NCBI GenBank assembly: GCA_030431255.1
Contig: JAUIJL010000029.1
Span: 1 to 64,000, forward strand
Direction of reading: 5' to 3'
DNA from: Thermoanaerobaculia bacterium
GTDB lineage: Bacteria; Acidobacteriota; Thermoanaerobaculia; Multivoradales; J023
DNA: 64,000 nucleotides
Positions within the stretch are counted from its first letter, which is position 1. Every line of letters begins with the position of its first letter. Shown here in pieces: positions 1 through 64,000 of the stretch. Below the pieces are notes generated by a model, which ran no database searches, was not told the origin of the DNA, and saw only the letters and a list, made by a program, of their open reading frames with translations. A program made the position numbers and the translations under genes.

Positions 1-682
1 ATTTGCCTTCGATGGCTTGAAGGGCGGTCTTGATGTGACGGTTTTGTCCCGCTGGGAAACCGATCAGATTCCAGCCCGAGCACAACTGCCACGACGTGGT
101 CGCCGGAAGCTCGCCGGTCGACGGCAGAGACCCGGCTGTGATGGCGTCGAGCCACAGGCCTTGGGTGGGGCTGATCGTGGTGAGGGTGGAGCCAGACGGG
201 TTTGCCGAGTCGTAGACTTTCCACTTGTCAGCCGAGGAGTCGCAGGCGTCGTAGAACCAGACGGTCGAATAGCTACCGTCGATGGGTGCCAGCGCGTCGG
301 ATGGGGTGCTCACCGTCGGGGTTTCGGGGATCGAGATCAGGTTCCACGACGGCAGGAACGGAATCGTGTCCAGATTGGCTTTGGCGAAGGCCGTCGGTCC
401 AGTCGGAGTGCGGCCGGCTGAGGTGTCAGGCGTTTCAGAGCCGGCAAAGCTTGGAGGTGATGGTGGGATTGGGCGTGCTTTGGAGGACTGCTCAGCGAAA
501 ACGTCCGTCACCGTGGCTTCCGGAACCGGTGCAAAGCGTTTCGGCGGGGCCTCCGTTTGCGACACCGCCGTTGTTGGTGGGCCGAACAGGATCATCCAGA
601 GGCTGAGTAGCTGAGCTATGAAGTGTCTGAACTCAGGAGCGGGAAGGGTTTCGGTAGGTTCTTCACGGCGATAGGCGCTCAT
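1..682 (-). CDS. Secreted protein with WNLI repeats, partial (3' end off the window)
   Basis: An open frame runs from an ATG at 682 to the window edge without a stop, giving 227 codons of the N-terminal part. After a short charged start there is a hydrophobic stretch (about residues 20-45, with FIAQLLSLWMILFG) that looks like a signal peptide. A Pro/Thr/Ser-rich linker follows, then two related beta-type units marked by 'SWNLISIP' and 'GWNLIGFP'. Such WNLIS segments occur in large secreted or surface proteins of several phyla, but I cannot name the family. The + strand frames over this stretch are compositional shadows. The function is unknown, and the protein may be much longer. Confidence 0.6.
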   Translation of the reverse strand, partial: MSAYRREEPTETLPAPEFRHFIAQLLSLWMILFGPPTTAVSQTEAPPKRFAPVPEATVTDVFAEQSSKARPIPPSPPSFAGSETPDTSAGRTPTGPTAFAKANLDTIPFLPSWNLISIPETPTVSTPSDALAPIDGSYSTVWFYDACDSSADKWKVYDSANPSGSTLTTISPTQGLWLDAITAGSLPSTGELPATTSWQLCSGWNLIGFPAGQNRHIKTALQAIEGK

Positions 683-763
683 GGGGCATGGATCCTCGGG
701 ACTCGTTCCTCCAGACTCGCAGTATAACGGACTGAGAATTTCTGATCGAAACCGCTCAAACGG

Positions 764-797
764 AAAAGGGTTTCGGGCTCCCATGAGCCCGAAACCC
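764..797 (-). terminator. Intrinsic terminator of the DinB-like gene
   Basis: A perfect 13-bp stem (768-780 with 785-797, loop CCAT) is followed on the minus strand by TTTTCC. It lies 57 bp downstream of the DinB-like stop codon. It separates that gene from the truncated minus-strand gene beyond it. Confidence 0.85.
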
Positions 798-854
798 CCG
801 TCGGCCTGTCCAAGCCTGGGTGGGCCTCCATGCGGACGCCTCACCTTTGTCGGA

Positions 855-1349
855 TCACATGTAGGGCATCGGCGGAACTTTGTTCAGCAGCCGCGCGTAA
901 ACCGTGAGCGCTCCGCGATGGTGGGCCGTATGCTCGACGATGCCGGGGATCACGGTAGCCTTCGGCAAACCTCCCATCACCGGCCCTTCGGGCAGGGACG
1001 AGGCCCAGAAATCCTCGGATTTGGTCCGCAGCAGGTTGAGGGCGCGGCGGTACGACTCGTCCAGACGTGCCCGGGCTTCGTCCAAGGAGGTGATCTTCTG
1101 CGCTTCTTCATCCAAGGACTCGAAGTCCATGTTGAATCCCTCTTCGTTGAGGGTCGCGTCGATGAACCAGTCGATGGTTTGGGCGATGTGGGACACCTGA
1201 CCGGCGGTGGTCATGCACGCTTCCGTGGGTTTGAATCCGGAGTCGGCTTCCGTCAGGGTGCTGGTGGATCGGTTGAAGTAGGTCTGGGAACCTTCGAGGG
1301 AGGCGATCAAGGCGGGGATATTGACGGCGGAGAGAGTTTCAGTAGGCAT
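855..1349 (-). CDS. DinB/DUF1993-like protein
   Basis: A 164-residue all-helical protein of the DinB/YfiT four-helix-bundle superfamily (DUF1993-like). The pattern 'SHIAQTIDWF' near the middle and 'HTAHHRGALTVYARLL' near the C-terminus supply the histidines that usually bind a metal in this fold. Members are putative metal-dependent hydrolases or thiol transferases, and many have no assigned reaction. The start is set by a strong GAGGAG Shine-Dalgarno 6 nt before the ATG. The gene stands alone, with its own terminator downstream and the terpenoid operon ending about 100 bp upstream. Confidence 0.85.
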   Translation of the reverse strand: MPTETLSAVNIPALIASLEGSQTYFNRSTSTLTEADSGFKPTEACMTTAGQVSHIAQTIDWFIDATLNEEGFNMDFESLDEEAQKITSLDEARARLDESYRRALNLLRTKSEDFWASSLPEGPVMGGLPKATVIPGIVEHTAHHRGALTVYARLLNKVPPMPYM

Positions 1350-1430
1350 TTCGATCTCCTCGATATTGGGGTGACTCTTCAGACTGGCGTTAGCTCGCCC
1401 GTCGTGATGAAGGGATCTTAGGACTTACGC

Positions 1431-1448
1431 CTGACAGCAGAATGTCAG
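1431..1448. other. Small inverted repeat after the terpenoid operon
   Basis: CTGACA (1431-1436) pairs with TGTCAG (1443-1448), just past the last stop codon of the minus-strand operon. No T-run follows on that strand, so it is at best a weak terminator. Confidence 0.35.
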
Positions 1449-1455
1449 TAATTAT

Positions 1456-3339
1456 TTAGATGTTGCTCCCGGCTTTGACGCCCAGGGCGGACAAGGCAAA
1501 TGTGTGGGGGTAGAGCTGCTCGAAATACCAGAGATTGGCGAAATAAAAACCGATCGGGGCGGGCCGTTCAAAGCGGTCCGAATCCCAGGCGGAAACCAGG
1601 AATCGTAGGCCTCGATCAATCGCCTGCGGCTCGCTGGGAGCGCCATTTCCCTCCAGAGCTGAGATCGCCAGGGCGGTTTCCTCTACCGAGGACACCAGGC
1701 CTTTGTCACCGCCCCAACCACCGTCGGCGTTTTGAGCGTCGAGCAGGTATTGCCGAGCCGGCTCGGCCCAGGGACGATGCTCGGGGTCGGTAAGAGCCCG
1801 CAAGACCCTGGCGGTGCCGAAGACTTTGTTTTCCCGCTCGGGGGCGTCTTCGTGGCCGAACCAAAGCGGTACCCAGGAGCCGTCGGACCGTTGCTCCCGT
1901 TGTAGATAGCGGAGCATGCGGGCGACACATCGATCCAGCTTGCGCACTGTGGATTCGGAGAGGTGGGGGCGCCAGGCTTGCAGGGCTCGCAAGGCGTGAC
2001 CGCTCAGATCCGGGGCGCTGCTGTCGAACGGCAGGCGCGTCCAACCCCGGCAAAATGTGGGCATGCCTCCGTCGCGATTTTGTAAATCGATCAACCATTG
2101 GACCGCGGCTTCCGCGGCCAGCTTATCCTCGGCGTCGATCGGTCCGGGCTGGTGTTGTGCCAAGTGGTGCAGCGCCAAAAGCGCGCCGGCGGTATCGTCC
2201 GCGTCCGGCACCCCACCCGGGAGGTCGGTCCAAGCCCAACCTCCGGGATCGGCGCCGGTAAAGGGATGCCGGGCCTTATATTGCTGATTCAACAACCAAG
2301 CGTGGATCCGCTGCCGCTCCGCTTCGGGGACGTCGACCAGCCGACCGCTGTCTCCCAGGGCCTGCACCGAAAGGGTCGTGACCCACGTGGCGAGATCGAT
2401 GTCGATCGGCCAAGCGCCGTCCGGACGCACGGAGTCGCGAAGGAATTGCAGGCATTTCCCCGTGACCGGGTGCTCGTCCAGATCGGCGCCGACCAAGCTC
2501 AGGGTGACGAAGGCGGTCAGCGGGATGGCCTCCAGGAATCCGCCGCTCGACGGCAGGATGGACTCCAAGCGTCGCAACGTGCCGGCGCGGCAGGCATTTC
2601 GAATCCCGCGGGCTAAGGGATTGCGCGAGGGATTGCGGTGATGCTGTACCTGGCCGACGGCGATCAAAGCGGGCAGGGCGTAGCTCACTACCGGCAGACC
2701 GAGAAATCGAAATAGGGATTGGGGGAAGATCGCGAGCTCGAAGGGCAGTGCCGGCGGGCCGTGCCAAGCTTCGGGCTCGGGGCCGAGAACCCCGGCCAAG
2801 GCGGCGAGGGTCAGGATCGGCACGGAAAAGGTTTTGTCGTTGCCGTACAGGGATTCGACGGTGCTTTTTAGGGCCTCCGGCTCGAGACTGCCGGCGCGTT
2901 CGCGGATCCAGTCCTCGGCGCGCCGAATAGCTTCTTGCCGAGATCTCGTCTCGGAGCCATCTGACCCCGTTCTGAGGGCCGGGGCTTTGAGCGCCGCCCA
3001 AGCCAGCAGGGTGGTCGGCAAGTTGGTGGCGCTGCGCACGGTGTCGCCCCAGCCGCCGTCTTCGTTGGCGTGGGCGGCGAGCCAGTCGAGCCCGCCCTCG
3101 ACCCACTCGCGATGTTTTTGGCCGCCTTGGGCCTGATCGAAATAGCCCAGGGCGAAGGCGGCGACCGCGGTGGACAGCGCACTGGAGGAGAGACGACCCC
3201 GCCAATGGCCCGCGGAATGTCGACGGCCGAGCAGATCTCGGCTCAGCTCGTCCCGCACCCGGCGGACGTCATGCTCCAAAGAAGCTTCGGGCGTGGCGCT
3301 CACCGCACCACCGGTGCCGGCAGCCACAGCCGAGCTCAC
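1456..3339 (-). CDS. Squalene-hopene-cyclase-like class II terpene cyclase
   Basis: 627 residues, close to the length of bacterial squalene-hopene cyclases. The class II cyclase acid motif appears as DADDTA near residue 377, where bacterial SHCs carry D-x-D-D-T-A. Several QW-type repeats are visible: 'NEDGGWGD', 'RPDGAWPI', 'NRDGGMPT', 'RSDGSWVPLWFG' and 'NADGGWGG'. The C-terminal 'FANLWYFEQLYP' also fits. It probably protonates and cyclises a polyprenyl substrate at the membrane. The GTG start overlaps the stop of the upstream prenyltransferase-like gene by 4 nt (GTGA), so the two are translationally coupled. No other hopanoid (hpn) genes are in the window. The substrate need not be squalene, because a polyprenyl synthase is encoded in the same operon. 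Confidence 0.85.
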   Translation of the reverse strand: MSSAVAAGTGGAVSATPEASLEHDVRRVRDELSRDLLGRRHSAGHWRGRLSSSALSTAVAAFALGYFDQAQGGQKHREWVEGGLDWLAAHANEDGGWGDTVRSATNLPTTLLAWAALKAPALRTGSDGSETRSRQEAIRRAEDWIRERAGSLEPEALKSTVESLYGNDKTFSVPILTLAALAGVLGPEPEAWHGPPALPFELAIFPQSLFRFLGLPVVSYALPALIAVGQVQHHRNPSRNPLARGIRNACRAGTLRRLESILPSSGGFLEAIPLTAFVTLSLVGADLDEHPVTGKCLQFLRDSVRPDGAWPIDIDLATWVTTLSVQALGDSGRLVDVPEAERQRIHAWLLNQQYKARHPFTGADPGGWAWTDLPGGVPDADDTAGALLALHHLAQHQPGPIDAEDKLAAEAAVQWLIDLQNRDGGMPTFCRGWTRLPFDSSAPDLSGHALRALQAWRPHLSESTVRKLDRCVARMLRYLQREQRSDGSWVPLWFGHEDAPERENKVFGTARVLRALTDPEHRPWAEPARQYLLDAQNADGGWGGDKGLVSSVEETALAISALEGNGAPSEPQAIDRGLRFLVSAWDSDRFERPAPIGFYFANLWYFEQLYPHTFALSALGVKAGSNI

Positions 3340-4232
3340 GAGCCGAGCACGCTCAGATGGCCGAGCGCCAGGAGGCCGTAGAAGGTGTACTCACAATCGA
3401 CGTCGTCGTCCGCCCAATGACCGTGGAACGCTCCCCGGTTGGTCCACAAGGAATCGACGAAGTCGAGGGTGGATTCCAAGTGATCGTCCGGCGGCTGACC
3501 CAAGGAGGAAAGCGCGTGCAGGGCGACGGCCGTCGACAGCAGATCCGGCATCGGGGCTCCTTCGGCCGCCAGGAATCCGCCCTGGCGATGCCGTCGTCGG
3601 CGGAGCCAAGAGACGGTTTGGGGATGCGCTTCGCCGCCGAGCCGACGCAGCATGACCGCCGCCGCCGCGGTGGTGGGCGTGGTGGCTACGGGCATGTCCG
3701 GGCTGGTGGCATAACCCCCATCGTCGAGGGCGTTGCGCAAGACGAAGTCGACGGTGGCTTCGGGATCGGGCATGGGAATGCCCAGATCCTCGTGGGCGCC
3801 GAGGGCGAGAAAGGTGCCGTAGACCGATCCGCCCGTTTCCTCTGGGGTGGCCGCCCAGCCACCGTCGTCCCGCTGGAACGACGCCAAATGCCGTCGCCAA
3901 GGGGTTTCTCCGTGGTCTTGGCTCGGATCGTAGAGGTCGGACTCCGTGAATGCTCTTATCCAGCAAGAGAAGTGCACCAAGTCCAATTCCGTGCCGTGTC
4001 CGTGTCGACGGACCAAGGGAGACATACGCTCCGGCGCCACGGGCATGTCCAACGCTTTACAGGCATCTAGGCCGAAGACCGTGTAGTAGAGGTCGCTCTC
4101 TCCGTCGCGATCGCCGAATCCTCCGTCGTCGGCGTAGCAGGTGAGCAGGAAATCTCGGACTAAGTCGGTCGCCTCACCCAGCAGCTGCGGTGACAACTTC
4201 GCCACCTGCAACATTTCGAGTCTCGTGCTCAC
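3336..4232 (-). CDS. Prenyltransferase/squalene-oxidase repeat protein, short alpha-toroid
   Basis: 298 residues made of alpha/alpha-toroid repeats: 'YADDGGFGDRDG', 'QRDDGGWAATPE', 'ALDDGGYATS' and 'RRHRQGGFLA'. The C-terminal 'DVDCEYTFYGLLALGHL' resembles the zinc-ligand end of protein prenyltransferase beta subunits. It lacks the DxDDTA acid motif of class II cyclases, so it may be a prenyl-binding partner or a transferase rather than a second cyclase. A GTG start at 4232 has a GAGGGG site 7 nt upstream and lies 59 nt inside the polyprenyl synthase gene; ATG 4214 is an alternative. Its stop overlaps the cyclase start. Confidence 0.7.
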   Translation of the reverse strand: MSTRLEMLQVAKLSPQLLGEATDLVRDFLLTCYADDGGFGDRDGESDLYYTVFGLDACKALDMPVAPERMSPLVRRHGHGTELDLVHFSCWIRAFTESDLYDPSQDHGETPWRRHLASFQRDDGGWAATPEETGGSVYGTFLALGAHEDLGIPMPDPEATVDFVLRNALDDGGYATSPDMPVATTPTTAAAAVMLRRLGGEAHPQTVSWLRRRRHRQGGFLAAEGAPMPDLLSTAVALHALSSLGQPPDDHLESTLDFVDSLWTNRGAFHGHWADDDVDCEYTFYGLLALGHLSVLGS

Positions 4233-5892
4233 TGCACCACCCCTCGATTTTCAATTCATCGAAGATTTTGCCGACAACCCTGCGCAACAAACCTTTGACA
4301 TTGGCGTTGTCGAGGCCGCGCAAGGAGCGGATCGCTTCGTCTTTGTAGGCCTGGTAGAGCTCGGTCGAGCGTTCCGTGGCTTCCAGGGATTCCAGCAATT
4401 GGTGGATGGCTTCCGCCTCACCACCCTGGATCCAAGCTTGGGTCACCGCCGCGCGCTGATCTTTTTTCGCGGTCTGATGGGCGATGGACCAAGGAATGGT
4501 CGGACGGACTTCCGGAGCCTCGCCGGCCTCGCGGGCCGCTTGCAGATCGTCGAGATCGTCGCGGATCTGATAGGCGACACCCAGGGCGTCGCTAAAAGCG
4601 TCGAGGGCCGTGTGCATGGGCTCGTCGGCACCGCCGAGCACGGCGCCGATGCGCAGGGCGGTGGAGAAGGCGGGCGCGGTTTTACCCCGGAAAATGGCCA
4701 CCACTTCTTGGGGACGCAAGGGTTTGGGGTTCTTGGTCCACATCAGCTCCTCGCCCTGGCCGACGGAGAGGGAGCGATGACCGGCCGCGGCCAAACGCAG
4801 CATCTCGGCGCGACGATTTGCCGGTGCGTCCGACTCCGCCAGCAGGCGATAGCCTTCGCCCAACAAGAAGTCGCCCAGGTTGAGGGCCACCGGCACGCCG
4901 TGGCTCTCGTGCAGCGTTTTGCCACCGTAGCGCTCGGTGTCGTCGTCCTCGATATCGTCGTGAATCAACGACGCCTTGTGGAAGCATTCGACGGAAATCG
5001 CCACCCGGCGAAGATCGTCGGTCAGCTCGTCGAAGGGCTGGGGCTCGTCGAGCAAGGCTTGGTAAACGGCCACGGTCAGGAACGGCCGCCAGCGCTTGCC
5101 GCCTTCCGCCAGCCACTTCTGCCCGAGCCTTTCGGTTTCCGTGCTCGGCTCGCCCAGGAGACGGGCCAGGGCGGCGGGCTCGAACCAGCTGTCGACCTCG
5201 TCACGCAGGCCGCCGAGATCGAGACGGCGGGTCCTGTCCTCGGAGGTCAGGTGCACGGAATCCCAGACCCAGTCGAGATCGACGTTGGTGTCGATGCAAT
5301 CGTCTTGCAGCAGGGGTAAGGCAATGCCGGGGATCGCCGCGGCCTCCATGTAGCCGTAGACCTTCTCCAGCACGTTCAGGCAGCTGACGCCGACGATCGC
5401 CTCGATCTGACCGGTTTCGATGATCGCCATGACGATGGGTGAGCCTTCGGCCACCAGCACCGCGTAACCCATGCGCTCCGCTTCTTCCTGCAGATCCTCG
5501 ATCGAGCACAAGCCGCATTTTTTGCACAGCAGCCCGAGCTCGTCGAACGGTGCCGGGCATTTATCCTCGACCCGCATGCACTTCGGCAGCAGCAACAGCC
5601 GACGCTCGAAGGGAATCGCGGCGAGGGAGTCACGCCACAGCTCGTTGTTGATGATCAGGGCAATGAATTCTTTGTGGGCCACATCGAAGCCGAAGCGATC
5701 GCAAATCACCTCGGCTTCCTGGCGCAGCTCGTCCATGGGCATGGGCGGAACCAGCTGAGAGCCGTCCAAATAGGTGCGAACTTTGCTCAACACCAAGTCG
5801 CGCTCGGCCTTGGTCGGCGGGATCTCCGGCTGAACCGGGCGATCCGGCCGCTCGTGCATGATCTTGGGCAATCCGACGATGGGAAGGCTCAT
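4174..5892 (-). CDS. DUF116 - trans-polyprenyl diphosphate synthase fusion
   Basis: 572 residues in two parts. Residues about 40-205 match DUF116: 'LLLPKCMR', a cysteine group 'CKKCGLCS', then 'GSPIVMAIIETG' and 'DDCIDTNVD'. Residues about 225-550 are an all-trans polyprenyl diphosphate synthase with the first Asp-rich motif DDIEDDD near residue 310 and the second RDDLDD near 441, which chelate Mg for chain elongation from allylic diphosphate and IPP. The polyprenyl synthase is normally a separate protein of 300-350 residues. The cysteines of the DUF116 part could hold an Fe-S cluster or zinc. An AGGAG site 8 nt before the ATG fixes the start. It presumably makes the isoprenoid used by the two downstream toroid proteins. 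Confidence 0.85.
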   Translation of the reverse strand: MSLPIVGLPKIMHERPDRPVQPEIPPTKAERDLVLSKVRTYLDGSQLVPPMPMDELRQEAEVICDRFGFDVAHKEFIALIINNELWRDSLAAIPFERRLLLLPKCMRVEDKCPAPFDELGLLCKKCGLCSIEDLQEEAERMGYAVLVAEGSPIVMAIIETGQIEAIVGVSCLNVLEKVYGYMEAAAIPGIALPLLQDDCIDTNVDLDWVWDSVHLTSEDRTRRLDLGGLRDEVDSWFEPAALARLLGEPSTETERLGQKWLAEGGKRWRPFLTVAVYQALLDEPQPFDELTDDLRRVAISVECFHKASLIHDDIEDDDTERYGGKTLHESHGVPVALNLGDFLLGEGYRLLAESDAPANRRAEMLRLAAAGHRSLSVGQGEELMWTKNPKPLRPQEVVAIFRGKTAPAFSTALRIGAVLGGADEPMHTALDAFSDALGVAYQIRDDLDDLQAAREAGEAPEVRPTIPWSIAHQTAKKDQRAAVTQAWIQGGEAEAIHQLLESLEATERSTELYQAYKDEAIRSLRGLDNANVKGLLRRVVGKIFDELKIEGWCSEHETRNVAGGEVVTAAAG

Positions 5893-5978
5893 GGGGACGA
5901 CTCCTGGCAGTGTGATGGGTTGGCGAAAAAAATGGGCGACAAAGCGAGCTCGGGTCCGACGAGATCGTCCTTCTGAAT

Positions 5979-6062
5979 GTAGGGTCGGGGCTTGCCCCCG
6001 ACCGTTTCCGCATCGGCTCGGCTTGGCCTCGCCTCACGGGCGGAGACAAGCCCCGCCCCTAC
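5979..6062. repeat. REPIN-like pair of inverted GC-rich hairpins
   Basis: Two hairpins lie in opposite orientation between the ferredoxin and polyprenyl-synthase genes. The first has stem GGTCGGGG/CCCCGACC (5983-6003) and the second GGGCGG/CCGCCC (6038-6058). They are flanked by GTAGGG at the left end and CCCTAC at the right, and the two ends are about 80% alike as inverted copies. This layout matches REP doublets spread by RAYT transposases. Only one copy is visible in this window. Confidence 0.6.
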
Positions 6063-6072
6063 GCTAGGAATC

Positions 6073-6939
6073 CTAGTTCTCATCCTCACCTCCCATGCGC
6101 GCTTCGGCCTTGGCGCGAATCGCTTCGGCGGTGGGTAGCTGGGCGAGCACATCGTCGGGAATGTCGAGCTGCTCCTTGAGCTTCGCCAGGCAGCGCTGGC
6201 GCTCTTTGAGGGCTCGATCCTCGTCGCGCTCCTTGGAAAAGCGAGAGGTCGCGTGAGTTGAGCGTTGACGCAACATGCTGTAGATGTCACCGCCCAGAAG
6301 CGACGAGATGTCGGTCTTCATCTTTTCCCGGGCCAGATCGGCGTCTTGAACTACGTCGCCGTTGATCGGACCGTTTTTGTATTTCGGGAAGAGGATCGCC
6401 ACCTCGGGGCACACCCGGGAACAAGCCGGACAATTGGTTTTGCACTTTTCCGGATGTTTGACGTCGATTTGTTTCTCGGCGTCGACGTCGTACACCCCGA
6501 AGAGGCAAAAGCTCAAGCATTGCATGCAGTTGGTGCAACGGTCGTAGTCGATGACCGGAAACCAGGGCTTCCACTCACCGGCCGGCTCGCCGTTCGCCTC
6601 GGTTTGGACGAGGCCCAGCACCGCCTCGTTTTCGAGCCCGGCGATGCCGCGGAAGCGGGCCTCGATATCGCCTTCGAGGGATTCGGTTTGCACCTCGCCG
6701 GGATGCTCGCCCTGGCGTAGCACCACCAAATCCTCGGCATCGTCCAACGGCGCCACGGGACCTTGACCGGCGCGGGTTACGGCCACCCCGGCTTCCAGCA
6801 GAGCCGACAGCACCTCGTAGCGACTTTCGTGGTCGACCTCGACATCGGTGGGGTCGAGAATCACCCGCTGTCGCTCCACCGTCATGGGATTGGAGCTCGG
6901 ACGATTCAAGCTCATGGGGTCGGGGGCGATCATGCTCAT
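6073..6939 (-). CDS. Two-[4Fe-4S] ferredoxin-like protein
   Basis: 288 residues with two cysteine sets: Cys135, 138, 141, 145 (CTNCMQCLSFC) and Cys166, 170, 173, 177 (CKTNCPACSRVC). Each is followed by a typical ferredoxin turn, so two [4Fe-4S] clusters are expected. The first 130 residues and the charged C-terminal 100 residues match no family I recognise. The ATG follows a strong AGGAGG site and overlaps the previous stop (ATGA). It probably delivers electrons to the radical SAM or HdrA-like partner in this operon. A 180-bp gap containing a REPIN-like element separates it from the downstream polyprenyl synthase gene, the only sizeable gap in the operon. Confidence 0.75.
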   Translation of the reverse strand: MSMIAPDPMSLNRPSSNPMTVERQRVILDPTDVEVDHESRYEVLSALLEAGVAVTRAGQGPVAPLDDAEDLVVLRQGEHPGEVQTESLEGDIEARFRGIAGLENEAVLGLVQTEANGEPAGEWKPWFPVIDYDRCTNCMQCLSFCLFGVYDVDAEKQIDVKHPEKCKTNCPACSRVCPEVAILFPKYKNGPINGDVVQDADLAREKMKTDISSLLGGDIYSMLRQRSTHATSRFSKERDEDRALKERQRCLAKLKEQLDIPDDVLAQLPTAEAIRAKAEARMGGEDEN

Positions 6940-7442
6940 GGAGAAACCTCCTCACTGGCGGTGGTCGCGGGCCGGTTGCCTTCTGCGGTTGGCGGTGCTG
7001 CGGTGGCGGAATCTGTTGCGGTCTCGGGCTCGGAGCCGTCCTCCTGGGGCTCGGGGTGGGGTGCCAGTCCCAAGTCGCCGAGGATCGACGCGGCGGAGTC
7101 GGCCCGCATGTTGTGGATCCGTACCCCGTCTTCCGCCAGGGGAGACTCCGCGGCGTGGAAGAGCCAGCGCACGGCGCGGGGGTAGCAGGCCACGATGTCG
7201 ACGTCCCCTTGGCCCGGGTCGGCGAGCTTTTTCAGGCTCGGGTCGCAGCGTGCGGCCAGCTCACAGAGGTCGGGCACGGCGTCGAAGGCGCGGCCGGACT
7301 CGGCCAAGGCTTTGAGCACCTCACCCTTGACGTCCTGGGGCACGACCCGGGAATACGCACAATGGCAATAGAGCAGGCGGTTGCCGCCGGAAGCTCCGGC
7401 GGCGTCCGCCGGAGCGGTGGTTGGATTCGTGGGATCGCTCAT
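6936..7442 (-). CDS. Small cysteine-rich protein resembling the HdrA N-terminal domain
   Basis: 168 residues. The pattern Cys26-His-Cys28 ('YCHCAYS'), Cys60, Cys66 and then 'DIVACYPRAVRWLF' with Cys86 resembles the N-terminal cluster-binding part of heterodisulfide reductase subunit A (CHCG ... C ... VVASCSPRxHE). No flavin-binding Rossmann motif is present, so this would be only that domain. The C-terminal 40 residues are acidic and Ala/Thr-rich, probably disordered. Its ATG overlaps the CobW stop (ATGA) and its stop overlaps the ferredoxin start. The HdrA likeness is inferred from the motif pattern, and the protein could be an unrelated Fe-S or Zn protein. Confidence 0.6.
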   Translation of the reverse strand: MSDPTNPTTAPADAAGASGGNRLLYCHCAYSRVVPQDVKGEVLKALAESGRAFDAVPDLCELAARCDPSLKKLADPGQGDVDIVACYPRAVRWLFHAAESPLAEDGVRIHNMRADSAASILGDLGLAPHPEPQEDGSEPETATDSATAAPPTAEGNRPATTASEEVSP

Positions 7443-8566
7443 AGGGTGCAGGCCTTCCCTTCGGCGTCGAGGCGATGGGTGGGTTGGGGAGGCGACGGCT
7501 CAAAGCATTCTACGTGGTCGAGGCTCAGCTCGGATCGTCGGTCGACCACCGCTTGCAGGGCTCGGCTGAGCTCTTCCGGGGCCGCCTCGGCCCGCAGATT
7601 GACCACCAGCTGACCGCCGGTCAGGGGCGCGTTCAAGCGCTCCGCGAGCTCGGGCACCACGTGCTCGCCGACGAAGTGGGCGATCGCCAAATCTCCCGGG
7701 CCGGAATCCGGAGCGAGGGTCATTTTCAGGTGCGCGACCTCGGCGGTTTGTAAGTGTCGGCGCAGCTCGTCGGCGATGTCACGGGTCCACGCGTTGCCGT
7801 CGATTTCTTCCGCCGAGTCCAGCCTTAGGGTGGCGTTGAGCCAGCCCAACAAGGCCTCACCCTCGGCGTAGACCTGGTAGTCCACCTCCATGGTGGGACC
7901 GGAGGGGATGGAACGGGTTTCGATGTATCTGAACCAGTCCTCAAGGCCATCGCCCTCTTGGGCCGAGACTTCGAAGATCTCCTTTTCCGGCCATCTTCGG
8001 CTCAGCTCCTCCCGCAATCGAGCCCGTTGCTCGGCGTCGATCATGTCGATTTTGTTGATCGCCAGCACGTGGGCTTCTTCCAGCTGCTTCAAGTAGACGT
8101 AGCTGACCTTCGGTGAGAATTTCCGGCCTTCCTCGAGCCCCAAGATCCTCGAGGCGCGGACTGGATCCATCAGCACGGTCAACGGCGCGACGTCGAATCG
8201 GTCGCCGTAGAGCCGTCGCAGGGGATAGCTGACCGTGGCCACCAGATCCGTGCAGCTGCCCACGGGCTCGGCGAGGAAAATGTCGGGGCGCTCGGTGGCG
8301 GTGAGCCTTTCGGCGGCATCGCGCAGGGAGTCGAAGCGGCAGCAGAAGCAGCCGCCGGCGATTTCCTCGACGGAGAATCCCTGGTGGCGCAATTTCTGGG
8401 TGTCCACCAACCCACGTCCTTGGTCGTTGGTGATCAGGCCGACTTTCAGCCCCTGGTCATGCAGCCGGCGCGCCAAGCGACCCACAGCAGTAGATTTGCC
8501 GGCCCCCAAGAAGCCGCCGATCATGACGTAGCGGGCGCGGTTCGAGGGTGTATCAGTCGAGCTCAC
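7439..8566 (-). CDS. CobW/COG0523-family GTPase (metallochaperone-like)
   Basis: 375 residues if started at the GTG at 8566, which has AGGAG 8 nt upstream; an ATG at 8590 would overlap the previous gene and lacks such a site. The G domain has Walker A 'GGFLGAGKST', the COG0523 metal-site motif GGCFCC (CxCC) about 50 residues later, 'AEPVGSC' and 'NKID'. The C-terminal half resembles the CobW C-terminal domain but with no long His stretch. Family members load Zn, Co or other metals onto client proteins using GTP. Clients here could be the radical SAM, HdrA-like or DUF116 proteins, which is inference from position. Confidence 0.8.
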   Translation of the reverse strand: MSSTDTPSNRARYVMIGGFLGAGKSTAVGRLARRLHDQGLKVGLITNDQGRGLVDTQKLRHQGFSVEEIAGGCFCCRFDSLRDAAERLTATERPDIFLAEPVGSCTDLVATVSYPLRRLYGDRFDVAPLTVLMDPVRASRILGLEEGRKFSPKVSYVYLKQLEEAHVLAINKIDMIDAEQRARLREELSRRWPEKEIFEVSAQEGDGLEDWFRYIETRSIPSGPTMEVDYQVYAEGEALLGWLNATLRLDSAEEIDGNAWTRDIADELRRHLQTAEVAHLKMTLAPDSGPGDLAIAHFVGEHVVPELAERLNAPLTGGQLVVNLRAEAAPEELSRALQAVVDRRSELSLDHVECFEPSPPQPTHRLDAEGKACTL

Positions 8567-8577
8567 AGGTGGTGCTC

Positions 8578-9045
8578 CTAAGATCGCCACGGCTGTTCTT
8601 CCATGGCATCGATGGTTTCTCCGAGTTTCTCCAAGTAGGCCTCGACACTGACGGTGTCCGGATCCGGCTCGCCGCGTACGGCGTAGAGCCAGCCTTCGCC
8701 GTAGGGATCTTTGCAGACCTTCTCGATATCTTCTAAAGCCACCGGGTTGAGGCCCAACAGCTCACCGGAAGCGACACAGAAGAGATCGGTCACGGCTTTC
8801 ATGCCTTCGATCCATCCGATGACGGTTCCGGTTTCCAAGGTGCTGCCGACCGGGCTTTCCACATCAAATTCCACGATCTCGCCGAGCATGCGCGTGGCGA
8901 AGTGGGTCAAACCGACCCGCCACTCCCCGGGCTCTTCCTCCGCCAACCAAAAATGGGCCAGGCTGTAGCGGTAGAGGCGGGGAAAGCGGGCGACGAATCG
9001 ATTGCGCTTGAAGCGAATCAGCTCTCCGGTGTCGGTCGGGCTCAT
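8578..9045 (-). CDS. GcvH-like lipoyl carrier protein
   Basis: 155 residues from the ATG at 9045, which overlaps the previous stop as ATGA; a second ATG at 9060 is in frame but badly placed for its ribosome site. The fold marks of glycine-cleavage H protein are present: 'VGLTHFATRMLGEI', the lipoylation segment 'WIEGMKAVTDLF' with the acceptor Lys at about position 83, and 'DPYGEGWL'. No gcvT or gcvP lies nearby, so this is probably not the glycine cleavage carrier. Comparable stand-alone GcvH-like proteins (LbpA) serve in Hdr-like sulfur oxidation. Here it sits between a cysteine desulfurase and a CobW GTPase. Confidence 0.8.
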   Translation of the reverse strand: MSPTDTGELIRFKRNRFVARFPRLYRYSLAHFWLAEEEPGEWRVGLTHFATRMLGEIVEFDVESPVGSTLETGTVIGWIEGMKAVTDLFCVASGELLGLNPVALEDIEKVCKDPYGEGWLYAVRGEPDPDTVSVEAYLEKLGETIDAMEEQPWRS

Positions 9046-10253
9046 GCCGGCACCCCGCATTCCTGACTGCGCGCGGGCATCCGCGCGGCGATCCGCGCCG
9101 CCGCCTGGATCCGAGATACCGCCAAGTCGATGTCTGCTTCCGTGGTTGAGCGGCCGATGCCGAATCGCAAGCTGTTGTCGGCGAGGTCTTTGGCACCGGG
9201 AAGGGCAGCCAAGACATAAGAGCCGTCCTGGCCGGCGGAGGAGCAGGCCGAGCCGCTGGAAATGGCTACATCCTCCAGCTGCTCGATCAAATCCCGGGAA
9301 TCGATGCCGGGCAGCGACACGTTGAGGTTATTCGGCAGGCGGTGGGTCAGGCAGCCGTTGACACGCAGATCGGGGAATGCTGTCGCCAGTCTCTGTTGAA
9401 GCCGTCGACGGAGCTCCAGGGCGCGGGCGCTGTCGTTCTCGCGGCGCTCGGCGATCAGATCGCACGCGACCCCGAGACCGACGATGCTCGGCACGTCGAG
9501 GGTGCCGGAGCGACGCCCGCGCTCGTGTCCACCGCCGTGCATCTGGGCTTGCAGCCGTGCCCGCGGTCGCGTTTTGCGCACGTAGAGAGCGCCGATACCT
9601 TTCGGGCCGTAGATCTTATGGCCTGAGATCGACATCAAATCGACCCCGGCGGCTTGAACGTCGCAATCTAAATAGGTCAGGGCTTGGGCGGCGTCGGTAT
9701 GAAGCAGCACCCCTTCGGCACGGCAGATGTCCGAAATCTCAGGGATGGGTTGCACGACGCCGATTTCGTTATTGGCCCACATGATCGACACCAGGGCCGT
9801 ATCGTGCCGGATGGCATCCGCAAGCTGGTCCGACTTCACCCGTCCATCCGCGTCCACCGTTAGGTAGGTGACCTCGAACCCCCGTCGCTCAAGCTCGGCG
9901 CAGGTGTCGAGCACCGCCTTATGCTCGGTTTGTTGGGTGATCACATGACGTCCTCGACGGGAGGCGTGCTCCATCACTCCCAGCAAGGCCAAGTTGTCGG
10001 CCTCGGTGGCGCCTGAGGTGAAGACGATTTCCGAGGGCTCGCAGCCCAATAGCTTGGCGACGGCCGCGCGCGCCTTTTCCACGTGGTCCGAGGCGGCTCG
10101 TCCCCAAGCGTGGCTGCTCGACGCATTGCCGAACGCGGAGGTGAAGAAAGGCAGCATGGCGTTGACCACCCGCGGGTCGCAGGGGGTTGTGGCGTGATGG
10201 TCGAGATATACCGCGCGCGAGTCGTTGGGTGTTGGCTCCGCTTTCGCGGTCAC
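9042..10253 (-). CDS. Cysteine desulfurase (NifS/IscS class)
   Basis: 403 residues of fold-type I PLP enzyme. 'YLDHHATTP' opens the protein, 'TSGATEADNLAL' binds the cofactor phosphate, 'EHKAVLDTC' follows, and the Schiff-base lysine lies in 'SGHKIYGPKG'. The catalytic cysteine loop 'SSGSACSS' is near residue 335, followed by 'SLRFGIGRSTTEADID'. It removes sulfur from cysteine as an enzyme-bound persulfide for Fe-S clusters or thio-products. The GTG start overlaps the radical SAM stop as GTGA with a GGGAG site. No iscU or iscA gene lies beside it, so it may serve this operon specifically. Confidence 0.9.
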   Translation of the reverse strand: MTAKAEPTPNDSRAVYLDHHATTPCDPRVVNAMLPFFTSAFGNASSSHAWGRAASDHVEKARAAVAKLLGCEPSEIVFTSGATEADNLALLGVMEHASRRGRHVITQQTEHKAVLDTCAELERRGFEVTYLTVDADGRVKSDQLADAIRHDTALVSIMWANNEIGVVQPIPEISDICRAEGVLLHTDAAQALTYLDCDVQAAGVDLMSISGHKIYGPKGIGALYVRKTRPRARLQAQMHGGGHERGRRSGTLDVPSIVGLGVACDLIAERRENDSARALELRRRLQQRLATAFPDLRVNGCLTHRLPNNLNVSLPGIDSRDLIEQLEDVAISSGSACSSAGQDGSYVLAALPGAKDLADNSLRFGIGRSTTEADIDLAVSRIQAAARIAARMPARSQECGVPA

Positions 10254-11506
10254 GAAATCGCTCCCATACCGAAGAAGACGTTCTTCTTGAGCAGGCGGTA
10301 GAACCAGAAGTCCTCAGCGATCTCCCGTCCGGGAAGATGATGGCTGTGGCGAGGGCTCAAGCCGTTGAGCTCGGTGAACGCGGAATCTCGACCGCTGTAG
10401 TCCTTGGCCCCGGCGTCACGGATGTAGTCGTGGAGCTCTTGGGGGTGCTCGAGAATCACGCAGCCGTTGGTGCGTTGCTTGACGAATTGTTGGAAGCCGC
10501 GCAGGAATTGGCTGTTGTTGAACGTGTCGTAGAGGTTTTCGCTCTCCTTGACGTTCTCCGCGGCAAAGGACAAGGCCGGGCAGATTTCGATCGAGCCCCG
10601 AGGGCCCACATGGTAACCGAGGCCCGTTGCCGCGGGGCAGAAGGCTTCGCCGTCGGCGGTCCAATAGGTGTCGATCAACAGGATGGGGTGCTTACGTCGT
10701 AGCTCCAACAAACGCCGCCTCATGCCGACCAGCTGGTCCTCGCTGACGCAATATTCGGTGTGGGGCTCGGGGCTCATGGGTCGGTACACGTAGTACCAGA
10801 GATACATGGCACCCTGATCGATGAAATGCCGCACGTATTCGTCGGACATGACCTCATGCATGTTGAGGGCGGTGGCGGTGGTCGCGTTGCCGAAGAAAAT
10901 CTTGGCCTTCTTGAGCCGCGCCATGCCTTCCATGGCCGCGTCCCAAACTCCCTCGCCGCGGCGTAAATCGTTCTGATCTTGAAAACCGTCGAGGCTGATC
11001 AGCGGGGTCACATTGCCGGCTCGCTTAAGTCGTTCGACGTTTTCCTCGGTGAACAACATGCCGTTGGTGATCACCTGGAAATAGCAATCGGAGTGGCGCT
11101 CGAACACGTCCCAAATGCCCTTGAAGAGGAAGGGCTCGCCTCCCAACAGGGTGTAGTAGTGGGACTTTTGCTTCTTGCCCTCGACGATCAGCCGGTCCAG
11201 ATCGGTGTCGTCGATGAAATGGGCCTGCCCTTCCTTTTCCACCCAACAACCGTGGCATCGAAGATTGCAGGTATTGGTCAGGGCGATGAAGAGAAAGGGC
11301 GGATAGAGCTCGTTGCGTTTCAGACGTTTCTTATAAGCCCGAATCGCCCAGGCACCCTTCCAAGCATAGAGGTGGGCCATCTTCCAGAGAATGCGGGGCG
11401 AGAGCTCGGTGCCGGCCCGCCACGCCATCTTGGCGAGCACGCCTTGCTCGCTGAGGAAGGAGCGTTGGGTCTCGGGGCGTGGGGGAGATTCAACGATGGC
11501 GTTCAT
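10250..11506 (-). CDS. Radical SAM protein with SPASM-like C-terminus
   Basis: 418 residues. The [4Fe-4S]/SAM motif CNLRCHGC lies near residues 77-84, followed by 'LLGGEPFL' and 'VITNGMLF' typical of the radical SAM barrel. A later 'EAFCPA...GSIEICPAL' region and a C-terminal Cys resemble the SPASM/twitch auxiliary-cluster area. It is the first gene of the nine-gene operon, with an AAGG site 8 nt before the ATG. The reaction is unknown. With polyprenyl synthase and cyclase genes downstream, a radical modification of an isoprenoid is plausible. The protein does not look like HpnH or a lipoyl synthase by its motifs. Confidence 0.8.
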   Translation of the reverse strand: MNAIVESPPRPETQRSFLSEQGVLAKMAWRAGTELSPRILWKMAHLYAWKGAWAIRAYKKRLKRNELYPPFLFIALTNTCNLRCHGCWVEKEGQAHFIDDTDLDRLIVEGKKQKSHYYTLLGGEPFLFKGIWDVFERHSDCYFQVITNGMLFTEENVERLKRAGNVTPLISLDGFQDQNDLRRGEGVWDAAMEGMARLKKAKIFFGNATTATALNMHEVMSDEYVRHFIDQGAMYLWYYVYRPMSPEPHTEYCVSEDQLVGMRRRLLELRRKHPILLIDTYWTADGEAFCPAATGLGYHVGPRGSIEICPALSFAAENVKESENLYDTFNNSQFLRGFQQFVKQRTNGCVILEHPQELHDYIRDAGAKDYSGRDSAFTELNGLSPRHSHHLPGREIAEDFWFYRLLKKNVFFGMGAIS

Positions 11507-12064
11507 GCTTTCGGACCTTTCTGGGGCAACCGCAAGGGATCAGGATCGCGTTCAAGTGACGTCCAAATGAGAGCTCGACAGATGTCGTCGGGGCAGATTC
11601 TATGCCAGGGAATTCAGGGAGTGGATTCGATTGCCGAATTTTTACCTCGAGGCAGCACGCTTTCGCGATGTGCCCGTGAGTACGAAAAAACGCATTGGGA
11701 GTTTCGAAAGGGGGAGAGGGAATCGGGCGGGAATACCCCTGGCCGCCGTGGACGGACGATAGACGGGGATATTCGGTCTCAGTGGATCGGCGGCTGTCGT
11801 CGCAGGGGAATCCATCCGGCTGTTGATGCCTCTCTTTTTGGCGTTCTTGTGTTTTGGTGATCCGAAAATACTGCATGATATGTAGAATTCGACATTCACT
11901 GATCAAGAATTGTGGATTCCTGTGGTGAATCGTCGTCATAAATGTGTCATTTGAGCGTGATTGTGGATTCACCTCGATTCGCTGTGCTAAGTTGGTCGCG
12001 GACGAGATCGCGCAATCGCCGCCGCTCGATTCAGAAGATCGATTTGGAAGATATTGGAGAAATC
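11507..12064. other. Divergent intergenic region between radical SAM operon and amtB
   Basis: 558 bp without a convincing gene; reading frames here are short and their codon use is not gene-like. The part from about 11855 to 12000 is clearly richer in A+T and should hold the amtB promoter. The left part should hold the promoter of the minus-strand operon. I see no -24/-12 sigma-54 promoter. Confidence 0.6.
11909..11970. promoter_or_regulatory. Pair of 11-bp direct repeats upstream of amtB
   Basis: ATTGTGGATTC occurs at 11909-11919 and again at 11960-11970, 51 bp apart, about five helical turns. They lie 95-155 bp before the amtB start in an A+T-rich stretch. The spacing on one face of the helix suggests a binding site for a regulator, but no protein is identified. 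Confidence 0.35.
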
Positions 12065-13387
12065 ATGGAAGAAGCTGTCGATAAGCTGGCCGACGTCGCT
12101 GCGGTGTCCGGTGCGGACACTGCTTGGATGATCGTGGCGACTGCTCTAGTGCTTTTGATGACCCCCGCCCTAGCCTTCTTCTACGGAGGGTTGGTTCGGC
12201 AAAAGAATGCCTTGAACACCATGATGATGTCCTTCGCCTCCTTGGGCGTGGTCGGTGTGCTTTGGGCGACCGTCGGTTATAGCTTGGCTTTCGCACCCGG
12301 CACGGATTTCATCGGTGGCTTGGACTACCTATTTCTCAGGGGCGTGGGCATGGAAGCGCAGGGCACGATTCCCCATCTGCTCTTCATGGTCTTCCAAGGG
12401 ACTTTCGCCATCATCACCGCCGCGTTGATTTCCGGAGCGGTCGCGGAGCGCATGCGCTTCGACGCCTATTTGGCGTTCATCTCGCTATGGATTCTCGGGG
12501 TCTATGCGCCGGTTTGTCATTGGGTCTGGGGCGGCGGCTGGCTAGCCAAGATGGGTGCGTTGGACTTCGCGGGCGGCACGGTGGTGCACGTCAACGCGGG
12601 AATCGCCGCGGTGGTCGCCGCCCGAATCGTCGGACCCAGGCGCGACTACGGGCGTCAGGCGATGCTGCCTCACAACGTGCCGTTCGTGCTGTTGGGAGCC
12701 GGCTTGCTGTGGTTCGGTTGGTTCGGATTCAACGCCGGCTCGGCCCTCGCTGCCGACGGATTGGCGGCGTTGGCGTTCGCCAACACCATGCTCGCGCCGG
12801 CGGCAGCCTTGGTGGTGTGGATGTTTTTGGATGTCCGAGCGACCGGCAGCACCACGGCGGTCGGCGCCGCTACGGGCATCGTGGTCGGGTTGGTGGCCAT
12901 TACTCCGGCGGCGGGATTCATCGGCCCGATGGCCGCCATCGCCTTGGGTGGCTTGGCCGCGGTGCCGTCGTATTTCGCCATCGCCAAGAGCCAAACTCAC
13001 AAGCTCGACGATTCCTTAGAGGTCGCCGCCGCCCATGGCCTCGGCGGCCTTGTTGGGGCGGTGCTGACCGGAGTGTTCGCTGCGTCGGCTTGGGGCGGCG
13101 CGACCGGCCTGCTGGCGGGCAACTTCAAGCAATTCGCGGTCCAAATCGTGGCTGTTCTGGCGGCCATGGTCTACAGCGGCTTGGTGTCTTGGGCCTTGCT
13201 GAAAGGGATTTCTATGGTCATTCCCCTGCGCGCCGACGAGAAATCCGAGCGCATCGGCCTGGACGTGCCCATGCACGGTGAGGAAGCCTACTCCCACGGT
13301 GACGGTGCTGTCTTGATCGCCCCGGAAGCCCTGGCCGGCGCATCTCCGGTGCCATTGGGTGTCCCCGCTTCAGAGCAAGCCGTCTGA
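12065..13387 (+). CDS. amtB: Ammonium transporter (Amt/MEP family)
   Basis: 440 residues from the ATG at 12065, preceded by GGAG at 12056-12059; an upstream in-frame ATG at 11942 would add 41 charged residues absent from the family. About eleven membrane helices are visible. Family marks include 'FFYGGLVRQKN', 'FQGTFAIITAALISGAVAER', 'HWVWGGGWL', 'GTVVHVNAG' and the pore-histidine segment 'AAAHGLGGLVGA'. It passes ammonium or ammonia across the inner membrane. A PII gene follows 188 bp downstream, the usual amtB-glnK pairing in which GlnK plugs the transporter. Its stop codon lies inside the 24-bp tandem repeat. Confidence 0.95.
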   Translation: MEEAVDKLADVAAVSGADTAWMIVATALVLLMTPALAFFYGGLVRQKNALNTMMMSFASLGVVGVLWATVGYSLAFAPGTDFIGGLDYLFLRGVGMEAQGTIPHLLFMVFQGTFAIITAALISGAVAERMRFDAYLAFISLWILGVYAPVCHWVWGGGWLAKMGALDFAGGTVVHVNAGIAAVVAARIVGPRRDYGRQAMLPHNVPFVLLGAGLLWFGWFGFNAGSALAADGLAALAFANTMLAPAAALVVWMFLDVRATGSTTAVGAATGIVVGLVAITPAAGFIGPMAAIALGGLAAVPSYFAIAKSQTHKLDDSLEVAAAHGLGGLVGAVLTGVFAASAWGGATGLLAGNFKQFAVQIVAVLAAMVYSGLVSWALLKGISMVIPLRADEKSERIGLDVPMHGEEAYSHGDGAVLIAPEALAGASPVPLGVPASEQAV

Positions 13388-13494
13388 GCTGCTCAGAGAG
13401 CAGCCGTCTGAGCTGCTCAGAGAGCAGCCGTTTGAGCTGCTCTGAGAGCAGCCGTTTGAGCTGCTCAGAGAGCAGCCGTCTGAGCTGCTGCCGG
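13375..13494. repeat. Five 24-bp tandem repeats forming serial hairpins
   Basis: The unit is AGCAGCCGTCTGAGCTGCTCAGAG with small changes, in copies at 13375, 13399, 13423, 13447 and 13471. Each junction can fold as GCTGCTC-aga-GAGCAGC. The first copy covers the last codons and stop of amtB, and the array fills most of the amtB-glnK gap. It may damp or stabilise read-through mRNA. There are no spacers, so it is not a CRISPR. Confidence 0.9.
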
Positions 13495-13575
13495 CAGCCG
13501 TCAGGGTCGAATCGCAAACGACGTTTTGAGGCTCTAGCTGAGCCGGAACAAGGGCCGAACATAAGGAATCCAGAT

Positions 13576-13959
13576 ATGAAGCTGATCACCGCCATTATTC
13601 GTCCGGAAAAGCTCAATGAGGTCTTGTCCGCGCTGTACGAGGTCGAGGTGCGCGGGCTGACCCTCACCCGATGTTTGGGGCACGGTGGAGAGATGGAAGC
13701 CGTCGAGACCTACCGAGGCTCCACGGTCAAGATGGGATTGGTGGAGAAAGTGAAATTGGAAATCGGCGTATCTGATGCATTTTTGGACGCGGCAATTTAT
13801 GCATGTATGCATAGCGCAAGGACTGGTGAGGTGGGAGACGGCAAGATTTTCGTCACCGATTTGGAGAAGGTGGTGAGAATTCGTACCGGCGAGCAGGACG
13901 AGTCGGCCGTCACCCCTTTGGCCGATCTCAGCGTGGAGGTGCAGGGTAGCGCGGCATAG
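13576..13959 (+). CDS. glnK: PII nitrogen regulatory protein, Tyr51 absent
   Basis: 127 residues, starting at ATG 13576 with AAGGA 8 nt before it. 'MKLITAIIRPEKLNEV' and the 'KVKLEIGVSD' core identify a PII trimer subunit, which senses ATP/ADP and 2-oxoglutarate and binds AmtB. The T-loop reads 'ETYRGSTVKMG': Tyr46-Arg47-Gly48 are kept, but position 51, the uridylylated tyrosine in enteric GlnB/GlnK, is Val. Control by GlnD-type uridylylation at that site is therefore not possible, and ligand binding alone may govern it. Position after amtB supports a GlnK role. I use glnK on context; it could equally be called glnB. Confidence 0.9.
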   Translation: MKLITAIIRPEKLNEVLSALYEVEVRGLTLTRCLGHGGEMEAVETYRGSTVKMGLVEKVKLEIGVSDAFLDAAIYACMHSARTGEVGDGKIFVTDLEKVVRIRTGEQDESAVTPLADLSVEVQGSAA

Positions 13960-14020
13960 GAAGTGATCTGAGCACCGGGTTTTTTGTACGGCTAGCTGGG
14001 ATAGGACCGCTTTGGACGGG

Positions 14021-14048
14021 CCCTTTCGTGCCTTCTGTCACGGAAGGG
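14021..14048 (+). terminator. Possible glnK terminator hairpin
   Basis: CCCTTTCGTG (14021-14030) pairs with CACGGAAGGG (14039-14048) with one G-T pair and an 8-nt loop. No U-tract follows, so Rho-independent termination is doubtful. Confidence 0.4.
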
Positions 14049-14207
14049 TCATGGGGGCTCGTCAGGTAGCGGCCTCAGGATTCCATTCGGCGACGATTGT
14101 CTGCGTTTCGCAATAAGAGAATTTTCGCCTTCCATTTATCCGTCCATGCGTATATGATGGTCACTGGTGTGCTCTCTTCCGAGATCGGGTCCGGAATCAT
14201 GAAGCTA

Positions 14208-14251
14208 GTCTTTATGAACATCGCGTTTATAAAGATGGTGGTCTTTATGAG
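14208..14251. promoter_or_regulatory. Three TCTTTATRA half-sites upstream of gltB
   Basis: GTCTTTATGA occurs at 14208-14217 and 14241-14250. An inverted variant, TTTATAAAGA, lies between them at 14226-14235. The cluster is about 105-145 bp before the gltB start. The direct-inverted-direct layout suggests an operator, with no regulator identified. Confidence 0.35.
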
Positions 14252-14354
14252 ATCCCAGGTTCGGAGCTCGACGAGCACGCAACTTCATTTCGCGTTTTTT
14301 TGAGCACGAGATATCCCATGATCTATTTCTGCGTGAAGCCAAGGAGGCTCATCC

Positions 14355-17300
14355 ATGTATATACAATCCAGCGAGGCCGGAAAGGCGGACGAGGCCCAGA
14401 CATACGACTCTGACTCCGATCAAGAACCCTCACAGCACCCCACGGGTTTGTGGGATCAACGCGAGCAAGATGCTTGCGGCATTGGTTTCATCGCCGATAT
14501 CCAGGGGCGTAAGAGCTACCGGGTGTTGAGAATGGCTTTGCAGGCCTTGGAGCGCCTCAGCCATCGGGGGGCGGTGGGTGCCGATGGTCGAACCTCTGAC
14601 GGCACGGGAGTTCTGACCCAGATCCCTTGGGGCCTGCTCAAACAGCGATTTCCTCAGTTGGCCGCCGAAGAGCCGGATATGGCGGTGGGGGTCTTCTTCC
14701 TACCGATCGAGGAGCCGGGCTCGGATTCGGTCAAAGAGCTCATCACCAAAACTTTTCGCCGCAGCGATCTGTCCATACTGGCCTGGGGCGCGGTGCCCAT
14801 CGATCCCGAGGTGTTGGGGCGAGACGCCCGCGAAACGTTGCCGCGCATCGTGCAGGTGGTGGTCGAGCGCCCCGCGGGCGTCGACCGAGGTGAGGCCTTT
14901 GAGCGCCGTCTGCTCTTGGCCCGCAAACGGCTCGAGCGCATGGCCCGCCGGCGCCGGCTCGACGACTTTGCCGTGGTGTCGTTGTCCCACCAGACCTTGG
15001 TCTATAAGTCCATGGCCATGGCGCGGGATCTCACCGATTTTTACCCCGATCTCGCCGATCCCGCCTTCGAGTCCGCCATCGCCCTATTCCACCAGCGTTT
15101 TTCCACCAATACCCGGCCGACGTGGCGCTTGGCGCAGCCGTTCCGCATGCTCGCCCACAACGGTGAGATCAATACCATCCAGGGAAATCTCAACTGGATG
15201 AAGACCCGAGAATCACAGCTGGAGAGTGAGATCTGGGGTGAGGATCTGACGGAGCTGATGCCGGTGCTCGATGAGCGAGCCTCCGACTCCGCCATGCTCG
15301 ACCAAGTGCTGGAGATGCTCTGCCTTTCGGGCCGCGATCCGCTGCACTCGATCATGATGTTGATGCCGGAGGCGGGCGCGCGGACGGAGTCCGGGCATGA
15401 CCCCGAGCTTCAAGCCTTTTACGACTACCACGCTGCCCTGATCGAGCCTTGGGACGGACCGGCGGCGGTGGTGCTGACGGATGGACGCACGGTGGCCGCC
15501 GCTTTGGATCGCAACGGCCTGCGTCCCCAACGGTTCTGGCGAACCGTCGACGATCTGCTGATCCTCGGATCGGAGGTCGGCATCGTCGATTTACCGGCGG
15601 GCTCGGTGGTGGAAAAAGGGCGATTGGGGCCGGGGCAGATGCTCGCGGTCGACACCGAGGCCGGAGCTTTATTGCGCAACGACCAGATCAAAAAGCAGGT
15701 CGCCGGTCGTAAGCCCTATAAAGAATGGCTCGATCAGCACCGGATCCATCCTCCGGAAATCGCGCCGGAGGAAACCGGGCCGACCGTGGATCCCGAGGTG
15801 CTCTTCCGGGCCCAGCAGACGTTCGGCTATACCAAAGAAGCTTTGGAGCGGATCTTGGATCCCATGCTCAGCTCCGGCAAGCCGCCGGTGGGGTCGATGG
15901 GTAACGACGCGCCCCTTTCGGTGCTCTCGCAGCAACCCCAGCTGCTCTACGGCTATTTCAAACAACGCTTCGCCCAGGTCACCAATCCGCCGATCGACCC
16001 GCTGCGCGAGCGTTTGGTGTTTTCTCTCGAATCCTTTGCCGGTGGTTGGTCGAATCTTCTCGCCGAGGAGCTTCCGGAGACCGCCCATGTGGTGCGTTTC
16101 AGCTTTCCGATCCTGACCGGCGCCCAATTCCAATGGCTGACCCAGCTGGACGACCCCAGCTTGCGCTGCACCACTTTGGACGCCACTTGGGCGGTGGAGG
16201 AAGATAAACAAGGCCTTCGCCAAGCCGTGGATCGGCTCGCGTTTCAGGCCGAGCAGGCCGCCCGGGCAGGGGTCAGCCTGATCGTGCTCTCGGATCGGCA
16301 GGTCGGCCCGGAACGAGCTCCGGTTCCCATGTTGTTGGCGACCTCCGCGGTCCATCACCATCTGGTGCGTTGCGGTCAGCGCATGAAGGTCTCTCTGATC
16401 TGCGATACCGCGGAGCCGCGGGAAGATCATCATTACGCTTGCCTGTTGGGATTCGGCGCCACCCTGATCCATCCTTATTTGGCCCTGGCCACGGTCAGGG
16501 ATCGAAGCGGCGAGCTCGGAGTGTCCCAAGCTACCGGGCTGGCGAACTATTTGCGGGCCTTGGAGCAAGGCCTGTTGAAAGCGCTATCCCGCTTGGGTGT
16601 GTGCCCGATGACCAGCTACCACGGCGCCCAGCTCTTCGAGATCCTCGGTCTCGACGAGGACGTGGTGGATCAATATTTCACCGGTACCCGCAGCCGGGTG
16701 GGAGGCGTCGGGCTCAAGACCCTGGCGGAGGACGTCCTCGAGGTCCATGCCCAGGCCTTCGGTCAGCCCGAGTCGGACCATTTCAAGCTGCTCGATCGCG
16801 GCTTCTTCCGATTCCGCAAGGGAGGCGAGCACCACGAGCTGCGGCCCAAAGTTTTTAAACATCTGCACAAGGCGGTAAGAACCGGCAGCCGCGAAGCCTT
16901 CGCGGAATATTCGTCCGCGGTGAGCCAAGCCCAGCCGGCTCGGCTGCGGGACCTGCTGGCGCCGAAAAGGGCCGACGAGGCGATTCCGCTGGCGGATATC
17001 GAGCCGATCGACGAGCTGGTCCGTCGATTCTGCTCGGCGGCGATGAGCATGGGGGCCTTGTCGAAGGAAGCCCATGAGGTGGTGGCGGTGGGCATGAATC
17101 GGCTCGGCGCGCGATCCAACTCCGGTGAGGGGGGAGAGCATGCGGCCCGCTTCGAGCCTTACGACACCGACGTGTCCGAGCAGAATTTCCTCGGCCACTG
17201 GCGTCCTTCGGAGGGGGATTGGGGCAATAGCGCCATCAAACAGGTGGCGTCGGGCCGATTCGGGGTGACGCCCGAATATCTGCGCTCGGCGCGGGAAATC

Positions 17301-19052
17301 GAGATCAAGATGGCCCAAGGATCCAAGCCCGGAGAAGGCGGGCAGATCCCCGGCCATAAGGTGACGGTCGAGGTGGCGGAGCTGCGTCACTCCGTGGCCG
17401 GAGTTCCCCTGATCTCACCGCCGCCCCATCACGACATTTATTCCATCGAGGACTTGGCCCAGCTGATCCACGACCTGAAACGGATCAATCCGCAGGCACG
17501 GATCGGTGTCAAGCTGGTGTCCCTGGCCGGCGTCGGCACGGTGGCCTGCGGGGTGGCCAAGGCGGGCGCCGACTACATCCTGATTTCCGGTGACGACGGG
17601 GGGACCGGCGCGTCGCCCCTTTCGTCGATCAAACACGCCGGCATGCCGTGGGAGATCGGCTTGGCCGAGACCCAGCAGATGTTGGTTCGCAGCGGCTTGC
17701 GGGGCCGGGTGAGCTTGCGGGTAGACGGCGGTCTGAAGACCGGTCGCGATGTGCTGCTCGCGGCCCTTTTGGGCGCCGAGGAATTCGCATTCGGCACCGC
17801 GCCGCTGATCGCCGTCGGCTGTGTCATGGCGCGTCAATGCCACCTCAACACCTGTCCGGTGGGTATCGCCACCCAACGCCCGGAGCTGCGCAAGAGATTT
17901 CCTGGCACCCCCGAGCATGTGGTGGCCTTCATGAGCTTTGTGGCGGAGGAGGTTCGACACGGCCTGTCGGTGATGGGCGCGACTCGTTTGAACGACATCG
18001 TCGGTCGATTCGACCTCATCGAAGCCCACGAGGATCGCGCTCCGGTCAAAGGTCTGCATCTCGATCGGTTGCTGGCCGATCCGGATCCCGCGGGTCGAGA
18101 AGCTCGACGGCGCACCGACGAACGGAATGGTCGAGCAGTGGCCAGGCTCGATGATCGGGTCTTTGTGGTGGGAGCGGCGGCGCTCAACCGAGGTCTCGAC
18201 GCCCTTCGCTCGATGACCGTTACCGGGTCTTTCCACATCACCAATCAGGACCGCTCGGTAGGGGCGCGGCTCTCCGGCCATCTGGTGTCCCTGGATCGGA
18301 TGTCGCGCCCCCACGCTCGCCCCCTGCGCTTCGATTTCTACGGCGTGGCCGGTCAGAGCTTCGGCGTGTTCCTCACCGAAGGCTTGGACTTCCGGCTGGC
18401 GGGCGAGGCCCAGGACTACGTGGGCAAGGGGCTGAGCGGCGGCCGGATCGTCCTACGTGAGGGGGAGCCGACCGTCGACCCTTCAGCCGAGGCCCTGGCC
18501 TATCCTTTGACCGGCGGGTCGTCCGAGGAGCCGTTGGTGGGCAATCAGGTGATCGCCGGCAATACGTTGCTCTACGGAGCGACCCGTGGAGAGCTTTTCG
18601 CCGCCGGTCGGGTGGGCGAGCGATTCTGTGTTCGCAACTCCGGAGCGTCGGCGGTGGTGGAGGGGTGCGGCGACCACGGTTGTGAATATATGACCGGCGG
18701 TGTGGCCGTGATCCTAGGCACCGTGGGTCGAAACTTCGGCGCCGGCATGAGCGGCGGTCGGGCCTTCGTGTGGGATCCGGACGGTCGTCTTTCGGAGCTG
18801 ATCAACCCCGAGATGGTGACCGTGAGCTACCTGGATCTCCACGATGACGCCCTGTTGCAGCTGAGGACCCTGCTCGATCGACACGTCGAGCTCACCGGCA
18901 GCCGTCGAGCTTCGGAGATTCTGGCTGGCTGGCCGAGCCATGCCGGCTCCTTTGCGGTCGTGAGGCCGAAAGCCTCGCCGAAAGCGGATGCCATCGCTGA
19001 TCGCGAAGAAACCAGCAGAAAGCTGGTCCTCGGAGCCGGGCTCGTCGTCTGA
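14355..19052 (+). CDS. gltB: Glutamate synthase, large subunit
   Basis: 1565 residues, the full length of a bacterial GOGAT alpha chain. A 40-residue propeptide precedes the amidotransferase nucleophile Cys41 in 'DACGIGF'. The class II glutamine amidotransferase, central, FMN-binding synthase and GXGXG beta-helix domains follow in order. The [3Fe-4S] ligands are in 'CHLNTCPVG' near residue 1160. It makes glutamate from glutamine and 2-oxoglutarate. AAGGAGG 7 nt before the ATG fixes the start. No gltD (beta subunit) is adjacent, so the electron donor is encoded elsewhere or is ferredoxin. It continues the ammonium uptake theme of amtB-glnK. Confidence 0.95.
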   Translation: MYIQSSEAGKADEAQTYDSDSDQEPSQHPTGLWDQREQDACGIGFIADIQGRKSYRVLRMALQALERLSHRGAVGADGRTSDGTGVLTQIPWGLLKQRFPQLAAEEPDMAVGVFFLPIEEPGSDSVKELITKTFRRSDLSILAWGAVPIDPEVLGRDARETLPRIVQVVVERPAGVDRGEAFERRLLLARKRLERMARRRRLDDFAVVSLSHQTLVYKSMAMARDLTDFYPDLADPAFESAIALFHQRFSTNTRPTWRLAQPFRMLAHNGEINTIQGNLNWMKTRESQLESEIWGEDLTELMPVLDERASDSAMLDQVLEMLCLSGRDPLHSIMMLMPEAGARTESGHDPELQAFYDYHAALIEPWDGPAAVVLTDGRTVAAALDRNGLRPQRFWRTVDDLLILGSEVGIVDLPAGSVVEKGRLGPGQMLAVDTEAGALLRNDQIKKQVAGRKPYKEWLDQHRIHPPEIAPEETGPTVDPEVLFRAQQTFGYTKEALERILDPMLSSGKPPVGSMGNDAPLSVLSQQPQLLYGYFKQRFAQVTNPPIDPLRERLVFSLESFAGGWSNLLAEELPETAHVVRFSFPILTGAQFQWLTQLDDPSLRCTTLDATWAVEEDKQGLRQAVDRLAFQAEQAARAGVSLIVLSDRQVGPERAPVPMLLATSAVHHHLVRCGQRMKVSLICDTAEPREDHHYACLLGFGATLIHPYLALATVRDRSGELGVSQATGLANYLRALEQGLLKALSRLGVCPMTSYHGAQLFEILGLDEDVVDQYFTGTRSRVGGVGLKTLAEDVLEVHAQAFGQPESDHFKLLDRGFFRFRKGGEHHELRPKVFKHLHKAVRTGSREAFAEYSSAVSQAQPARLRDLLAPKRADEAIPLADIEPIDELVRRFCSAAMSMGALSKEAHEVVAVGMNRLGARSNSGEGGEHAARFEPYDTDVSEQNFLGHWRPSEGDWGNSAIKQVASGRFGVTPEYLRSAREIEIKMAQGSKPGEGGQIPGHKVTVEVAELRHSVAGVPLISPPPHHDIYSIEDLAQLIHDLKRINPQARIGVKLVSLAGVGTVACGVAKAGADYILISGDDGGTGASPLSSIKHAGMPWEIGLAETQQMLVRSGLRGRVSLRVDGGLKTGRDVLLAALLGAEEFAFGTAPLIAVGCVMARQCHLNTCPVGIATQRPELRKRFPGTPEHVVAFMSFVAEEVRHGLSVMGATRLNDIVGRFDLIEAHEDRAPVKGLHLDRLLADPDPAGREARRRTDERNGRAVARLDDRVFVVGAAALNRGLDALRSMTVTGSFHITNQDRSVGARLSGHLVSLDRMSRPHARPLRFDFYGVAGQSFGVFLTEGLDFRLAGEAQDYVGKGLSGGRIVLREGEPTVDPSAEALAYPLTGGSSEEPLVGNQVIAGNTLLYGATRGELFAAGRVGERFCVRNSGASAVVEGCGDHGCEYMTGGVAVILGTVGRNFGAGMSGGRAFVWDPDGRLSELINPEMVTVSYLDLHDDALLQLRTLLDRHVELTGSRRASEILAGWPSHAGSFAVVRPKASPKADAIADREETSRKLVLGAGLVV

Positions 19053-19117
19053 TCACGTTGAGCTTTCGGTCGTCGCCGGCGCCGAGGATTTCCGAGATAG
19101 ATTGCGATTCTTGAATC

Positions 19118-19160
19118 AAAGGTCCCGTCCTGCCGTAAGAGTATGGACGGGAGCCCCTTT
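19118..19160. other. Imperfect hairpin between gltB and the holin-like gene
   Basis: AAAGG-TCCCGTCC (19118-19130) can pair with GGACGGGA-CCTTT (19145-19160). No U-tract follows. It may be a weak terminator for gltB or an mRNA 3' structure. Confidence 0.35.
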
Positions 19161-19233
19161 GGTCGGCGCTTCGCTGTGCCTCAATAAAACTGCCTCAAAA
19201 AACTCTTGCTGAATGTAGCCTTCGGAGGACGCC

Positions 19234-19584
19234 ATGCTGGCGAAGTTGTTGGTTTTGACCGTGGTGGCGTTGGTAGCGCCCCAAGTTGTGCCCGGCGTGA
19301 AGGTCAAAGGCATTGAGACCGCGGCCGGTATCGCCGTGGTTTTTGCCCTCTTGAATCTGGTGATCGGCTGGTTGCTTTACGGCGCGCTGACGTTCATCTC
19401 ATTTCCGTTTGTCATCCTCACCTTCGGCCTCTTCCTATTTCTCATCACCCTGGCGGTCAACGCGGTCTTGCTGCGGTTGACCGACGCCATCCTCGATTCT
19501 TTCGAGCTGAGCGGCTGGGGACCTGCTTTCGGCATGGGATTTCTCTTCGCCCTGGGGGCCAAGGCCTCGGAATGGTTGCTATGA
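19234..19584 (+). CDS. Phage-holin-family 4TM membrane protein (YvlD-like)
   Basis: 116 residues, almost wholly hydrophobic, with four predicted membrane helices: 'LLVLTVVALVAPQVVPGV', 'GIAVVFALLNLVIGWLL', 'FPFVILTFGLFLFLITLAVNAV' and the C-terminal 'GPAFGMGFLFALGA'. This matches the Phage_holin_4_2/YvlD family, common in bacterial chromosomes and of unclear role, often linked to envelope stress. GGAGGA lies 4 nt before the ATG. There are no phage genes nearby, so it is not evidence of a prophage. It overlaps the next gene by 13 nt. Confidence 0.85.
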   Translation: MLAKLLVLTVVALVAPQVVPGVKVKGIETAAGIAVVFALLNLVIGWLLYGALTFISFPFVILTFGLFLFLITLAVNAVLLRLTDAILDSFELSGWGPAFGMGFLFALGAKASEWLL

Positions 19585-20825
19585 GGGGATCGGATATCAC
19601 CCTGAGCTTGAAGCAGAAATTCGGAGTCTCTGCGTCGGCGATCAATGCCGTTTGGATGAGCGCCGCATGGATCAGCATGGCCGGTTCCCTTTGGATCGCA
19701 CCCGAGTTGCCGGCGCAGTCCGAGCCGGCCGAGGACGAGATCGCGATCCCTGCTTTTCACGAATACGATCCGCCGTCGACCCTGGTGGTGCCACGCACCG
19801 AGATTCGAGGGGCCAAATTCCCGTTCGTAGATGTGCACAACCATCAATGGCAGATGCCGACCCAGGATCTGGCGGCGCTGACGGCGGAAATGGACGCGCT
19901 GAACATGGCGGTGATGGTCAACCTCTCCGGTCGCGGCTCCCAGCGCGTGCAGCGTGAGGACGGCAGCTACACCTTCACGCTCGGTCCCGAAGGATTTCTC
20001 GGTCAGGTGTTGGACAACGTCAAGAAGCACGCGCCGCAACGTTTTTTGGTCTTCACCAATGTGGATCCCGAAGGCATCGACGAAGACGGGTGGACCGAAC
20101 GCGCTGTCGCGCAGCTGACCGCCGACGTCAAGGCCGGCGCGGCCGGGTTGAAGGTCTACAAGGGTTTGGGCTTGGACAGCCGAGATTCGGCGGGCCGACG
20201 GATCGCCGTCGACGATGCCCGCCTAGATCCCATCTGGGCTCGCTGCGGTGAGCTCGGTATTCCAGTGCTCATCCACACCGGCGAGCCGGCCGCCTTTTGG
20301 CTGCCCAAGGACGGCTCCAACGAGCGCCTGTTGGAGATGATGGAACGGCCGGGGCGCTGGCGGGGAGCACCGGGGGAATATCCCTCGTGGGACGAGCTGA
20401 TGGCGGAGCAGCACAGGGTCTTTCGTCGTCACCCCGAGACCACGTTCATCAACGCCCACCTGGGTTGGATGGGCAACGACTTGGACCGCCTGGGCCGGCT
20501 TCTGGACGACCTGCCGAACGTCCACACCGAGATCGGCGCGGTCATCGCCGAGCTCGGGCGTCAACCGAGATTCGCCCGAAAATGGTTGACGAAATACCAG
20601 GATCGCGTGCTTTTCGGCAAAGACACCTGGCGTCCGTCGGAATACGAGACCTACTTCCGGGTGCTCGAAACCGACGACGACTACATCAAATACTTCCGCA
20701 AACGCCACGCCTTTTGGCGCCTCTACGGGTTGGACCTACCCGACGAGGTGCTGAGGAAAATCTACTACGGCAATGCTCTGCGCCTATTCCCGACCCTGGA
20801 TCCAGCCCTATTTCCTAGGCGTTAG
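19572..20825 (+). CDS. Exported amidohydrolase family protein (COG2159-like)
   Basis: 417 residues; ATG 19581 is an equally good start. A hydrophobic N-terminal segment (about residues 25-50, ending near 'LPAQS') suggests export. The TIM-barrel metal-site marks are 'DVHNHQW' (HxH), 'VLIHTGEP', 'NAHLGWMG' and 'LFGKDTW' with the catalytic Asp, as in amidohydrolase_2/decarboxylase-like enzymes. The substrate is unknown. The start lies inside the upstream holin-like gene, so the two are probably co-transcribed. It converges on the NDH-2 gene with only 42 bp between stops. Confidence 0.8.
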   Translation: MVAMRGSDITLSLKQKFGVSASAINAVWMSAAWISMAGSLWIAPELPAQSEPAEDEIAIPAFHEYDPPSTLVVPRTEIRGAKFPFVDVHNHQWQMPTQDLAALTAEMDALNMAVMVNLSGRGSQRVQREDGSYTFTLGPEGFLGQVLDNVKKHAPQRFLVFTNVDPEGIDEDGWTERAVAQLTADVKAGAAGLKVYKGLGLDSRDSAGRRIAVDDARLDPIWARCGELGIPVLIHTGEPAAFWLPKDGSNERLLEMMERPGRWRGAPGEYPSWDELMAEQHRVFRRHPETTFINAHLGWMGNDLDRLGRLLDDLPNVHTEIGAVIAELGRQPRFARKWLTKYQDRVLFGKDTWRPSEYETYFRVLETDDDYIKYFRKRHAFWRLYGLDLPDEVLRKIYYGNALRLFPTLDPALFPRR

Positions 20826-20867
20826 CCCCTGCCCCTGATGGCTCGACCTACCGAGGACTCGCTCCAA

Positions 20868-22280
20868 TCAGCGGTCGGATGAGTTGAGATTCGTCCGCTC
20901 GAGGGTATTTTCCAGGTCCTCGCTGATCAACCGCGCGCTTCGGTTGCGGGTGAAATAGCTCCAGCCCCATTGCACCAGCACCAACACACGGTTCTGGAAC
21001 TCGGCGAGGTACATCAAGTGCACGAAGAGCCAAGTGAGCCAGGCGAATCCACCGGCGAAGCCCAGGCCGTGGATGTCGACCACGGCCATCCGGCGGCCGA
21101 TCACCGCCATATTGCCTTTGTCGACATAGCGGAAGGGTTTCGGTGATGAAGCATCGCCGGAGACCCGCCGTTTGAGCAGGCGGGCCACATAACGCCCCTG
21201 TTGCATGGCGACCGGCGCGAGGCCCGGCAGGGGCCTTTCCAGGCCGTGACGATAGCTGGCCAAGTCGCCGATGACGAAGATCTCGGGTCGACCGGCGAGG
21301 CTGCAATCGGCCTCGACGGCCACGCGACCCGCGCGGTCGGTTTCGGCTTCGCTGACCTCCGCCAACAGGCGACCGAGGGGCGAGGCTTGGACCCCGGCCG
21401 CCCATAGGATGTTGGCGGCGTGCAGACGCTCCCCGGGGGCGGCCGGATCGGCGTCGGTGGGGCGGAGCTCGAGCACTTGATCCTCGATGGAAGACACCAG
21501 GGTGTTGCACCGCACCTCCACCCCGAGCTTTTCGAGCCCGGCCTTGGCCTTGGCCGACAGCTTCGGCGGGAAGGGGGGCAGGACCCGATCCGCACCCTCG
21601 ATCAACAACACTCTGGCATCGGCGGGGTCGACGCTGCGAAATTCGCCGGCCAGGGTTCTCTTGGCCACTTCCGCCAGTGCGCCGGCCAGCTCGACGCCGG
21701 TGGGACCGGCGCCGACGACCACGAAGCTCAGGAGCTGTTTGATCTTTTCGGGGTCGGTCTCTTGCTCCGCCATTTCAAAGGCCATGAGCACGCCTCGGCG
21801 GATTTGGGTGGCGTCCGCCAGAGATTTGAGACCCGGAGCGTGGTGACGCCAGTGGTCGTTGCCGAAATAGCTCTGGCCGGCGCCGGTGGCGACCACCAAA
21901 TAGTCGTAGGCCAGCTCCCGGCTCGAGCCGTGCTCGGGATCTTGGGTGGCGCCCGGCTCCGTGGAAGACGCTGGGTCGTCGGCCTGCCCGTCCCGGAGCA
22001 CGATCACTTTTCGGTCGGCGTCGACTCCGATGACCTCTTGCAGGAGGACCCGAGTATTCCGTTGGTTGCGCACGAGAGCCCTCAGGGGAGCCGCGATATT
22101 GGCCGGCGACAGACCTCCCGTGGCGACTTGATAGAGCAGGGGTTGAAAGAGGTGGTGATTGCGGCGGTCGATGAGGGTGACGCGGACCGGGGCGCGGCCG
22201 AGGGCGCGGGCGGCGCACAGGCCACCGAATCCACCGCCGATGACCACGACATGGGGCTGCTCGGATCGATGCTGGGACAT
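20868..22280 (-). CDS. ndh: Type II NADH dehydrogenase (NDH-2)
   Basis: 470 residues from the ATG at 22280, which has AGGAG close upstream. The longer frame to 22469 would add a low-complexity leader. Two dinucleotide folds are clear: FAD 'VIGGGFGGLCAARAL' at the start and NADH 'VVGAGPTGVELAGALAE' near the middle. 'NHHLFQPLLYQVATGGLSP' is the NDH-2 signature near FAD. The C-terminal part has amphipathic and hydrophobic helices for membrane attachment. It transfers electrons from NADH to quinone without pumping protons. Confidence 0.9.
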   Translation of the reverse strand: MSQHRSEQPHVVVIGGGFGGLCAARALGRAPVRVTLIDRRNHHLFQPLLYQVATGGLSPANIAAPLRALVRNQRNTRVLLQEVIGVDADRKVIVLRDGQADDPASSTEPGATQDPEHGSSRELAYDYLVVATGAGQSYFGNDHWRHHAPGLKSLADATQIRRGVLMAFEMAEQETDPEKIKQLLSFVVVGAGPTGVELAGALAEVAKRTLAGEFRSVDPADARVLLIEGADRVLPPFPPKLSAKAKAGLEKLGVEVRCNTLVSSIEDQVLELRPTDADPAAPGERLHAANILWAAGVQASPLGRLLAEVSEAETDRAGRVAVEADCSLAGRPEIFVIGDLASYRHGLERPLPGLAPVAMQQGRYVARLLKRRVSGDASSPKPFRYVDKGNMAVIGRRMAVVDIHGLGFAGGFAWLTWLFVHLMYLAEFQNRVLVLVQWGWSYFTRNRSARLISEDLENTLERTNLNSSDR

Positions 22281-22377
22281 GGGATCTCCTGGGCTCGAGG
22301 CCCGACGATTCAACGAGAGCGCCGCCGTCGGCGGTGTTCGGCCGCTGGGTGGTCGGCTCTCTCGGCAGGTCTGTCTT

Positions 22378-23289
22378 TCAGTTGAGTCCGTCTTGCCGCC
22401 CGGGGCCGTCTTGCCGACCGGCTCCGTCTTGACGGTTGAGGAAGGCCACCAACACATCGACGAAGGCATCGTGTTGGTCTAAATAGGGCCAGTGGCCGGC
22501 CGGCTCGAGGGGCGACAGAGCAATGCCGACGTCGGTCAGCAGTTGCTGAGATCGTTCACCGGTGCCCCGGGGGGCCCCGTAGACGTAAATCTGTGGCAGG
22601 TCCAGCTCAGCGAGACGGGCGGCGAGGGTCTCTTCCGCGGATTCTCGGACCAGATCACAGCTGTTGAGGTGAAACGTGCGCGGGTCGGACATGTGAGCGC
22701 TGGCGCCGTAGGCTTGAAGCACCTGGTTGCGCTCAGAGCCCGGGTCTTCTGGGTCGTTGGGATCGTAGAGGTCACTGAGGAAAGCTTGAAATCCACCGTC
22801 GAGCCACTCTTGCAAGCTCTGGTCGGCCGCGACCCCAGAGCCCGTGCAGTCCGCGGGCGAGATATTTCCTTCAATATTGACGAATCCTTCGATCCTCGTG
22901 CGTCGTCGGTCCGCCAGGTAGAGGCCGATGACTCCGCCCATGGAATGGCCGACGAGGGTGACGGAATCCAGCTGCAAGCGATCCATCAAAAGGTCCAGGC
23001 CCGCAGCGTGGCGTTCGAGGCTGAAGGGCTGCTCGGGCCAAGCGGATTTGCCGTAGCCGATCATGTCCGGAACCACGTGGGTCCAGGCGGCCAAGCGAGG
23101 GTCGCAGATGACCCTTTCGAAGCACAGGCCGGATTCTCCCAAGCCGTGGATGTAGAAAAGGGTGCCCTTGGCGGGCTCGTTCTGGCCGGGCTCCGCCGTC
23201 CTTCGACGCACGGCCATGCCCAGCTCGGTAAATCGTTCGAGACGAAAGCGCTCTTCTCGCCAATGAATTTCTTGCCGACTGTGGGTCAT
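22378..23289 (-). CDS. Alpha/beta hydrolase with a repeat-coded tail
   Basis: 303 residues. 'FYIHGLGESG' gives the oxyanion region, 'VGHSMGGVIGLYLA' the nucleophile elbow with Ser, and 'GHWPYLDQHDAF' the catalytic His. Asp is probably in the segment before 'YVYGAPRGTGE' or close to it. Substrate unknown; esterase or epoxide-hydrolase-like. AAGGAT lies 5 nt before the ATG. The last 18 residues are three copies of a six-residue unit (RQDG-x-G) coded by an 18-bp tandem repeat, beyond the end of the usual fold. Confidence 0.85.
   Translation of the reverse strand: MTHSRQEIHWREERFRLERFTELGMAVRRRTAEPGQNEPAKGTLFYIHGLGESGLCFERVICDPRLAAWTHVVPDMIGYGKSAWPEQPFSLERHAAGLDLLMDRLQLDSVTLVGHSMGGVIGLYLADRRRTRIEGFVNIEGNISPADCTGSGVAADQSLQEWLDGGFQAFLSDLYDPNDPEDPGSERNQVLQAYGASAHMSDPRTFHLNSCDLVRESAEETLAARLAELDLPQIYVYGAPRGTGERSQQLLTDVGIALSPLEPAGHWPYLDQHDAFVDVLVAFLNRQDGAGRQDGPGRQDGLN
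22386..22439. repeat. 18-bp minisatellite at the 3' end of the hydrolase gene
   Basis: Three copies of an 18-bp unit (GKCCGTCTTGCCGMCCGG-like) at 22386, 22404 and 22422. They encode RQDGAG/RQDGPG/RQDGLN on the minus strand, keeping the frame. Confidence 0.85.
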
Positions 23290-23417
23290 CTCAGATCCTT
23301 CGCTGTCGGTCGCACATCTCGGCCGCCCGGAGTCTCGAGGAGCTCCGAAGGGTCCGTCGCGGCGAGAGTTTGGCGGACTTGATGTCGAGGAGCAACCCTC
23401 TCAGGGCTGGAGAGACG

Positions 23418-24151
23418 CTAAGGGGACCAGAAGACCTCGATGGGAACCCTGGTCTGGCGGAGCACGGCTCGAATCGGCAGCTCGCCGACGGGGCCGGGGC
23501 GCAACGCCTCTTGGTAAACGTTCCATTTCGAGGTGCCGGTGATGTGAAGGATCAATCTCCGGGTCTCGGTCAGCGCGTTGAGGGTCAGGCTGATCCTGGG
23601 GTGGGGCGCCTCTCCGGGACGGATGGCGACACAGCGTCGCTTGGAGGCCGGGTCGAGACCTGCTTCGAGGGCCGATCGATTCTCCGGGGTCGCGGGGAAC
23701 AGTGACGCCGTATGGCCGTCACCGCCCATGCCCAGGATGATCGCGTCGAGAGGCCAATCCAGCTTGGCGAGCTCGGTCTCGCACTCAGTCTCGCCCAGCT
23801 CAGGGGTTGGGGCGGAATTTTTGAGATCGATGAACGTCGCGGCCGCGGCCGGTCCCACCAAGAGCTCTCGGTGGAGAAACGCGGCATTGGAATCGGCATG
23901 CCGGTGATCGACCCAACGCTCGTCCGCCAGGGTGACGGTGACCTTGGACCACGGCAAAGGGCGATCCCGCAGGCGACGAAAGAGGGGCAGCGGGGTGCTG
24001 CCACCGGAGAGCGCCAGAGACGCTCGATTTCGATGGTGGATGCCGTCGAGCAGGCACGATTCGAGCTCCGCGGCGAGGGCGTCGGCAAGGGCTTCGGCGT
24101 GGGCGAAGCGCTTTTCCACGGGCTGAGCCAACGGTGAGGGCTCAGGGCGGC

Positions 24152-24155
<4 letters not shown>
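23418..24155 (-). CDS. pgl: 6-phosphogluconolactonase
   Basis: 245 residues from the ATG at 24155, which overlaps the zwf stop (ATGA). Marks of the NagB/Pgl fold are 'LALSGGSTPLPLFRRL', 'TLADERWVDHRHADSNAA' and 'ILGMGGDGHTASLFP'. It hydrolyses 6-phosphogluconolactone to 6-phosphogluconate, the step after Zwf. An upstream in-frame extension to 24221 lies wholly inside zwf and is unlikely. Confidence 0.92.
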
Positions 24156-25618
<1,463 letters not shown>

Positions 25619-25755
25619 CCGTTCCTCCAAGGGAGTTGATAGCGATGCCGGGCCGTGCTGCGGCTCCGGCGGTCGAAGGTAAAGCTTAGCGAAGATGCGA
25701 TGGTGACCACGATCCGATTTTCATCCCTGGGGCTTTCTGCGGTTTTTCATCGCTC

Positions 25756-26430
25756 TTACTCATGGGTGGCCGTCGCCAGATCGGTAATCCGTGACCAATC
25801 CCCGGCCAGGACGGCCTCCTCGGGGGCGACCCAAGAGCCGCCGACGCAAATGACGTTGTCGAGCTTCAAGTAGTCGCGGAAAGTCGCTGGTCCGATGCCG
25901 CCGGTGGGGCAGAAGCTCAGGGCCGGCAGAGGACCGCCGATGGCTTTGAGCAGGGCCCGACCACCGGCCGGCTCCGCGGGGAAGAGCTTGAGCACCTCAA
26001 ACCCGGCGTCGTGGGCGGTCATGGCCTCGGACGGGGTCATGATGCCGGGGATCAACGGCAGATCGCCCTGTGCCGCCTCGGCCAGCAGCGCGGGTGTGGC
26101 TCCGGGGCTGACCGCGAATCGACCGCCCGCCTTCGACACCGCTTCCAGGTCTCGCGGGTGGGTCACCGTGCCCGCGCCGACCACGGCTTCGGGGACCTCT
26201 TCCGCGATCCGTTGAATCACTTTCAGGGCCACCGGCGTCCGCAAGGTGATCTCCAGGTTGGTCAACCCTCCACGCACCAGGGCTTCAGCCAGCGGTACCG
26301 CTTGCTCGAGGTGATGCAAGGTGATCACCGGGAGAACCGGTGCTTTGGAGAGTAGGTCTTTGAGGTTCAGGTCTTTGAGGTTCAGGTCTTTGAGGATCAC
26401 AGGATCTTTGACGGGGTCTTCGGGGGTCAA
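25756..26430 (-). CDS. eda: KDPG/KHG aldolase
   Basis: 224 residues from a TTG at 26430 with GGAGG 6 nt upstream. The core has 'NLEITLRT' (catalytic Glu), 'VVGAGTV', 'SPGATP', 'VLKLFPAE' with the Schiff-base Lys, and 'CPTGGI'. It splits 2-keto-3-deoxy-6-phosphogluconate into pyruvate and glyceraldehyde 3-phosphate. The N-terminus carries a 15-bp repeat giving 'LKDLN' units before the normal start of the fold ('LPVITLHHLEQAVPLAEAL'). The true start could therefore be a little further in. It is transcribed away from edd. Confidence 0.9.
   Translation of the reverse strand: MTPEDPVKDPVILKDLNLKDLNLKDLLSKAPVLPVITLHHLEQAVPLAEALVRGGLTNLEITLRTPVALKVIQRIAEEVPEAVVGAGTVTHPRDLEAVSKAGGRFAVSPGATPALLAEAAQGDLPLIPGIMTPSEAMTAHDAGFEVLKLFPAEPAGGRALLKAIGGPLPALSFCPTGGIGPATFRDYLKLDNVICVGGSWVAPEEAVLAGDWSRITDLATATHE
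26356..26400. repeat. 15-bp minisatellite in the 5' end of eda
   Basis: Unit GTCTTTGAGGTTCAG at 26356, 26371 and 26386 (the last copy ends ATCAC). In the minus-strand frame it encodes LKDLN repeats. A change in copy number would keep the frame. Confidence 0.85.
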
Positions 26431-26476
26431 GCGGTCGCCTCCAGAATCGTGTTGTCGCACCCAACTTACACGATTT

Positions 26477-26482
26477 AGTATA
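26477..26482 (-). promoter_or_regulatory. Candidate -10 box for eda
   Basis: On the minus strand TATACT lies about 47 bp before the TTG start in an A+T-rich stretch. No good -35 box sits 17 bp further up, although TTGACC occurs at a longer distance. Confidence 0.4.
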
Positions 26483-26649
26483 AGGGAAATGTCGGAATTC
26501 AGTCCCTGGGTCAAGTTTTCGTACAATTCCCGTGAATTCCTTCTGAGCGGCTCTTCGACGGAATCTTACGGGATACAGTGACGACGTCCGTGAAGGGGTC
26601 TGATCGGAGGGCCGCAGTGAGACGATTGGAAGGATAAGGGCCGGCGAGC

Positions 26650-28518
<1,869 letters not shown>

Positions 28519-28536
28519 GCTCGGGTCGGCTCTGGG

Positions 28537-29766
28537 TCAAGGCCAATCGACACAGACGTCACCCCACGGCTCCTGGATACGCACGCCCGGAGTTGCTGCC
28601 ACGGGCGTCGGGCCGTGGCCCGACGGGTAGACACTCATGCGCATCTGCTTTCGACCGGGCCTTCCCGCCTCGTGCCATCGCAGCAGGCGGTCGCTCAAAC
28701 GATCGGCGCACGTCGGGCTGCCGTGGCTGACGATCACCAATTCTCGGCTGGGTGAGAAACCGAGCATGGCGAGGCCGCTGCCGTCGCAGAGACCGCCGGC
28801 TCCGCGGAATTGACCGGGTCGCTCGATCATCGGCGTGAGCTTCTCCCATGCCAAATGCTCGTCCCGGGCCACCAAGGAAAAGCTGTCGGCATCGTGGGCC
28901 ACCAACCACATCTGAAAGTCTTCGATCAGCTCTCGGACGTCGGCTTGGATCGGCGCGAGCCGGTGGTAGGCGGGGTGGTCGAACAGGCCCAGGATCTGCT
29001 CGGTCGATAGATCGCCCCCCGCGTCGCTCCACAGCAGACCGCGTGAATCGCGGAGCTGAAGATCTCGGCCAACCATCGACATGTCGCCCCGAGGCAGGAT
29101 GAAGTCGCAATCGACGTAGGAAGAGCCGACAAGGTGATCTTCCCGGACCTCGAAACCGACGGAAAGCTGCCCGTGGCGGACGGATCTCAGGGCGAAGGGC
29201 ACCACCAATCGTCCGCCCGGAGAGATTTGCTCCACCCAGGCTCGGGGAATCGTCGCGGTGCGCACGGTGACGAGCATGGCATCCCAAGGAGCGCCGTCGG
29301 GATCTCCGAGAAATCCGTCCGACGCTCGGGCCGTCACCCGGGCGGCTCCCTTGGGTGTCTTGTGACCGTCGTGGCCCGCCCGAGCCAAGCCCTGGACTGC
29401 GCCCCGGATCACCTCGTCGTCCACGTCGACGGTCGAGATCTCCCCGGTGTCGGTCACCAAGCGGGCGAGGATCGCCGCGTTGTATCCGGTGCCGGTCCCG
29501 ACTTCCAGAATCCGCTGACCCGGCTCGGGTTGCAGCTGCTCGAGCATGGAGGCCATGACCCAAGGCGCGGTCGACGAGCTGAGGCGGACGCCCCCTTCCT
29601 CTTTGGTGGTGACGTTTTGGTCCCGGTAAACCTCGTCCAAGGGAATATCAGGAAGAAAGTGATGACGGGGTACTTGGCGAAAAGCTTGCTCGATGGCGGG
29701 AGTGCGAATGGGTCCTTTGGCCAATCGGTCGACCATTCGCTTGAGGAGCAGCTCAGGGTCGCTCAA
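28537..29766 (-). CDS. PCMT-like methyltransferase with C-terminal extension
   Basis: 409 residues from a TTG at 29766 that follows GGAGGA and overlaps the TPR stop by 14 nt. Residues about 1-210 are protein-L-isoaspartate methyltransferase-like: 'VPRHHFLP', 'ILEVGTGTGYNAAIL' (SAM site), 'WDAMLVTV' and 'GGRLVVPF'. Ordinary PCMT is about 210 residues; the extra 200 residues resemble those of 'FxLD system' methyltransferases known beside ribosomal peptide loci. Neither a precursor peptide nor a lanthipeptide synthetase is visible here. A repair methyltransferase with an added domain is the plain alternative. Confidence 0.75.
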   Translation of the reverse strand: MSDPELLLKRMVDRLAKGPIRTPAIEQAFRQVPRHHFLPDIPLDEVYRDQNVTTKEEGGVRLSSSTAPWVMASMLEQLQPEPGQRILEVGTGTGYNAAILARLVTDTGEISTVDVDDEVIRGAVQGLARAGHDGHKTPKGAARVTARASDGFLGDPDGAPWDAMLVTVRTATIPRAWVEQISPGGRLVVPFALRSVRHGQLSVGFEVREDHLVGSSYVDCDFILPRGDMSMVGRDLQLRDSRGLLWSDAGGDLSTEQILGLFDHPAYHRLAPIQADVRELIEDFQMWLVAHDADSFSLVARDEHLAWEKLTPMIERPGQFRGAGGLCDGSGLAMLGFSPSRELVIVSHGSPTCADRLSDRLLRWHEAGRPGRKQMRMSVYPSGHGPTPVAATPGVRIQEPWGDVCVDWP

Positions 29767-30634
29767 GGGAGTCCTCCGAGGGATCTTCCTGGGTCTCGCG
29801 CAGCTCTGCCTGAATCTCCTGGAGGCTCGATTGGGCTCTGCTCTCGAGCTCGGCCATGGCCGGAACGCCACGGCGTCCGGCCGGTAGCTCGGCCAGCGCC
29901 GCCAGGGCTTTTCCGTAGGCTTCGGCGGCCGGTTTCGGAGCGTCCGCTCGGCGGTGTAAGTCGCCGAGGGTCACCCACCAGAAGATCGCCGACTTCGATT
30001 CGGCGGCCAGCCGTTGGGCGCGGCTCACCGCGTCTTGAATCCGACCCTGCTGCTCCAAGATTTCGATGGCCCGAAGCTGAGCCGCTTCAGGGGAACGCAG
30101 GCGCGCGGCACCGCTTTCGAGGGCGCGGACCGCTTCGTCGAAGCGGCCTAGGTCGACCAGCAACTCAGCGTGGTCCATGACGTGCTCAACCTGGGGCCTC
30201 GGGGTCAGTGCGAGGCCGCGACCATAAGCATCGGCCGCGGGGCCGGGTCGGTCCAAGGCTTTGAGCAGATCCCCTTTGAGCATCTCCCCCTGGTAGCGGG
30301 CACCCCTTTGCGTTTCCGGCAATGCCGCCAAGTATTGATCGACCTGACGCAAACCGGCCTCAAGATCGCCGCGTTCCAGGTGGATCCGCGCCAAGAACAT
30401 CAGAGTCGAGGTCAAACGCGGCTCCAGCTCATGGGCACGCCTTAGGTCAGTCTCGGCATCGGCCCAGCGCTCCGCTTCCATGTACAGACGTCCCCGTTGT
30501 AGCCAAAGCGCTCCATTGTCGGAATCGGCTTGGATCTGGGCGCTCACCCGTTCGATGTGACGATCGACGTCTGCCAGGGCTGATGTAGTGAGGGCGAGGC
30601 AGAGAAGGGGGAGCAGCAGGTCGCGGAGTTTCAT
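29753..30634 (-). CDS. Secreted TPR-repeat protein
   Basis: 293 residues. A signal peptide ('LLLPLLCLALTTSALA') is followed by about six tetratricopeptide-like helix pairs, for example 'WLQRGRLYMEAERWADAETDLRRAHELEP' shared out over residues 43-71, and a charged C-terminus. TPR proteins hold partners together; none is named here. The ATG overlaps the DUF4276 stop by 4 nt, so it is translated with the ATPase/DUF4276 pair. That coupling is unusual for an exported protein. Confidence 0.75.
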   Translation of the reverse strand: MKLRDLLLPLLCLALTTSALADVDRHIERVSAQIQADSDNGALWLQRGRLYMEAERWADAETDLRRAHELEPRLTSTLMFLARIHLERGDLEAGLRQVDQYLAALPETQRGARYQGEMLKGDLLKALDRPGPAADAYGRGLALTPRPQVEHVMDHAELLVDLGRFDEAVRALESGAARLRSPEAAQLRAIEILEQQGRIQDAVSRAQRLAAESKSAIFWWVTLGDLHRRADAPKPAAEAYGKALAALAELPAGRRGVPAMAELESRAQSSLQEIQAELRETQEDPSEDSLERP

Positions 30635-31239
30635 ACCTTTAGGGCCTCGTAAAAGACTTGGAAGCTTTTGGATTTCATGCGTGATGGGTCGATGTGTGGG
30701 GCGATGTGGCGTGCCGCCTCAATTTTTCGCAAGCCAGTAGAAAAATAGCCGGATCTCTTAAGGATTGCCTCAAAGGCCTCCCAGGTGCCGCCGGCGATGG
30801 CGTCGGGATCGCGGTATTTGGCCTGTTCGGGGATTTGAGATTTGACCTTTGGGTAAGCTGCCTTGACCGCAGCCCAATCACCGAAGTACCAAGCCTCGAG
30901 CTCCTCGACCACAATCCTGTTGTGGACTTGAATGGGTCCATCCTCTGCCCGACTCGGCGTGGCCAGTCTGGATTCCCAAGCGATTTCTTCCAGCTTACTC
31001 TTCAATCCCAGGCAGTCGTCGGAGTCCCGGTCGACCACAACGACAATACGCCAGGAATTGGGAAGCCATTTTTGGTAGCCCTTAAGCCGTTGCGGCAGAT
31101 GTTTGAGGAGCTCGTCCTTACAGGGGAACGGGTAAACCTCAAAGCTGGATCCCTTGAGAATCTTTGGCAGCAGCCGCCGCAGGAAGGCTTCCATCGAAGG
31201 TTCTTCCACCAGGATCTCGAAATGCTCTACGGGCTTCAT
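30631..31239 (-). CDS. DUF4276 family protein (TOPRIM-like partner of AAA ATPase)
   Basis: 202 residues. 'ILVEEPSMEAFLRRLLPKIL' gives the first acidic motif and 'VVVVDRDSDDC' the DxD motif of a TOPRIM-like fold. 'VEELEAWYFGDW' is typical of DUF4276. Such proteins are usually encoded next to OLD/RecF-type ATPases and are thought to be nucleases or effectors in phage defence. The gene starts 12 bp after the ATPase stop. Base composition is lower in G+C than in the flanking genes by eye. Confidence 0.8.
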   Translation of the reverse strand: MKPVEHFEILVEEPSMEAFLRRLLPKILKGSSFEVYPFPCKDELLKHLPQRLKGYQKWLPNSWRIVVVVDRDSDDCLGLKSKLEEIAWESRLATPSRAEDGPIQVHNRIVVEELEAWYFGDWAAVKAAYPKVKSQIPEQAKYRDPDAIAGGTWEAFEAILKRSGYFSTGLRKIEAARHIAPHIDPSRMKSKSFQVFYEALKV

Positions 31240-31251
31240 GGCTTAGAGCAA

Positions 31252-32454
31252 TCATTTGCCGCGTTCGACAAGTGGGTCACCCAATCCAAATCTCCCCTCG
31301 AGCCAGAGGTGGCCGAGAGAGGCTCCGGATTCTATGAATTGAGGTATGCCCCGAATTTCGCTCGCCGTCTCCGCCTGAGTGTGGCCAAATTGATTGCGAT
31401 AGAGAATTCGTGTCTCTGTGGCTAGGACGCCGTTGAGGAAGAACGGTGAATGAGTCGTGACCAGCAATTGAGCCGTTTCCGAGGCGGCCCTGCATTCCTC
31501 GGCGAGCTCTGGCAAGAGCCTTGGGTGCAGATAGTTTTCCGGTTCTTCGACGCCGATAAACCTGGGTGGATTCGGATCGTGCATCAGCACCAGGTAGGCG
31601 AGCATCTTGAGCGTGCCGTCCGAAGCGAATCGGGCAAGCACGGGCCGCTCGAAGGGCGCGTCTTTGAGCTGGAGCAAAAGCCGGCCATCGGGCATGGATT
31701 CGGCATCGACTCGATCCAGCTGCGGGACCCTACTGCGGAGAATTCCAAAGATCTCCTCCAGCCTGTCGGGATATTGCTCTGCGAGATATTGAATGACGTT
31801 AGGCAGATTGCTGCCCGTCTTGTTCAGTCTTTCCTGGGGCCCGGCTTCTGGCTGGCCCCGTGTCTCGTCGATCGAAAGATAGGAGACGTGCCAATCGGTG
31901 ATGAAGTCGCGCAATGCAGCTACCCGGGGATGCGCAGAAAGCTGGCCCAGGGTGTTTGCGGCGATTAGATCCGGTGACCTAAGCGGCACGGATACTCGCT
32001 CCGCTTGTTCGTCCGGGTTCTCGCCGCTGATCACTTGACCGGAGCCGCTTCGATATTCGAGAAACCGGAAAGGGCGACCATATCTCCCGCGCTTCCACTG
32101 AAGCCACTCTTCCAAGACGATCGGGCCCCGTTCGCCTTCATCGATGGCGAGGTGATAGGTGATCAGCGGGGTTCTGGTCTGCTCGCGATATTTAATCTCA
32201 ATGACGATCGGTCCGGCCTGATCCCGAGTCTTCAGCTCCCGGGCGCGTCCGCGCCGATCCCAAGCGGAGCGCAGACCGGACTGAAAACACTCCGCCAAGA
32301 AGTTGAAGACATCGAAAACTGTTGATTTGCCACTGCCGTTGGGGCCGAGGAGCACAGTGAGCGGAGTCAGCTTCTTGAGCTCCACCAGCTTGAGCGCTCG
32401 GTAGTTTTCGACACGCAGATATTCGATGCGTGGAGTAGCGGATCTTGAGGTCAT
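31252..32454 (-). CDS. AAA ATPase of the RecF/OLD type (AAA_21)
   Basis: 400 residues. Walker A '[11 protein letters not shown]' near residue 35, a long coiled or inserted middle, Walker B '[16 protein letters not shown]', and '[12 protein letters not shown]' with the switch His. This is the SMC/RecF-like ATPase layout found in PARIS-, Rlo- and OLD-type defence modules. Together with the adjacent DUF4276 gene it forms a predicted sensor-effector pair. Codon choice and G+C are lower than neighbouring genes by eye, which hints at horizontal gain. Confidence 0.85.
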
Positions 32455-32575
32455 GTCGAGGGATCTGTATGCCAGGTCGTGGATTGGACGAAGTTGAGGG
32501 TGTTATGTCGAGCGCGGAGCACACGCTCGGTGGATCTTGCAAGTCAGATCATACCTTCCATCGGCAAGAAACGTG

Positions 32576-33913
32576 TCATTCCCGCCCCGGGAGCTCCATG
32601 CCCCGGAGCCGTCGATAGGTTTGCAATGCGTAGCGGTCGGTCATGCCGGCGACGAATTCGATGATCGAGATCAATTTCCAATAGTCGGATCGGTCCGCGG
32701 CTCGTATGCGTTCTAGCCGGGGGAAGACTTGGCGGGTCTTTTGGGCGGATTTTTGAGCCTCCGGGGCGTAGGTAGCTTCGTAGAGCACATCGAGGATGCC
32801 GTCGAGCACGTCGAAACCCGCCCGTTCGATTTGAACGACGTCGACGGCGCGATAGCAGCGGGGCACCACTTCCGACTGGATGCGCTGGACGGCCGGGGCG
32901 AGCCGGCAATCTTCCACCAGGGTCGTGCGGTGCTCGCCGCTCAAAATGGTGTCGTGGTTCTCGTCGAAGACTTTCAGGCACGCGCTCACCAAGCCGTGGA
33001 TGGCATAAGCCCTAAGGGCGGAGATGAAGCTCTGGGGATGATCTCGACCCTCGGCTTCGTATTCCGATTGACGCTCTTCGAAACCCTCGACACTCAAAGC
33101 CAGTGGCAAGAGCAGATCGCGGGCCATGTCCAACGGAATATGGCCGAGGCGAAATCCGTCTTCGAGGTCGATGATCGAGTAGCAGATATCGTCCGCGGCT
33201 TCGACCAAAAATGCCAGGGGATGGCGAGTCCACATCAGATCGCCCAGGGGATGGAGACCGGTGTTCTTGGCCACGGCTGCAAAGAGCGGAGCGTCGTCGC
33301 GCAGGAAGCCGTATTTTTTGTGCTGAACCCCGCGGGCTTGGGGACGGTCCCGGAGGCAAGCGTTGGGATATTTGGTGAAAGCGGCGAGGGTGGCGCAACA
33401 AAGACGTAGGCCCCCTTTGTGGCGTCGGTGATGGCGGACCAGCAGCCGGAATCCCAACGCGTTGCCTTCGCAATGGCCGAGCTCGAAGTGTTGCTCGTCG
33501 GTCAGCCGGAGCCGCTCGGCCGTTCGTTTTCGCACCCATTCGGAGATGGCGTCTTCCCCGGAATGGCCGAACGGCGGATTGCCCAGGTCGTGGGCCAGAC
33601 TGGCGGAGGAGACGATATCCCCGAGATCCCGGGGATGGATGTCGGCAGGCAACAGCTTCCGCTTGCGCAGCATTTCTCCTGCGCGGGTGCCCAGGGAACG
33701 GCCGACGCTCGCCACCTCGAGGCTGTGGCTCAAACGGGTGTGAACATGGTCGTCCTCGGAGAGGGGGAACACCTGGGTTTTGCCGTTGAGCCGACGAAAT
33801 GCATCGCTGAATAGGATGCGGTCGTAGTCGCGCTCGAAGGTGGAGCGTGTCGGTTGTCGAGGGGTGTCCTCGCCCCGGAGGCGAGTGGAGTCTAAAAGCT
33901 GGGCCCATTCCAT
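32576..33913 (-). CDS. dgt: Deoxyguanosinetriphosphate triphosphohydrolase-like HD protein
   Basis: 445 residues. 'RDYDRILFSDAFRRLNGKTQVF', 'HTRLSHSLEVASVGRSLG' (first His) and 'SLAHDLGNPPFGHSGED' (HD pair) define the dNTPase HD fold, and a later 'EAADDICYSIIDLEDG' supplies the fourth metal ligand. It releases triphosphate from dGTP or other dNTPs. It lies 121 bp before the ATPase/DUF4276 pair on the same strand. Housekeeping and phage-defence roles are both known for this family. Confidence 0.88.
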   Translation of the reverse strand: MEWAQLLDSTRLRGEDTPRQPTRSTFERDYDRILFSDAFRRLNGKTQVFPLSEDDHVHTRLSHSLEVASVGRSLGTRAGEMLRKRKLLPADIHPRDLGDIVSSASLAHDLGNPPFGHSGEDAISEWVRKRTAERLRLTDEQHFELGHCEGNALGFRLLVRHHRRHKGGLRLCCATLAAFTKYPNACLRDRPQARGVQHKKYGFLRDDAPLFAAVAKNTGLHPLGDLMWTRHPLAFLVEAADDICYSIIDLEDGFRLGHIPLDMARDLLLPLALSVEGFEERQSEYEAEGRDHPQSFISALRAYAIHGLVSACLKVFDENHDTILSGEHRTTLVEDCRLAPAVQRIQSEVVPRCYRAVDVVQIERAGFDVLDGILDVLYEATYAPEAQKSAQKTRQVFPRLERIRAADRSDYWKLISIIEFVAGMTDRYALQTYRRLRGMELPGRE

Positions 33914-33992
33914 GGGCGGATCCTAACCCGAAAAGCCCGCGCTGATCGCAAGACCGTGCCTGTCACAAGCCCGTGCCGGCCGCAATCCCGGC

Positions 33993-34598
33993 CTAACCGC
34001 TGTGGGCGTCGCCGTCGCTGGATTCATCCGCCGCTGGTTCACCGGCTGCCGTGAGCCAACCGAACAGCAGGGCACAGAAACCGGGCAAGAAAGCAAAGGT
34101 CCAACACAGGAAGTGCCAGAGATAGTTGATGCTCGGCGACGGCTGGGTCCACATGCCGGACACGGCCCAAAAAGCCAAGCCTGAGCCGACCGCCGCCAAT
34201 CCTCCCCGCATCAAGCTGCGTGAGATCGGCTCCCTTCGACCCCGCGCGATCCGTTGAAGCGAAGCCAGGCTCAGCCACATGGCCACCCAGGTCACCAGGA
34301 GACCGTTGAGGTATCCGACGGCCATGGCGATTGGATAGAAGGCGGCGGCGATCACCAGCCCGACGAAGGGCAGGGAGGGTAGCAAGACGCGCCAAGCCCG
34401 GCGGGTGCCGGCCGGGGCGGCCAGGACACAAGCCAAGGCCGCGAAGATCACCACCCCGTGGATTACTCCGGGTAGGACCGCGCCGTCACGAAGGAAGTGT
34501 GCCCAAAGCCAATCCCCGAAGGTGCTCAAGGCACCGAGAGCCAGGGCACCGACGACCGGGGCGACGAGCTGTTTGTGCAATTGCTGGAAAGTGGGCAT
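33993..34598 (-). CDS. Polytopic membrane protein of unknown function
   Basis: 201 residues with about five or six hydrophobic helices ('VVGALALGALSTFGDWLW', 'GVVIFAALACVLAAP', 'LLPSLPFVGLVIAAAF', 'GLAAVGSGLAFWAVSG', 'FLCWTFAFLPGFCALLFGWL') and an acidic C-terminal tail. GAGGA precedes the ATG. I do not recognise the family. It is divergent from the DJ-1/PfpI gene. Confidence 0.7.
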   Translation of the reverse strand: MPTFQQLHKQLVAPVVGALALGALSTFGDWLWAHFLRDGAVLPGVIHGVVIFAALACVLAAPAGTRRAWRVLLPSLPFVGLVIAAAFYPIAMAVGYLNGLLVTWVAMWLSLASLQRIARGRREPISRSLMRGGLAAVGSGLAFWAVSGMWTQPSPSINYLWHFLCWTFAFLPGFCALLFGWLTAAGEPAADESSDGDAHSG

Positions 34599-34682
34599 GG
34601 CGAAATCCTCAGGGCGTCTAGGGGGCGGGTCTAAATCGGGATAGCATGCGTCGACCTTAACCGATTCGAGCCAGGAGCAGGA

Positions 34683-35567
34683 ATGACCGGAATTCTAAGC
34701 GGAATGCGCAAACTACTGTCGGGTGGAACCTTGTCGGATGGAGCCTTGTCGGGTGGAGCCGTGACGGTGGTCGTTGGTACGGTGGCCGTTGTGTGGGTGT
34801 GGACGATGGCGCTGCCGACCATGGCCGTGCATGCGTCGACGTTCGAAGAACCAGCTCAGGGGGTCGCGGCTGAGGCAGGATCGACCTCGGATCAAGGTGC
34901 CGACCGCTCCTCGGAGCCCAAGATACGCTTGGCGCTCTTCGTGGTTGCCCACAAGGTCTACAACAGCGAGCTGATGGCGCCTTACGACGTGCTGCAGCAC
35001 ACCGTTTTCCGCGACGCCGAAAACTATGTGAAAACCGCGATCGTCAACGCCGACGGCAAACCCTTCGAGACTTTTGAGGGCATCACGGTGCTGCCCCACT
35101 ACAGCTTTGCCGATGCTCCCATGCCCGATATTTTGGTGATCCCATCCACCGAAGGCTCGATGGATAAGGATCTGAAAGACGAAGCGTATATGAGCTGGGT
35201 CAAAAAGGCGGCGAAGGAAGCGGAGTGGGTGATCACCGTCTGCGACGGAGCCTTCCCTCTGGCGGCCACCGGGCTCTTGGACGGCAGAGTGGCGACTACT
35301 TTTCCGGGTGATCGGGAACGGTTTCAGGAGATGTTCCCGGAGATCGATGTGCGTTTTGACGTGCGCTTGGTGCAGGACGGCAAATTCATCACCTCGGTCG
35401 GGGGAGGGATGAGCTACGAGCCGGCCTTCTATTTGGTGGAACAGCTGTACGGCAAGGACCACGCCGACAAGAGCGCGCGCGGTTTGGTCTGGCCTTGGGA
35501 TCTGAAGACCTTGCCCCATGTAGTGGCCGGCTCGGAGAGCTCGGACGGGCCCAACGAATTGGATTGA
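34683..35567 (+). CDS. Exported DJ-1/PfpI family protein
   Basis: 294 residues. The first 55 include a hydrophobic segment ('AVTVVVGTVAVVWVWTMALP') that looks like a signal or anchor, followed by an Ala/Glu-rich linker. From about residue 78 the DJ-1/PfpI fold is clear: 'IRLALFVVAHKVYNSELMAPYDVL', nucleophile elbow 'VCDGAFPLAATGLLDGR' with the Cys, and 'TSVGGGMSYEPAFYLVEQL'. Export is unusual for this mostly cytosolic family. AGGAG lies 6 nt before the ATG. Codons 12-26 are a 15-bp repeat. Confidence 0.8.
   Translation: MTGILSGMRKLLSGGTLSDGALSGGAVTVVVGTVAVVWVWTMALPTMAVHASTFEEPAQGVAAEAGSTSDQGADRSSEPKIRLALFVVAHKVYNSELMAPYDVLQHTVFRDAENYVKTAIVNADGKPFETFEGITVLPHYSFADAPMPDILVIPSTEGSMDKDLKDEAYMSWVKKAAKEAEWVITVCDGAFPLAATGLLDGRVATTFPGDRERFQEMFPEIDVRFDVRLVQDGKFITSVGGGMSYEPAFYLVEQLYGKDHADKSARGLVWPWDLKTLPHVVAGSESSDGPNELD
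34716..34760. repeat. 15-bp minisatellite near the 5' end of the DJ-1/PfpI gene
   Basis: Three copies of YTGTCGGRTGGARCC at 34716, 34731 and 34746, encoding LSGG-T/LSDG-A/LSGG-A just before the signal segment. Confidence 0.85.
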
Positions 35568-35620
35568 GCCCCGAGCAACTGGGCCGAAAAGCTCGTGCCT
35601 TGCTCGTGGCCTCATGCAGC

Positions 35621-36418
35621 TCAGGGTCTGACGTAGCGGTAGAAATCCCAAGGAGACCGACCGTCGTCGCCCACCACCGAGTAGGCCGGATAGGGCTGAC
35701 GGAAAGCCGCCTCGATTTGTTTGGGCGTCACATGACGTTGGCCCCGGGCAGCCGGAGGCAAGGGCTCCCCTCCATAGACAGACAAGAGAAGCTCATCGAT
35801 GACCGTCGGCGGCTCGTAGAACTGTCGCGACACCGAAGGACCGGCCTCGACCGAAATCGTCGCGCAGCCGAATTCGAGCCGGAGCAATCCGATGGCATCC
35901 CGTGGAGTGGGGTTGTCCAGCGCGACAATCTCAACGCCGGCGTCGGAAGCTCGGCTTTCCAAATTCCAGCCGCCTCGACGGTCGGTCAGAATCACGACCC
36001 TGCCCGGTCCTGAGAAAAGTGGGTGAGCAAAATCGAGATCGCGACCGGAGGTGAGAAGCAGGCTGATCGGAGGTCGCGTCTTGCCGAGCACCTCGGTCCG
36101 CCAGCGGGCCAGACCCTGGGCGGAGGAGCCCGGCCCCTGGAGCTGATGGCTGAGCTCCGGCTCCTGGCGCAGGATCCGACCGGTCGTGATGATCGCGTCT
36201 GCTCGGGCTCGGGTCCAATTCAGGACGAGCTGATCGAAAGCGCAAGCCGGCGCGTCGGGGCCGATCCGAATCACCAGCTGGGTGTCAGGATCTCGACGCC
36301 AGACCGAGGTGACGTGCACTACACCGGTGCCGTGAAAACCGGGGCCGTAGAGTCGACGGATTGCCGAGCTGACGGCGTCGGCCGTGGAGAGGGTGCCAAT
36401 ATCGAGATCTGGGCTCAT
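35621..36418 (-). CDS. RibD C-terminal/DHFR-fold reductase-like protein
   Basis: 265 residues resembling the RibD_C reductase domain: 'NWTRARADAIITTGRILRQEP', then 'ISLLLTSGRDLDF', 'VVILTD' and 'ISVEAGPSVSRQFYEPPTVIDELLLSVYGG'. The riboflavin deaminase domain is absent, so the role is not necessarily in riboflavin synthesis. The ribosome site is weak. It ends 53 bp from the convergent DJ-1/PfpI gene. Confidence 0.75.
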   Translation of the reverse strand: MSPDLDIGTLSTADAVSSAIRRLYGPGFHGTGVVHVTSVWRRDPDTQLVIRIGPDAPACAFDQLVLNWTRARADAIITTGRILRQEPELSHQLQGPGSSAQGLARWRTEVLGKTRPPISLLLTSGRDLDFAHPLFSGPGRVVILTDRRGGWNLESRASDAGVEIVALDNPTPRDAIGLLRLEFGCATISVEAGPSVSRQFYEPPTVIDELLLSVYGGEPLPPAARGQRHVTPKQIEAAFRQPYPAYSVVGDDGRSPWDFYRYVRP

Positions 36419-36918
36419 GGGTCGGTAGGGTAATCAGCTGAGTGGTCGCCGGCAGGGTGGTTTGTGACGGGCCGAAGGCTTGAGCGAAGGGGCGATCTTG
36501 ACATGATCCGGCCCCGGGGCCAAAATCCGACCGACTGGTTGGTATCTAAGCCTGCGATCTGTCTCAGTGATTGGAGATTGTTCTCTCGGGCCAGAGATTA
36601 AGGTAACCTTATGGGTGTGGCGGAGATCTGGCCGCAGCTCCAAGGTGACTCGATGCAGCCTTCGGCCGGTGGATGATGCGAGCCGAGAGTGACGGGTTTG
36701 CCTCGACTCGATAAGAATCTGTTGTCGGGCCGGCTGGTAGAGTCATCGAAAAGAAGGCTGCACCAGACGGTCTGCAAAAGACGGTATGCACAAAGCGGTT
36801 CGTGGGTGTGGGCGGCCGAGCTCCGAAATCAACGAGCTCCTTCTTCTCACCTACGGTAAACCGCACTCAACGTCGCTGGGGCTGCCCGGCGAAGCCTAAG
36901 ATGTAGGGGACCCTCGAC
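36419..36918. other. Intergenic region upstream of the TetR gene
   Basis: 500 bp between divergent starts. Frames are short and not gene-like. I see no strong operator palindrome or repeat. The promoters of both the RibD-like and TetR genes should lie here. Confidence 0.5.
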
Positions 36919-37542
36919 ATGGCAAATTTCGCCAAACCTCCAACCCTCAATGACGACCAAAGAGCGGTCGACATTTACCGCAAGGCCGCTGTCATTATCC
37001 GGGCAAAAGGTTTTGGGGCCACTTCCATGGGGGACATTGCCGAAGCCGTGGATTTGACCAAGGGCGGGCTCTACTACTACATCAAGGGCAAAAAGGCTCT
37101 GCTCTACGCCATCATGAACTTCGCCTTGGAGCTGCTGGAAACCCGGGTGCTCCACGTCGGTGCGGAAATCTCCGACCCCAGCGAGCGTCTGGCCCAGATG
37201 TTGGCGGGTCACCTGCGGCTGATGCTCGACGAGCCCGCAGCCATGATCGTGCTCAACGACGAGCTCGACGGGCTCAACCCTCAGCATTTGGAGCGGGTGC
37301 TCAGCCGCCGTCGCCGCTACTCCGAGGTGTTGGAGACCACGGTGACCGAGCTGATGGATATCGAGCGCACCCCCGACCCGATCTCCGCCGAGGTGGCGAC
37401 CGGCAGCTTGCTGAGCATGATCGAAGGCGTGGTCCGCTGGTACGACCCGAAGGTCAGCAAATTGGGCACCGAAGAGGTCATCGCCCAGATGGTGCAGCTC
37501 GGGCTGCGAGGTCTGGGTCCGGACGGGCGCTCCGCGAGCTGA
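36919..37542 (+). CDS. TetR/AcrR family transcriptional regulator
   Basis: 207 residues. The N-terminal helix-turn-helix is typical: 'AAVIIRAKGFGATSMGDIAEAVDLTKGGLYYYIKGKKALLYAI'-type spacing at residues 24-65. The C-terminal ligand domain ('MLAGHLRLMLDEPAAMIVLNDE') resembles KstR- or FadR-like TetR proteins that sense acyl-CoA or other lipids. That is a family impression only. The target is unknown; no transporter or lipid operon adjoins it. Confidence 0.88.
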   Translation: MANFAKPPTLNDDQRAVDIYRKAAVIIRAKGFGATSMGDIAEAVDLTKGGLYYYIKGKKALLYAIMNFALELLETRVLHVGAEISDPSERLAQMLAGHLRLMLDEPAAMIVLNDELDGLNPQHLERVLSRRRRYSEVLETTVTELMDIERTPDPISAEVATGSLLSMIEGVVRWYDPKVSKLGTEEVIAQMVQLGLRGLGPDGRSAS

Positions 37543-37670
37543 GCGGGAGAGCACGCGGCCGGCCATCGTAATCATGAACGTAATTGCCGACCCCTAGCAT
37601 GACGTCGATGCTGGGGTCCTCCGGCAGAGCGAGATTGGACTCCTTCTGAAGCTCGCTGAGGTTTTCGCCA

Positions 37671-39824
37671 TTGAGACATCCATTATTGGATAGGCAGCTC
37701 GAGAGGCTGGGGCTAGACCAGAATCGTCCCCCGACCGACAAGCAATGGCAGGATCTCCTCCGTCAGATCAGCAATACCTACGCCGAGGCCTACCAGGCCA
37801 GATTTCAGCTCGAGCAGAGCCTGAGCCGTTCCGCCGAGCAGATTGCCATGTTGCAAGAACAGCTGGGAACGACGGAGCCGCTGATCGATTTGCAGCGGTT
37901 CCGTGGCTTGGTGCAAGCCGCGCCGGCGGTGATCTTCACCCTCGGAGTGGGAGACGGCTCGTTCACTTATCTCAATCCCGCTTTTCGTGAGCTGACCGGG
38001 TGGGAGCCGGCGGATTGGTTGGGCCAGCCGTTCACATCCCTGAGCCTGCCGGACGACTCCTCGGTGGCGATCGCGTCCATCCATCAAGTTTTGTTGGGGG
38101 AGACCAGCAGGACCTTCAAATTGCGAATCCGAACTCGATCCGGCGAGGACCGCAGCGCAGAGTTTATTGTGAGACCCCAAATCCATCATGGTGAGGTAAC
38201 CCACATCCTGGGCATCGCCCGGGACAATACCCATCACGACAAGACAGAGCGGGATTTGCGGGCGGCCAAGGAGACGGCCGAGGCGGCGAGCCGGGAAAAG
38301 AGCGAGTTCTTGGCCAATATGAGCCATGAAATCCGCACCCCGATGAACGGCATCATCGGGATGACCGGCCTGCTGCTGGAGACGGAGCTGGATCACCAGC
38401 AGCTGGACTATGTGGAGACCATTCGGTCGAGCTGTGACACTCTGTTGACGCTCATCAACGACATTCTCGACTTTTCCAAAATCGAGTCCGGCAAGCTCGA
38501 ATTGGAGTATCAGCCCTTCCACCTGCGGGAGTGTGTGGACAGCTGCGTGGATTTGGTCGGGGCCAAAGCCGCGGAGAAAGGGCTCGAGCTCAAAGTCACC
38601 GAGTGTGGTGAGGTGCCCGAGGAAGTGATCGGCGACGTCACTCGGGTTCGACAAATCTTGGTCAATCTGCTCAGCAACTCGGTGAAATTTACCGAGAAGG
38701 GCTCCGTGGAGGTGAGCTTGTCGACTCATCAGCCCCGCGGGTCACGCTACGAGATCGAGCTGGCCGTGCGCGACACGGGGGTCGGCATCCCCGCGGAGCG
38801 GATCGACTATATTTTCGAATCCTTCAGCCAGGCCGACGCGTCGACGACACGACGTTATGGTGGCACCGGATTGGGTTTGGCGATCAGCAAGCATTTGGCG
38901 GAGCTGATGGGGGGGCGGATCTGGGTCGAGTCGGAGCTCGGCAAAGGCTCGACCTTCTATTTCACGGTGAAGGTGGGCTTTATTTCCATCGACGCGAGAA
39001 CCAGCCATCCCTTGGAGCAGGCGTCGAGCGGCATCGATCGAGAGCTGGCGCAGAAGCTGCCGTTGCGCATCCTGGTGGCCGACGACAGTGTGGTGAACCA
39101 AAAAGTCGCTCGCTTGCTGTTGGAGCGCATGGGGTATCGAGCCGACCTGGCAGCCAACGGATTGGAGGTTTTGGAAGCCCTCCAAAGACAGAGTTACGAC
39201 CTGGTGTTGATGGACGTGCAGATGCCCGAGCTGGACGGCCTGGAGACGACCAAGAAGATCGTTTCCGAAACCACCGTCGACGATCGCCCGCGGATCATCG
39301 CCGTCACGGCCGGAGCCATGCGCGGTGATCGTGAGCGATGCTTGGCCGCGGGCATGGACGATTACGTTTCCAAACCCGTCCAAGCCTTGGAGCTACAGGC
39401 GGCCTTGATGCGCGCCGGTGGGTTGAACGCGCCGAGCCGAGAAGCGCTGCAAGACCAAGCCGAGAGGGCGTCGAAGGACGATACCGGCATCAACCTCGGT
39501 GTGCTCGCGGATCTCCGCCGTCTCAGGCCGCAGGTCATCTCGGATTTGGTCGACAATTTCCTTTCCAGCGCCGCCGACCGACTCGAGGCGATTCGTGCCG
39601 CGGTGAAGGCCGACGATCGCCAGGCTCTCGAGCAGGCCGCCCACAGCTTAAAGGGGAGCTGTGGCACCTTGGGCGCGGCGCGGATGGCGAGCATTTGCGC
39701 GACCTTGGTGTCGTATGCCCAGGGCGAGGAAAGCTGTGACGTCGGTCGCGAGGTGGAAGAGCTGACGGCGGAAAGTGCTCGCGTCAAGGAGACGTTCCTA
39801 CGTCAGCTCGAATCTTGGGGGTAG
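37671..39824 (+). CDS. Hybrid histidine kinase PAS-HisKA-HATPase-REC-Hpt
   Basis: 717 residues, no membrane segment. An N-terminal coiled coil (residues 20-65) is followed by a PAS domain (about 75-200), HisKA with His219 in '[10 protein letters not shown]', an ATPase domain with 'NLLSNSVKF' and '[11 protein letters not shown]', a receiver with Asp515 in '[10 protein letters not shown]', and an Hpt domain with His658 in '[12 protein letters not shown]'. The full four-step phosphorelay in one chain suggests an unlinked output or the adjacent single-domain regulator. The TTG start at 37671 gives '[15 protein letters not shown]', a start seen in related kinases; no strong ribosome site was found. 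Confidence 0.88.
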
Positions 39825-39903
39825 GCGTCGGCGCCTCGTGTCGACGGGTCCGGCCCTTCCTGGAGTATACTTTGGCCAACTTATTGTGCCAAAGGAACCC
39901 AAG

Positions 39904-40356
39904 GTGTCACCCAAGCTTGAACGCATCCTCTTGGTGGAGGACGAAGTCGATATCCAGATGGTTGCTCAGCTCGCCCTGGAAGACGTGGGCGGCTTCGAGG
40001 TCGAGGTGTGTGCTTCGGGCGTGGAGGCCCTGGAGCGGGCGCCCGCGTTCAATCCCCAGTTGGTGCTGTTGGATTTCATGATGCCCGGCATGAACGGCAC
40101 CACGACCATGACCGCCCTGCGGCGGATTCCCAGTCTTTCGAAAGTACCGATGGTGTTCCTGACCGCCCGAGCCCAGCTCAGCGAGGTGGCGGAATACCGC
40201 CGTCAAGGCGCCGTGGAGGTGATCGTCAAACCCTTTGATCCGATGAGCCTCTCGCAGCGGGTCATGGAAGTTTGGGAAGCATTCCACGGACAATCGAGCT
40301 CTTCCGATTCGAGCGGTGCCTCGTCGACACCCCGGGCGCCTGAAATTCAATCCTGA
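39904..40356 (+). CDS. Single-domain response regulator
   Basis: 150 residues from the GTG at 39904, which has AAAGGA 7 nt upstream. A REC domain with 'ILLVEDEVDIQMV', phospho-acceptor Asp57 in 'LVLLDFMMPG', 'MVFLTAR' and the Lys in 'VIVKPFDP'. A Ser-rich tail of about 25 residues follows and no output domain. It lies 79 bp after the hybrid kinase and 20 bp before the membrane kinase, so it is a likely relay between them. Confidence 0.85.
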   Translation: MSPKLERILLVEDEVDIQMVAQLALEDVGGFEVEVCASGVEALERAPAFNPQLVLLDFMMPGMNGTTTMTALRRIPSLSKVPMVFLTARAQLSEVAEYRRQGAVEVIVKPFDPMSLSQRVMEVWEAFHGQSSSSDSSGASSTPRAPEIQS

Positions 40357-40376
40357 GGTGAGGGCACAGGAGCATC

Positions 40377-43300
40377 GTGAGTAAGTCGCTGAGGGATCCA
40401 GCCAGCAAGTCGTCGGACTTCGGTCCATCACCGGAGTCGGTTCCGGCACGGCCGGCCGGCCCCCCGCCGAGCGCGGACGAGGCACAGCCCCCCGCACCGA
40501 CCCCGAGCTCGGCCTCCGGCTCGGGATCTATGCGAACCTTTGATCCGTCGCGCTACCAGGTCCGGTCGAAGGTGCCGGTCGTGTTGGTGCTGCTGTTGGT
40601 GGTTGCGCCTTCCCTGGCCGCTCTGGGGCTCCGGTTGGCGGGCATCGATGGAATCTGGACGATGTCGTCGGAGTTCCTGCGGCCGTCGACCCATGCGCTG
40701 ATTGCCTGGACAGCGTCGGTCATGGCACTGATTGCGGGCCTTTTCGCCTACATCCGCTGGCGAAGCGTGACCGGCTCTGAGCTGGAGACGGTCGCCCTGT
40801 CCCTGGCGTTGCCGACGGTTGCGGTGCTCGACGCCCTGCATGCCCTGGTGCCGTGGCTGGCGGCATCGGATCGGGTTGAGATGGCCCTCGCCTTGACTTG
40901 GAACGCGTCCCGTTGGTTCTTTGCCTTGACGGTCGTCGGCGGGCTGGTCGTCGCCTGGAGCCTGTCCGCCAGCCCGCTGAAGCTGCGATTCCGCTCCGTG
41001 TCCTTGGCCGCGATCGGCTGCGTTGCGTTCATCGCTGCCAGCCGTCTTGCGGGTGGGTTGCGGCTCGACGGCAGCTCGCCGATCGATTTTCGCCTTTGGG
41101 AGCTGGGCCCGTTGCTGATCCTGCTGCTCGGCGGATTCCTGTGGATGCCCGCGCTGTTGACCGAGCGTCGACACGGTTTGAACGAAGGGCTCTTTTTCGC
41201 GTTCCCTCCGCTGATCCTTTGCCAGTTGGAAATGTTGGTGGGCTCGATGGTGATCGGCCACTGGCAACATCTCCTGGCCTACACCTCGATTTTGGGTGGC
41301 GCTTTGGTGGACTATTCGAGGAGCCGCCAGGCGCAAGACGGCGCCCGTCAGGAGCGGGACGACGCCGCGGAGGAGCTGCGGTCCAAAACCGCCGAGCTGG
41401 CCCGTCTCGATCTGCAGCGGATGGTGCACGCGGAGAAGCACCGCGAGGCCGAAGAGCAGCGTCGGATGTTGTCCAAAGCGGTCGAGACCATGAGCTTGGG
41501 GGTCACCATCACCGACATGAACGGAAGGATTGTTTATGTCAACCCCGCGGATGCGCGGGTGCATGGATACTCCGTGCCGGAGCTGTTGGGTCAGGATTCT
41601 CGGATCTACTCCGCGGGAGAGAAGATTCAACGGGACCAAGAAGCGTCCGAGCCCTGGGCCCGCGAGCGCATCAACCGCACCAAATCGGGGGAGGTGTTCC
41701 CGGTTCGACTGGTCTCAGACCGGGTTCGCAACGAGGTCGGGGAGCCGATCGCGACGGTGACGATCTGTGAGGACATCCGCGAGCGCATCCGGATTCGAGA
41801 AGCCCTGGAGCGTCGGGATCGCACCTTGGAGGCGGTGGCGTTCGCCGCCGAGAGATTCCTCTACGAAAGCTCCTGGGAGGCGAGCGTAGGTGGCGTGTTG
41901 GCGCGATTGGGCGAGGCGACCGGCGTGCACCGGGTGTATTTGGATCTGATCAACGAGGCCTACCCCTTCGGTGTCGACGACATCGCGTTCTCGTGGTCGA
42001 GAAATCCAGATGAAGAGCTGTCCGAATACAGCCACGTGGTGTTGGAAGAGCAGTGGGCGATGGTGTTGAAAAGCGGCGAATCCCTCTCGGGATCGGTCGA
42101 AGATTTGCCGTCGCCGGAAAGGGAAGAGCACCGCCGCAGGGGCGTTGAGAGCTTCACCCTGGTGCCGCTCTTTGTGCGCTCACTTTGGCAGGGATACCTC
42201 TGCCTCGAGACCGTGGATTCCCGGGAATGGTCCCACGCCGAGCTGGAAGCTCTGAAAACCGCGGCTCGAACCTTCGGAGTCGCCATTCAGCGCCGCCAAG
42301 ATGAAGAAGCTCTGGCGGCGAGCGAGGCCAAATATCGCGAGCTCTTGGAAAGCGCCAACGACTTGGTGCAGTCGGTGTCGCCGGACGGCAGATTCCAATT
42401 CGTCAATCGGGCTTGGAAAGAGGCGTTGGGTTATTCGGACCAGGAGATCAAGGGCCTGACCATTTGGGATGTGGTCCAACCCACCCAAAGCGAGCCCGGG
42501 CGAGACGTGCTGCAGAGCATGATGATCGACGACGGTCTCGGACGATTCGAAGCCGTTTTCGTGGGCAAGCAAGGGGAGGAGATCGCGGTCGAGGGAGCGG
42601 TGACCTGCCGCTATCAAGACGGCCTGCCGGTGGCGGCCCAAGGGATCTTTCGGGACATCACCGAGCGTCGGCTGATCGATCGCATGAAGCAGGAGTTCAT
42701 CTCCACGGTCAGCCACGAGCTGCGCACACCGCTGACCTCGATCATCGCCTCCCTCGGTTTGTTGAACAGCGGCAGGCTGGCCGACAAACCGGAACGGTTC
42801 CAAGAGCTGCTCAGCGTGGCACATCGCAACAGCACCCGTCTGCTCAAGCTGATCAACAATCTCTTGGATCTGCAGAAGCTGGCCGCCCGCAAGATGACCT
42901 TCCGGGAGGATCCCATTTCGGCATCTTCGATACTCGAAGAAGCCGTCGCTGGAATTCAGGCCTATGCGGATCAATGCCGGGTCGGATTGACCCTAGGAGA
43001 GATTTCCTCTGAGCTGACGCTGGTCGGGGATCGCGATCGGTTGATTCAGGTCTTGAACAACCTTCTCTCCAATGCGATCAAGTTTTCACCGGCGGACGCC
43101 ACGGTGACCATCGGAGCGCAGGATAGGGAAGGACGCGTCGTGCTGACGGTGTCCGACCAGGGGCCGGGCATCCCGGAAGAGTTTCAAAGTCGGCTCTTCG
43201 ATCAATTTACCCAAGCAGATCCATCGAAAACCCGTGCTTCCGGCGGCTCCGGCTTAGGGTTGAGCATCGCCAAGGGGCTGGTGGAAGGGATGAGCGGGCA

Positions 43301-43409
43301 CATTAGTCTCGACACGAGAATTCATCAAGGGACGACTTTCTTCGTCGAGCTGCCGGCCGTGTCGGACGACGAAGCGGAAGGAGCGGAGGAACCGGGAGAC
43401 GAGCCGTAA
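40377..43409 (+). CDS. Membrane sensor histidine kinase (MASE-like, PAS-GAF-PAS)
   Basis: 1010 residues. After a disordered Pro/Ser-rich N-terminus (1-60), about eight hydrophobic helices span residues 62-310 and resemble MASE-type sensor regions ('DALHALVPWL'). Then come a coiled coil, PAS ('GVTITDMNGRIVYVNPADAR'), GAF-like (about 480-640) and a second PAS ('LVQSVSPDGRFQFVNRAW'). Next are HisKA with His780 in 'STVSHELRTPLTS' and an ATPase domain with 'NLLSNAIKF' and 'GGSGLGLSIAKGL'. The GTG start has AGGAG 5 nt upstream. There is no receiver, so the small regulator upstream is the probable partner. Confidence 0.88.
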   Translation: MSKSLRDPASKSSDFGPSPESVPARPAGPPPSADEAQPPAPTPSSASGSGSMRTFDPSRYQVRSKVPVVLVLLLVVAPSLAALGLRLAGIDGIWTMSSEFLRPSTHALIAWTASVMALIAGLFAYIRWRSVTGSELETVALSLALPTVAVLDALHALVPWLAASDRVEMALALTWNASRWFFALTVVGGLVVAWSLSASPLKLRFRSVSLAAIGCVAFIAASRLAGGLRLDGSSPIDFRLWELGPLLILLLGGFLWMPALLTERRHGLNEGLFFAFPPLILCQLEMLVGSMVIGHWQHLLAYTSILGGALVDYSRSRQAQDGARQERDDAAEELRSKTAELARLDLQRMVHAEKHREAEEQRRMLSKAVETMSLGVTITDMNGRIVYVNPADARVHGYSVPELLGQDSRIYSAGEKIQRDQEASEPWARERINRTKSGEVFPVRLVSDRVRNEVGEPIATVTICEDIRERIRIREALERRDRTLEAVAFAAERFLYESSWEASVGGVLARLGEATGVHRVYLDLINEAYPFGVDDIAFSWSRNPDEELSEYSHVVLEEQWAMVLKSGESLSGSVEDLPSPEREEHRRRGVESFTLVPLFVRSLWQGYLCLETVDSREWSHAELEALKTAARTFGVAIQRRQDEEALAASEAKYRELLESANDLVQSVSPDGRFQFVNRAWKEALGYSDQEIKGLTIWDVVQPTQSEPGRDVLQSMMIDDGLGRFEAVFVGKQGEEIAVEGAVTCRYQDGLPVAAQGIFRDITERRLIDRMKQEFISTVSHELRTPLTSIIASLGLLNSGRLADKPERFQELLSVAHRNSTRLLKLINNLLDLQKLAARKMTFREDPISASSILEEAVAGIQAYADQCRVGLTLGEISSELTLVGDRDRLIQVLNNLLSNAIKFSPADATVTIGAQDREGRVVLTVSDQGPGIPEEFQSRLFDQFTQADPSKTRASGGSGLGLSIAKGLVEGMSGHISLDTRIHQGTTFFVELPAVSDDEAEGAEEPGDEP

Positions 43410-43660
43410 TGAGCTCTGTAAGCTGTCGCTGGTTAAATACCGATGTTGAGAGAAATCCACTGCTTTTTCTTCTTGCTGAGTCGTTCGAACGAACGAGTTG
43501 AGCGCCACTGCTGCTCTCGGCTTGGAGGTGAGGTTCTCTCAACTGCAGAGATTTTATTTTTCGAGCCACGCGCTAGCTCTCGGCTCCATTATATCTGCCT
43601 CAGCGACCGCTCCCTGACGAAGCAATTCCCCCCACTGGGTTCCAAATTTGGAGCTGCACG

Positions 43661-45451
43661 ATGCGAAATCTAGCCGAAAAACGAGCGCAAGCGATAAAAA
43701 CGGGATGGGTCGACCAACAGTCCCAGGGTCAGCCGACTACCGTAGAGGGCGGGAGCTTGGTCCGTTCGCTGGTCGGCCAGTTGGCGGATCTCGGAGTTCG
43801 ACAGGCGTTCGGGGTCAGCGGCGGCGCCATCGCTTTGCTCTACGACGCCATCGAAGACAGCTCCGTGGCCTTGCACCATTTCCGCCATGAAACCGGGGCC
43901 GCCTTTGCCGCCACGGAAGCCTATTTCGCCTCCAACCATCCCACCATGGTGTTTGCCACTACCGGGCCTGGCGCGCTGAACGCCCTCACTGGAATCACCG
44001 CCGCGAAATGGGACGGCGCCAAGGTCATCTTGATCACCGGCGCCACGAGCGTTGCCCAACGGGGGCGCTGGGCCACCCAAGAGTCGAGCTCTTATACTCT
44101 GCCCCAGGATGCCCTTTACGCCAAGGGTGCGATCTTCGATTACGCCATCCGGGTGGAAAGCCCTGCCGAATATCCCGAGGTGATGCGCCGATTGGCCCTG
44201 GGATTGTCTCGCCCCGGGGGATTCATCGCGCACGTCTGCATTCCCATGGCCATCCAGGCCGGACGGATCGAGAATCTGCCGAAACGAAATCTCTCCGCGA
44301 TGAGCATGCCCACCGCTGCTCCCAACGAGGTCGCCCACATCGCGCGTCTGCTGAAGAGCGACCGATTCGCCGTCTGGGTTGGATTCGGCGCCACCCGTTG
44401 CGCCCGATTGGTCAAAGAATTCGTCGAGCGAACCGGGGTCAAGGTGTTTTGCTCGCCCCGCGGTAAAGGAATCATCAACGAGAATCACCCGCAATTCCTC
44501 GGCGTGACGGGCCTAGGTGGCCATTCGCGGGTCACGGAATACATGGTCCAGAACAAACCGGCACGTTTGTTGGTGTTGGGGACCCGGCTCGGGGAAGCGA
44601 CCTCCTTTTGGGATCGAGATTTGATTCCGGAGGAAGAAATCATCCACGTGGATATCGATCCCGAGGTGCCCGGCACGGCCTATCCCACCGCTGAGACCTT
44701 GGCCGTCCACGCCGAAATCGGTTCTTTCCTCACCGAGCTGATCGAGCATTTCCCGGTCAAACCCCTGCAAAAGCTACCGAGCGCCCATCGCGGTTGGGGC
44801 GATACCGTGACTCTGCCCGTGGAAGGTCGGTCGCCCGTGCGACCGCAGGTGATTATGGACGTGTTGCAGAAGAAAGTCGTCGACGGCTCCGACGCGTTGG
44901 TCCTGGCGGAGTGTGGCAATTCCTTTGCCTGGTGCAACCACCACCTGCGATTCGACCGGCCCGGAAGGTATCGGGTCAGCACTCTCTTCGGATCCATGGG
45001 CCATGCGGCGACCGGCGTCGTGGGCGCTGCTTTGGCACGCCAAGCCAAGGCGGTGGCGATCGTCGGTGACGGCTCCATGCTGATGAACTCCGAGGTCAGC
45101 TCTGCGGCCCAATACAACGTGCCGGCGGTGTGGGTCGTGCTCAACGACGCCGGCTACGGCATGTGTCGAGACGGCCATCGCGCCTTGAGCCTGACCGACA
45201 GCCAATTCGATATGCCGCGGGTGGATTTCGCCGCCATGGCCCGTTCCATGGGCGCCGAAGGTGTTCGTGTGGAGTCGGAGGATCTGCTGGACGTCGCCTT
45301 CGACCAAGCCATGGCCGCGACCGGGCCCTTCGTGATCGATATCACCATCGATCCCACCCAGGCATCGCCCCTGCTGGCCCGATTCGAAAGCCTCATCAAG
45401 CAGGGCGGCTCCAAGCACCAAAAAGTATCCGGCTGGGAAGTCGATACCTGA
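43661..45451 (+). CDS. Thiamine-diphosphate enzyme, acetolactate-synthase-like
   Basis: 596 residues with the three-domain layout of the IlvB/POX family. The PYR-domain catalytic Glu77 is in 'FRHETGAAFAA', the middle domain carries 'VWVGFGATRCARLVKEF', and the PP domain has the Mg-TPP motif 'IVGDGSMLMNSEVSSAAQYN'. No regulatory (IlvN) gene and no branched-chain amino-acid genes are nearby. It may therefore be a catabolic or secondary-metabolite C-C ligase or decarboxylase (compare ScyA-type enzymes) instead of true AHAS. GGAG precedes the ATG. It sits alone between two signalling genes. Confidence 0.8.
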   Translation: MRNLAEKRAQAIKTGWVDQQSQGQPTTVEGGSLVRSLVGQLADLGVRQAFGVSGGAIALLYDAIEDSSVALHHFRHETGAAFAATEAYFASNHPTMVFATTGPGALNALTGITAAKWDGAKVILITGATSVAQRGRWATQESSSYTLPQDALYAKGAIFDYAIRVESPAEYPEVMRRLALGLSRPGGFIAHVCIPMAIQAGRIENLPKRNLSAMSMPTAAPNEVAHIARLLKSDRFAVWVGFGATRCARLVKEFVERTGVKVFCSPRGKGIINENHPQFLGVTGLGGHSRVTEYMVQNKPARLLVLGTRLGEATSFWDRDLIPEEEIIHVDIDPEVPGTAYPTAETLAVHAEIGSFLTELIEHFPVKPLQKLPSAHRGWGDTVTLPVEGRSPVRPQVIMDVLQKKVVDGSDALVLAECGNSFAWCNHHLRFDRPGRYRVSTLFGSMGHAATGVVGAALARQAKAVAIVGDGSMLMNSEVSSAAQYNVPAVWVVLNDAGYGMCRDGHRALSLTDSQFDMPRVDFAAMARSMGAEGVRVESEDLLDVAFDQAMAATGPFVIDITIDPTQASPLLARFESLIKQGGSKHQKVSGWEVDT

Positions 45452-45697
45452 TCGCCGCCTGGCCTGAGCTGGCCAGTCCCGTCCAGTTTTGGCGTTTTCG
45501 AGGATCAGGAAGGCGCGCCGCGCCGAGCACGGCAGCGAAGCTTGCCTGAGCGGTACAGCCTATGAATCGGCTTAAGCTCCACCACATCAGCAATTTATGG
45601 CGGGTCCTCAGCGGCGACGCGAGCTCGTAGGAAGCCGGGGCCGCCCAGGCCGCAGGCCACCCAGCCGACACCCTGCGAGCCCATTTCTGGACGGAGT

Positions 45698-46408
45698 CTA
45701 GCTATTCGCCGGCAAGAAGCTGTAACCGGTGCCTCGTTGGGTAATCAAATACCGGGGAGAGGAGGATTTGGGCTCGATCTTCTGGCGCAGCCGGTGCACG
45801 TGGACCCGCAAAGTGTCTTCGTAAACCTCATCCAAGGGCCAAATTCTGCCGAGCAAATAGTCGGTCCGAACGGTGCGTCTCGCGTTGCCGATCAGGATGT
45901 GCAGCAATTTGGTTTCGGTCGGGGTCAGTGACACCGGCTTGGAATCGACGATCGCTTTCTTCTCCGCAAAGTCGATGGAGAGATAATCGTCGATGACGGT
46001 CTGGGCCTCCAGCCGGAAGGCGAAATCGCCGATTCTGCGGATGACCCGCTTGACCCGTGCGGCCAGCTCCGGCGGATGGAAGGGTTTCTTCACATAATCT
46101 TCCGCCACCTTGGTGATGGTCGAAACCACGGTGTCCTCATCGTCCACCGCGGTCAGCATGATGACGGGAAGGTCGCTGTATTTTTGCACTGCCGTGCACA
46201 GCTCGATGCCCGTGCGTCCCGGCATCATGATGTCGACCACAGCGAGATGGGGAAGCCCATGCCGCTTGATTTGCTCCTCGGCTTCATCCGCGGAGTTCGC
46301 GGTCATCACCTCGAATCCCTCGAGCTCGAGGGTCACACTGACGGTGGTCACGATATCGGGGTCGTCGTCGACCACGAGGATGCGATGGGCAGATCCCGGA
46401 ACGTCCAA
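45698..46408 (-). CDS. OmpR-type response regulator
   Basis: 236 residues from a TTG at 46408. The REC domain has 'ILVVDDDPDIV', acceptor Asp59 in 'AVVDIMMPG' and Lys in 'YVKKPFHPPEL'. The C-terminal winged helix has 'SLTPTETKLLHIL', 'LLGRIWP', 'DTLRVHVHRLRQKIEP' and 'RGTGYSF'. It binds DNA as a dimer on phosphorylation. No kinase gene adjoins it on the same strand. The upstream region has a perfect A5T5 palindrome at 46500. Confidence 0.9.
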   Translation of the reverse strand: MDVPGSAHRILVVDDDPDIVTTVSVTLELEGFEVMTANSADEAEEQIKRHGLPHLAVVDIMMPGRTGIELCTAVQKYSDLPVIMLTAVDDEDTVVSTITKVAEDYVKKPFHPPELAARVKRVIRRIGDFAFRLEAQTVIDDYLSIDFAEKKAIVDSKPVSLTPTETKLLHILIGNARRTVRTDYLLGRIWPLDEVYEDTLRVHVHRLRQKIEPKSSSPRYLITQRGTGYSFLPANS

Positions 46409-46499
46409 AGTCCTTCACTCCGTAAGCGTGAGTGTGAAAGCTGAATTGCAAAATCGTATCCTATGATATCCAGTCCAGTGCTGTGGACCAAATGCTATG

Positions 46500-46513
46500 G
46501 GAAAAATTTTTCC
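46500..46513. promoter_or_regulatory. GGAAAAATTTTTCC palindrome
   Basis: A perfect 14-bp palindrome 91 bp before the OmpR-type regulator start and just past the DUF4097 terminator. It could be an operator or simply bent DNA. Confidence 0.35.
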
Positions 46514-46551
46514 GGTGGCTCCATCGGTAGCGCCAAGGGTTGAATCGAGCT

Positions 46552-46580
46552 GAAAAAGCCGGATCCCAGGATCCGGCTCA
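46552..46580 (-). terminator. Intrinsic terminator of the DUF4097 gene
   Basis: AGCCGGATCC (46557-46566) pairs with GGATCCGGCT (46569-46578). On the minus strand the stem is followed by TTTTT. It lies about 45 bp past the DUF4097 stop. Confidence 0.85.
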
Positions 46581-46624
46581 AATCACGCGTTTCGCCGCGT
46601 GGTTGTGGCTGAAAGGCGAGCGGC

Positions 46625-47398
46625 TCAGCGACGGCGGAGGTCAATCGAGCCGTTGACGTTTTCCAGGCTGATGCGTGCGCCGCCGGAGCCGATGGTGCCC
46701 CTCATGTCGTTGCCCACGTATTCGCCTTTTTCCACCTCGAGGCCGAAGTCGTTGCGAATACGACCATGTACGGTGGAAGCGTCGACCTCAGCGTTGACGT
46801 CCGAGGGTAGGAAGACCTCGATCGGGCCGTTGACCGACTCGATTTCGATCCGCTGAGAGCTGGAAACGCGGTTGAAGGACACGTCGACACTGCCGTTGAC
46901 GGTTTCCAGCTCGATGCTTCCGGTCAAACCCTCGGCGGTGAGGTTGCCGTTGACGAGCGAGGTTTCGATATCGCCGGAGATATTCGAGATTTCGAGGGAG
47001 CCGTTGACCAAGTCGATTTCGTCCAGGCGGGCACCGCTGGGGACCTTGAGCTCGTATTCCACCGTGGCGCCGTGCTGATTCCAGCGTCCGCGCTGTTTGG
47101 AATAGTCGGTTTCGATTTCGATCCGATTGGCGCTCGCGTCGACCTCCACGTCGACTCGATTGAGCCCTTCCTCACTGCGGGAGGTGATGGTCGCGGTGAT
47201 CTCCACGTCTTGGCGGGCCGAGCCGGTGATCGTGACTCCGCCGTTGATATTCGACAGGCTGATCGAGCCACCTGCTTCGAGAGGATAGGTCTGAGACCAG
47301 ACCTTTTCCGCGGCGAAGGAAGCCGCGGGCAGGCTCAACAGAACGAGAGCAATGGCCGAGAAGAGAACGGGTGCGTTGTAGGCTCGCGTGAAGCGCAT
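46625..47398 (-). CDS. Exported DUF4097 beta-strand repeat protein
   Basis: 257 residues. A signal peptide ('SAIALVLLSLPAASFA') is followed by regular beta-solenoid-like repeats around 'NINGGVTITG', 'LVNGSLEIS', 'LVNGNLTAEG', 'ETVNGSVDVS', 'ESVNGPIEV', 'STVHGRIRND' and 'ENVNGSIDL', as in the DUF4097/adhesin-like family. It is an exported or cell-surface protein of unknown role, often under envelope-stress control. AGAGG lies 8 nt before the ATG. Confidence 0.85.
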   Translation of the reverse strand: MRFTRAYNAPVLFSAIALVLLSLPAASFAAEKVWSQTYPLEAGGSISLSNINGGVTITGSARQDVEITATITSRSEEGLNRVDVEVDASANRIEIETDYSKQRGRWNQHGATVEYELKVPSGARLDEIDLVNGSLEISNISGDIETSLVNGNLTAEGLTGSIELETVNGSVDVSFNRVSSSQRIEIESVNGPIEVFLPSDVNAEVDASTVHGRIRNDFGLEVEKGEYVGNDMRGTIGSGGARISLENVNGSIDLRRR

Positions 47399-47737
47399 GG
47401 TCAGTACCTCTGTGGAAGCGGTTGATCGTGTATCTGTGATCGTGTATCTGTAAGATTGGGTTTGAGCCGGCCCATTTCAGATCGTGTCCGTTCGCCGTCC
47501 GGGTGGCCATCTGTGAGGTGCGATCGATGTGGAAAGCGCCGAATGGCCGCGCCGTCTTGCTGTGGGTTGGATACCGGCGATGGGTCAAGGGTTTACATGG
47601 GAGCCGTTTTTCTTCAGCAGCTCCCAGGGGCTCGGTCTGTTAATCTCCCCACGCTGTAGGCCGACTCGCGAGCCCGTCAGGGCCCGCCCGTACCCGATCC
47701 GTCGAGTCCATCGATGGCACGAACCGGAGAATCATTC
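47399..47737. other. Intergenic region between DUF4097 and M2 peptidase genes
   Basis: 339 bp between divergent starts. A 14-bp unit (GATCGTGTATCTGT) is duplicated in tandem at 47424-47451, immediately upstream of the DUF4097 gene. Otherwise I see no gene or strong motif. Confidence 0.55.
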
Positions 47738-49573
47738 ATGCTTCGATATGTCCTTTTTTTAGCCCTTCTGTGTCTGGTGGTGGGCTGCGGCCCGGCGTCC
47801 GACGAAGCCTCGGACGCTTCCTCCGCTCAAGATGCTGCCCAAGCCGAGGCGCAGGCTTTCCTCGATCAACACACCGAAACGTACCTCAAGCTCTATTACG
47901 ATCTCACCCGTGCCGAGTGGGCTTCGAATACTCGTATCGTCGAAGGCGACGATTCCAACCTCAAGGCGCAAGAGGCGGCTCACGCGGCCTTTGCTCAATT
48001 CACCGGATCCACCGAGGTGATCGAGCAGACCCGAGCCTTGTTGGAAAAGGAGGGTGAGCTGACCCCTCTTCAGGTGCGCCAGCTCAAGGCCATCCTCTAT
48101 TCCGCCGCCAACAATCCCCAGACCGTGGGCGATTTGGTGACTGAGCGGATCGCCGCCGAGGCAAAGCAAACCGAGACGCTCTTCGGTTTTGATTTTACCC
48201 TCGACGGCCAATCGGTTTCGACCAACGATATCGACGACGTCCTGGCCGAATCCGCTGATCTCGACCAGCGCTTGGCCGCCTGGGAATCTTCCAAGGAAGT
48301 CGGCAAGGAGCTGAAGGACGGATTGGAGCATCTGGTCGGCTTGCGCAACGGCACTGTCGAAGCCTTGGGTTATGAAAACTACTTCCACTACCAGGTTTCC
48401 GACTACGGCATGTCCGTCGACGAGATGATGGAGCTCAACCGCAAATTTATCGCCGAGGTCTGGCCGCTCTATCGTCAGCTTCACACCTGGGCGCGCTACA
48501 CCCTGGCGGAACGCTATGGGGCCGAGGTGCCGACCATGTTGCCCGCCCACTGGCTGCCCAATCGTTGGGGACAGGATTGGGTCGCGATGGTCAAGGTGGA
48601 AGGGTTGGACCTGGACGCGGTGCTCAAGGATAAAGAGCCGGAGTGGATCGTGAAGCAAGCGGAGGACTTCTACATCTCCCTAGGGTTCGAAGCCTTGCCG
48701 GAGGTGTTTTGGGAGAAGTCCTCCCTGTACCCGCTGCCCCAAGATGCCGGCTATAAGAAGAACAATCACGCCAGCGCCTGGCATCTGGACTTGGAGAACG
48801 ACGTCCGGAGCTTGATGAGCGTCCAACCCAATCAACGTTGGTGGTCCACCACCCACCACGAGCTGGGCCACATCTACTACTACATCTCCTACTCTCGACC
48901 GGAGATCCCCCATCTGCTGCGGGGTGGCGCCAACCGCGGCTTCCACGAAGCGGTCGGATCCTTGTTGGGCCTAGCCTCCATGCAGAAACCGTTCTTGGCC
49001 GCCAAAGGCCTGGTGGAAGAGGGAGCCGAGGTGGACGAGATCCAAGCCCTCCTGGCGGAAGCTCTCGACTCCATCGTTTTCATTCCTTTCTCGGCGGGCA
49101 CCATGACCCACTTCGAGCACGATCTCTACGCCGCCGATCTGCCCAAGGACGAGTACAACGCCCGTTGGTGGAAATACGTCGAGCAATTCCAGGGCATTAC
49201 GCCCCCCGGAGAGCGCGGCGAGGAATTCTGCGACGCCGCCTCGAAGACTCACATCAACGACGACGCCGCGCAATATTACGACTACGCCATCTCCAACATT
49301 CTCCTGCAACAAATCCACCGGCACATTGCGTCGAAGATCTTGAATCAAGATCCCCGGGCCACCAATTATTACGGTCAGAAGGACGTCGGAGCGTTCTTGA
49401 AGGGCATCCTGGAGCTGGGCTCGAGCCGGGACTGGCGGCAAGTGATGCAAGATCACCTCGGCGAAGACATCAGCGCGTCGGCCACTTTGGAATATTTCGA
49501 CCCGCTGGTCGAGTATTTGGAAACCCAGAACGAAGGTCGCGAGCACACCCTGCCGGAGCAGCCGACCTTCTGA
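47738..49573 (+). CDS. M2 family metallopeptidase lipoprotein (ACE-like)
   Basis: 611 residues from the ATG at 47738, with GGAGA 7 nt upstream; the in-frame ATG at 47714 is less likely. The signal ends in the lipobox 'LVVGC', so it should be a lipid-anchored periplasmic or surface protein. The zinc motif HELGH lies near residues 374-378 and the third ligand is in 'GGANRGFHEAVGSL'. Length and 'YDYAISNILLQQIHRHI' fit the peptidyl-dipeptidase A family, which removes C-terminal dipeptides. Bacterial members probably serve in peptide nutrition. Confidence 0.92.
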   Translation: MLRYVLFLALLCLVVGCGPASDEASDASSAQDAAQAEAQAFLDQHTETYLKLYYDLTRAEWASNTRIVEGDDSNLKAQEAAHAAFAQFTGSTEVIEQTRALLEKEGELTPLQVRQLKAILYSAANNPQTVGDLVTERIAAEAKQTETLFGFDFTLDGQSVSTNDIDDVLAESADLDQRLAAWESSKEVGKELKDGLEHLVGLRNGTVEALGYENYFHYQVSDYGMSVDEMMELNRKFIAEVWPLYRQLHTWARYTLAERYGAEVPTMLPAHWLPNRWGQDWVAMVKVEGLDLDAVLKDKEPEWIVKQAEDFYISLGFEALPEVFWEKSSLYPLPQDAGYKKNNHASAWHLDLENDVRSLMSVQPNQRWWSTTHHELGHIYYYISYSRPEIPHLLRGGANRGFHEAVGSLLGLASMQKPFLAAKGLVEEGAEVDEIQALLAEALDSIVFIPFSAGTMTHFEHDLYAADLPKDEYNARWWKYVEQFQGITPPGERGEEFCDAASKTHINDDAAQYYDYAISNILLQQIHRHIASKILNQDPRATNYYGQKDVGAFLKGILELGSSRDWRQVMQDHLGEDISASATLEYFDPLVEYLETQNEGREHTLPEQPTF

Positions 49574-49580
49574 TCGAAGC

Positions 49581-50783
49581 CTAGAGAATCCACCAGGCCA
49601 AGAGGCCGATGAGCAGGATCGACGCCAAGCCGACCATCAGGATCAATATCCGTTCCTGGCGCCGGCGCTGCTTCGGAATGTCGTAGAGCTGCTGAAGAGA
49701 GGTGGTGCTTTCCACCAAGGTGGTTGCGGATTCCCATCCGGGTTTGGGGCCACCGTCGTCGGGCGGTGCCTCGGCCGGAGGGGACTGCGGTGGAGAGCCC
49801 TCAGCGACCGGAGACGAGAGATCGACGGTTTCGTCGCCGTGGTCGGCGTCGAGATGATTTTTTCCGCCGTGGTGACCTTCCGACCAAGCGTCGAGTTGCT
49901 CGGAATCCAAGGGGAACGACTCCTGGAGCTCTTGCCAGTGTTGCAAGAGCTCCGTGGCGGAGCTTGGGCGTTCGTCCGGTTTCTTGGCCAAGAGCCGGAG
50001 GAGGATCTCGCGGACGGGCTCAGGGACCTTGCCTTCGGGATCCGTGTCCTCGAACGACTTGATGTTGTGAAAGAGGTGGCCTGAGATCAGCTCTTGGGGC
50101 GACTTTCCGCGGATTGGGCAGACGCCCGTGAGCAATTCGTACAACACCACCGCCAAAGAGTAGAGATCGCTTCGCGGATCCAAGGTGCCGTCCGGTGAGA
50201 GCCGCTCGGGCGAGGTGTAGCGGACTTTTCCCAAAAAGTTGCCGGTGGCGGTCATACCGACGGTGTCGTCGAGCGCCTTGGCGATTCCCAAATCGATCAT
50301 CTTGATCCGCAGCTCGGCGTCCCCGGCCTGATCCGGTTGGGCCAGCATCAGGTTGTCGGGAGAAATATCTCGATGCACCGTATTGCCGTTGTGCAAGTGC
50401 TCGAGGGCGAGCAAGGCTTGTCGCCCGACCTCTAAGCCGATGCCCACTGGAGCGGGACCGAGCTTCAGCCCGAGTCGGCGAAGATCCTCTCCCGGAACCC
50501 ACTCCATGATGATCGCCGCCTGCCCTTCGTCGGTGACGACGAGCTCGAAGACCTGGGCAATATTCGGGTGGCGCAGGGTGCTGAGCAGCTTGGCCTCGCG
50601 GTGAAATCGCTCCGCCAGCTGGGGATTGTCCTGCAGGCTGTTGTGCATGATCTTCGCGACACGGATTTCATCCAGCTCGCGATGACGGATTCGGTAGACG
50701 GTGCCCATGCCGCCTTCGCCGAGCAGCGTGAGCACGTCGTAGTCGGCGGCGATCTTGCGCAAGATGTCTGTGTTGGCGGACAT
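49581..50783 (-). CDS. Tail-anchored Ser/Thr protein kinase
   Basis: 400 residues. The Hanks-type kinase domain (about 15-280) has the Gly loop 'LGEGGMGTVY', Lys in 'VAKIM', catalytic loop 'HRDISPDNLML', 'DLGIAK' in place of DFG and 'GKVRYTSPERL'. A Pro/acidic linker of about 70 residues follows, then a single membrane helix ('ILMVGLASILLIGLLAWWIL') that ends the protein. There is therefore no external sensor domain. It phosphorylates unknown cytoplasmic targets. Stop codons of this gene and the M2 peptidase gene lie 8 bp apart. Confidence 0.9.
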   Translation of the reverse strand: MSANTDILRKIAADYDVLTLLGEGGMGTVYRIRHRELDEIRVAKIMHNSLQDNPQLAERFHREAKLLSTLRHPNIAQVFELVVTDEGQAAIIMEWVPGEDLRRLGLKLGPAPVGIGLEVGRQALLALEHLHNGNTVHRDISPDNLMLAQPDQAGDAELRIKMIDLGIAKALDDTVGMTATGNFLGKVRYTSPERLSPDGTLDPRSDLYSLAVVLYELLTGVCPIRGKSPQELISGHLFHNIKSFEDTDPEGKVPEPVREILLRLLAKKPDERPSSATELLQHWQELQESFPLDSEQLDAWSEGHHGGKNHLDADHGDETVDLSSPVAEGSPPQSPPAEAPPDDGGPKPGWESATTLVESTTSLQQLYDIPKQRRRQERILILMVGLASILLIGLLAWWIL

Positions 50784-50838
50784 GTCGTGCTGGACTCTAT
50801 CTCAAGCCTTGAGTTGGCCGGCGATCCGCGGCTCAATC

Positions 50839-50953
50839 GTCAAATATCCAGCTGGTCGAGAAACCCAATTGTCGAAATACCCCAGTTTGTCGGGATACCC
50901 CGTTTGTCGAGATACCCCGTTTGTCGAGATACCCTGTTTGTCGAAATACATAG
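50839..50953. repeat. 17-bp minisatellite, about seven degenerate copies
   Basis: Unit GTCGAGATACCCCGTTT; the best copies start at 50871, 50889, 50906, 50923 and 50940, with weaker ones at 50839 and 50855. The array lies between the kinase start and the decayed transglutaminase-like gene. There are no unique spacers. A change in copy number would shift any promoter of the kinase. Confidence 0.85.
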
Positions 50954-51113
50954 CAATGTGATGTCCTGCATTACACGAATGCAAGATGAATTGCCTGCGC
51001 TCGCCGGCGAGTCGGTCCAAGGTGCTCTCGGAGCTGGGGCGACGCTCGTCCGAGCCGTCCTGACGCGCGCCCCTAGACGGAGTCGTGCAGCTTGGTAAGC
51101 CCGTGCTGAATGA

Positions 51114-51710
51114 ACGCATCCATTTGGGGAAAGGAAGATCTATCGCATTGCGGAAGACGACTACAAATCTCTCACCAAGCGGCCCAAAGCGCTCAAGGAA
51201 CAGGCTAAGACCCTGGCTGCCGGAGCAGGCGGCCCACGCGAAAAGGCGGAACGGATCTACCGATGGGTGCGCGATGAGCTGGCGACCGTCGGTTTTCCGT
51301 ATATTTGGGTGGACGAAGAACGCAAGCTCAAAGACATTTTGGAAAGCCGCGCCGCCACCATGACCGAAAAGGCATTGGTGCTGGAAGTGATGCTCGATGC
51401 GGTCGGCATCGAGGCGGAGAGGTTGTGGATCGCCGATCGGTTCGAGGGGCGGGTCGATGCCCGGGTCGCCAACCCGACCTGGCTCGACGGCATGATCCTG
51501 CGCCTGAAGCTGGATGGCCAAGAGATCTACCTCAATCCCACCAACCCGACCCTGGCGTTCGGCATGTTGCCGCCGCGCTATGAAGATACGCTGGCGATTC
51601 GGCTGGACAAGAAGAAACCCGAGCCGTTGATCACCCCTCCCACCCCGGCGTCTTGGAATCGCCGTTCCGCGGCGTTGAAATTGGCCATCGACGAGCTTGG
51701 AAGGTCTTGA
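51114..51710 (+). pseudogene. Transglutaminase-like fragment without a start
   Basis: An open frame from just after a stop at 51111 reads 'KIYRIAEDDYKSLTKRPK', then 'RIYRWVRDELATVGFPYIWV', 'RAATMTEKALVLEVMLDAVGIEAERLWI' and 'YLNPTNPTLAFGMLPPRY'. This looks like the transglutaminase part of a DUF3857-transglutaminase protein, but the usual catalytic Cys position is not kept. No good start codon with a ribosome site exists, and the DUF3857 part that should precede it is missing. It runs out of frame near 51700, where the next fragment continues in another frame. Confidence 0.6.
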
Positions 51711-53118
51711 TCGAAGACCTGGAAGACGTGGGGGAGTGGAGCGAGTTTCCCGTTTACCTCGATGAGCATCGCGAGCTGCTGAGCTCCGAGGCCTGGGTGA
51801 CCTCGCCCGACGGGGATCGTCGCAAAGTGAAACGCAAGGAGACCGATCTCCGGGACGTCAGCTCCTCCTGGAAGCTGGCGACGTCCCGACGATGGTTGGT
51901 TTTCGAGCCCGACGGCTTGGTACCCGGATTCCGTTTGGAGGTTCGAGCCCGCGTCCGGGAGCTGCCGTATTAACCCGGCACGGTGATTCGCTTGAGGCCG
52001 ACCTCGGAAGCCTTCGAGGACGTTCGCATCCGGGTGCGGCACGCCGCCGACGTGGAAGGTTTTAGGCACTTGATGCACGGTCCGGCCGGATCGTCGGCGG
52101 GCGCCGAGGGCGAGGACGGCCTACGTCTCCAGCCAAACGCGAGCGGTTTGGAGCTCTCGGGACGGTGGCAGGAGCGTCCGCACCTGCCCGGGCTGGCCGC
52201 GGTGACCGAACGAGAGCCGGTGCTCTACTTGGCCTGGGAAAGCCGTGCCACTTGGGATGGGGTCGCGCGTTGGTATCGCGGCTTTCTCGACACCCTGCCG
52301 AAGCCCCCTGCCGCGGTCCGAGCCACAGCCCAGGAGCTGATCGCCGATCTCCCTTCGACAAGCCTGCCCGCAGACCGGCGGCGCCGCGCACAGCTCGAAG
52401 CCTTGGTAGCTTATGCCCGGACCAAAATCCGCTATGTGGCGGTGGAGGTGGGAGTCGGCGGATATCGCCCCACCCCCTCGGGTGAGACGATGGACCGTCG
52501 ATGGGGCGACTGTAAGGATAAAAGCCTGCTGTTGATCGACCTGCTGCGCGAAGCCGGGCTCGAAGCCTACCCAGCGCTCATTCGGCTCGATGGCCGTGGT
52601 CGCATTCGCGACGAGTTTCCTTCGCCGTTCGATTTCAACCACCTCATCGTCGGTGTATCTACGGAAGGTTTGGAGGTGGTCGACAGCGACCCGGTGGCGG
52701 ACGGCTTCTTCTTCATCGATCCCACCCAAACCCGAGGCTCAGCCGGTTACCTTCATCGGGATGTCCAAGACCAATCGGCGCTGGTGGTGTTGCCCAGCGA
52801 TGGAAGATTGGTCCGCACCCCGACCCTGGCCGACTCCAACGTCGTCGCCCTGGAGGTCGATTTAGAGGTCCAGCCCACGGGAGCAGCCGATGGGGGAGCA
52901 ACAATCCGTCTGACCGGCGACTTCGCGTCGAGCTGGTTGCAGGAAGTCGAAAGCAGCCCACCCGCCGAGATCGAAGATCGGCTGCGGGGTCAGGGCTGAG
53001 CGCAGTTGGTTCGAAGGGCAGTCTCTGAAGGCGCTCGAAGAGCTGGCGATTACCGAGCATCGTGCACCCAAACGGCGCCTACGCTTTCGTTGCGGCAATG
53101 GCTCTTGACCGTCTCGCC
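51711..53118 (+). pseudogene. DUF3857/transglutaminase gene with in-frame stop and frameshifts
   Basis: In the frame that opens near 51700 the reading is DUF3857-like ('VGEWSEFPVYLDEHREL', 'AWVTSPDGDRRKV'). It is cut by TAA at 51971-51973, then continues in the same frame ('VIRLRPTSEAFEDVRIRVRH') into a transglutaminase core with the catalytic Cys in 'RRWGDCKDKSLLLIDLLREAG' and 'FNHLIVG'. The frame ends at 52999, but another frame carries on with 'RSWFEGQSLKALEELAITEH', implying a further shift near 52985. At least one stop and two shifts argue for a dead gene. Assembly errors are the alternative. Confidence 0.6.
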
Positions 53119-53218
53119 CATTGAGAAAGTGGTCGCCGTCCATTCCTTGACTAAAGTTGGCAAGCACTGTTATCTTCCTGACTTCCGTATCAACCGCTGT
53201 CGACAGGAGCTTCGATTT

Positions 53219-54001
53219 ATGAGGAAGGCCGTCTGTTTCCTATGCCTTTTCTGTTTGCTCGGCGCGTTCACCGCGACCGCCGAAACCACCGCCAAACCCG
53301 AGCTGGATTTTGAAGCCATGAAGGCGATGACGAAAGAGCAACGTCTCGCTTACCAGAAGGCCTACAAGCAACAGCTTGAGGACATCGCTCGGGCTGAGGG
53401 ATGGACTCCCCAGACCACAAGAGGCGAGTTCAAGCCGGCTGACCGTCAACCCGCCGCCAAGGTCGGTGACACGAAGCGAGTTCCGGGCTCCAGCATCACC
53501 TACCACTCCGGAACGGTCGGCACTAGTGGCGTCGCGAGCAGCCTGATGTTCGGCAACCAATACGATACGGCGCTGAGAACCGACGGCACCATGTGCCCGT
53601 CCGGCTGCGGCCCCGTCGAAGCGTCCGGCTCGATCACCATGGCGACCTTCTCGTTGGTCGGTGCCTCTGGTAACGTCTTCTACAGCATCTACGACCAAGT
53701 CAACGGCACCACCGCCAACCAGATCACCTCCGTATCCATTCCTGCTGCGGTCGGTAACAACACGCATAGTGCGACTTTCAACTATGTGGGCTCGTCATTC
53801 CTCGCGGGCATTTGGCAATTCGGCGGGGACTCCCTAGCCGCTGCCACGGGCACGGTGGCGGGCCAAGGTTTCCACGGCATCAGCATCAACGACGGTATGA
53901 CGGGCATGAGCTTCATGACCATCTCTAATCTCAACGGAGCCATGACCATCTCCGGCAACGTGGCGACCCCGGTCGAGCTGATGACCTTCAGCGTCGAGTG
54001 A
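53219..54001 (+). CDS. Secreted protein of unknown function
   Basis: 260 residues from the ATG at 53219, with AGGAG 9 nt upstream. A signal peptide ('AVCFLCLFCLLGAFTATA') is followed by a charged helical stretch (residues 25-65) and then a Gly/Ser/Thr-rich domain of likely beta strands. That domain carries a Cys pair in 'TMCPSGCGPVEASG'. I do not recognise the family. A terminator follows 50 bp downstream, so it is its own unit. Confidence 0.7.
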   Translation: MRKAVCFLCLFCLLGAFTATAETTAKPELDFEAMKAMTKEQRLAYQKAYKQQLEDIARAEGWTPQTTRGEFKPADRQPAAKVGDTKRVPGSSITYHSGTVGTSGVASSLMFGNQYDTALRTDGTMCPSGCGPVEASGSITMATFSLVGASGNVFYSIYDQVNGTTANQITSVSIPAAVGNNTHSATFNYVGSSFLAGIWQFGGDSLAAATGTVAGQGFHGISINDGMTGMSFMTISNLNGAMTISGNVATPVELMTFSVE

Positions 54002-54050
54002 TTGGATCGTTGAATGGTCGCGCCGGATGTCCGGCAGCGGCTTATTGAGA

Positions 54051-54082
54051 GAAGGGGCCACAGGGCCCCTTCTTCCGTCTTT
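54051..54082 (+). terminator. Intrinsic terminator of the secreted-protein gene
   Basis: GAAGGGGCC (54051-54059) pairs perfectly with GGCCCCTTC (54064-54072), followed by TTCCGTCTTT. It lies 50 bp after the stop at 54001. Confidence 0.75.
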
Positions 54083-54153
54083 GGCATCCTTTTCTTCAGC
54101 TCAGGCTCTGCTCCAACTATCCACTCCTATTTCGGGCACGGCTCTCGATCAAC

Positions 54154-56310
54154 ATGCCTATTCGTAAGATCTTTCCTCTTCCTTTGCTCTGTCTCTGCCT
54201 GCTGACCCTCGGTTGCGGTGCCCCATCGCCGGATTGGAATGTGGTCATTGTGACCTTCGACACCACCCGCGCCGATCACATCGGCTGTTACGGCGATGAC
54301 CAGGCTCAAACACCGACCCTTGACGGCCTAGCAGCGGACGGGGTCCTCTTCGAGCAGGCGATGACCTCGGTGCCGATCACCCTGCCGTCCCACAGCACCT
54401 TGATGACCGGCAAAGTGCCCTTCGCCCACGGCGTGCGCGATAACGGCCTCTTCGTGCTCGGGGAGGAGCAGCTGACGTTGGCGGAAATCCTGCGAGACAA
54501 CGGATTCCGTACCGGCGCGGCCATCGCCAGCTATCCCTTGTTGGCCACCTCGGGCATCAACCAGGGATTCGAATTCTTCGACGACCACATCACCGGTGAT
54601 TACGAGGATCTCTACGGCGAGCGGGTTTTTCCCAAAGATCGACTATTCTTCGACGAGCGGCCGGCGGCCCAGGTCAACGAAGCGGTCTTGCCCTGGTTGG
54701 AGGAGCATCATCAAGAGCGGTTTTTCCTCTGGTTGCACTACTTCGACCCCCACCACCCGCTCCAACCTCCGGCTCCCTATGATCAAAGCTTCGCCCATGA
54801 CCCGTATCGCGGTGAGATCGCCTACGCCGACGAAAGCCTCGGGGTGATGCTCGACCAGCTCCAGAGATTGGGAGTCGACGACCGCACCTTGATCGTTTTT
54901 ACTGCCGACCATGGGGAAGGCTTGGATGAGCACAACGAGTCGACCCATTCCATGCTTCTTTACCAAAGCACTCTCCATGTGCCGTTGATCATGCGTCTGC
55001 CGTCAGGAGCCGCCAAAAGCGATATCCGCGGACGCCGGGTGCGGGAACGGGTGGGGTTGGTAGATGTGGTGCCCACGGTGTTGGATCTGCTCGGTCTGGA
55101 CATCCCCGAGAAGATCCAGGGGAGATCCTTGGCGGCGCACCTCACGGAATCGGAGCCACCGGCGGTCGATCGCCGGCGGGAGCTTTATGCGGAAACCATC
55201 TCCCCGCGGCTGTCCAGGAATTGGGGCGAGCTGCGGGCGTTGGTGGTCGATGATCACAAATACGTGCACGGCCCGATTCGTGAGCTTTACGGTCTCAACG
55301 ACGATCCCCACGAGCTCGAAAATCTCATCGAGCTGGAACCGGAAAAGGCCCATGGCTTCAAGAAGCGGCTGGAGCGATTCGTGGCGCGACATGCGGTAGA
55401 AGGACTGGACGCCTCGGTGGCTCTCGACGACGAGTCGGCCAGGAAGCTTCAAGCCTTGGGGTATATCCAGAACGCCGGCGACGCAGTGGGTGCGATCACC
55501 GAAGAGCTGCGCACGGACGGAGATCCGCCACAGAAACACGTGCATACCATCTCCGCCTATAGCCAAGCCAAGAGCCTGCTCTTCGCCAAGCGTTGGATCG
55601 AAGGCAAAGAGCTGATCATGACGTTGCTGAAAGAGGATCCCGACAATCCCCACTACCTCGAGATGTTGCTCAGCACGGAGCTCCACTTGGGGCGAGCCGA
55701 CGAGGCCATGGACGTCCTCGATCAACTCTCGGCCCTCGACGCTCCTTTCCCCCCAGAGGACCGAATTTTGGAAAACAAAGCTAGGGTGCTGTTGGAGCAA
55801 GGCGAGCTCGACGCGGCTCGGCTCAGCTTCGAGCAGGCCCAAGAGCTGGTGGAAACCGCGGATAGGGCCTATTGGCTGGCCAAGATCTACCTGAGCACGG
55901 GGCGCCTGGAGGATCAAAGGTTGCAGCTGGAAAAAGCCCTAGAGCTGGATCCGGACCTAGTGCCTGCCCGCATCGACCTAGCCATCTCCATGGCCCAATC
56001 CGGTGACCTCGAGGGCGCGGAGGCCAGCTTCCAAAAGGCCGTTCAATCCCATCCTTACGACCCCCGAGCCCACTACAATTTGGGGGCTTTCCGCGTCCAC
56101 CAGGGGCGCCCGGAAGAGGCCTTGGGGCGGTTCCGCCGGGCCGCCGAGCTCAAACCCAACTATTTGGCGGCTCACTACGCCATTTTCGAGATTCTCTACG
56201 ATTCCGGGCGAGCCGAAGCGGCCGTCGAGAGATATCAAATCCTGAACCGTTTGGCGCCCGGAAGTCCTGAAGCCAAAGTCGCAAGGCAGAGAATGGGAGG
56301 CGAGTCATGA
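54154..56310 (+). CDS. Sulfatase-like hydrolase lipoprotein with C-terminal TPR
   Basis: 718 residues. The signal ends in the lipobox 'LTLGC'. Residues about 28-420 are an alkaline-phosphatase/sulfatase fold with metal ligands in 'TFDTTRADHIGCYG' and 'TADHGEGLDEHNES'. The position of the formylglycine Cys/Ser is Thr76 in 'ITLPSHSTLMTG', so classical sulfatase maturation is not possible. A Thr nucleophile, as in phosphoglycerol transferases, is more likely. Residues 460-715 are about seven TPR-like repeats. The next gene overlaps by 4 nt. It is probably periplasmic, acting on an envelope phosphoester or sulfate. Confidence 0.82.
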   Translation: MPIRKIFPLPLLCLCLLTLGCGAPSPDWNVVIVTFDTTRADHIGCYGDDQAQTPTLDGLAADGVLFEQAMTSVPITLPSHSTLMTGKVPFAHGVRDNGLFVLGEEQLTLAEILRDNGFRTGAAIASYPLLATSGINQGFEFFDDHITGDYEDLYGERVFPKDRLFFDERPAAQVNEAVLPWLEEHHQERFFLWLHYFDPHHPLQPPAPYDQSFAHDPYRGEIAYADESLGVMLDQLQRLGVDDRTLIVFTADHGEGLDEHNESTHSMLLYQSTLHVPLIMRLPSGAAKSDIRGRRVRERVGLVDVVPTVLDLLGLDIPEKIQGRSLAAHLTESEPPAVDRRRELYAETISPRLSRNWGELRALVVDDHKYVHGPIRELYGLNDDPHELENLIELEPEKAHGFKKRLERFVARHAVEGLDASVALDDESARKLQALGYIQNAGDAVGAITEELRTDGDPPQKHVHTISAYSQAKSLLFAKRWIEGKELIMTLLKEDPDNPHYLEMLLSTELHLGRADEAMDVLDQLSALDAPFPPEDRILENKARVLLEQGELDAARLSFEQAQELVETADRAYWLAKIYLSTGRLEDQRLQLEKALELDPDLVPARIDLAISMAQSGDLEGAEASFQKAVQSHPYDPRAHYNLGAFRVHQGRPEEALGRFRRAAELKPNYLAAHYAIFEILYDSGRAEAAVERYQILNRLAPGSPEAKVARQRMGGES

Positions 56311-58031
56311 GCCGAAGGGGGCGGATCACCGCGTCGTTTCTATCCATCTTAGCTCTGACGATGCTCGGCGCTTGCTCGCCGTCCGAGACCAACGAAGCGG
56401 AGGGCCCGACGACGGACGCCGGGCCCTCGGAAGTTGCCTCGGAGGCGATTGCCGCCGCCTCCGGAGACACGGAGGTCGCTCGCTTTGAAGGCGGGGTGGT
56501 CACCGCCGCCGATCTGGACCGCGCGATTCTCCGACGAGGGCTGACCACCCAGGCCCAGGAGACCGAGCATCGCGCACAATGGCTGACCGACTTGGCCCGT
56601 CGGCTAGCGGTGGAGCAGCTGCTGCTGGCGGAGGCGCGACTGGTGGGCGCGGATCAAGATCCCGAGATGAAACGGGCCGAGCGTCAGGCCAAGCGGCAAA
56701 TCCACAGCGAAAACTACCTGCGCTTGTTTACCGACCAGCTGCCTCCGGTCCCGGACGAGCAGATCGCAGAGTTTTACCGGGAGCATTTGGATCGCTATCA
56801 ACGCCCCGAGCGTCGCCGTGTCCAACACATCTTCAAACGGTACGGCGAGGCGGCAGATCGAGCTGCATTGGAAGCCGAGCTCACGGTACTGCGTGATCGC
56901 GTCATTCAGGGCGAGAGCTTCAGCCTGCTGGCCCGCGAGCATTCCGACTCAGAAACCCGTCATCGAGACGGCTCTTTGGGAGAGATCAAGCAGGGCATCT
57001 TTCCCGAGGACTTCGATCGAGTGGTCTTCGCTTTGGAGCAAGGGGTGCCCTCTGAGCCGGTCTTTACCGCCGACGGTGGGCATCTCTTCTTCGTGACCAC
57101 CATCTTGGAAGCGCGCTCGTTCGAGCTCGAGGACGTCGAGGCATTGATCCGGACGGAGCTCGAAGGTGAGCGCCGAACGGCTCGGCTCAAGGAGCTGGCC
57201 AACGATCTTCCACTGCCCCAGGACAGCTTCATTCCGGACGCCAAAGAACGCCTGGAGATACTGCGTGCGGGAGATGCGAGAGCGTTGGTCTTACGTCTGG
57301 GAGACTTTCAGCTCACCGCTGGTGAGCTCCAGGAGCACATCAAAGAGAGCCGTCGGCTGTTAGGGGCGGAGATTCCCAGCGACCTTCCTGGATTGATTTT
57401 TGACGACATCGTGCATCGGGAGATCATCTACCAACACCTTGCCCGGGAAGGATTGCCCGAGCTGCGCGATGAGATGATGCAAAGCCGTCTGGATCAAGCC
57501 CTGATGGACCACTTCTCGCGGCGAAAGATGACCTCTTGGGTGGAGCGGAGCCCGGAGAAGATTCAAAAGTTCTTCGAGCTCCACAAGATGCGCTATGCCA
57601 CCCCGATTCGAGTTTCGGTGGAGCGCCTGATGATCCCGAGAGATCGGGTGAGCCCGGAGGTCATGGCGAGTCTCGAGCAGGCCAAGGCCGATCTGGATGC
57701 CGGGCGATTGGATCTGGAAGCCCTGGCGGAACGCTATGGCGGTGAGGTGATCCAGGCCGGTCCGTTGACCGCGTCGGCCCTCGAACGGGTGGACCCGTCG
57801 GCCCTGAGATTCGCCTTCGTTCTGCGACCCGGAGAATGCTCCCCGCCCTATTCCTCGGGCAAGTATCTGGTGATTTTCAAGGTGACCGAGCGTCGGGATC
57901 CGGAGCCCCAGGCCTTGGCTTTGGTGCGCGATCGGGTGGTGCGAGATTATCTGGCCGCCAACAGCGGCCAGATTTTCCGCCAGATGGCCGACGAGCTTCT
58001 GGCCGAAGCGAATTTCCAGCTGGTGATTTGA
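56307..58031 (+). CDS. PpiC/SurA-type peptidyl-prolyl isomerase lipoprotein (copy 1)
   Basis: 574 residues. The lipobox 'MLGAC' ends the signal. A SurA-N-like helical region (about 60-160) leads into a parvulin domain: 'RRVQHIFKRY', 'LAREHSDSETRHRDGSLGEIKQG', 'PVFTADGGHLFFV'. A second, less conserved half (about 340-560) has 'ITPIRVSVERLMI'-like strands and 'VLRPGECSPPYSSGKYLVIFKV', suggesting a second parvulin unit. It aids folding of exported proteins. Its ATG overlaps the stop of the sulfatase-TPR gene. A paralogue of similar length is encoded head-on 39 bp away. Confidence 0.82.
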   Translation: MSRRGRITASFLSILALTMLGACSPSETNEAEGPTTDAGPSEVASEAIAAASGDTEVARFEGGVVTAADLDRAILRRGLTTQAQETEHRAQWLTDLARRLAVEQLLLAEARLVGADQDPEMKRAERQAKRQIHSENYLRLFTDQLPPVPDEQIAEFYREHLDRYQRPERRRVQHIFKRYGEAADRAALEAELTVLRDRVIQGESFSLLAREHSDSETRHRDGSLGEIKQGIFPEDFDRVVFALEQGVPSEPVFTADGGHLFFVTTILEARSFELEDVEALIRTELEGERRTARLKELANDLPLPQDSFIPDAKERLEILRAGDARALVLRLGDFQLTAGELQEHIKESRRLLGAEIPSDLPGLIFDDIVHREIIYQHLAREGLPELRDEMMQSRLDQALMDHFSRRKMTSWVERSPEKIQKFFELHKMRYATPIRVSVERLMIPRDRVSPEVMASLEQAKADLDAGRLDLEALAERYGGEVIQAGPLTASALERVDPSALRFAFVLRPGECSPPYSSGKYLVIFKVTERRDPEPQALALVRDRVVRDYLAANSGQIFRQMADELLAEANFQLVI

Positions 58032-58070
58032 GCCCTTCGAAAGAATGAACCGGGGTGCCCCAAAACCCTC

Positions 58071-59813
58071 TCAATCGACGGCTCGACCCTGGGCGTCTCG
58101 GGCCTCTAGGTCTGACCAGAGCTGATCCGTCACCTCCTGTTGGAACTGCTCGGCCCGCTCTTGCCCGAGCCGTTGCTCAATCCGGGCTCTGGCTTCCTCG
58201 AACGTCATGGCACGCGACGCTTCGAGCCCATCGAGACTCAGAATCCACAGCGCCTCGGATTCTTCGACGGGAGCGGAGATCTCTCCGACCTGAAGTCCCT
58301 GCAAGGCTCGGCTGAGGCCGAAGCCGAATCTTCGATTGATTTGTCGCATGGAGACGCCGCCGAGGCTCCCTCCCTGGGCCTTCGAACCATGTGCCGAGAA
58401 TTCGGCGGCGGCCCGTGCGAAATCGAGCTCCCCGGCTTGCAGCCGGCGGCTCAGCGTTTCCGCCAGCTCGTAGGTCGGCCGTGGATCTTGGGTTTCGAGC
58501 GGCAATTGAAGCACTCGCAGCTCGAATATTTCCGGACGCATGAAGACCGGCTCGGGCTCCGTCTCCGGGTCGGCGATCCATCGATCATAGGCTTGGCGCA
58601 TCTTCGTCTCGGTGATCGGCTCGAACCTCTCGGACACCCGCCGCGCCAAGGCTTGGCCGGCCAAGGCCTGGAGGCGGCTGAAAAACAGCGGCTCGCGCAC
58701 CGAGGCGTCGATCAATCCGAGACGTCGAGCGCGCAATCGAGCCATCCGATGGATCACCCAGGTGCGGATCTGGCGTTCGATCCATTCCCGTGGCATGTCG
58801 AGCCCTTGGGATGGGGGACCGAGGGACTTCAACCAACTTTCCAGCTCGTCGACGGTGAGACGGCCTTCGAGCCAGTGGGCGACGACCGCCTCGCCGGATT
58901 GATCTTCGGTGCTGGCGGAAGCATCCGGCCAAGTGAAGGACAGCCCGGATTCGGCGAGCAGCTCGTCCTCCAGCTCGCGGGTCAGCTTGCCCTCCCTCTG
59001 GTTCTCGAGGCGCTGGCGAGCGATCGTGCGCAGCTCTTCCGGGGAGCGCACCACGGCGTCGAGAATTTTTTCGCAGAAGAGCACGGTCAGCCCTTCTTCT
59101 TCCTCCAAGATGTCGCTGATTTGACCGGGTTCCATGGTCATGGCGATTTTGTCGATGGCCGGTCGTAGGGTGCCGGCGCGGACGTTACCCAAGAGCCCGC
59201 CCTGCCATCGGGTTTGAGAGTCGGACTCCTCCCGGGCGAGCTGCCGGAAGTCTTCCCCCTGACGCCACCGTTCCACCACCGATTCCATGCGGGCGCGGAT
59301 GGCCGCTTTCCTGTTGTCGTCGGCGTCCCGTGGGAAACGTTTGAAGATATTCCTCAACCGCACACGGCGTGGCATGGTTTCGAGCCGACCGGCCAGCTGC
59401 GAGACGTCTTGCTCGTCGATCAACAAGCCGCTCAAGGTGTGCTGAAGGACTTTGGGCCAAAGGATCGCCAGCTCCGCTCGATCGAGCCGCCATCGGACCT
59501 CCGGCTTCTGGTCGAGGCCGAGGGCTTCCGCCTCCCGCGCCAGGACCTTCAGAAGCACCAGCTCCTCGGAAGCCCGAACAGGATCTTCCGACGATTTCTT
59601 AAACAGCATCCAGCGGTTCAGCTCCTCGGGGTGCAGGCGGTCCCGAAAGGTCGCGACGATGGATGCTGCCTCGGCAGGGCTCGCTTCCGGGGGATCCGCC
59701 GCCGGAGCGGCCGGGCAGAGAAGCACGGCGAGGAGAAAGCACAGGGCGAGCATAGGGGTCGGTTGGGCGAGACGGGAGGTCTCGCGCGGTGACGGAAAGC
59801 GGGTTGGAATCAT
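58071..59813 (-). CDS. PpiC-type peptidyl-prolyl isomerase, exported (copy 2)
   Basis: 580 residues from the ATG at 59813, which overlaps the CRTAC1 stop (ATGA). The signal peptide is 'LALCFLLAVLLCPAAPA'. The layout copies that of the convergent gene: a helical N-terminus, a first parvulin-like unit ('RLRNIFKRFP', 'LAREESDSQTRWQGGLLGNVRAG') and a second with 'EIFELRVLQLPLET', 'FSAHGSKAQGGSLGGV' and 'EISAPVEESEALWILSL'. It is not a lipoprotein, unlike copy 1. It is probably the foldase for the two CRTAC1 proteins made from the same mRNA. Confidence 0.82.
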   Translation of the reverse strand: MIPTRFPSPRETSRLAQPTPMLALCFLLAVLLCPAAPAADPPEASPAEAASIVATFRDRLHPEELNRWMLFKKSSEDPVRASEELVLLKVLAREAEALGLDQKPEVRWRLDRAELAILWPKVLQHTLSGLLIDEQDVSQLAGRLETMPRRVRLRNIFKRFPRDADDNRKAAIRARMESVVERWRQGEDFRQLAREESDSQTRWQGGLLGNVRAGTLRPAIDKIAMTMEPGQISDILEEEEGLTVLFCEKILDAVVRSPEELRTIARQRLENQREGKLTRELEDELLAESGLSFTWPDASASTEDQSGEAVVAHWLEGRLTVDELESWLKSLGPPSQGLDMPREWIERQIRTWVIHRMARLRARRLGLIDASVREPLFFSRLQALAGQALARRVSERFEPITETKMRQAYDRWIADPETEPEPVFMRPEIFELRVLQLPLETQDPRPTYELAETLSRRLQAGELDFARAAAEFSAHGSKAQGGSLGGVSMRQINRRFGFGLSRALQGLQVGEISAPVEESEALWILSLDGLEASRAMTFEEARARIEQRLGQERAEQFQQEVTDQLWSDLEARDAQGRAVD

Positions 59814-61666
59814 GAATTGGGCTCGTAGGTGATGGTCAAATAGCGATCGATGTCTGAGATTTGAGTGACTTGCCGATGGCCGTCCGGCCAAAGGAGGTCG
59901 GCGGTCAACGGCCCGGTGGTGTCACCGAGGCCGAAGTGGAGACGTAGGTCCCGTTGGGAAAGGAAGCTGCCGCCGCTGCGGACCTCCTGGAGCCCCAGCA
60001 GCTCGTCACCGCGGCGTAGGGTCAGCCGGGCTCCCAAGGCGATCGGATTCGTGGGTGGGCCGACCAAGTGAAATCCCACCCAGTGGTGGTCGTTTTGCAG
60101 GCGGTTCTCGAAGATCTCCGGTCGATCGTTGGTGTGGGTCACCAGAAGATCCAACTTTCCGTCATTATTCCAATCGCCCACGGCCAAACCTCGGCTGACT
60201 TTCGGAGTGACCCATGGCGCTCCTGCCTGAGCGGATACGTCTTCGAAGGTGCCGTCGCCGCGATTCAGCCATACCTGATTGGGTTGGGCGTAACCGATGC
60301 CGCTCTCCAGCAGCTCGATGTTGTCGAGCACGTGACCGTTGACCACCGCCAAGTCCAGGTCGCCGTCGTTGTCGGCGTCGAACGCTTGCAGCCCCCAGCC
60401 CACATTGAGGTAGGAGCCGGCTTCGAGGCCGGCCTCGACGGTACGATCCTCAAAAAAAAGATTCGGACGTTGCAGGTAGAGGGTGTGAGACTCGAAGGAA
60501 TAGTTGGTCACCGCGAGATCCTGCAGACCGTCACGATCCACGTCTGCCACCTCCAAGCCCATGCCCGATTCCGCCCGACCGTTGCGGTTCAGCCCCAAGC
60601 CGGTGATCAAAGAGCGATCCTCGAAATAACCCTTGCCGTCGTTGACGTAGAAGCGGTTGTCCGTGCCGTCGTTGGCCACCAGGATGTCCGGAGCGCCATC
60701 GCCGGAGAGGTCGGTGATCACCACGCCGAATCCGCGATCTTCGAGACCTTGGTCGATGCCCCGCAAGTGGGCGACTTGCTCGAAGGTGCCGTCCCCGCGA
60801 TTCAAATAGAGGTAGTCGGGTTGGCCGTCGAAGGCCACGGGCCGACAATAGCTTTCCAGGCTGCGGGCCGGGTCGCGGCACGACGGTGCCCGTTCCAAAT
60901 CCACCTGCACATAGTTGGTCACGTAAAGGTCCAGATCGCCGTCGGCGTCGAGGTCGGCAAAGGCGCAATTGGTGCCCCAGCCCTTGCCGTCGACCCCTGA
61001 CGGCCCGCTGATTTCCTTGAAAGTGCCGTCGCCGAGGTTGTGGAAGAGCCGATCCTCACCGTAGTTGGTGATGAAAAAGTCAATCCAGCCGTCGGCATCG
61101 ACATCGCCGACGCACATACCCATGCCGTATCCAGTGTCGCCGACACCGGCCCGCTCGGTGACGTCGATCCAGCGGCCGTCCCGCTGCTCGAAGAGGGCGT
61201 TGCGCGGCGTGCCCTCGAGGTGAGAGCCGGGAGTGGCGGCGCCGTTCAGCAAATAGATGTCCAGATCGCCGTCGCGGTCGAAGTCCAGCCAGCCGCCACC
61301 GCTGGCCACGGTTTCCACGTAGTGGCGTCGTCCGGATCGTCCGTCCTGATGTCGGAAATCGAGACCCGTTTGGCGACCGACCTCCACCAACCAACCGCCT
61401 TTTGCCGACTCGGGCTCTGAAGCTGTGGTGGCGGTCCTGAAATCTGAATCTTTCGAGTCTTGAAGGGGAGCAGGGGAGCACCCACCGAGCAGCAACAGCC
61501 CGATCGCCATCAAACCGCTCAACCACATCGCCATCACCCACGGAAATGAGCTTCCTCCGTGTCCCCGCGAAAGCGAAGAGTTTTTCCGGGCAGGCCCCGC
61601 AGGGGGCAAGGCAAGGGTAGCCTCGGAATGTATTCCGTGGCGCGGTTCGTCCGTGCGCGGGCTCAT
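59810..61666 (-). CDS. CRTAC1 family protein (FG-GAP/VCBS repeats, ASPIC/UnbV end)
   Basis: 618 residues. A 48-residue leader precedes a hydrophobic segment ending in 'LLLLGGC', a lipobox. A beta-propeller then carries repeated Ca-binding loops such as 'DFDRDGDLDIYL', 'DVDADGWIDFFI', 'DLDADGDLDLYV', 'DADNDGDLDLAVV' and 'DWNNDGKLDLLV'. The C-terminal ASPIC/UnbV domain shows 'VRSGGSFLSQRDLRLHFGLG' and 'WPDGHRQ'. Such proteins are exported and possibly sugar- or protein-binding. It is coupled to the genes on both sides by 4-nt overlaps. Confidence 0.88.
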   Translation of the reverse strand: MSPRTDEPRHGIHSEATLALPPAGPARKNSSLSRGHGGSSFPWVMAMWLSGLMAIGLLLLGGCSPAPLQDSKDSDFRTATTASEPESAKGGWLVEVGRQTGLDFRHQDGRSGRRHYVETVASGGGWLDFDRDGDLDIYLLNGAATPGSHLEGTPRNALFEQRDGRWIDVTERAGVGDTGYGMGMCVGDVDADGWIDFFITNYGEDRLFHNLGDGTFKEISGPSGVDGKGWGTNCAFADLDADGDLDLYVTNYVQVDLERAPSCRDPARSLESYCRPVAFDGQPDYLYLNRGDGTFEQVAHLRGIDQGLEDRGFGVVITDLSGDGAPDILVANDGTDNRFYVNDGKGYFEDRSLITGLGLNRNGRAESGMGLEVADVDRDGLQDLAVTNYSFESHTLYLQRPNLFFEDRTVEAGLEAGSYLNVGWGLQAFDADNDGDLDLAVVNGHVLDNIELLESGIGYAQPNQVWLNRGDGTFEDVSAQAGAPWVTPKVSRGLAVGDWNNDGKLDLLVTHTNDRPEIFENRLQNDHHWVGFHLVGPPTNPIALGARLTLRRGDELLGLQEVRSGGSFLSQRDLRLHFGLGDTTGPLTADLLWPDGHRQVTQISDIDRYLTITYEPNS

Positions 61667-63963
61667 CGGTCCGCCTCCTCAGGTCCCTGCCAAATCTCGA
61701 CCTCTGGCTCTCCCTGCTTCAGCAGGACGGTACGATCGATGGGCAGGTCGGTGAAGCTTTGGCGCTCGCCACCGGGCCAATCCACGTGGACCGCGTCCAC
61801 CGATGAGGCCTGGCCCAATCCGAGCTCCACCTGTAGGCTCGACGACCCGAAGCTGCCACCGGAGGACACCACCCGGTGCAGGGACCGGGCGCCGTCCGCG
61901 GTCTGCAGATCCACCCGTATCCGGGCGCCGATCGCGGCCCGATTAGCGCTCGTTCCTAGCAAGCGGAGGGTGAGCCAGCGGGCTCCATGACCCGGATTCT
62001 CAAAGACGGCGTTGGCGAAGATATCGCCGGTGAAGGCGCCTCCCATCACCGCCACCACATCCTGGTCGCCGTCGGAGTCGAGGTCGCCGAAGGCGATACC
62101 GTGACCCTTTTGCAGATGGCCGAAGCCACCCGAGAATGTGACGTCCTGGAAGCGGCGACCGCGATCGTTGCGCAACATGAGGTTGGGGACTTGGGAGCGG
62201 AAGTCCGGAGCGCCGGTGCCGAGGTAGAAGTCGAGCCAACCGTCGTTGTCCAGATCGCCGAAATTGCAGCCCATGGTCAACGACACGCGGTCCACGCCGG
62301 TGGCTCGGGAGACGTCCTCAAAGGTGCCGTCACCTCGGTTGCGATAGAGCCGTCCACGGCTACCGGGACCGGGCGGCTCGACGTCCCGCAGCGGGCCGTG
62401 CTGAAGGTGTCGAGCACCGTGTCGGTGCAATAGGTCGGCCGCTGAAGGTGCCGAGCTGGTTTCGAAGTAGCTGTTGGCATAACCGGCGACATAGAGATCG
62501 AGCCAGCCGTCATTGTCGTAGTCGAAAAACCAGGTGGGGAAGCTGAACATCGGCTCCGCGACCCCGGCAGAGGCGGTGATGTCCTCGAAGGTCGAGCCGC
62601 TGTTGCGCCACAGCATGTTGGGCTCACCGAGACGCGAAATGAAGAGGTCGGGCCGTCCGTCGTTGTCGACGTCTCCCCAGGTGACGCCTTTGACGAATCC
62701 ATCGACCATCAGTCCGCGGGCGCGGGACACGTCCTCGAAGGTGCCGTCGCCCCGGTTGCGCAGCAGGCGGGAGGCATGGCGCTCGGGCCCGGCGGATTCG
62801 TGGCCGACGAAGAGATCCAGGTGACCGTCGAGGTCGAAGTCGGCCCAAGCAGCGGTTTGACCCGGACTAAAAGCCAACAAGCTCGCGGCCTCGGTCACGT
62901 CTTCGAATCGCCCCCCCATATTGCGCAACAGAGAGTCGGGATGTCGCCCCTCGGACATCAACCAGGCACCGCGCAAGACTAGAACGTCGAGCAGCCCGTC
63001 GTTGTCATAGTCGCCGTGCACCAAATTGAGACCGCCGGTGATGCCCTCCAGGCCGGCCCGGCGGGTCCGTTCCTCGAATCGACCGTTGCCGAGGTTGTGG
63101 AAGAAACGCACGGGCTCGGTGAGGCCCCACGACGAAAAGAGCACATCCAATCGGCCGTCACCGTCCAAATCGTCGAGCACCACACCTCCGGCCCGTCCCT
63201 CCGTGGCGAGCCCGAAGTGGTGGGCGCGGTTGGGGAAGCGGCCGATGTCGAATTCAGAGTCGAAGATGTCGGGCGGTAACCGTCTTTCTTCGGGGATTCC
63301 ATCGGGATAGAGGCCGAGGGCCATGGCGGTCAGGTTGTAGAGCCACAGGCTCTCTAGGTCGCCGGGGTCTGCGGCGAGCAGGTCGCCGTAGGTTTCGAAG
63401 GCCTGCTCGGTGAATCGTCGCTGTCGGTGGCGGCCATCGCCTTCCAGGGGCAGAATGCAGGCTTCGGCCGAGTGGCCCTCCAAGCAATTCTGCTGCTCGG
63501 CGGCCCGCAAATAGGCGACGGCCAGGCCCGTGTGCACGGTGTGTTGAAACGACGGCAGGATTTGATGCTCGGGATCCTTCACCCAATCGAGCAGCGCACG
63601 GTAGCGTTCGATCGCTCGCTCGGACTGACCGGAGCGCAAGAGCTCGTTGGCCCGGCGCAGCTCCAGCTCGGCTCGGCGTCCGACTTTTTCAGGCTCGGCG
63701 TCGGCCAGGAGCAGGTCGACCAAGCGATCGTTGAGGAATGGGTGATTTCTCGGATTCGCCTGATCCGCGAGGGCGGCGAGCCGTTTGGCCATGCGCTCGG
63801 TGGCGGCGGAACGGGCGGGGGCCTCGGAGCGGTCGGCTTGCGTCGGGACCTGCTCGGAATCGGCCGGGTCCGGGGCGGGGCGGCAAGCGCTCAGGCTCGA
63901 AAGGCCGACGACCAAAATGCTCGTCCACTTCCGCCAGGATCGGCCTTGAGAGCATCCGTTCAA
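61663..63963 (-). CDS. CRTAC1 family protein with N-terminal helical repeats
   Basis: 766 residues from a TTG at 63963 with GGGAG 7 nt upstream. The signal ends in 'LSSLSAC' (lipobox). Residues about 50-220 are helical, TPR-like. From about 245 the FG-GAP/VCBS propeller begins: 'DLDGDGRLDVLF', 'DYDNDGLLDVLV', 'DFDLDGHLDLFV', 'DVDNDGRPDLFI', 'DYDNDGWLDLYV', 'DLDNDGWLDFYL', 'DLDSDGDQDVVA'. The ASPIC/UnbV end has 'VSSGGSFGSSSLQVELGLG' and 'VDWPGGERQ'. It leads the three-gene operon and is a paralogue of the next gene. Confidence 0.88.
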   Translation of the reverse strand: MNGCSQGRSWRKWTSILVVGLSSLSACRPAPDPADSEQVPTQADRSEAPARSAATERMAKRLAALADQANPRNHPFLNDRLVDLLLADAEPEKVGRRAELELRRANELLRSGQSERAIERYRALLDWVKDPEHQILPSFQHTVHTGLAVAYLRAAEQQNCLEGHSAEACILPLEGDGRHRQRRFTEQAFETYGDLLAADPGDLESLWLYNLTAMALGLYPDGIPEERRLPPDIFDSEFDIGRFPNRAHHFGLATEGRAGGVVLDDLDGDGRLDVLFSSWGLTEPVRFFHNLGNGRFEERTRRAGLEGITGGLNLVHGDYDNDGLLDVLVLRGAWLMSEGRHPDSLLRNMGGRFEDVTEAASLLAFSPGQTAAWADFDLDGHLDLFVGHESAGPERHASRLLRNRGDGTFEDVSRARGLMVDGFVKGVTWGDVDNDGRPDLFISRLGEPNMLWRNSGSTFEDITASAGVAEPMFSFPTWFFDYDNDGWLDLYVAGYANSYFETSSAPSAADLLHRHGARHLQHGPLRDVEPPGPGSRGRLYRNRGDGTFEDVSRATGVDRVSLTMGCNFGDLDNDGWLDFYLGTGAPDFRSQVPNLMLRNDRGRRFQDVTFSGGFGHLQKGHGIAFGDLDSDGDQDVVAVMGGAFTGDIFANAVFENPGHGARWLTLRLLGTSANRAAIGARIRVDLQTADGARSLHRVVSSGGSFGSSSLQVELGLGQASSVDAVHVDWPGGERQSFTDLPIDRTVLLKQGEPEVEIWQGPEEADR

Positions 63964-64000
63964 GGGTTTGCTCCCGCGTCGATGTCGGCTCGGTTGGAAG
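63964..64000. other. Window edge upstream of the CRTAC1 operon
   Basis: 37 bp that hold the ribosome site of the CRTAC1 gene (GGGAG). The promoter or a further upstream gene lies outside the window. Confidence 0.5.

Follow-up and report, generated by a model that had tools for sequence, protein, structure and literature searches.

What does a lipoyl carrier of the GcvH family do when its gene lies among sulfur and terpenoid genes? The lipoyl cofactor is known from the 2-oxoacid dehydrogenases and from glycine cleavage. A further role, in the sHdr pathway, has been described since 2018 (PMC6067878, PMC10332631). The gene that raises the question lies in a stretch of 64,000 nucleotides, called the window here, on contig C17 of a 10.19 Mb assembly. 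Its open reading frame runs from 8578 to 9045 on the minus strand, and the encoded protein (8581-9045, 155 amino acids; an alternative start is possible at 9060) is named GcvHL in this analysis. It is a GcvH-like protein, as the earlier note on this DNA had claimed: it scores 65.9 bits (E 4.1e-18) against Pfam GCV_H, whose cut-off is 22.2, and the best PDB match of its profile is a GcvH (3a8i_E, E 1e-19). The lipoyl lysine, Lys83, is invariant in all 15 GcvHL orthologues. The same holds for Glu80 and Gly94, at -3 and +11 of Lys83. Of the two marks that had been called intact, the lipoyl-lysine segment keeps its lysine throughout, but the C-terminal DPYGEGWL, present in the window protein, varies among the orthologues.

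GcvHL belongs to a row of nine minus-strand genes, from 1456 to 11506, that form an operon of about 10 kb:

10250..11506, minus strand: radical SAM protein with CxxxCxxC and four further invariant Cys, SPASM/twitch-like by eye (PF04055, 1.5e-19; alignment, n=12)
9042..10253, minus strand: IscS/NifS-like cysteine desulfurase (Aminotran_5, 2.4e-80; IscS model 467 bits, cut-off 643)
8578..9045, minus strand: GcvHL, GcvH-family lipoyl carrier (GCV_H; Lys83, Glu80 and Gly94 invariant)
7439..8590, minus strand: CobW/G3E GTPase with GGCFCC (PF02492, 2.6e-22; alignment, n=14)
6936..7442, minus strand: small cysteine protein with invariant C26, C28, C60 and C86 and a Rossmann/flavodoxin-like core (alignment, n=14; model; fold search)
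6073..6939, minus strand: two-cluster ferredoxin with a conserved C-terminal tail (Fer4_10, 3e-6; alignment, n=14)
4174..5892, minus strand: DUF116 fused to a trans-polyprenyl diphosphate synthase, with DDIED and DDLDD (PF01976, 1.4e-35; PF00348, 1.2e-39)
3336..4232, minus strand: alpha-alpha toroid with the fold of the Rab geranylgeranyltransferase beta subunit (PF00432, 1.8e-12; model; 3c72_B)
1456..3339, minus strand: squalene-hopene-cyclase-like class II terpene cyclase (PF13243, 6e-32; PDB 1gsz, 6.4e-33; alignment, n=12)

Five pairs of neighbours overlap by 4 nucleotides (radical SAM/desulfurase, desulfurase/GcvHL, CobW/small protein, small protein/ferredoxin and toroid/cyclase). The overlap is 13 nucleotides for GcvHL/CobW and, with the listed starts, 59 nucleotides for DUF116-synthase/toroid; the only gap in the operon, 180 nucleotides, separates the ferredoxin from the DUF116-synthase. 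Since these minus-strand genes overlap or adjoin one another, the nine look like one transcription unit. The earlier note had rightly placed GcvHL between the cysteine desulfurase and the CobW GTPase, and it had missed the rest of the operon, with its polyprenyl synthase, a protein of prenyltransferase fold and an enzyme resembling squalene cyclase. Elsewhere in the window, the opposite strand upstream of the operon (11942-19052, plus strand) encodes, as judged by eye from the ORF list, an ammonium transporter, a large glutamate synthase and a PII protein. Further along, a DUF4276 protein and an AAA_21 ATPase (30637-32454, minus strand), whose best PADLOC matches are HEC-01B and HEC-01A, are a candidate anti-phage system, and the next gene (32579-33913) is a PADLOC dGTPase match.

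The gene set is conserved. All or most of its genes were found together in 15 genomes with seven family codes. A GcvHL search of 59 genomes returned some GcvH-family match in 57 and a close orthologue in seven, the window's genome included; identity is 61-65% in the other six, and the remaining genomes hold only canonical GcvH or weaker homologues. Five of these six near relatives have the nine genes arranged as in the window, L038 with a fusion gene that matched in two pieces, and the sixth, L035, shows the same arrangement up to the end of its contig within the toroid gene, with the cyclase out of view. At E <=1e-22, GcvHL was present in 10 of 396 phylum genomes; these include the window's genome and one congener, and the other eight carry five further family codes. 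The usual order at distant loci is desulfurase, GcvHL, CobW, small protein, ferredoxin, radical SAM, DUF116-synthase, toroid and cyclase. When these 396 genomes were searched with the small protein, the 10 genomes recovered were exactly those of GcvHL, as a raw count in which kinship is ignored. The small-protein profile was built from cluster loci and included the rows of 8 of these 10 genomes, so what is new here is that the remaining 386 lack a match.

Within the cluster, GcvHL and CobW are present at 15 of 15 loci and the small protein and ferredoxin at all 14 that can be judged. The radical SAM protein, the fusion and the toroid were each found at 13 of 14 loci, the cyclase at 12 of 13 and a nearby desulfurase at 12 of 15. 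No desulfurase match was obtained near the cluster in L053, L054 and L059. L053 has a distant desulfurase relative (27-30% identical) 5 kb away, and L054 (G291) runs into a contig end, its genes for the small protein, the radical SAM protein and DUF116 lying on C324. In L058 the desulfurase lies at the opposite end and the fusion gene matched in two pieces; L057 (G417) gave no cyclase match in the stretch examined. Six genes remain in L056 (G283): those for the desulfurase, GcvHL, CobW, the small protein, the ferredoxin and the cyclase. Its stretch yielded no gene for the radical SAM protein, the DUF116-synthase or the toroid, and no DUF116 or such radical SAM protein was found anywhere in the genome. 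This shows that the six can stay together without the synthase, the toroid and the radical SAM protein.

Mirror-tree distance correlations were mixed, from r -0.28 at distant loci to 0.93 over all loci. At distant loci the value was 0.13 for GcvHL and cyclase, and for the cyclase it was -0.11 with ferredoxin, 0.04 with radical SAM and -0.28 with the toroid. These mixed values add no strong support beyond synteny. A wider contig scan with GcvHL alone returned two loci, both in Thermoanaerobaculia MAGs. Among plasmid records the ferredoxin query gave no match; 309 matched the DUF116-synthase query, none over 80% of its length, and 50 matched the cyclase query, all below 60% identity. Viral contigs gave no match.

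The products of the Fe-S and sulfur genes keep conserved cysteines. The loop Cys of the desulfurase is present in 11 of 11 aligned sequences (the twelfth, L056, was omitted, its open frame being shorter than the match), and in the ferredoxin the eight cluster Cys and C250 are invariant over 14 rows. CxxxCxxC and four more Cys of the radical SAM protein are invariant over 12 rows, and its PDB matches are SkfB and BlsE. The small protein, with four invariant Cys in 14 rows and a model at pLDDT 81, has no Pfam or NCBIfam match, and no HdrA is among its PDB sequence matches up to E 5. Foldseek gave nothing at or below E 0.001 for it. Its fold match to the HdrA N-terminus (8rvy_A; Z 6.0, rmsd 4.1, 99 aligned) is tied with matches to unrelated Rossmann-like folds. 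The HdrA-like domain that had been reported two genes on from GcvHL is thus correctly positioned and weakly labelled. An HdrA-like nature of this protein finds no support in sequence, and its fold match falls within the range of common folds.

The polyprenyl synthase and the cyclase likewise retain their catalytic motifs. Both aspartate-rich motifs of the polyprenyl synthase and its fusion to DUF116 are kept in 11 of 11 rows (L038 and L058, with matches in pieces, were omitted). D379, D381 and D382 of the cyclase DxDD, which reads DADDT in the window protein, are invariant over 12 rows. PF00494 (squalene/phytoene synthase) was found in 11 of the 15 cluster genomes, one of which, G283, has two such genes and may feed its cyclase another way. 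No PF00494 match was obtained in G134, G232, G291 and G314, which are 96, 99, 80 and 91% complete, so the cyclase in these four probably does not use squalene. At least some hosts would then offer it another substrate, the simplest candidate being the product of the synthase.

The toroid protein (298 amino acids; model pLDDT 93) matches the Rab geranylgeranyltransferase beta subunit 3c72_B with Z 26.1, rmsd 2.8 and 266 aligned residues. Protein prenyltransferases bind zinc through Asp, Cys and His. At the corresponding positions, with the register set by eye, the toroid protein keeps Asp230 and has Leu232 for the Cys and Tyr282 for the His in 12 of 12 rows. Zinc-dependent S-prenylation, which the fold had suggested, was set aside; with two of the three ligands replaced, protein-prenyltransferase chemistry is unlikely here.

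Is the arm of GcvHL lipoylated? For the lipoylation of H proteins, a Glu three residues before the lysine and a Gly eleven residues after it matter, and both are invariant in GcvHL. LipA scores above its cut-off in 14 of the 15 cluster genomes, the exception being G283, although that assembly is 96% complete; LplA-B_cat was also found in 14, with G006 as the exception. The earlier note had suggested a search of the genome for a lipoate ligase, and the window's genome does encode an LplA-B_cat protein, on contig C35 together with LipA. An LplA-type gene directly adjoins the cluster in 3 of 15 genomes (G254, G359 and G417), divergent from the desulfurase. The motif RRxSGGGAVV and a Lys conserved within KxxGxAQ are common to the three adjoining ligase-like proteins, which score highest against lipoate-protein ligase, with 70, 88 and 103 bits where the cut-off is 280. 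The presence of this lipoate-ligase-like gene beside some clusters is the strongest indirect sign that GcvHL is lipoylated, as it probably is.

We favour, with a probability of roughly 40%, the reading that the lipoyl arm of GcvHL carries sulfur or thiols during the synthesis of a cyclised terpenoid, which may itself contain sulfur. GcvHL would then be a lipoyl carrier that left glycine cleavage and joined a cyclised-terpenoid pathway. Lys83 would be lipoylated by LipB/LipA-type enzymes or, in some genomes, by a dedicated ligase, and the desulfurase would hand sulfane sulfur to the reduced lipoyl arm. Electrons could come from the ferredoxin and the small cysteine protein, and a metal from CobW. 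The DUF116-polyprenyl synthase, with its motifs intact, would supply the linear prenyl diphosphate; the radical SAM protein, the prenyltransferase-fold protein or both would link the prenyl chain to sulfur, and ring closure would fall to the class II cyclase. A more explicit version, which we consider rather unlikely, makes GcvHL the sulfur donor: sulfur would pass from cysteine over the dihydrolipoyl arm to a polyprenyl chain closed by the class II cyclase. In Acidobacteriota, and perhaps in Planctomycetota, the product would then be a lipid or cofactor of thio-terpenoid type.

Sulfur carriage rests on the desulfurase, the least constant member of the cluster (12 of 15 loci), and a redox role for the arm therefore follows close behind, as a possible though somewhat unlikely alternative. 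GcvHL would here be a dithiol/disulfide shuttle: the ferredoxin and the small protein would reduce the lipoyl disulfide, and the arm would in turn reduce the radical SAM protein or another partner. In this reading the desulfurase may do no more than serve Fe-S assembly, and several Fe-S proteins encoded in one operon do need clusters. The ferredoxin and the small protein with its four invariant Cys accompany GcvHL without exception (14 of 14 loci that can be judged), a steadier association than that of the desulfurase. The weak resemblance of the small protein to the HdrA N-terminal fold would fit as well, but it is matched by unrelated folds, and the Pfam scan of the nine proteins found no flavoprotein or CCG-type disulfide reductase.

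Improbable, in our judgement, is that GcvHL carries a substrate in the manner of an acyl carrier protein, with an octanoyl/lipoyl chain or a prenyl group modified on the arm. A radical SAM protein with extra Cys, whose nearest solved relatives modify peptides and sugars, would suit such chemistry, and so would the ligase-like gene adjoining 3 of 15 clusters. However, the lipoylation determinants of GcvHL are those of a standard arm, and no thioesterase, acyltransferase or LipA family match was found among the nine proteins (for the radical SAM protein, among the best 25 of 52 NCBIfam matches).

There is very little to recommend GcvHL as a spare H protein of glycine cleavage. Its best matches, Pfam GCV_H and GcvH entries of the PDB, do point that way, but all four NCBIfam models that it matches stay below their cut-offs: NF002270 (78 bits, cut-off 117), TIGR00527 gcvH (64, cut-off 116), not_gcvH (38, cut-off 144) and GcvH_rel_desulf (28, cut-off 150). 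In contrast, the same genome holds a canonical GcvH (154 bits) adjoining gcvT, and this GcvH exceeds the NCBIfam GcvH cut-offs (116 and 117) with 154 and 168 bits. The GcvT of the genome (411 amino acids) is above the gcvT cut-off, and gcvP lies outside the window's contig, on C23. The genome thus has its P, T and H proteins apart from GcvHL. A third weak GCV_H match in this genome (C48:77549-77731, 25 bits) lies within a 626-amino-acid frame. The window has no gcvT or gcvP, as had been noted: a tblastn search with the GcvT of this genome yielded no more than a match of 16 residues (E 0.23).

A tree of 47 GcvH-family proteins (15 GcvHL, 24 canonical GcvH, four LbpA whose genes lie in sHdr clusters of the same order and four other homologues) resolves GcvHL as a single clade with support 100/99 and a stem of 1.72 changes per column. 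Canonical GcvH (91/90) and LbpA (95/88) form clades of their own. The split of LbpA from GcvH plus GcvHL (92/82) carries a long-branch warning and does not decide whether GcvHL is nearer to GcvH or to LbpA, as long branches leave the deeper order unsettled. The phylogeny proposed in the earlier note, with GcvH and LbpA as references, puts GcvHL outside canonical GcvH and also apart from LbpA. The outcome that the note had named as refuting its claim, GcvHL nested in canonical GcvH and no second gcvH in the genome, did not occur: GcvHL forms a separate clade, and a canonical gcvH-gcvT pair and a gcvP lie elsewhere. We reject membership in canonical GcvH on tree, cut-offs and gene content. GcvHL is a GcvH-family protein with a lipoyl lysine and is not the cell's glycine-cleavage H protein, and its neighbours and separate clade bear out the description of a lipoyl-carrier homologue that adjoins sulfur genes outside glycine cleavage. 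Within the GcvHL clade, G025 (family f5) falls among f1 members, and the two members of f56 do not pair as sisters, a branching that hints at transfer between families. In a different setting, L088 (G026:C119) has two very divergent GcvH-like matches near ferredoxin- and NrfD-like genes (by eye), and this may be another use of a lipoyl-type domain.

The gene set had also been likened to the LbpA/sHdr sulfur pathway, while its lack of sHdr subunits was pointed out. The latter is correct: Pfam and NCBIfam scans found none among the nine cluster genes. The kinship is not borne out. LbpA has two strictly conserved Cys, near its N- and C-terminus, which are absent in some archaeal LbpA (PMC6067878). 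These two Cys are present in 4 of 4 LbpA compared and absent from 15 of 15 GcvHL read from the nearest start to the stop; three of the 15 lack Cys altogether. In the same order, sHdr-LbpA clusters occur at L090, L091, L092 and L093 (genomes G054, G046, G025 and G016). The LbpA neighbours at these loci were identified by eye, and an additional scan of L092 found HdrA-, HdrB- and CCG-type proteins and a ligase. Two LbpA of this order score 117 and 110 bits against GCV_H, versus 66 for GcvHL. That GcvHL is the LbpA of a reduced sHdr sulfur-oxidation pathway, for which a GcvH homologue adjoining sulfur genes and the presence of sHdr in relatives might be cited, deserves almost no credence given the separate clade, the missing LbpA cysteines, the gene content and a genome, G025, that carries an sHdr-LbpA cluster (L092) as well as the terpene-cyclase cluster (L037). 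We reject membership of GcvHL in LbpA on tree, cysteines and gene content.

Returning to the favoured reading, a sulfur or thiol carrier in terpenoid synthesis, we know of no described role of lipoate in the biosynthesis of lipids or natural products. A search of the open-access literature, preprints apart, found no description of this cluster among the matches listed. Judged by its genes, the conserved operon joins sulfur/Fe-S functions with terpenoid functions in Acidobacteriota and suggests a possibly new use of lipoic acid. It also places DUF116, a Cys-rich domain of unknown function, in a defined gene context.

Several parts of the operon resemble systems that are already named. The cyclase is like squalene-hopene cyclase in its PDB match (1gsz, E 6.4e-33) and its DxDD, and it stays below the SHC cut-off (83 of 431 bits). 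The toroid protein shares its fold with the Rab geranylgeranyltransferase beta subunit and differs in two of three zinc ligands. A fusion of DUF116 and polyprenyl synthetase has been named for Psta_0175 of Pirellula staleyi (PMC5898192), the same domain fusion as in the window's DUF116-polyprenyl synthase. Where that paper turns to DUF116, it predicts a flavodoxin-like domain with at least six conserved Cys and proposes electron transfer, and its passage on Psta_0175 makes no mention of a lipoyl carrier, desulfurase or cyclase (PMC5898192). By its name, NF045810 GcvH_rel_desulf describes a GcvH-related protein linked with a desulfurase, as GcvHL is, but GcvHL lies far below its cut-off (27.8 bits versus 150). 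At E 1e-20 this model matched 0 of 396 phylum genomes and also no control genome, which makes the count uninformative. With the GcvH of glycine cleavage GcvHL shares the family and the lipoyl lysine; unlike GcvH, it falls below the NCBIfam GcvH cut-offs, forms its own clade, has no gcvT or gcvP in the window and reads EG[FML]KA where the genome's canonical GcvH has ESVKA. Like LbpA, GcvHL is a GcvH homologue outside glycine cleavage, in a neighbourhood of sulfur genes and with a ligase adjoining some clusters; unlike LbpA, it lacks the N- and C-terminal Cys, has no shdr genes beside it and belongs to a separate clade. If the favoured reading is true, GcvHL would be a third branch of the H-protein family, tied to an Fe-S/sulfur module and a terpene cyclase, and thereby a new role for lipoate.
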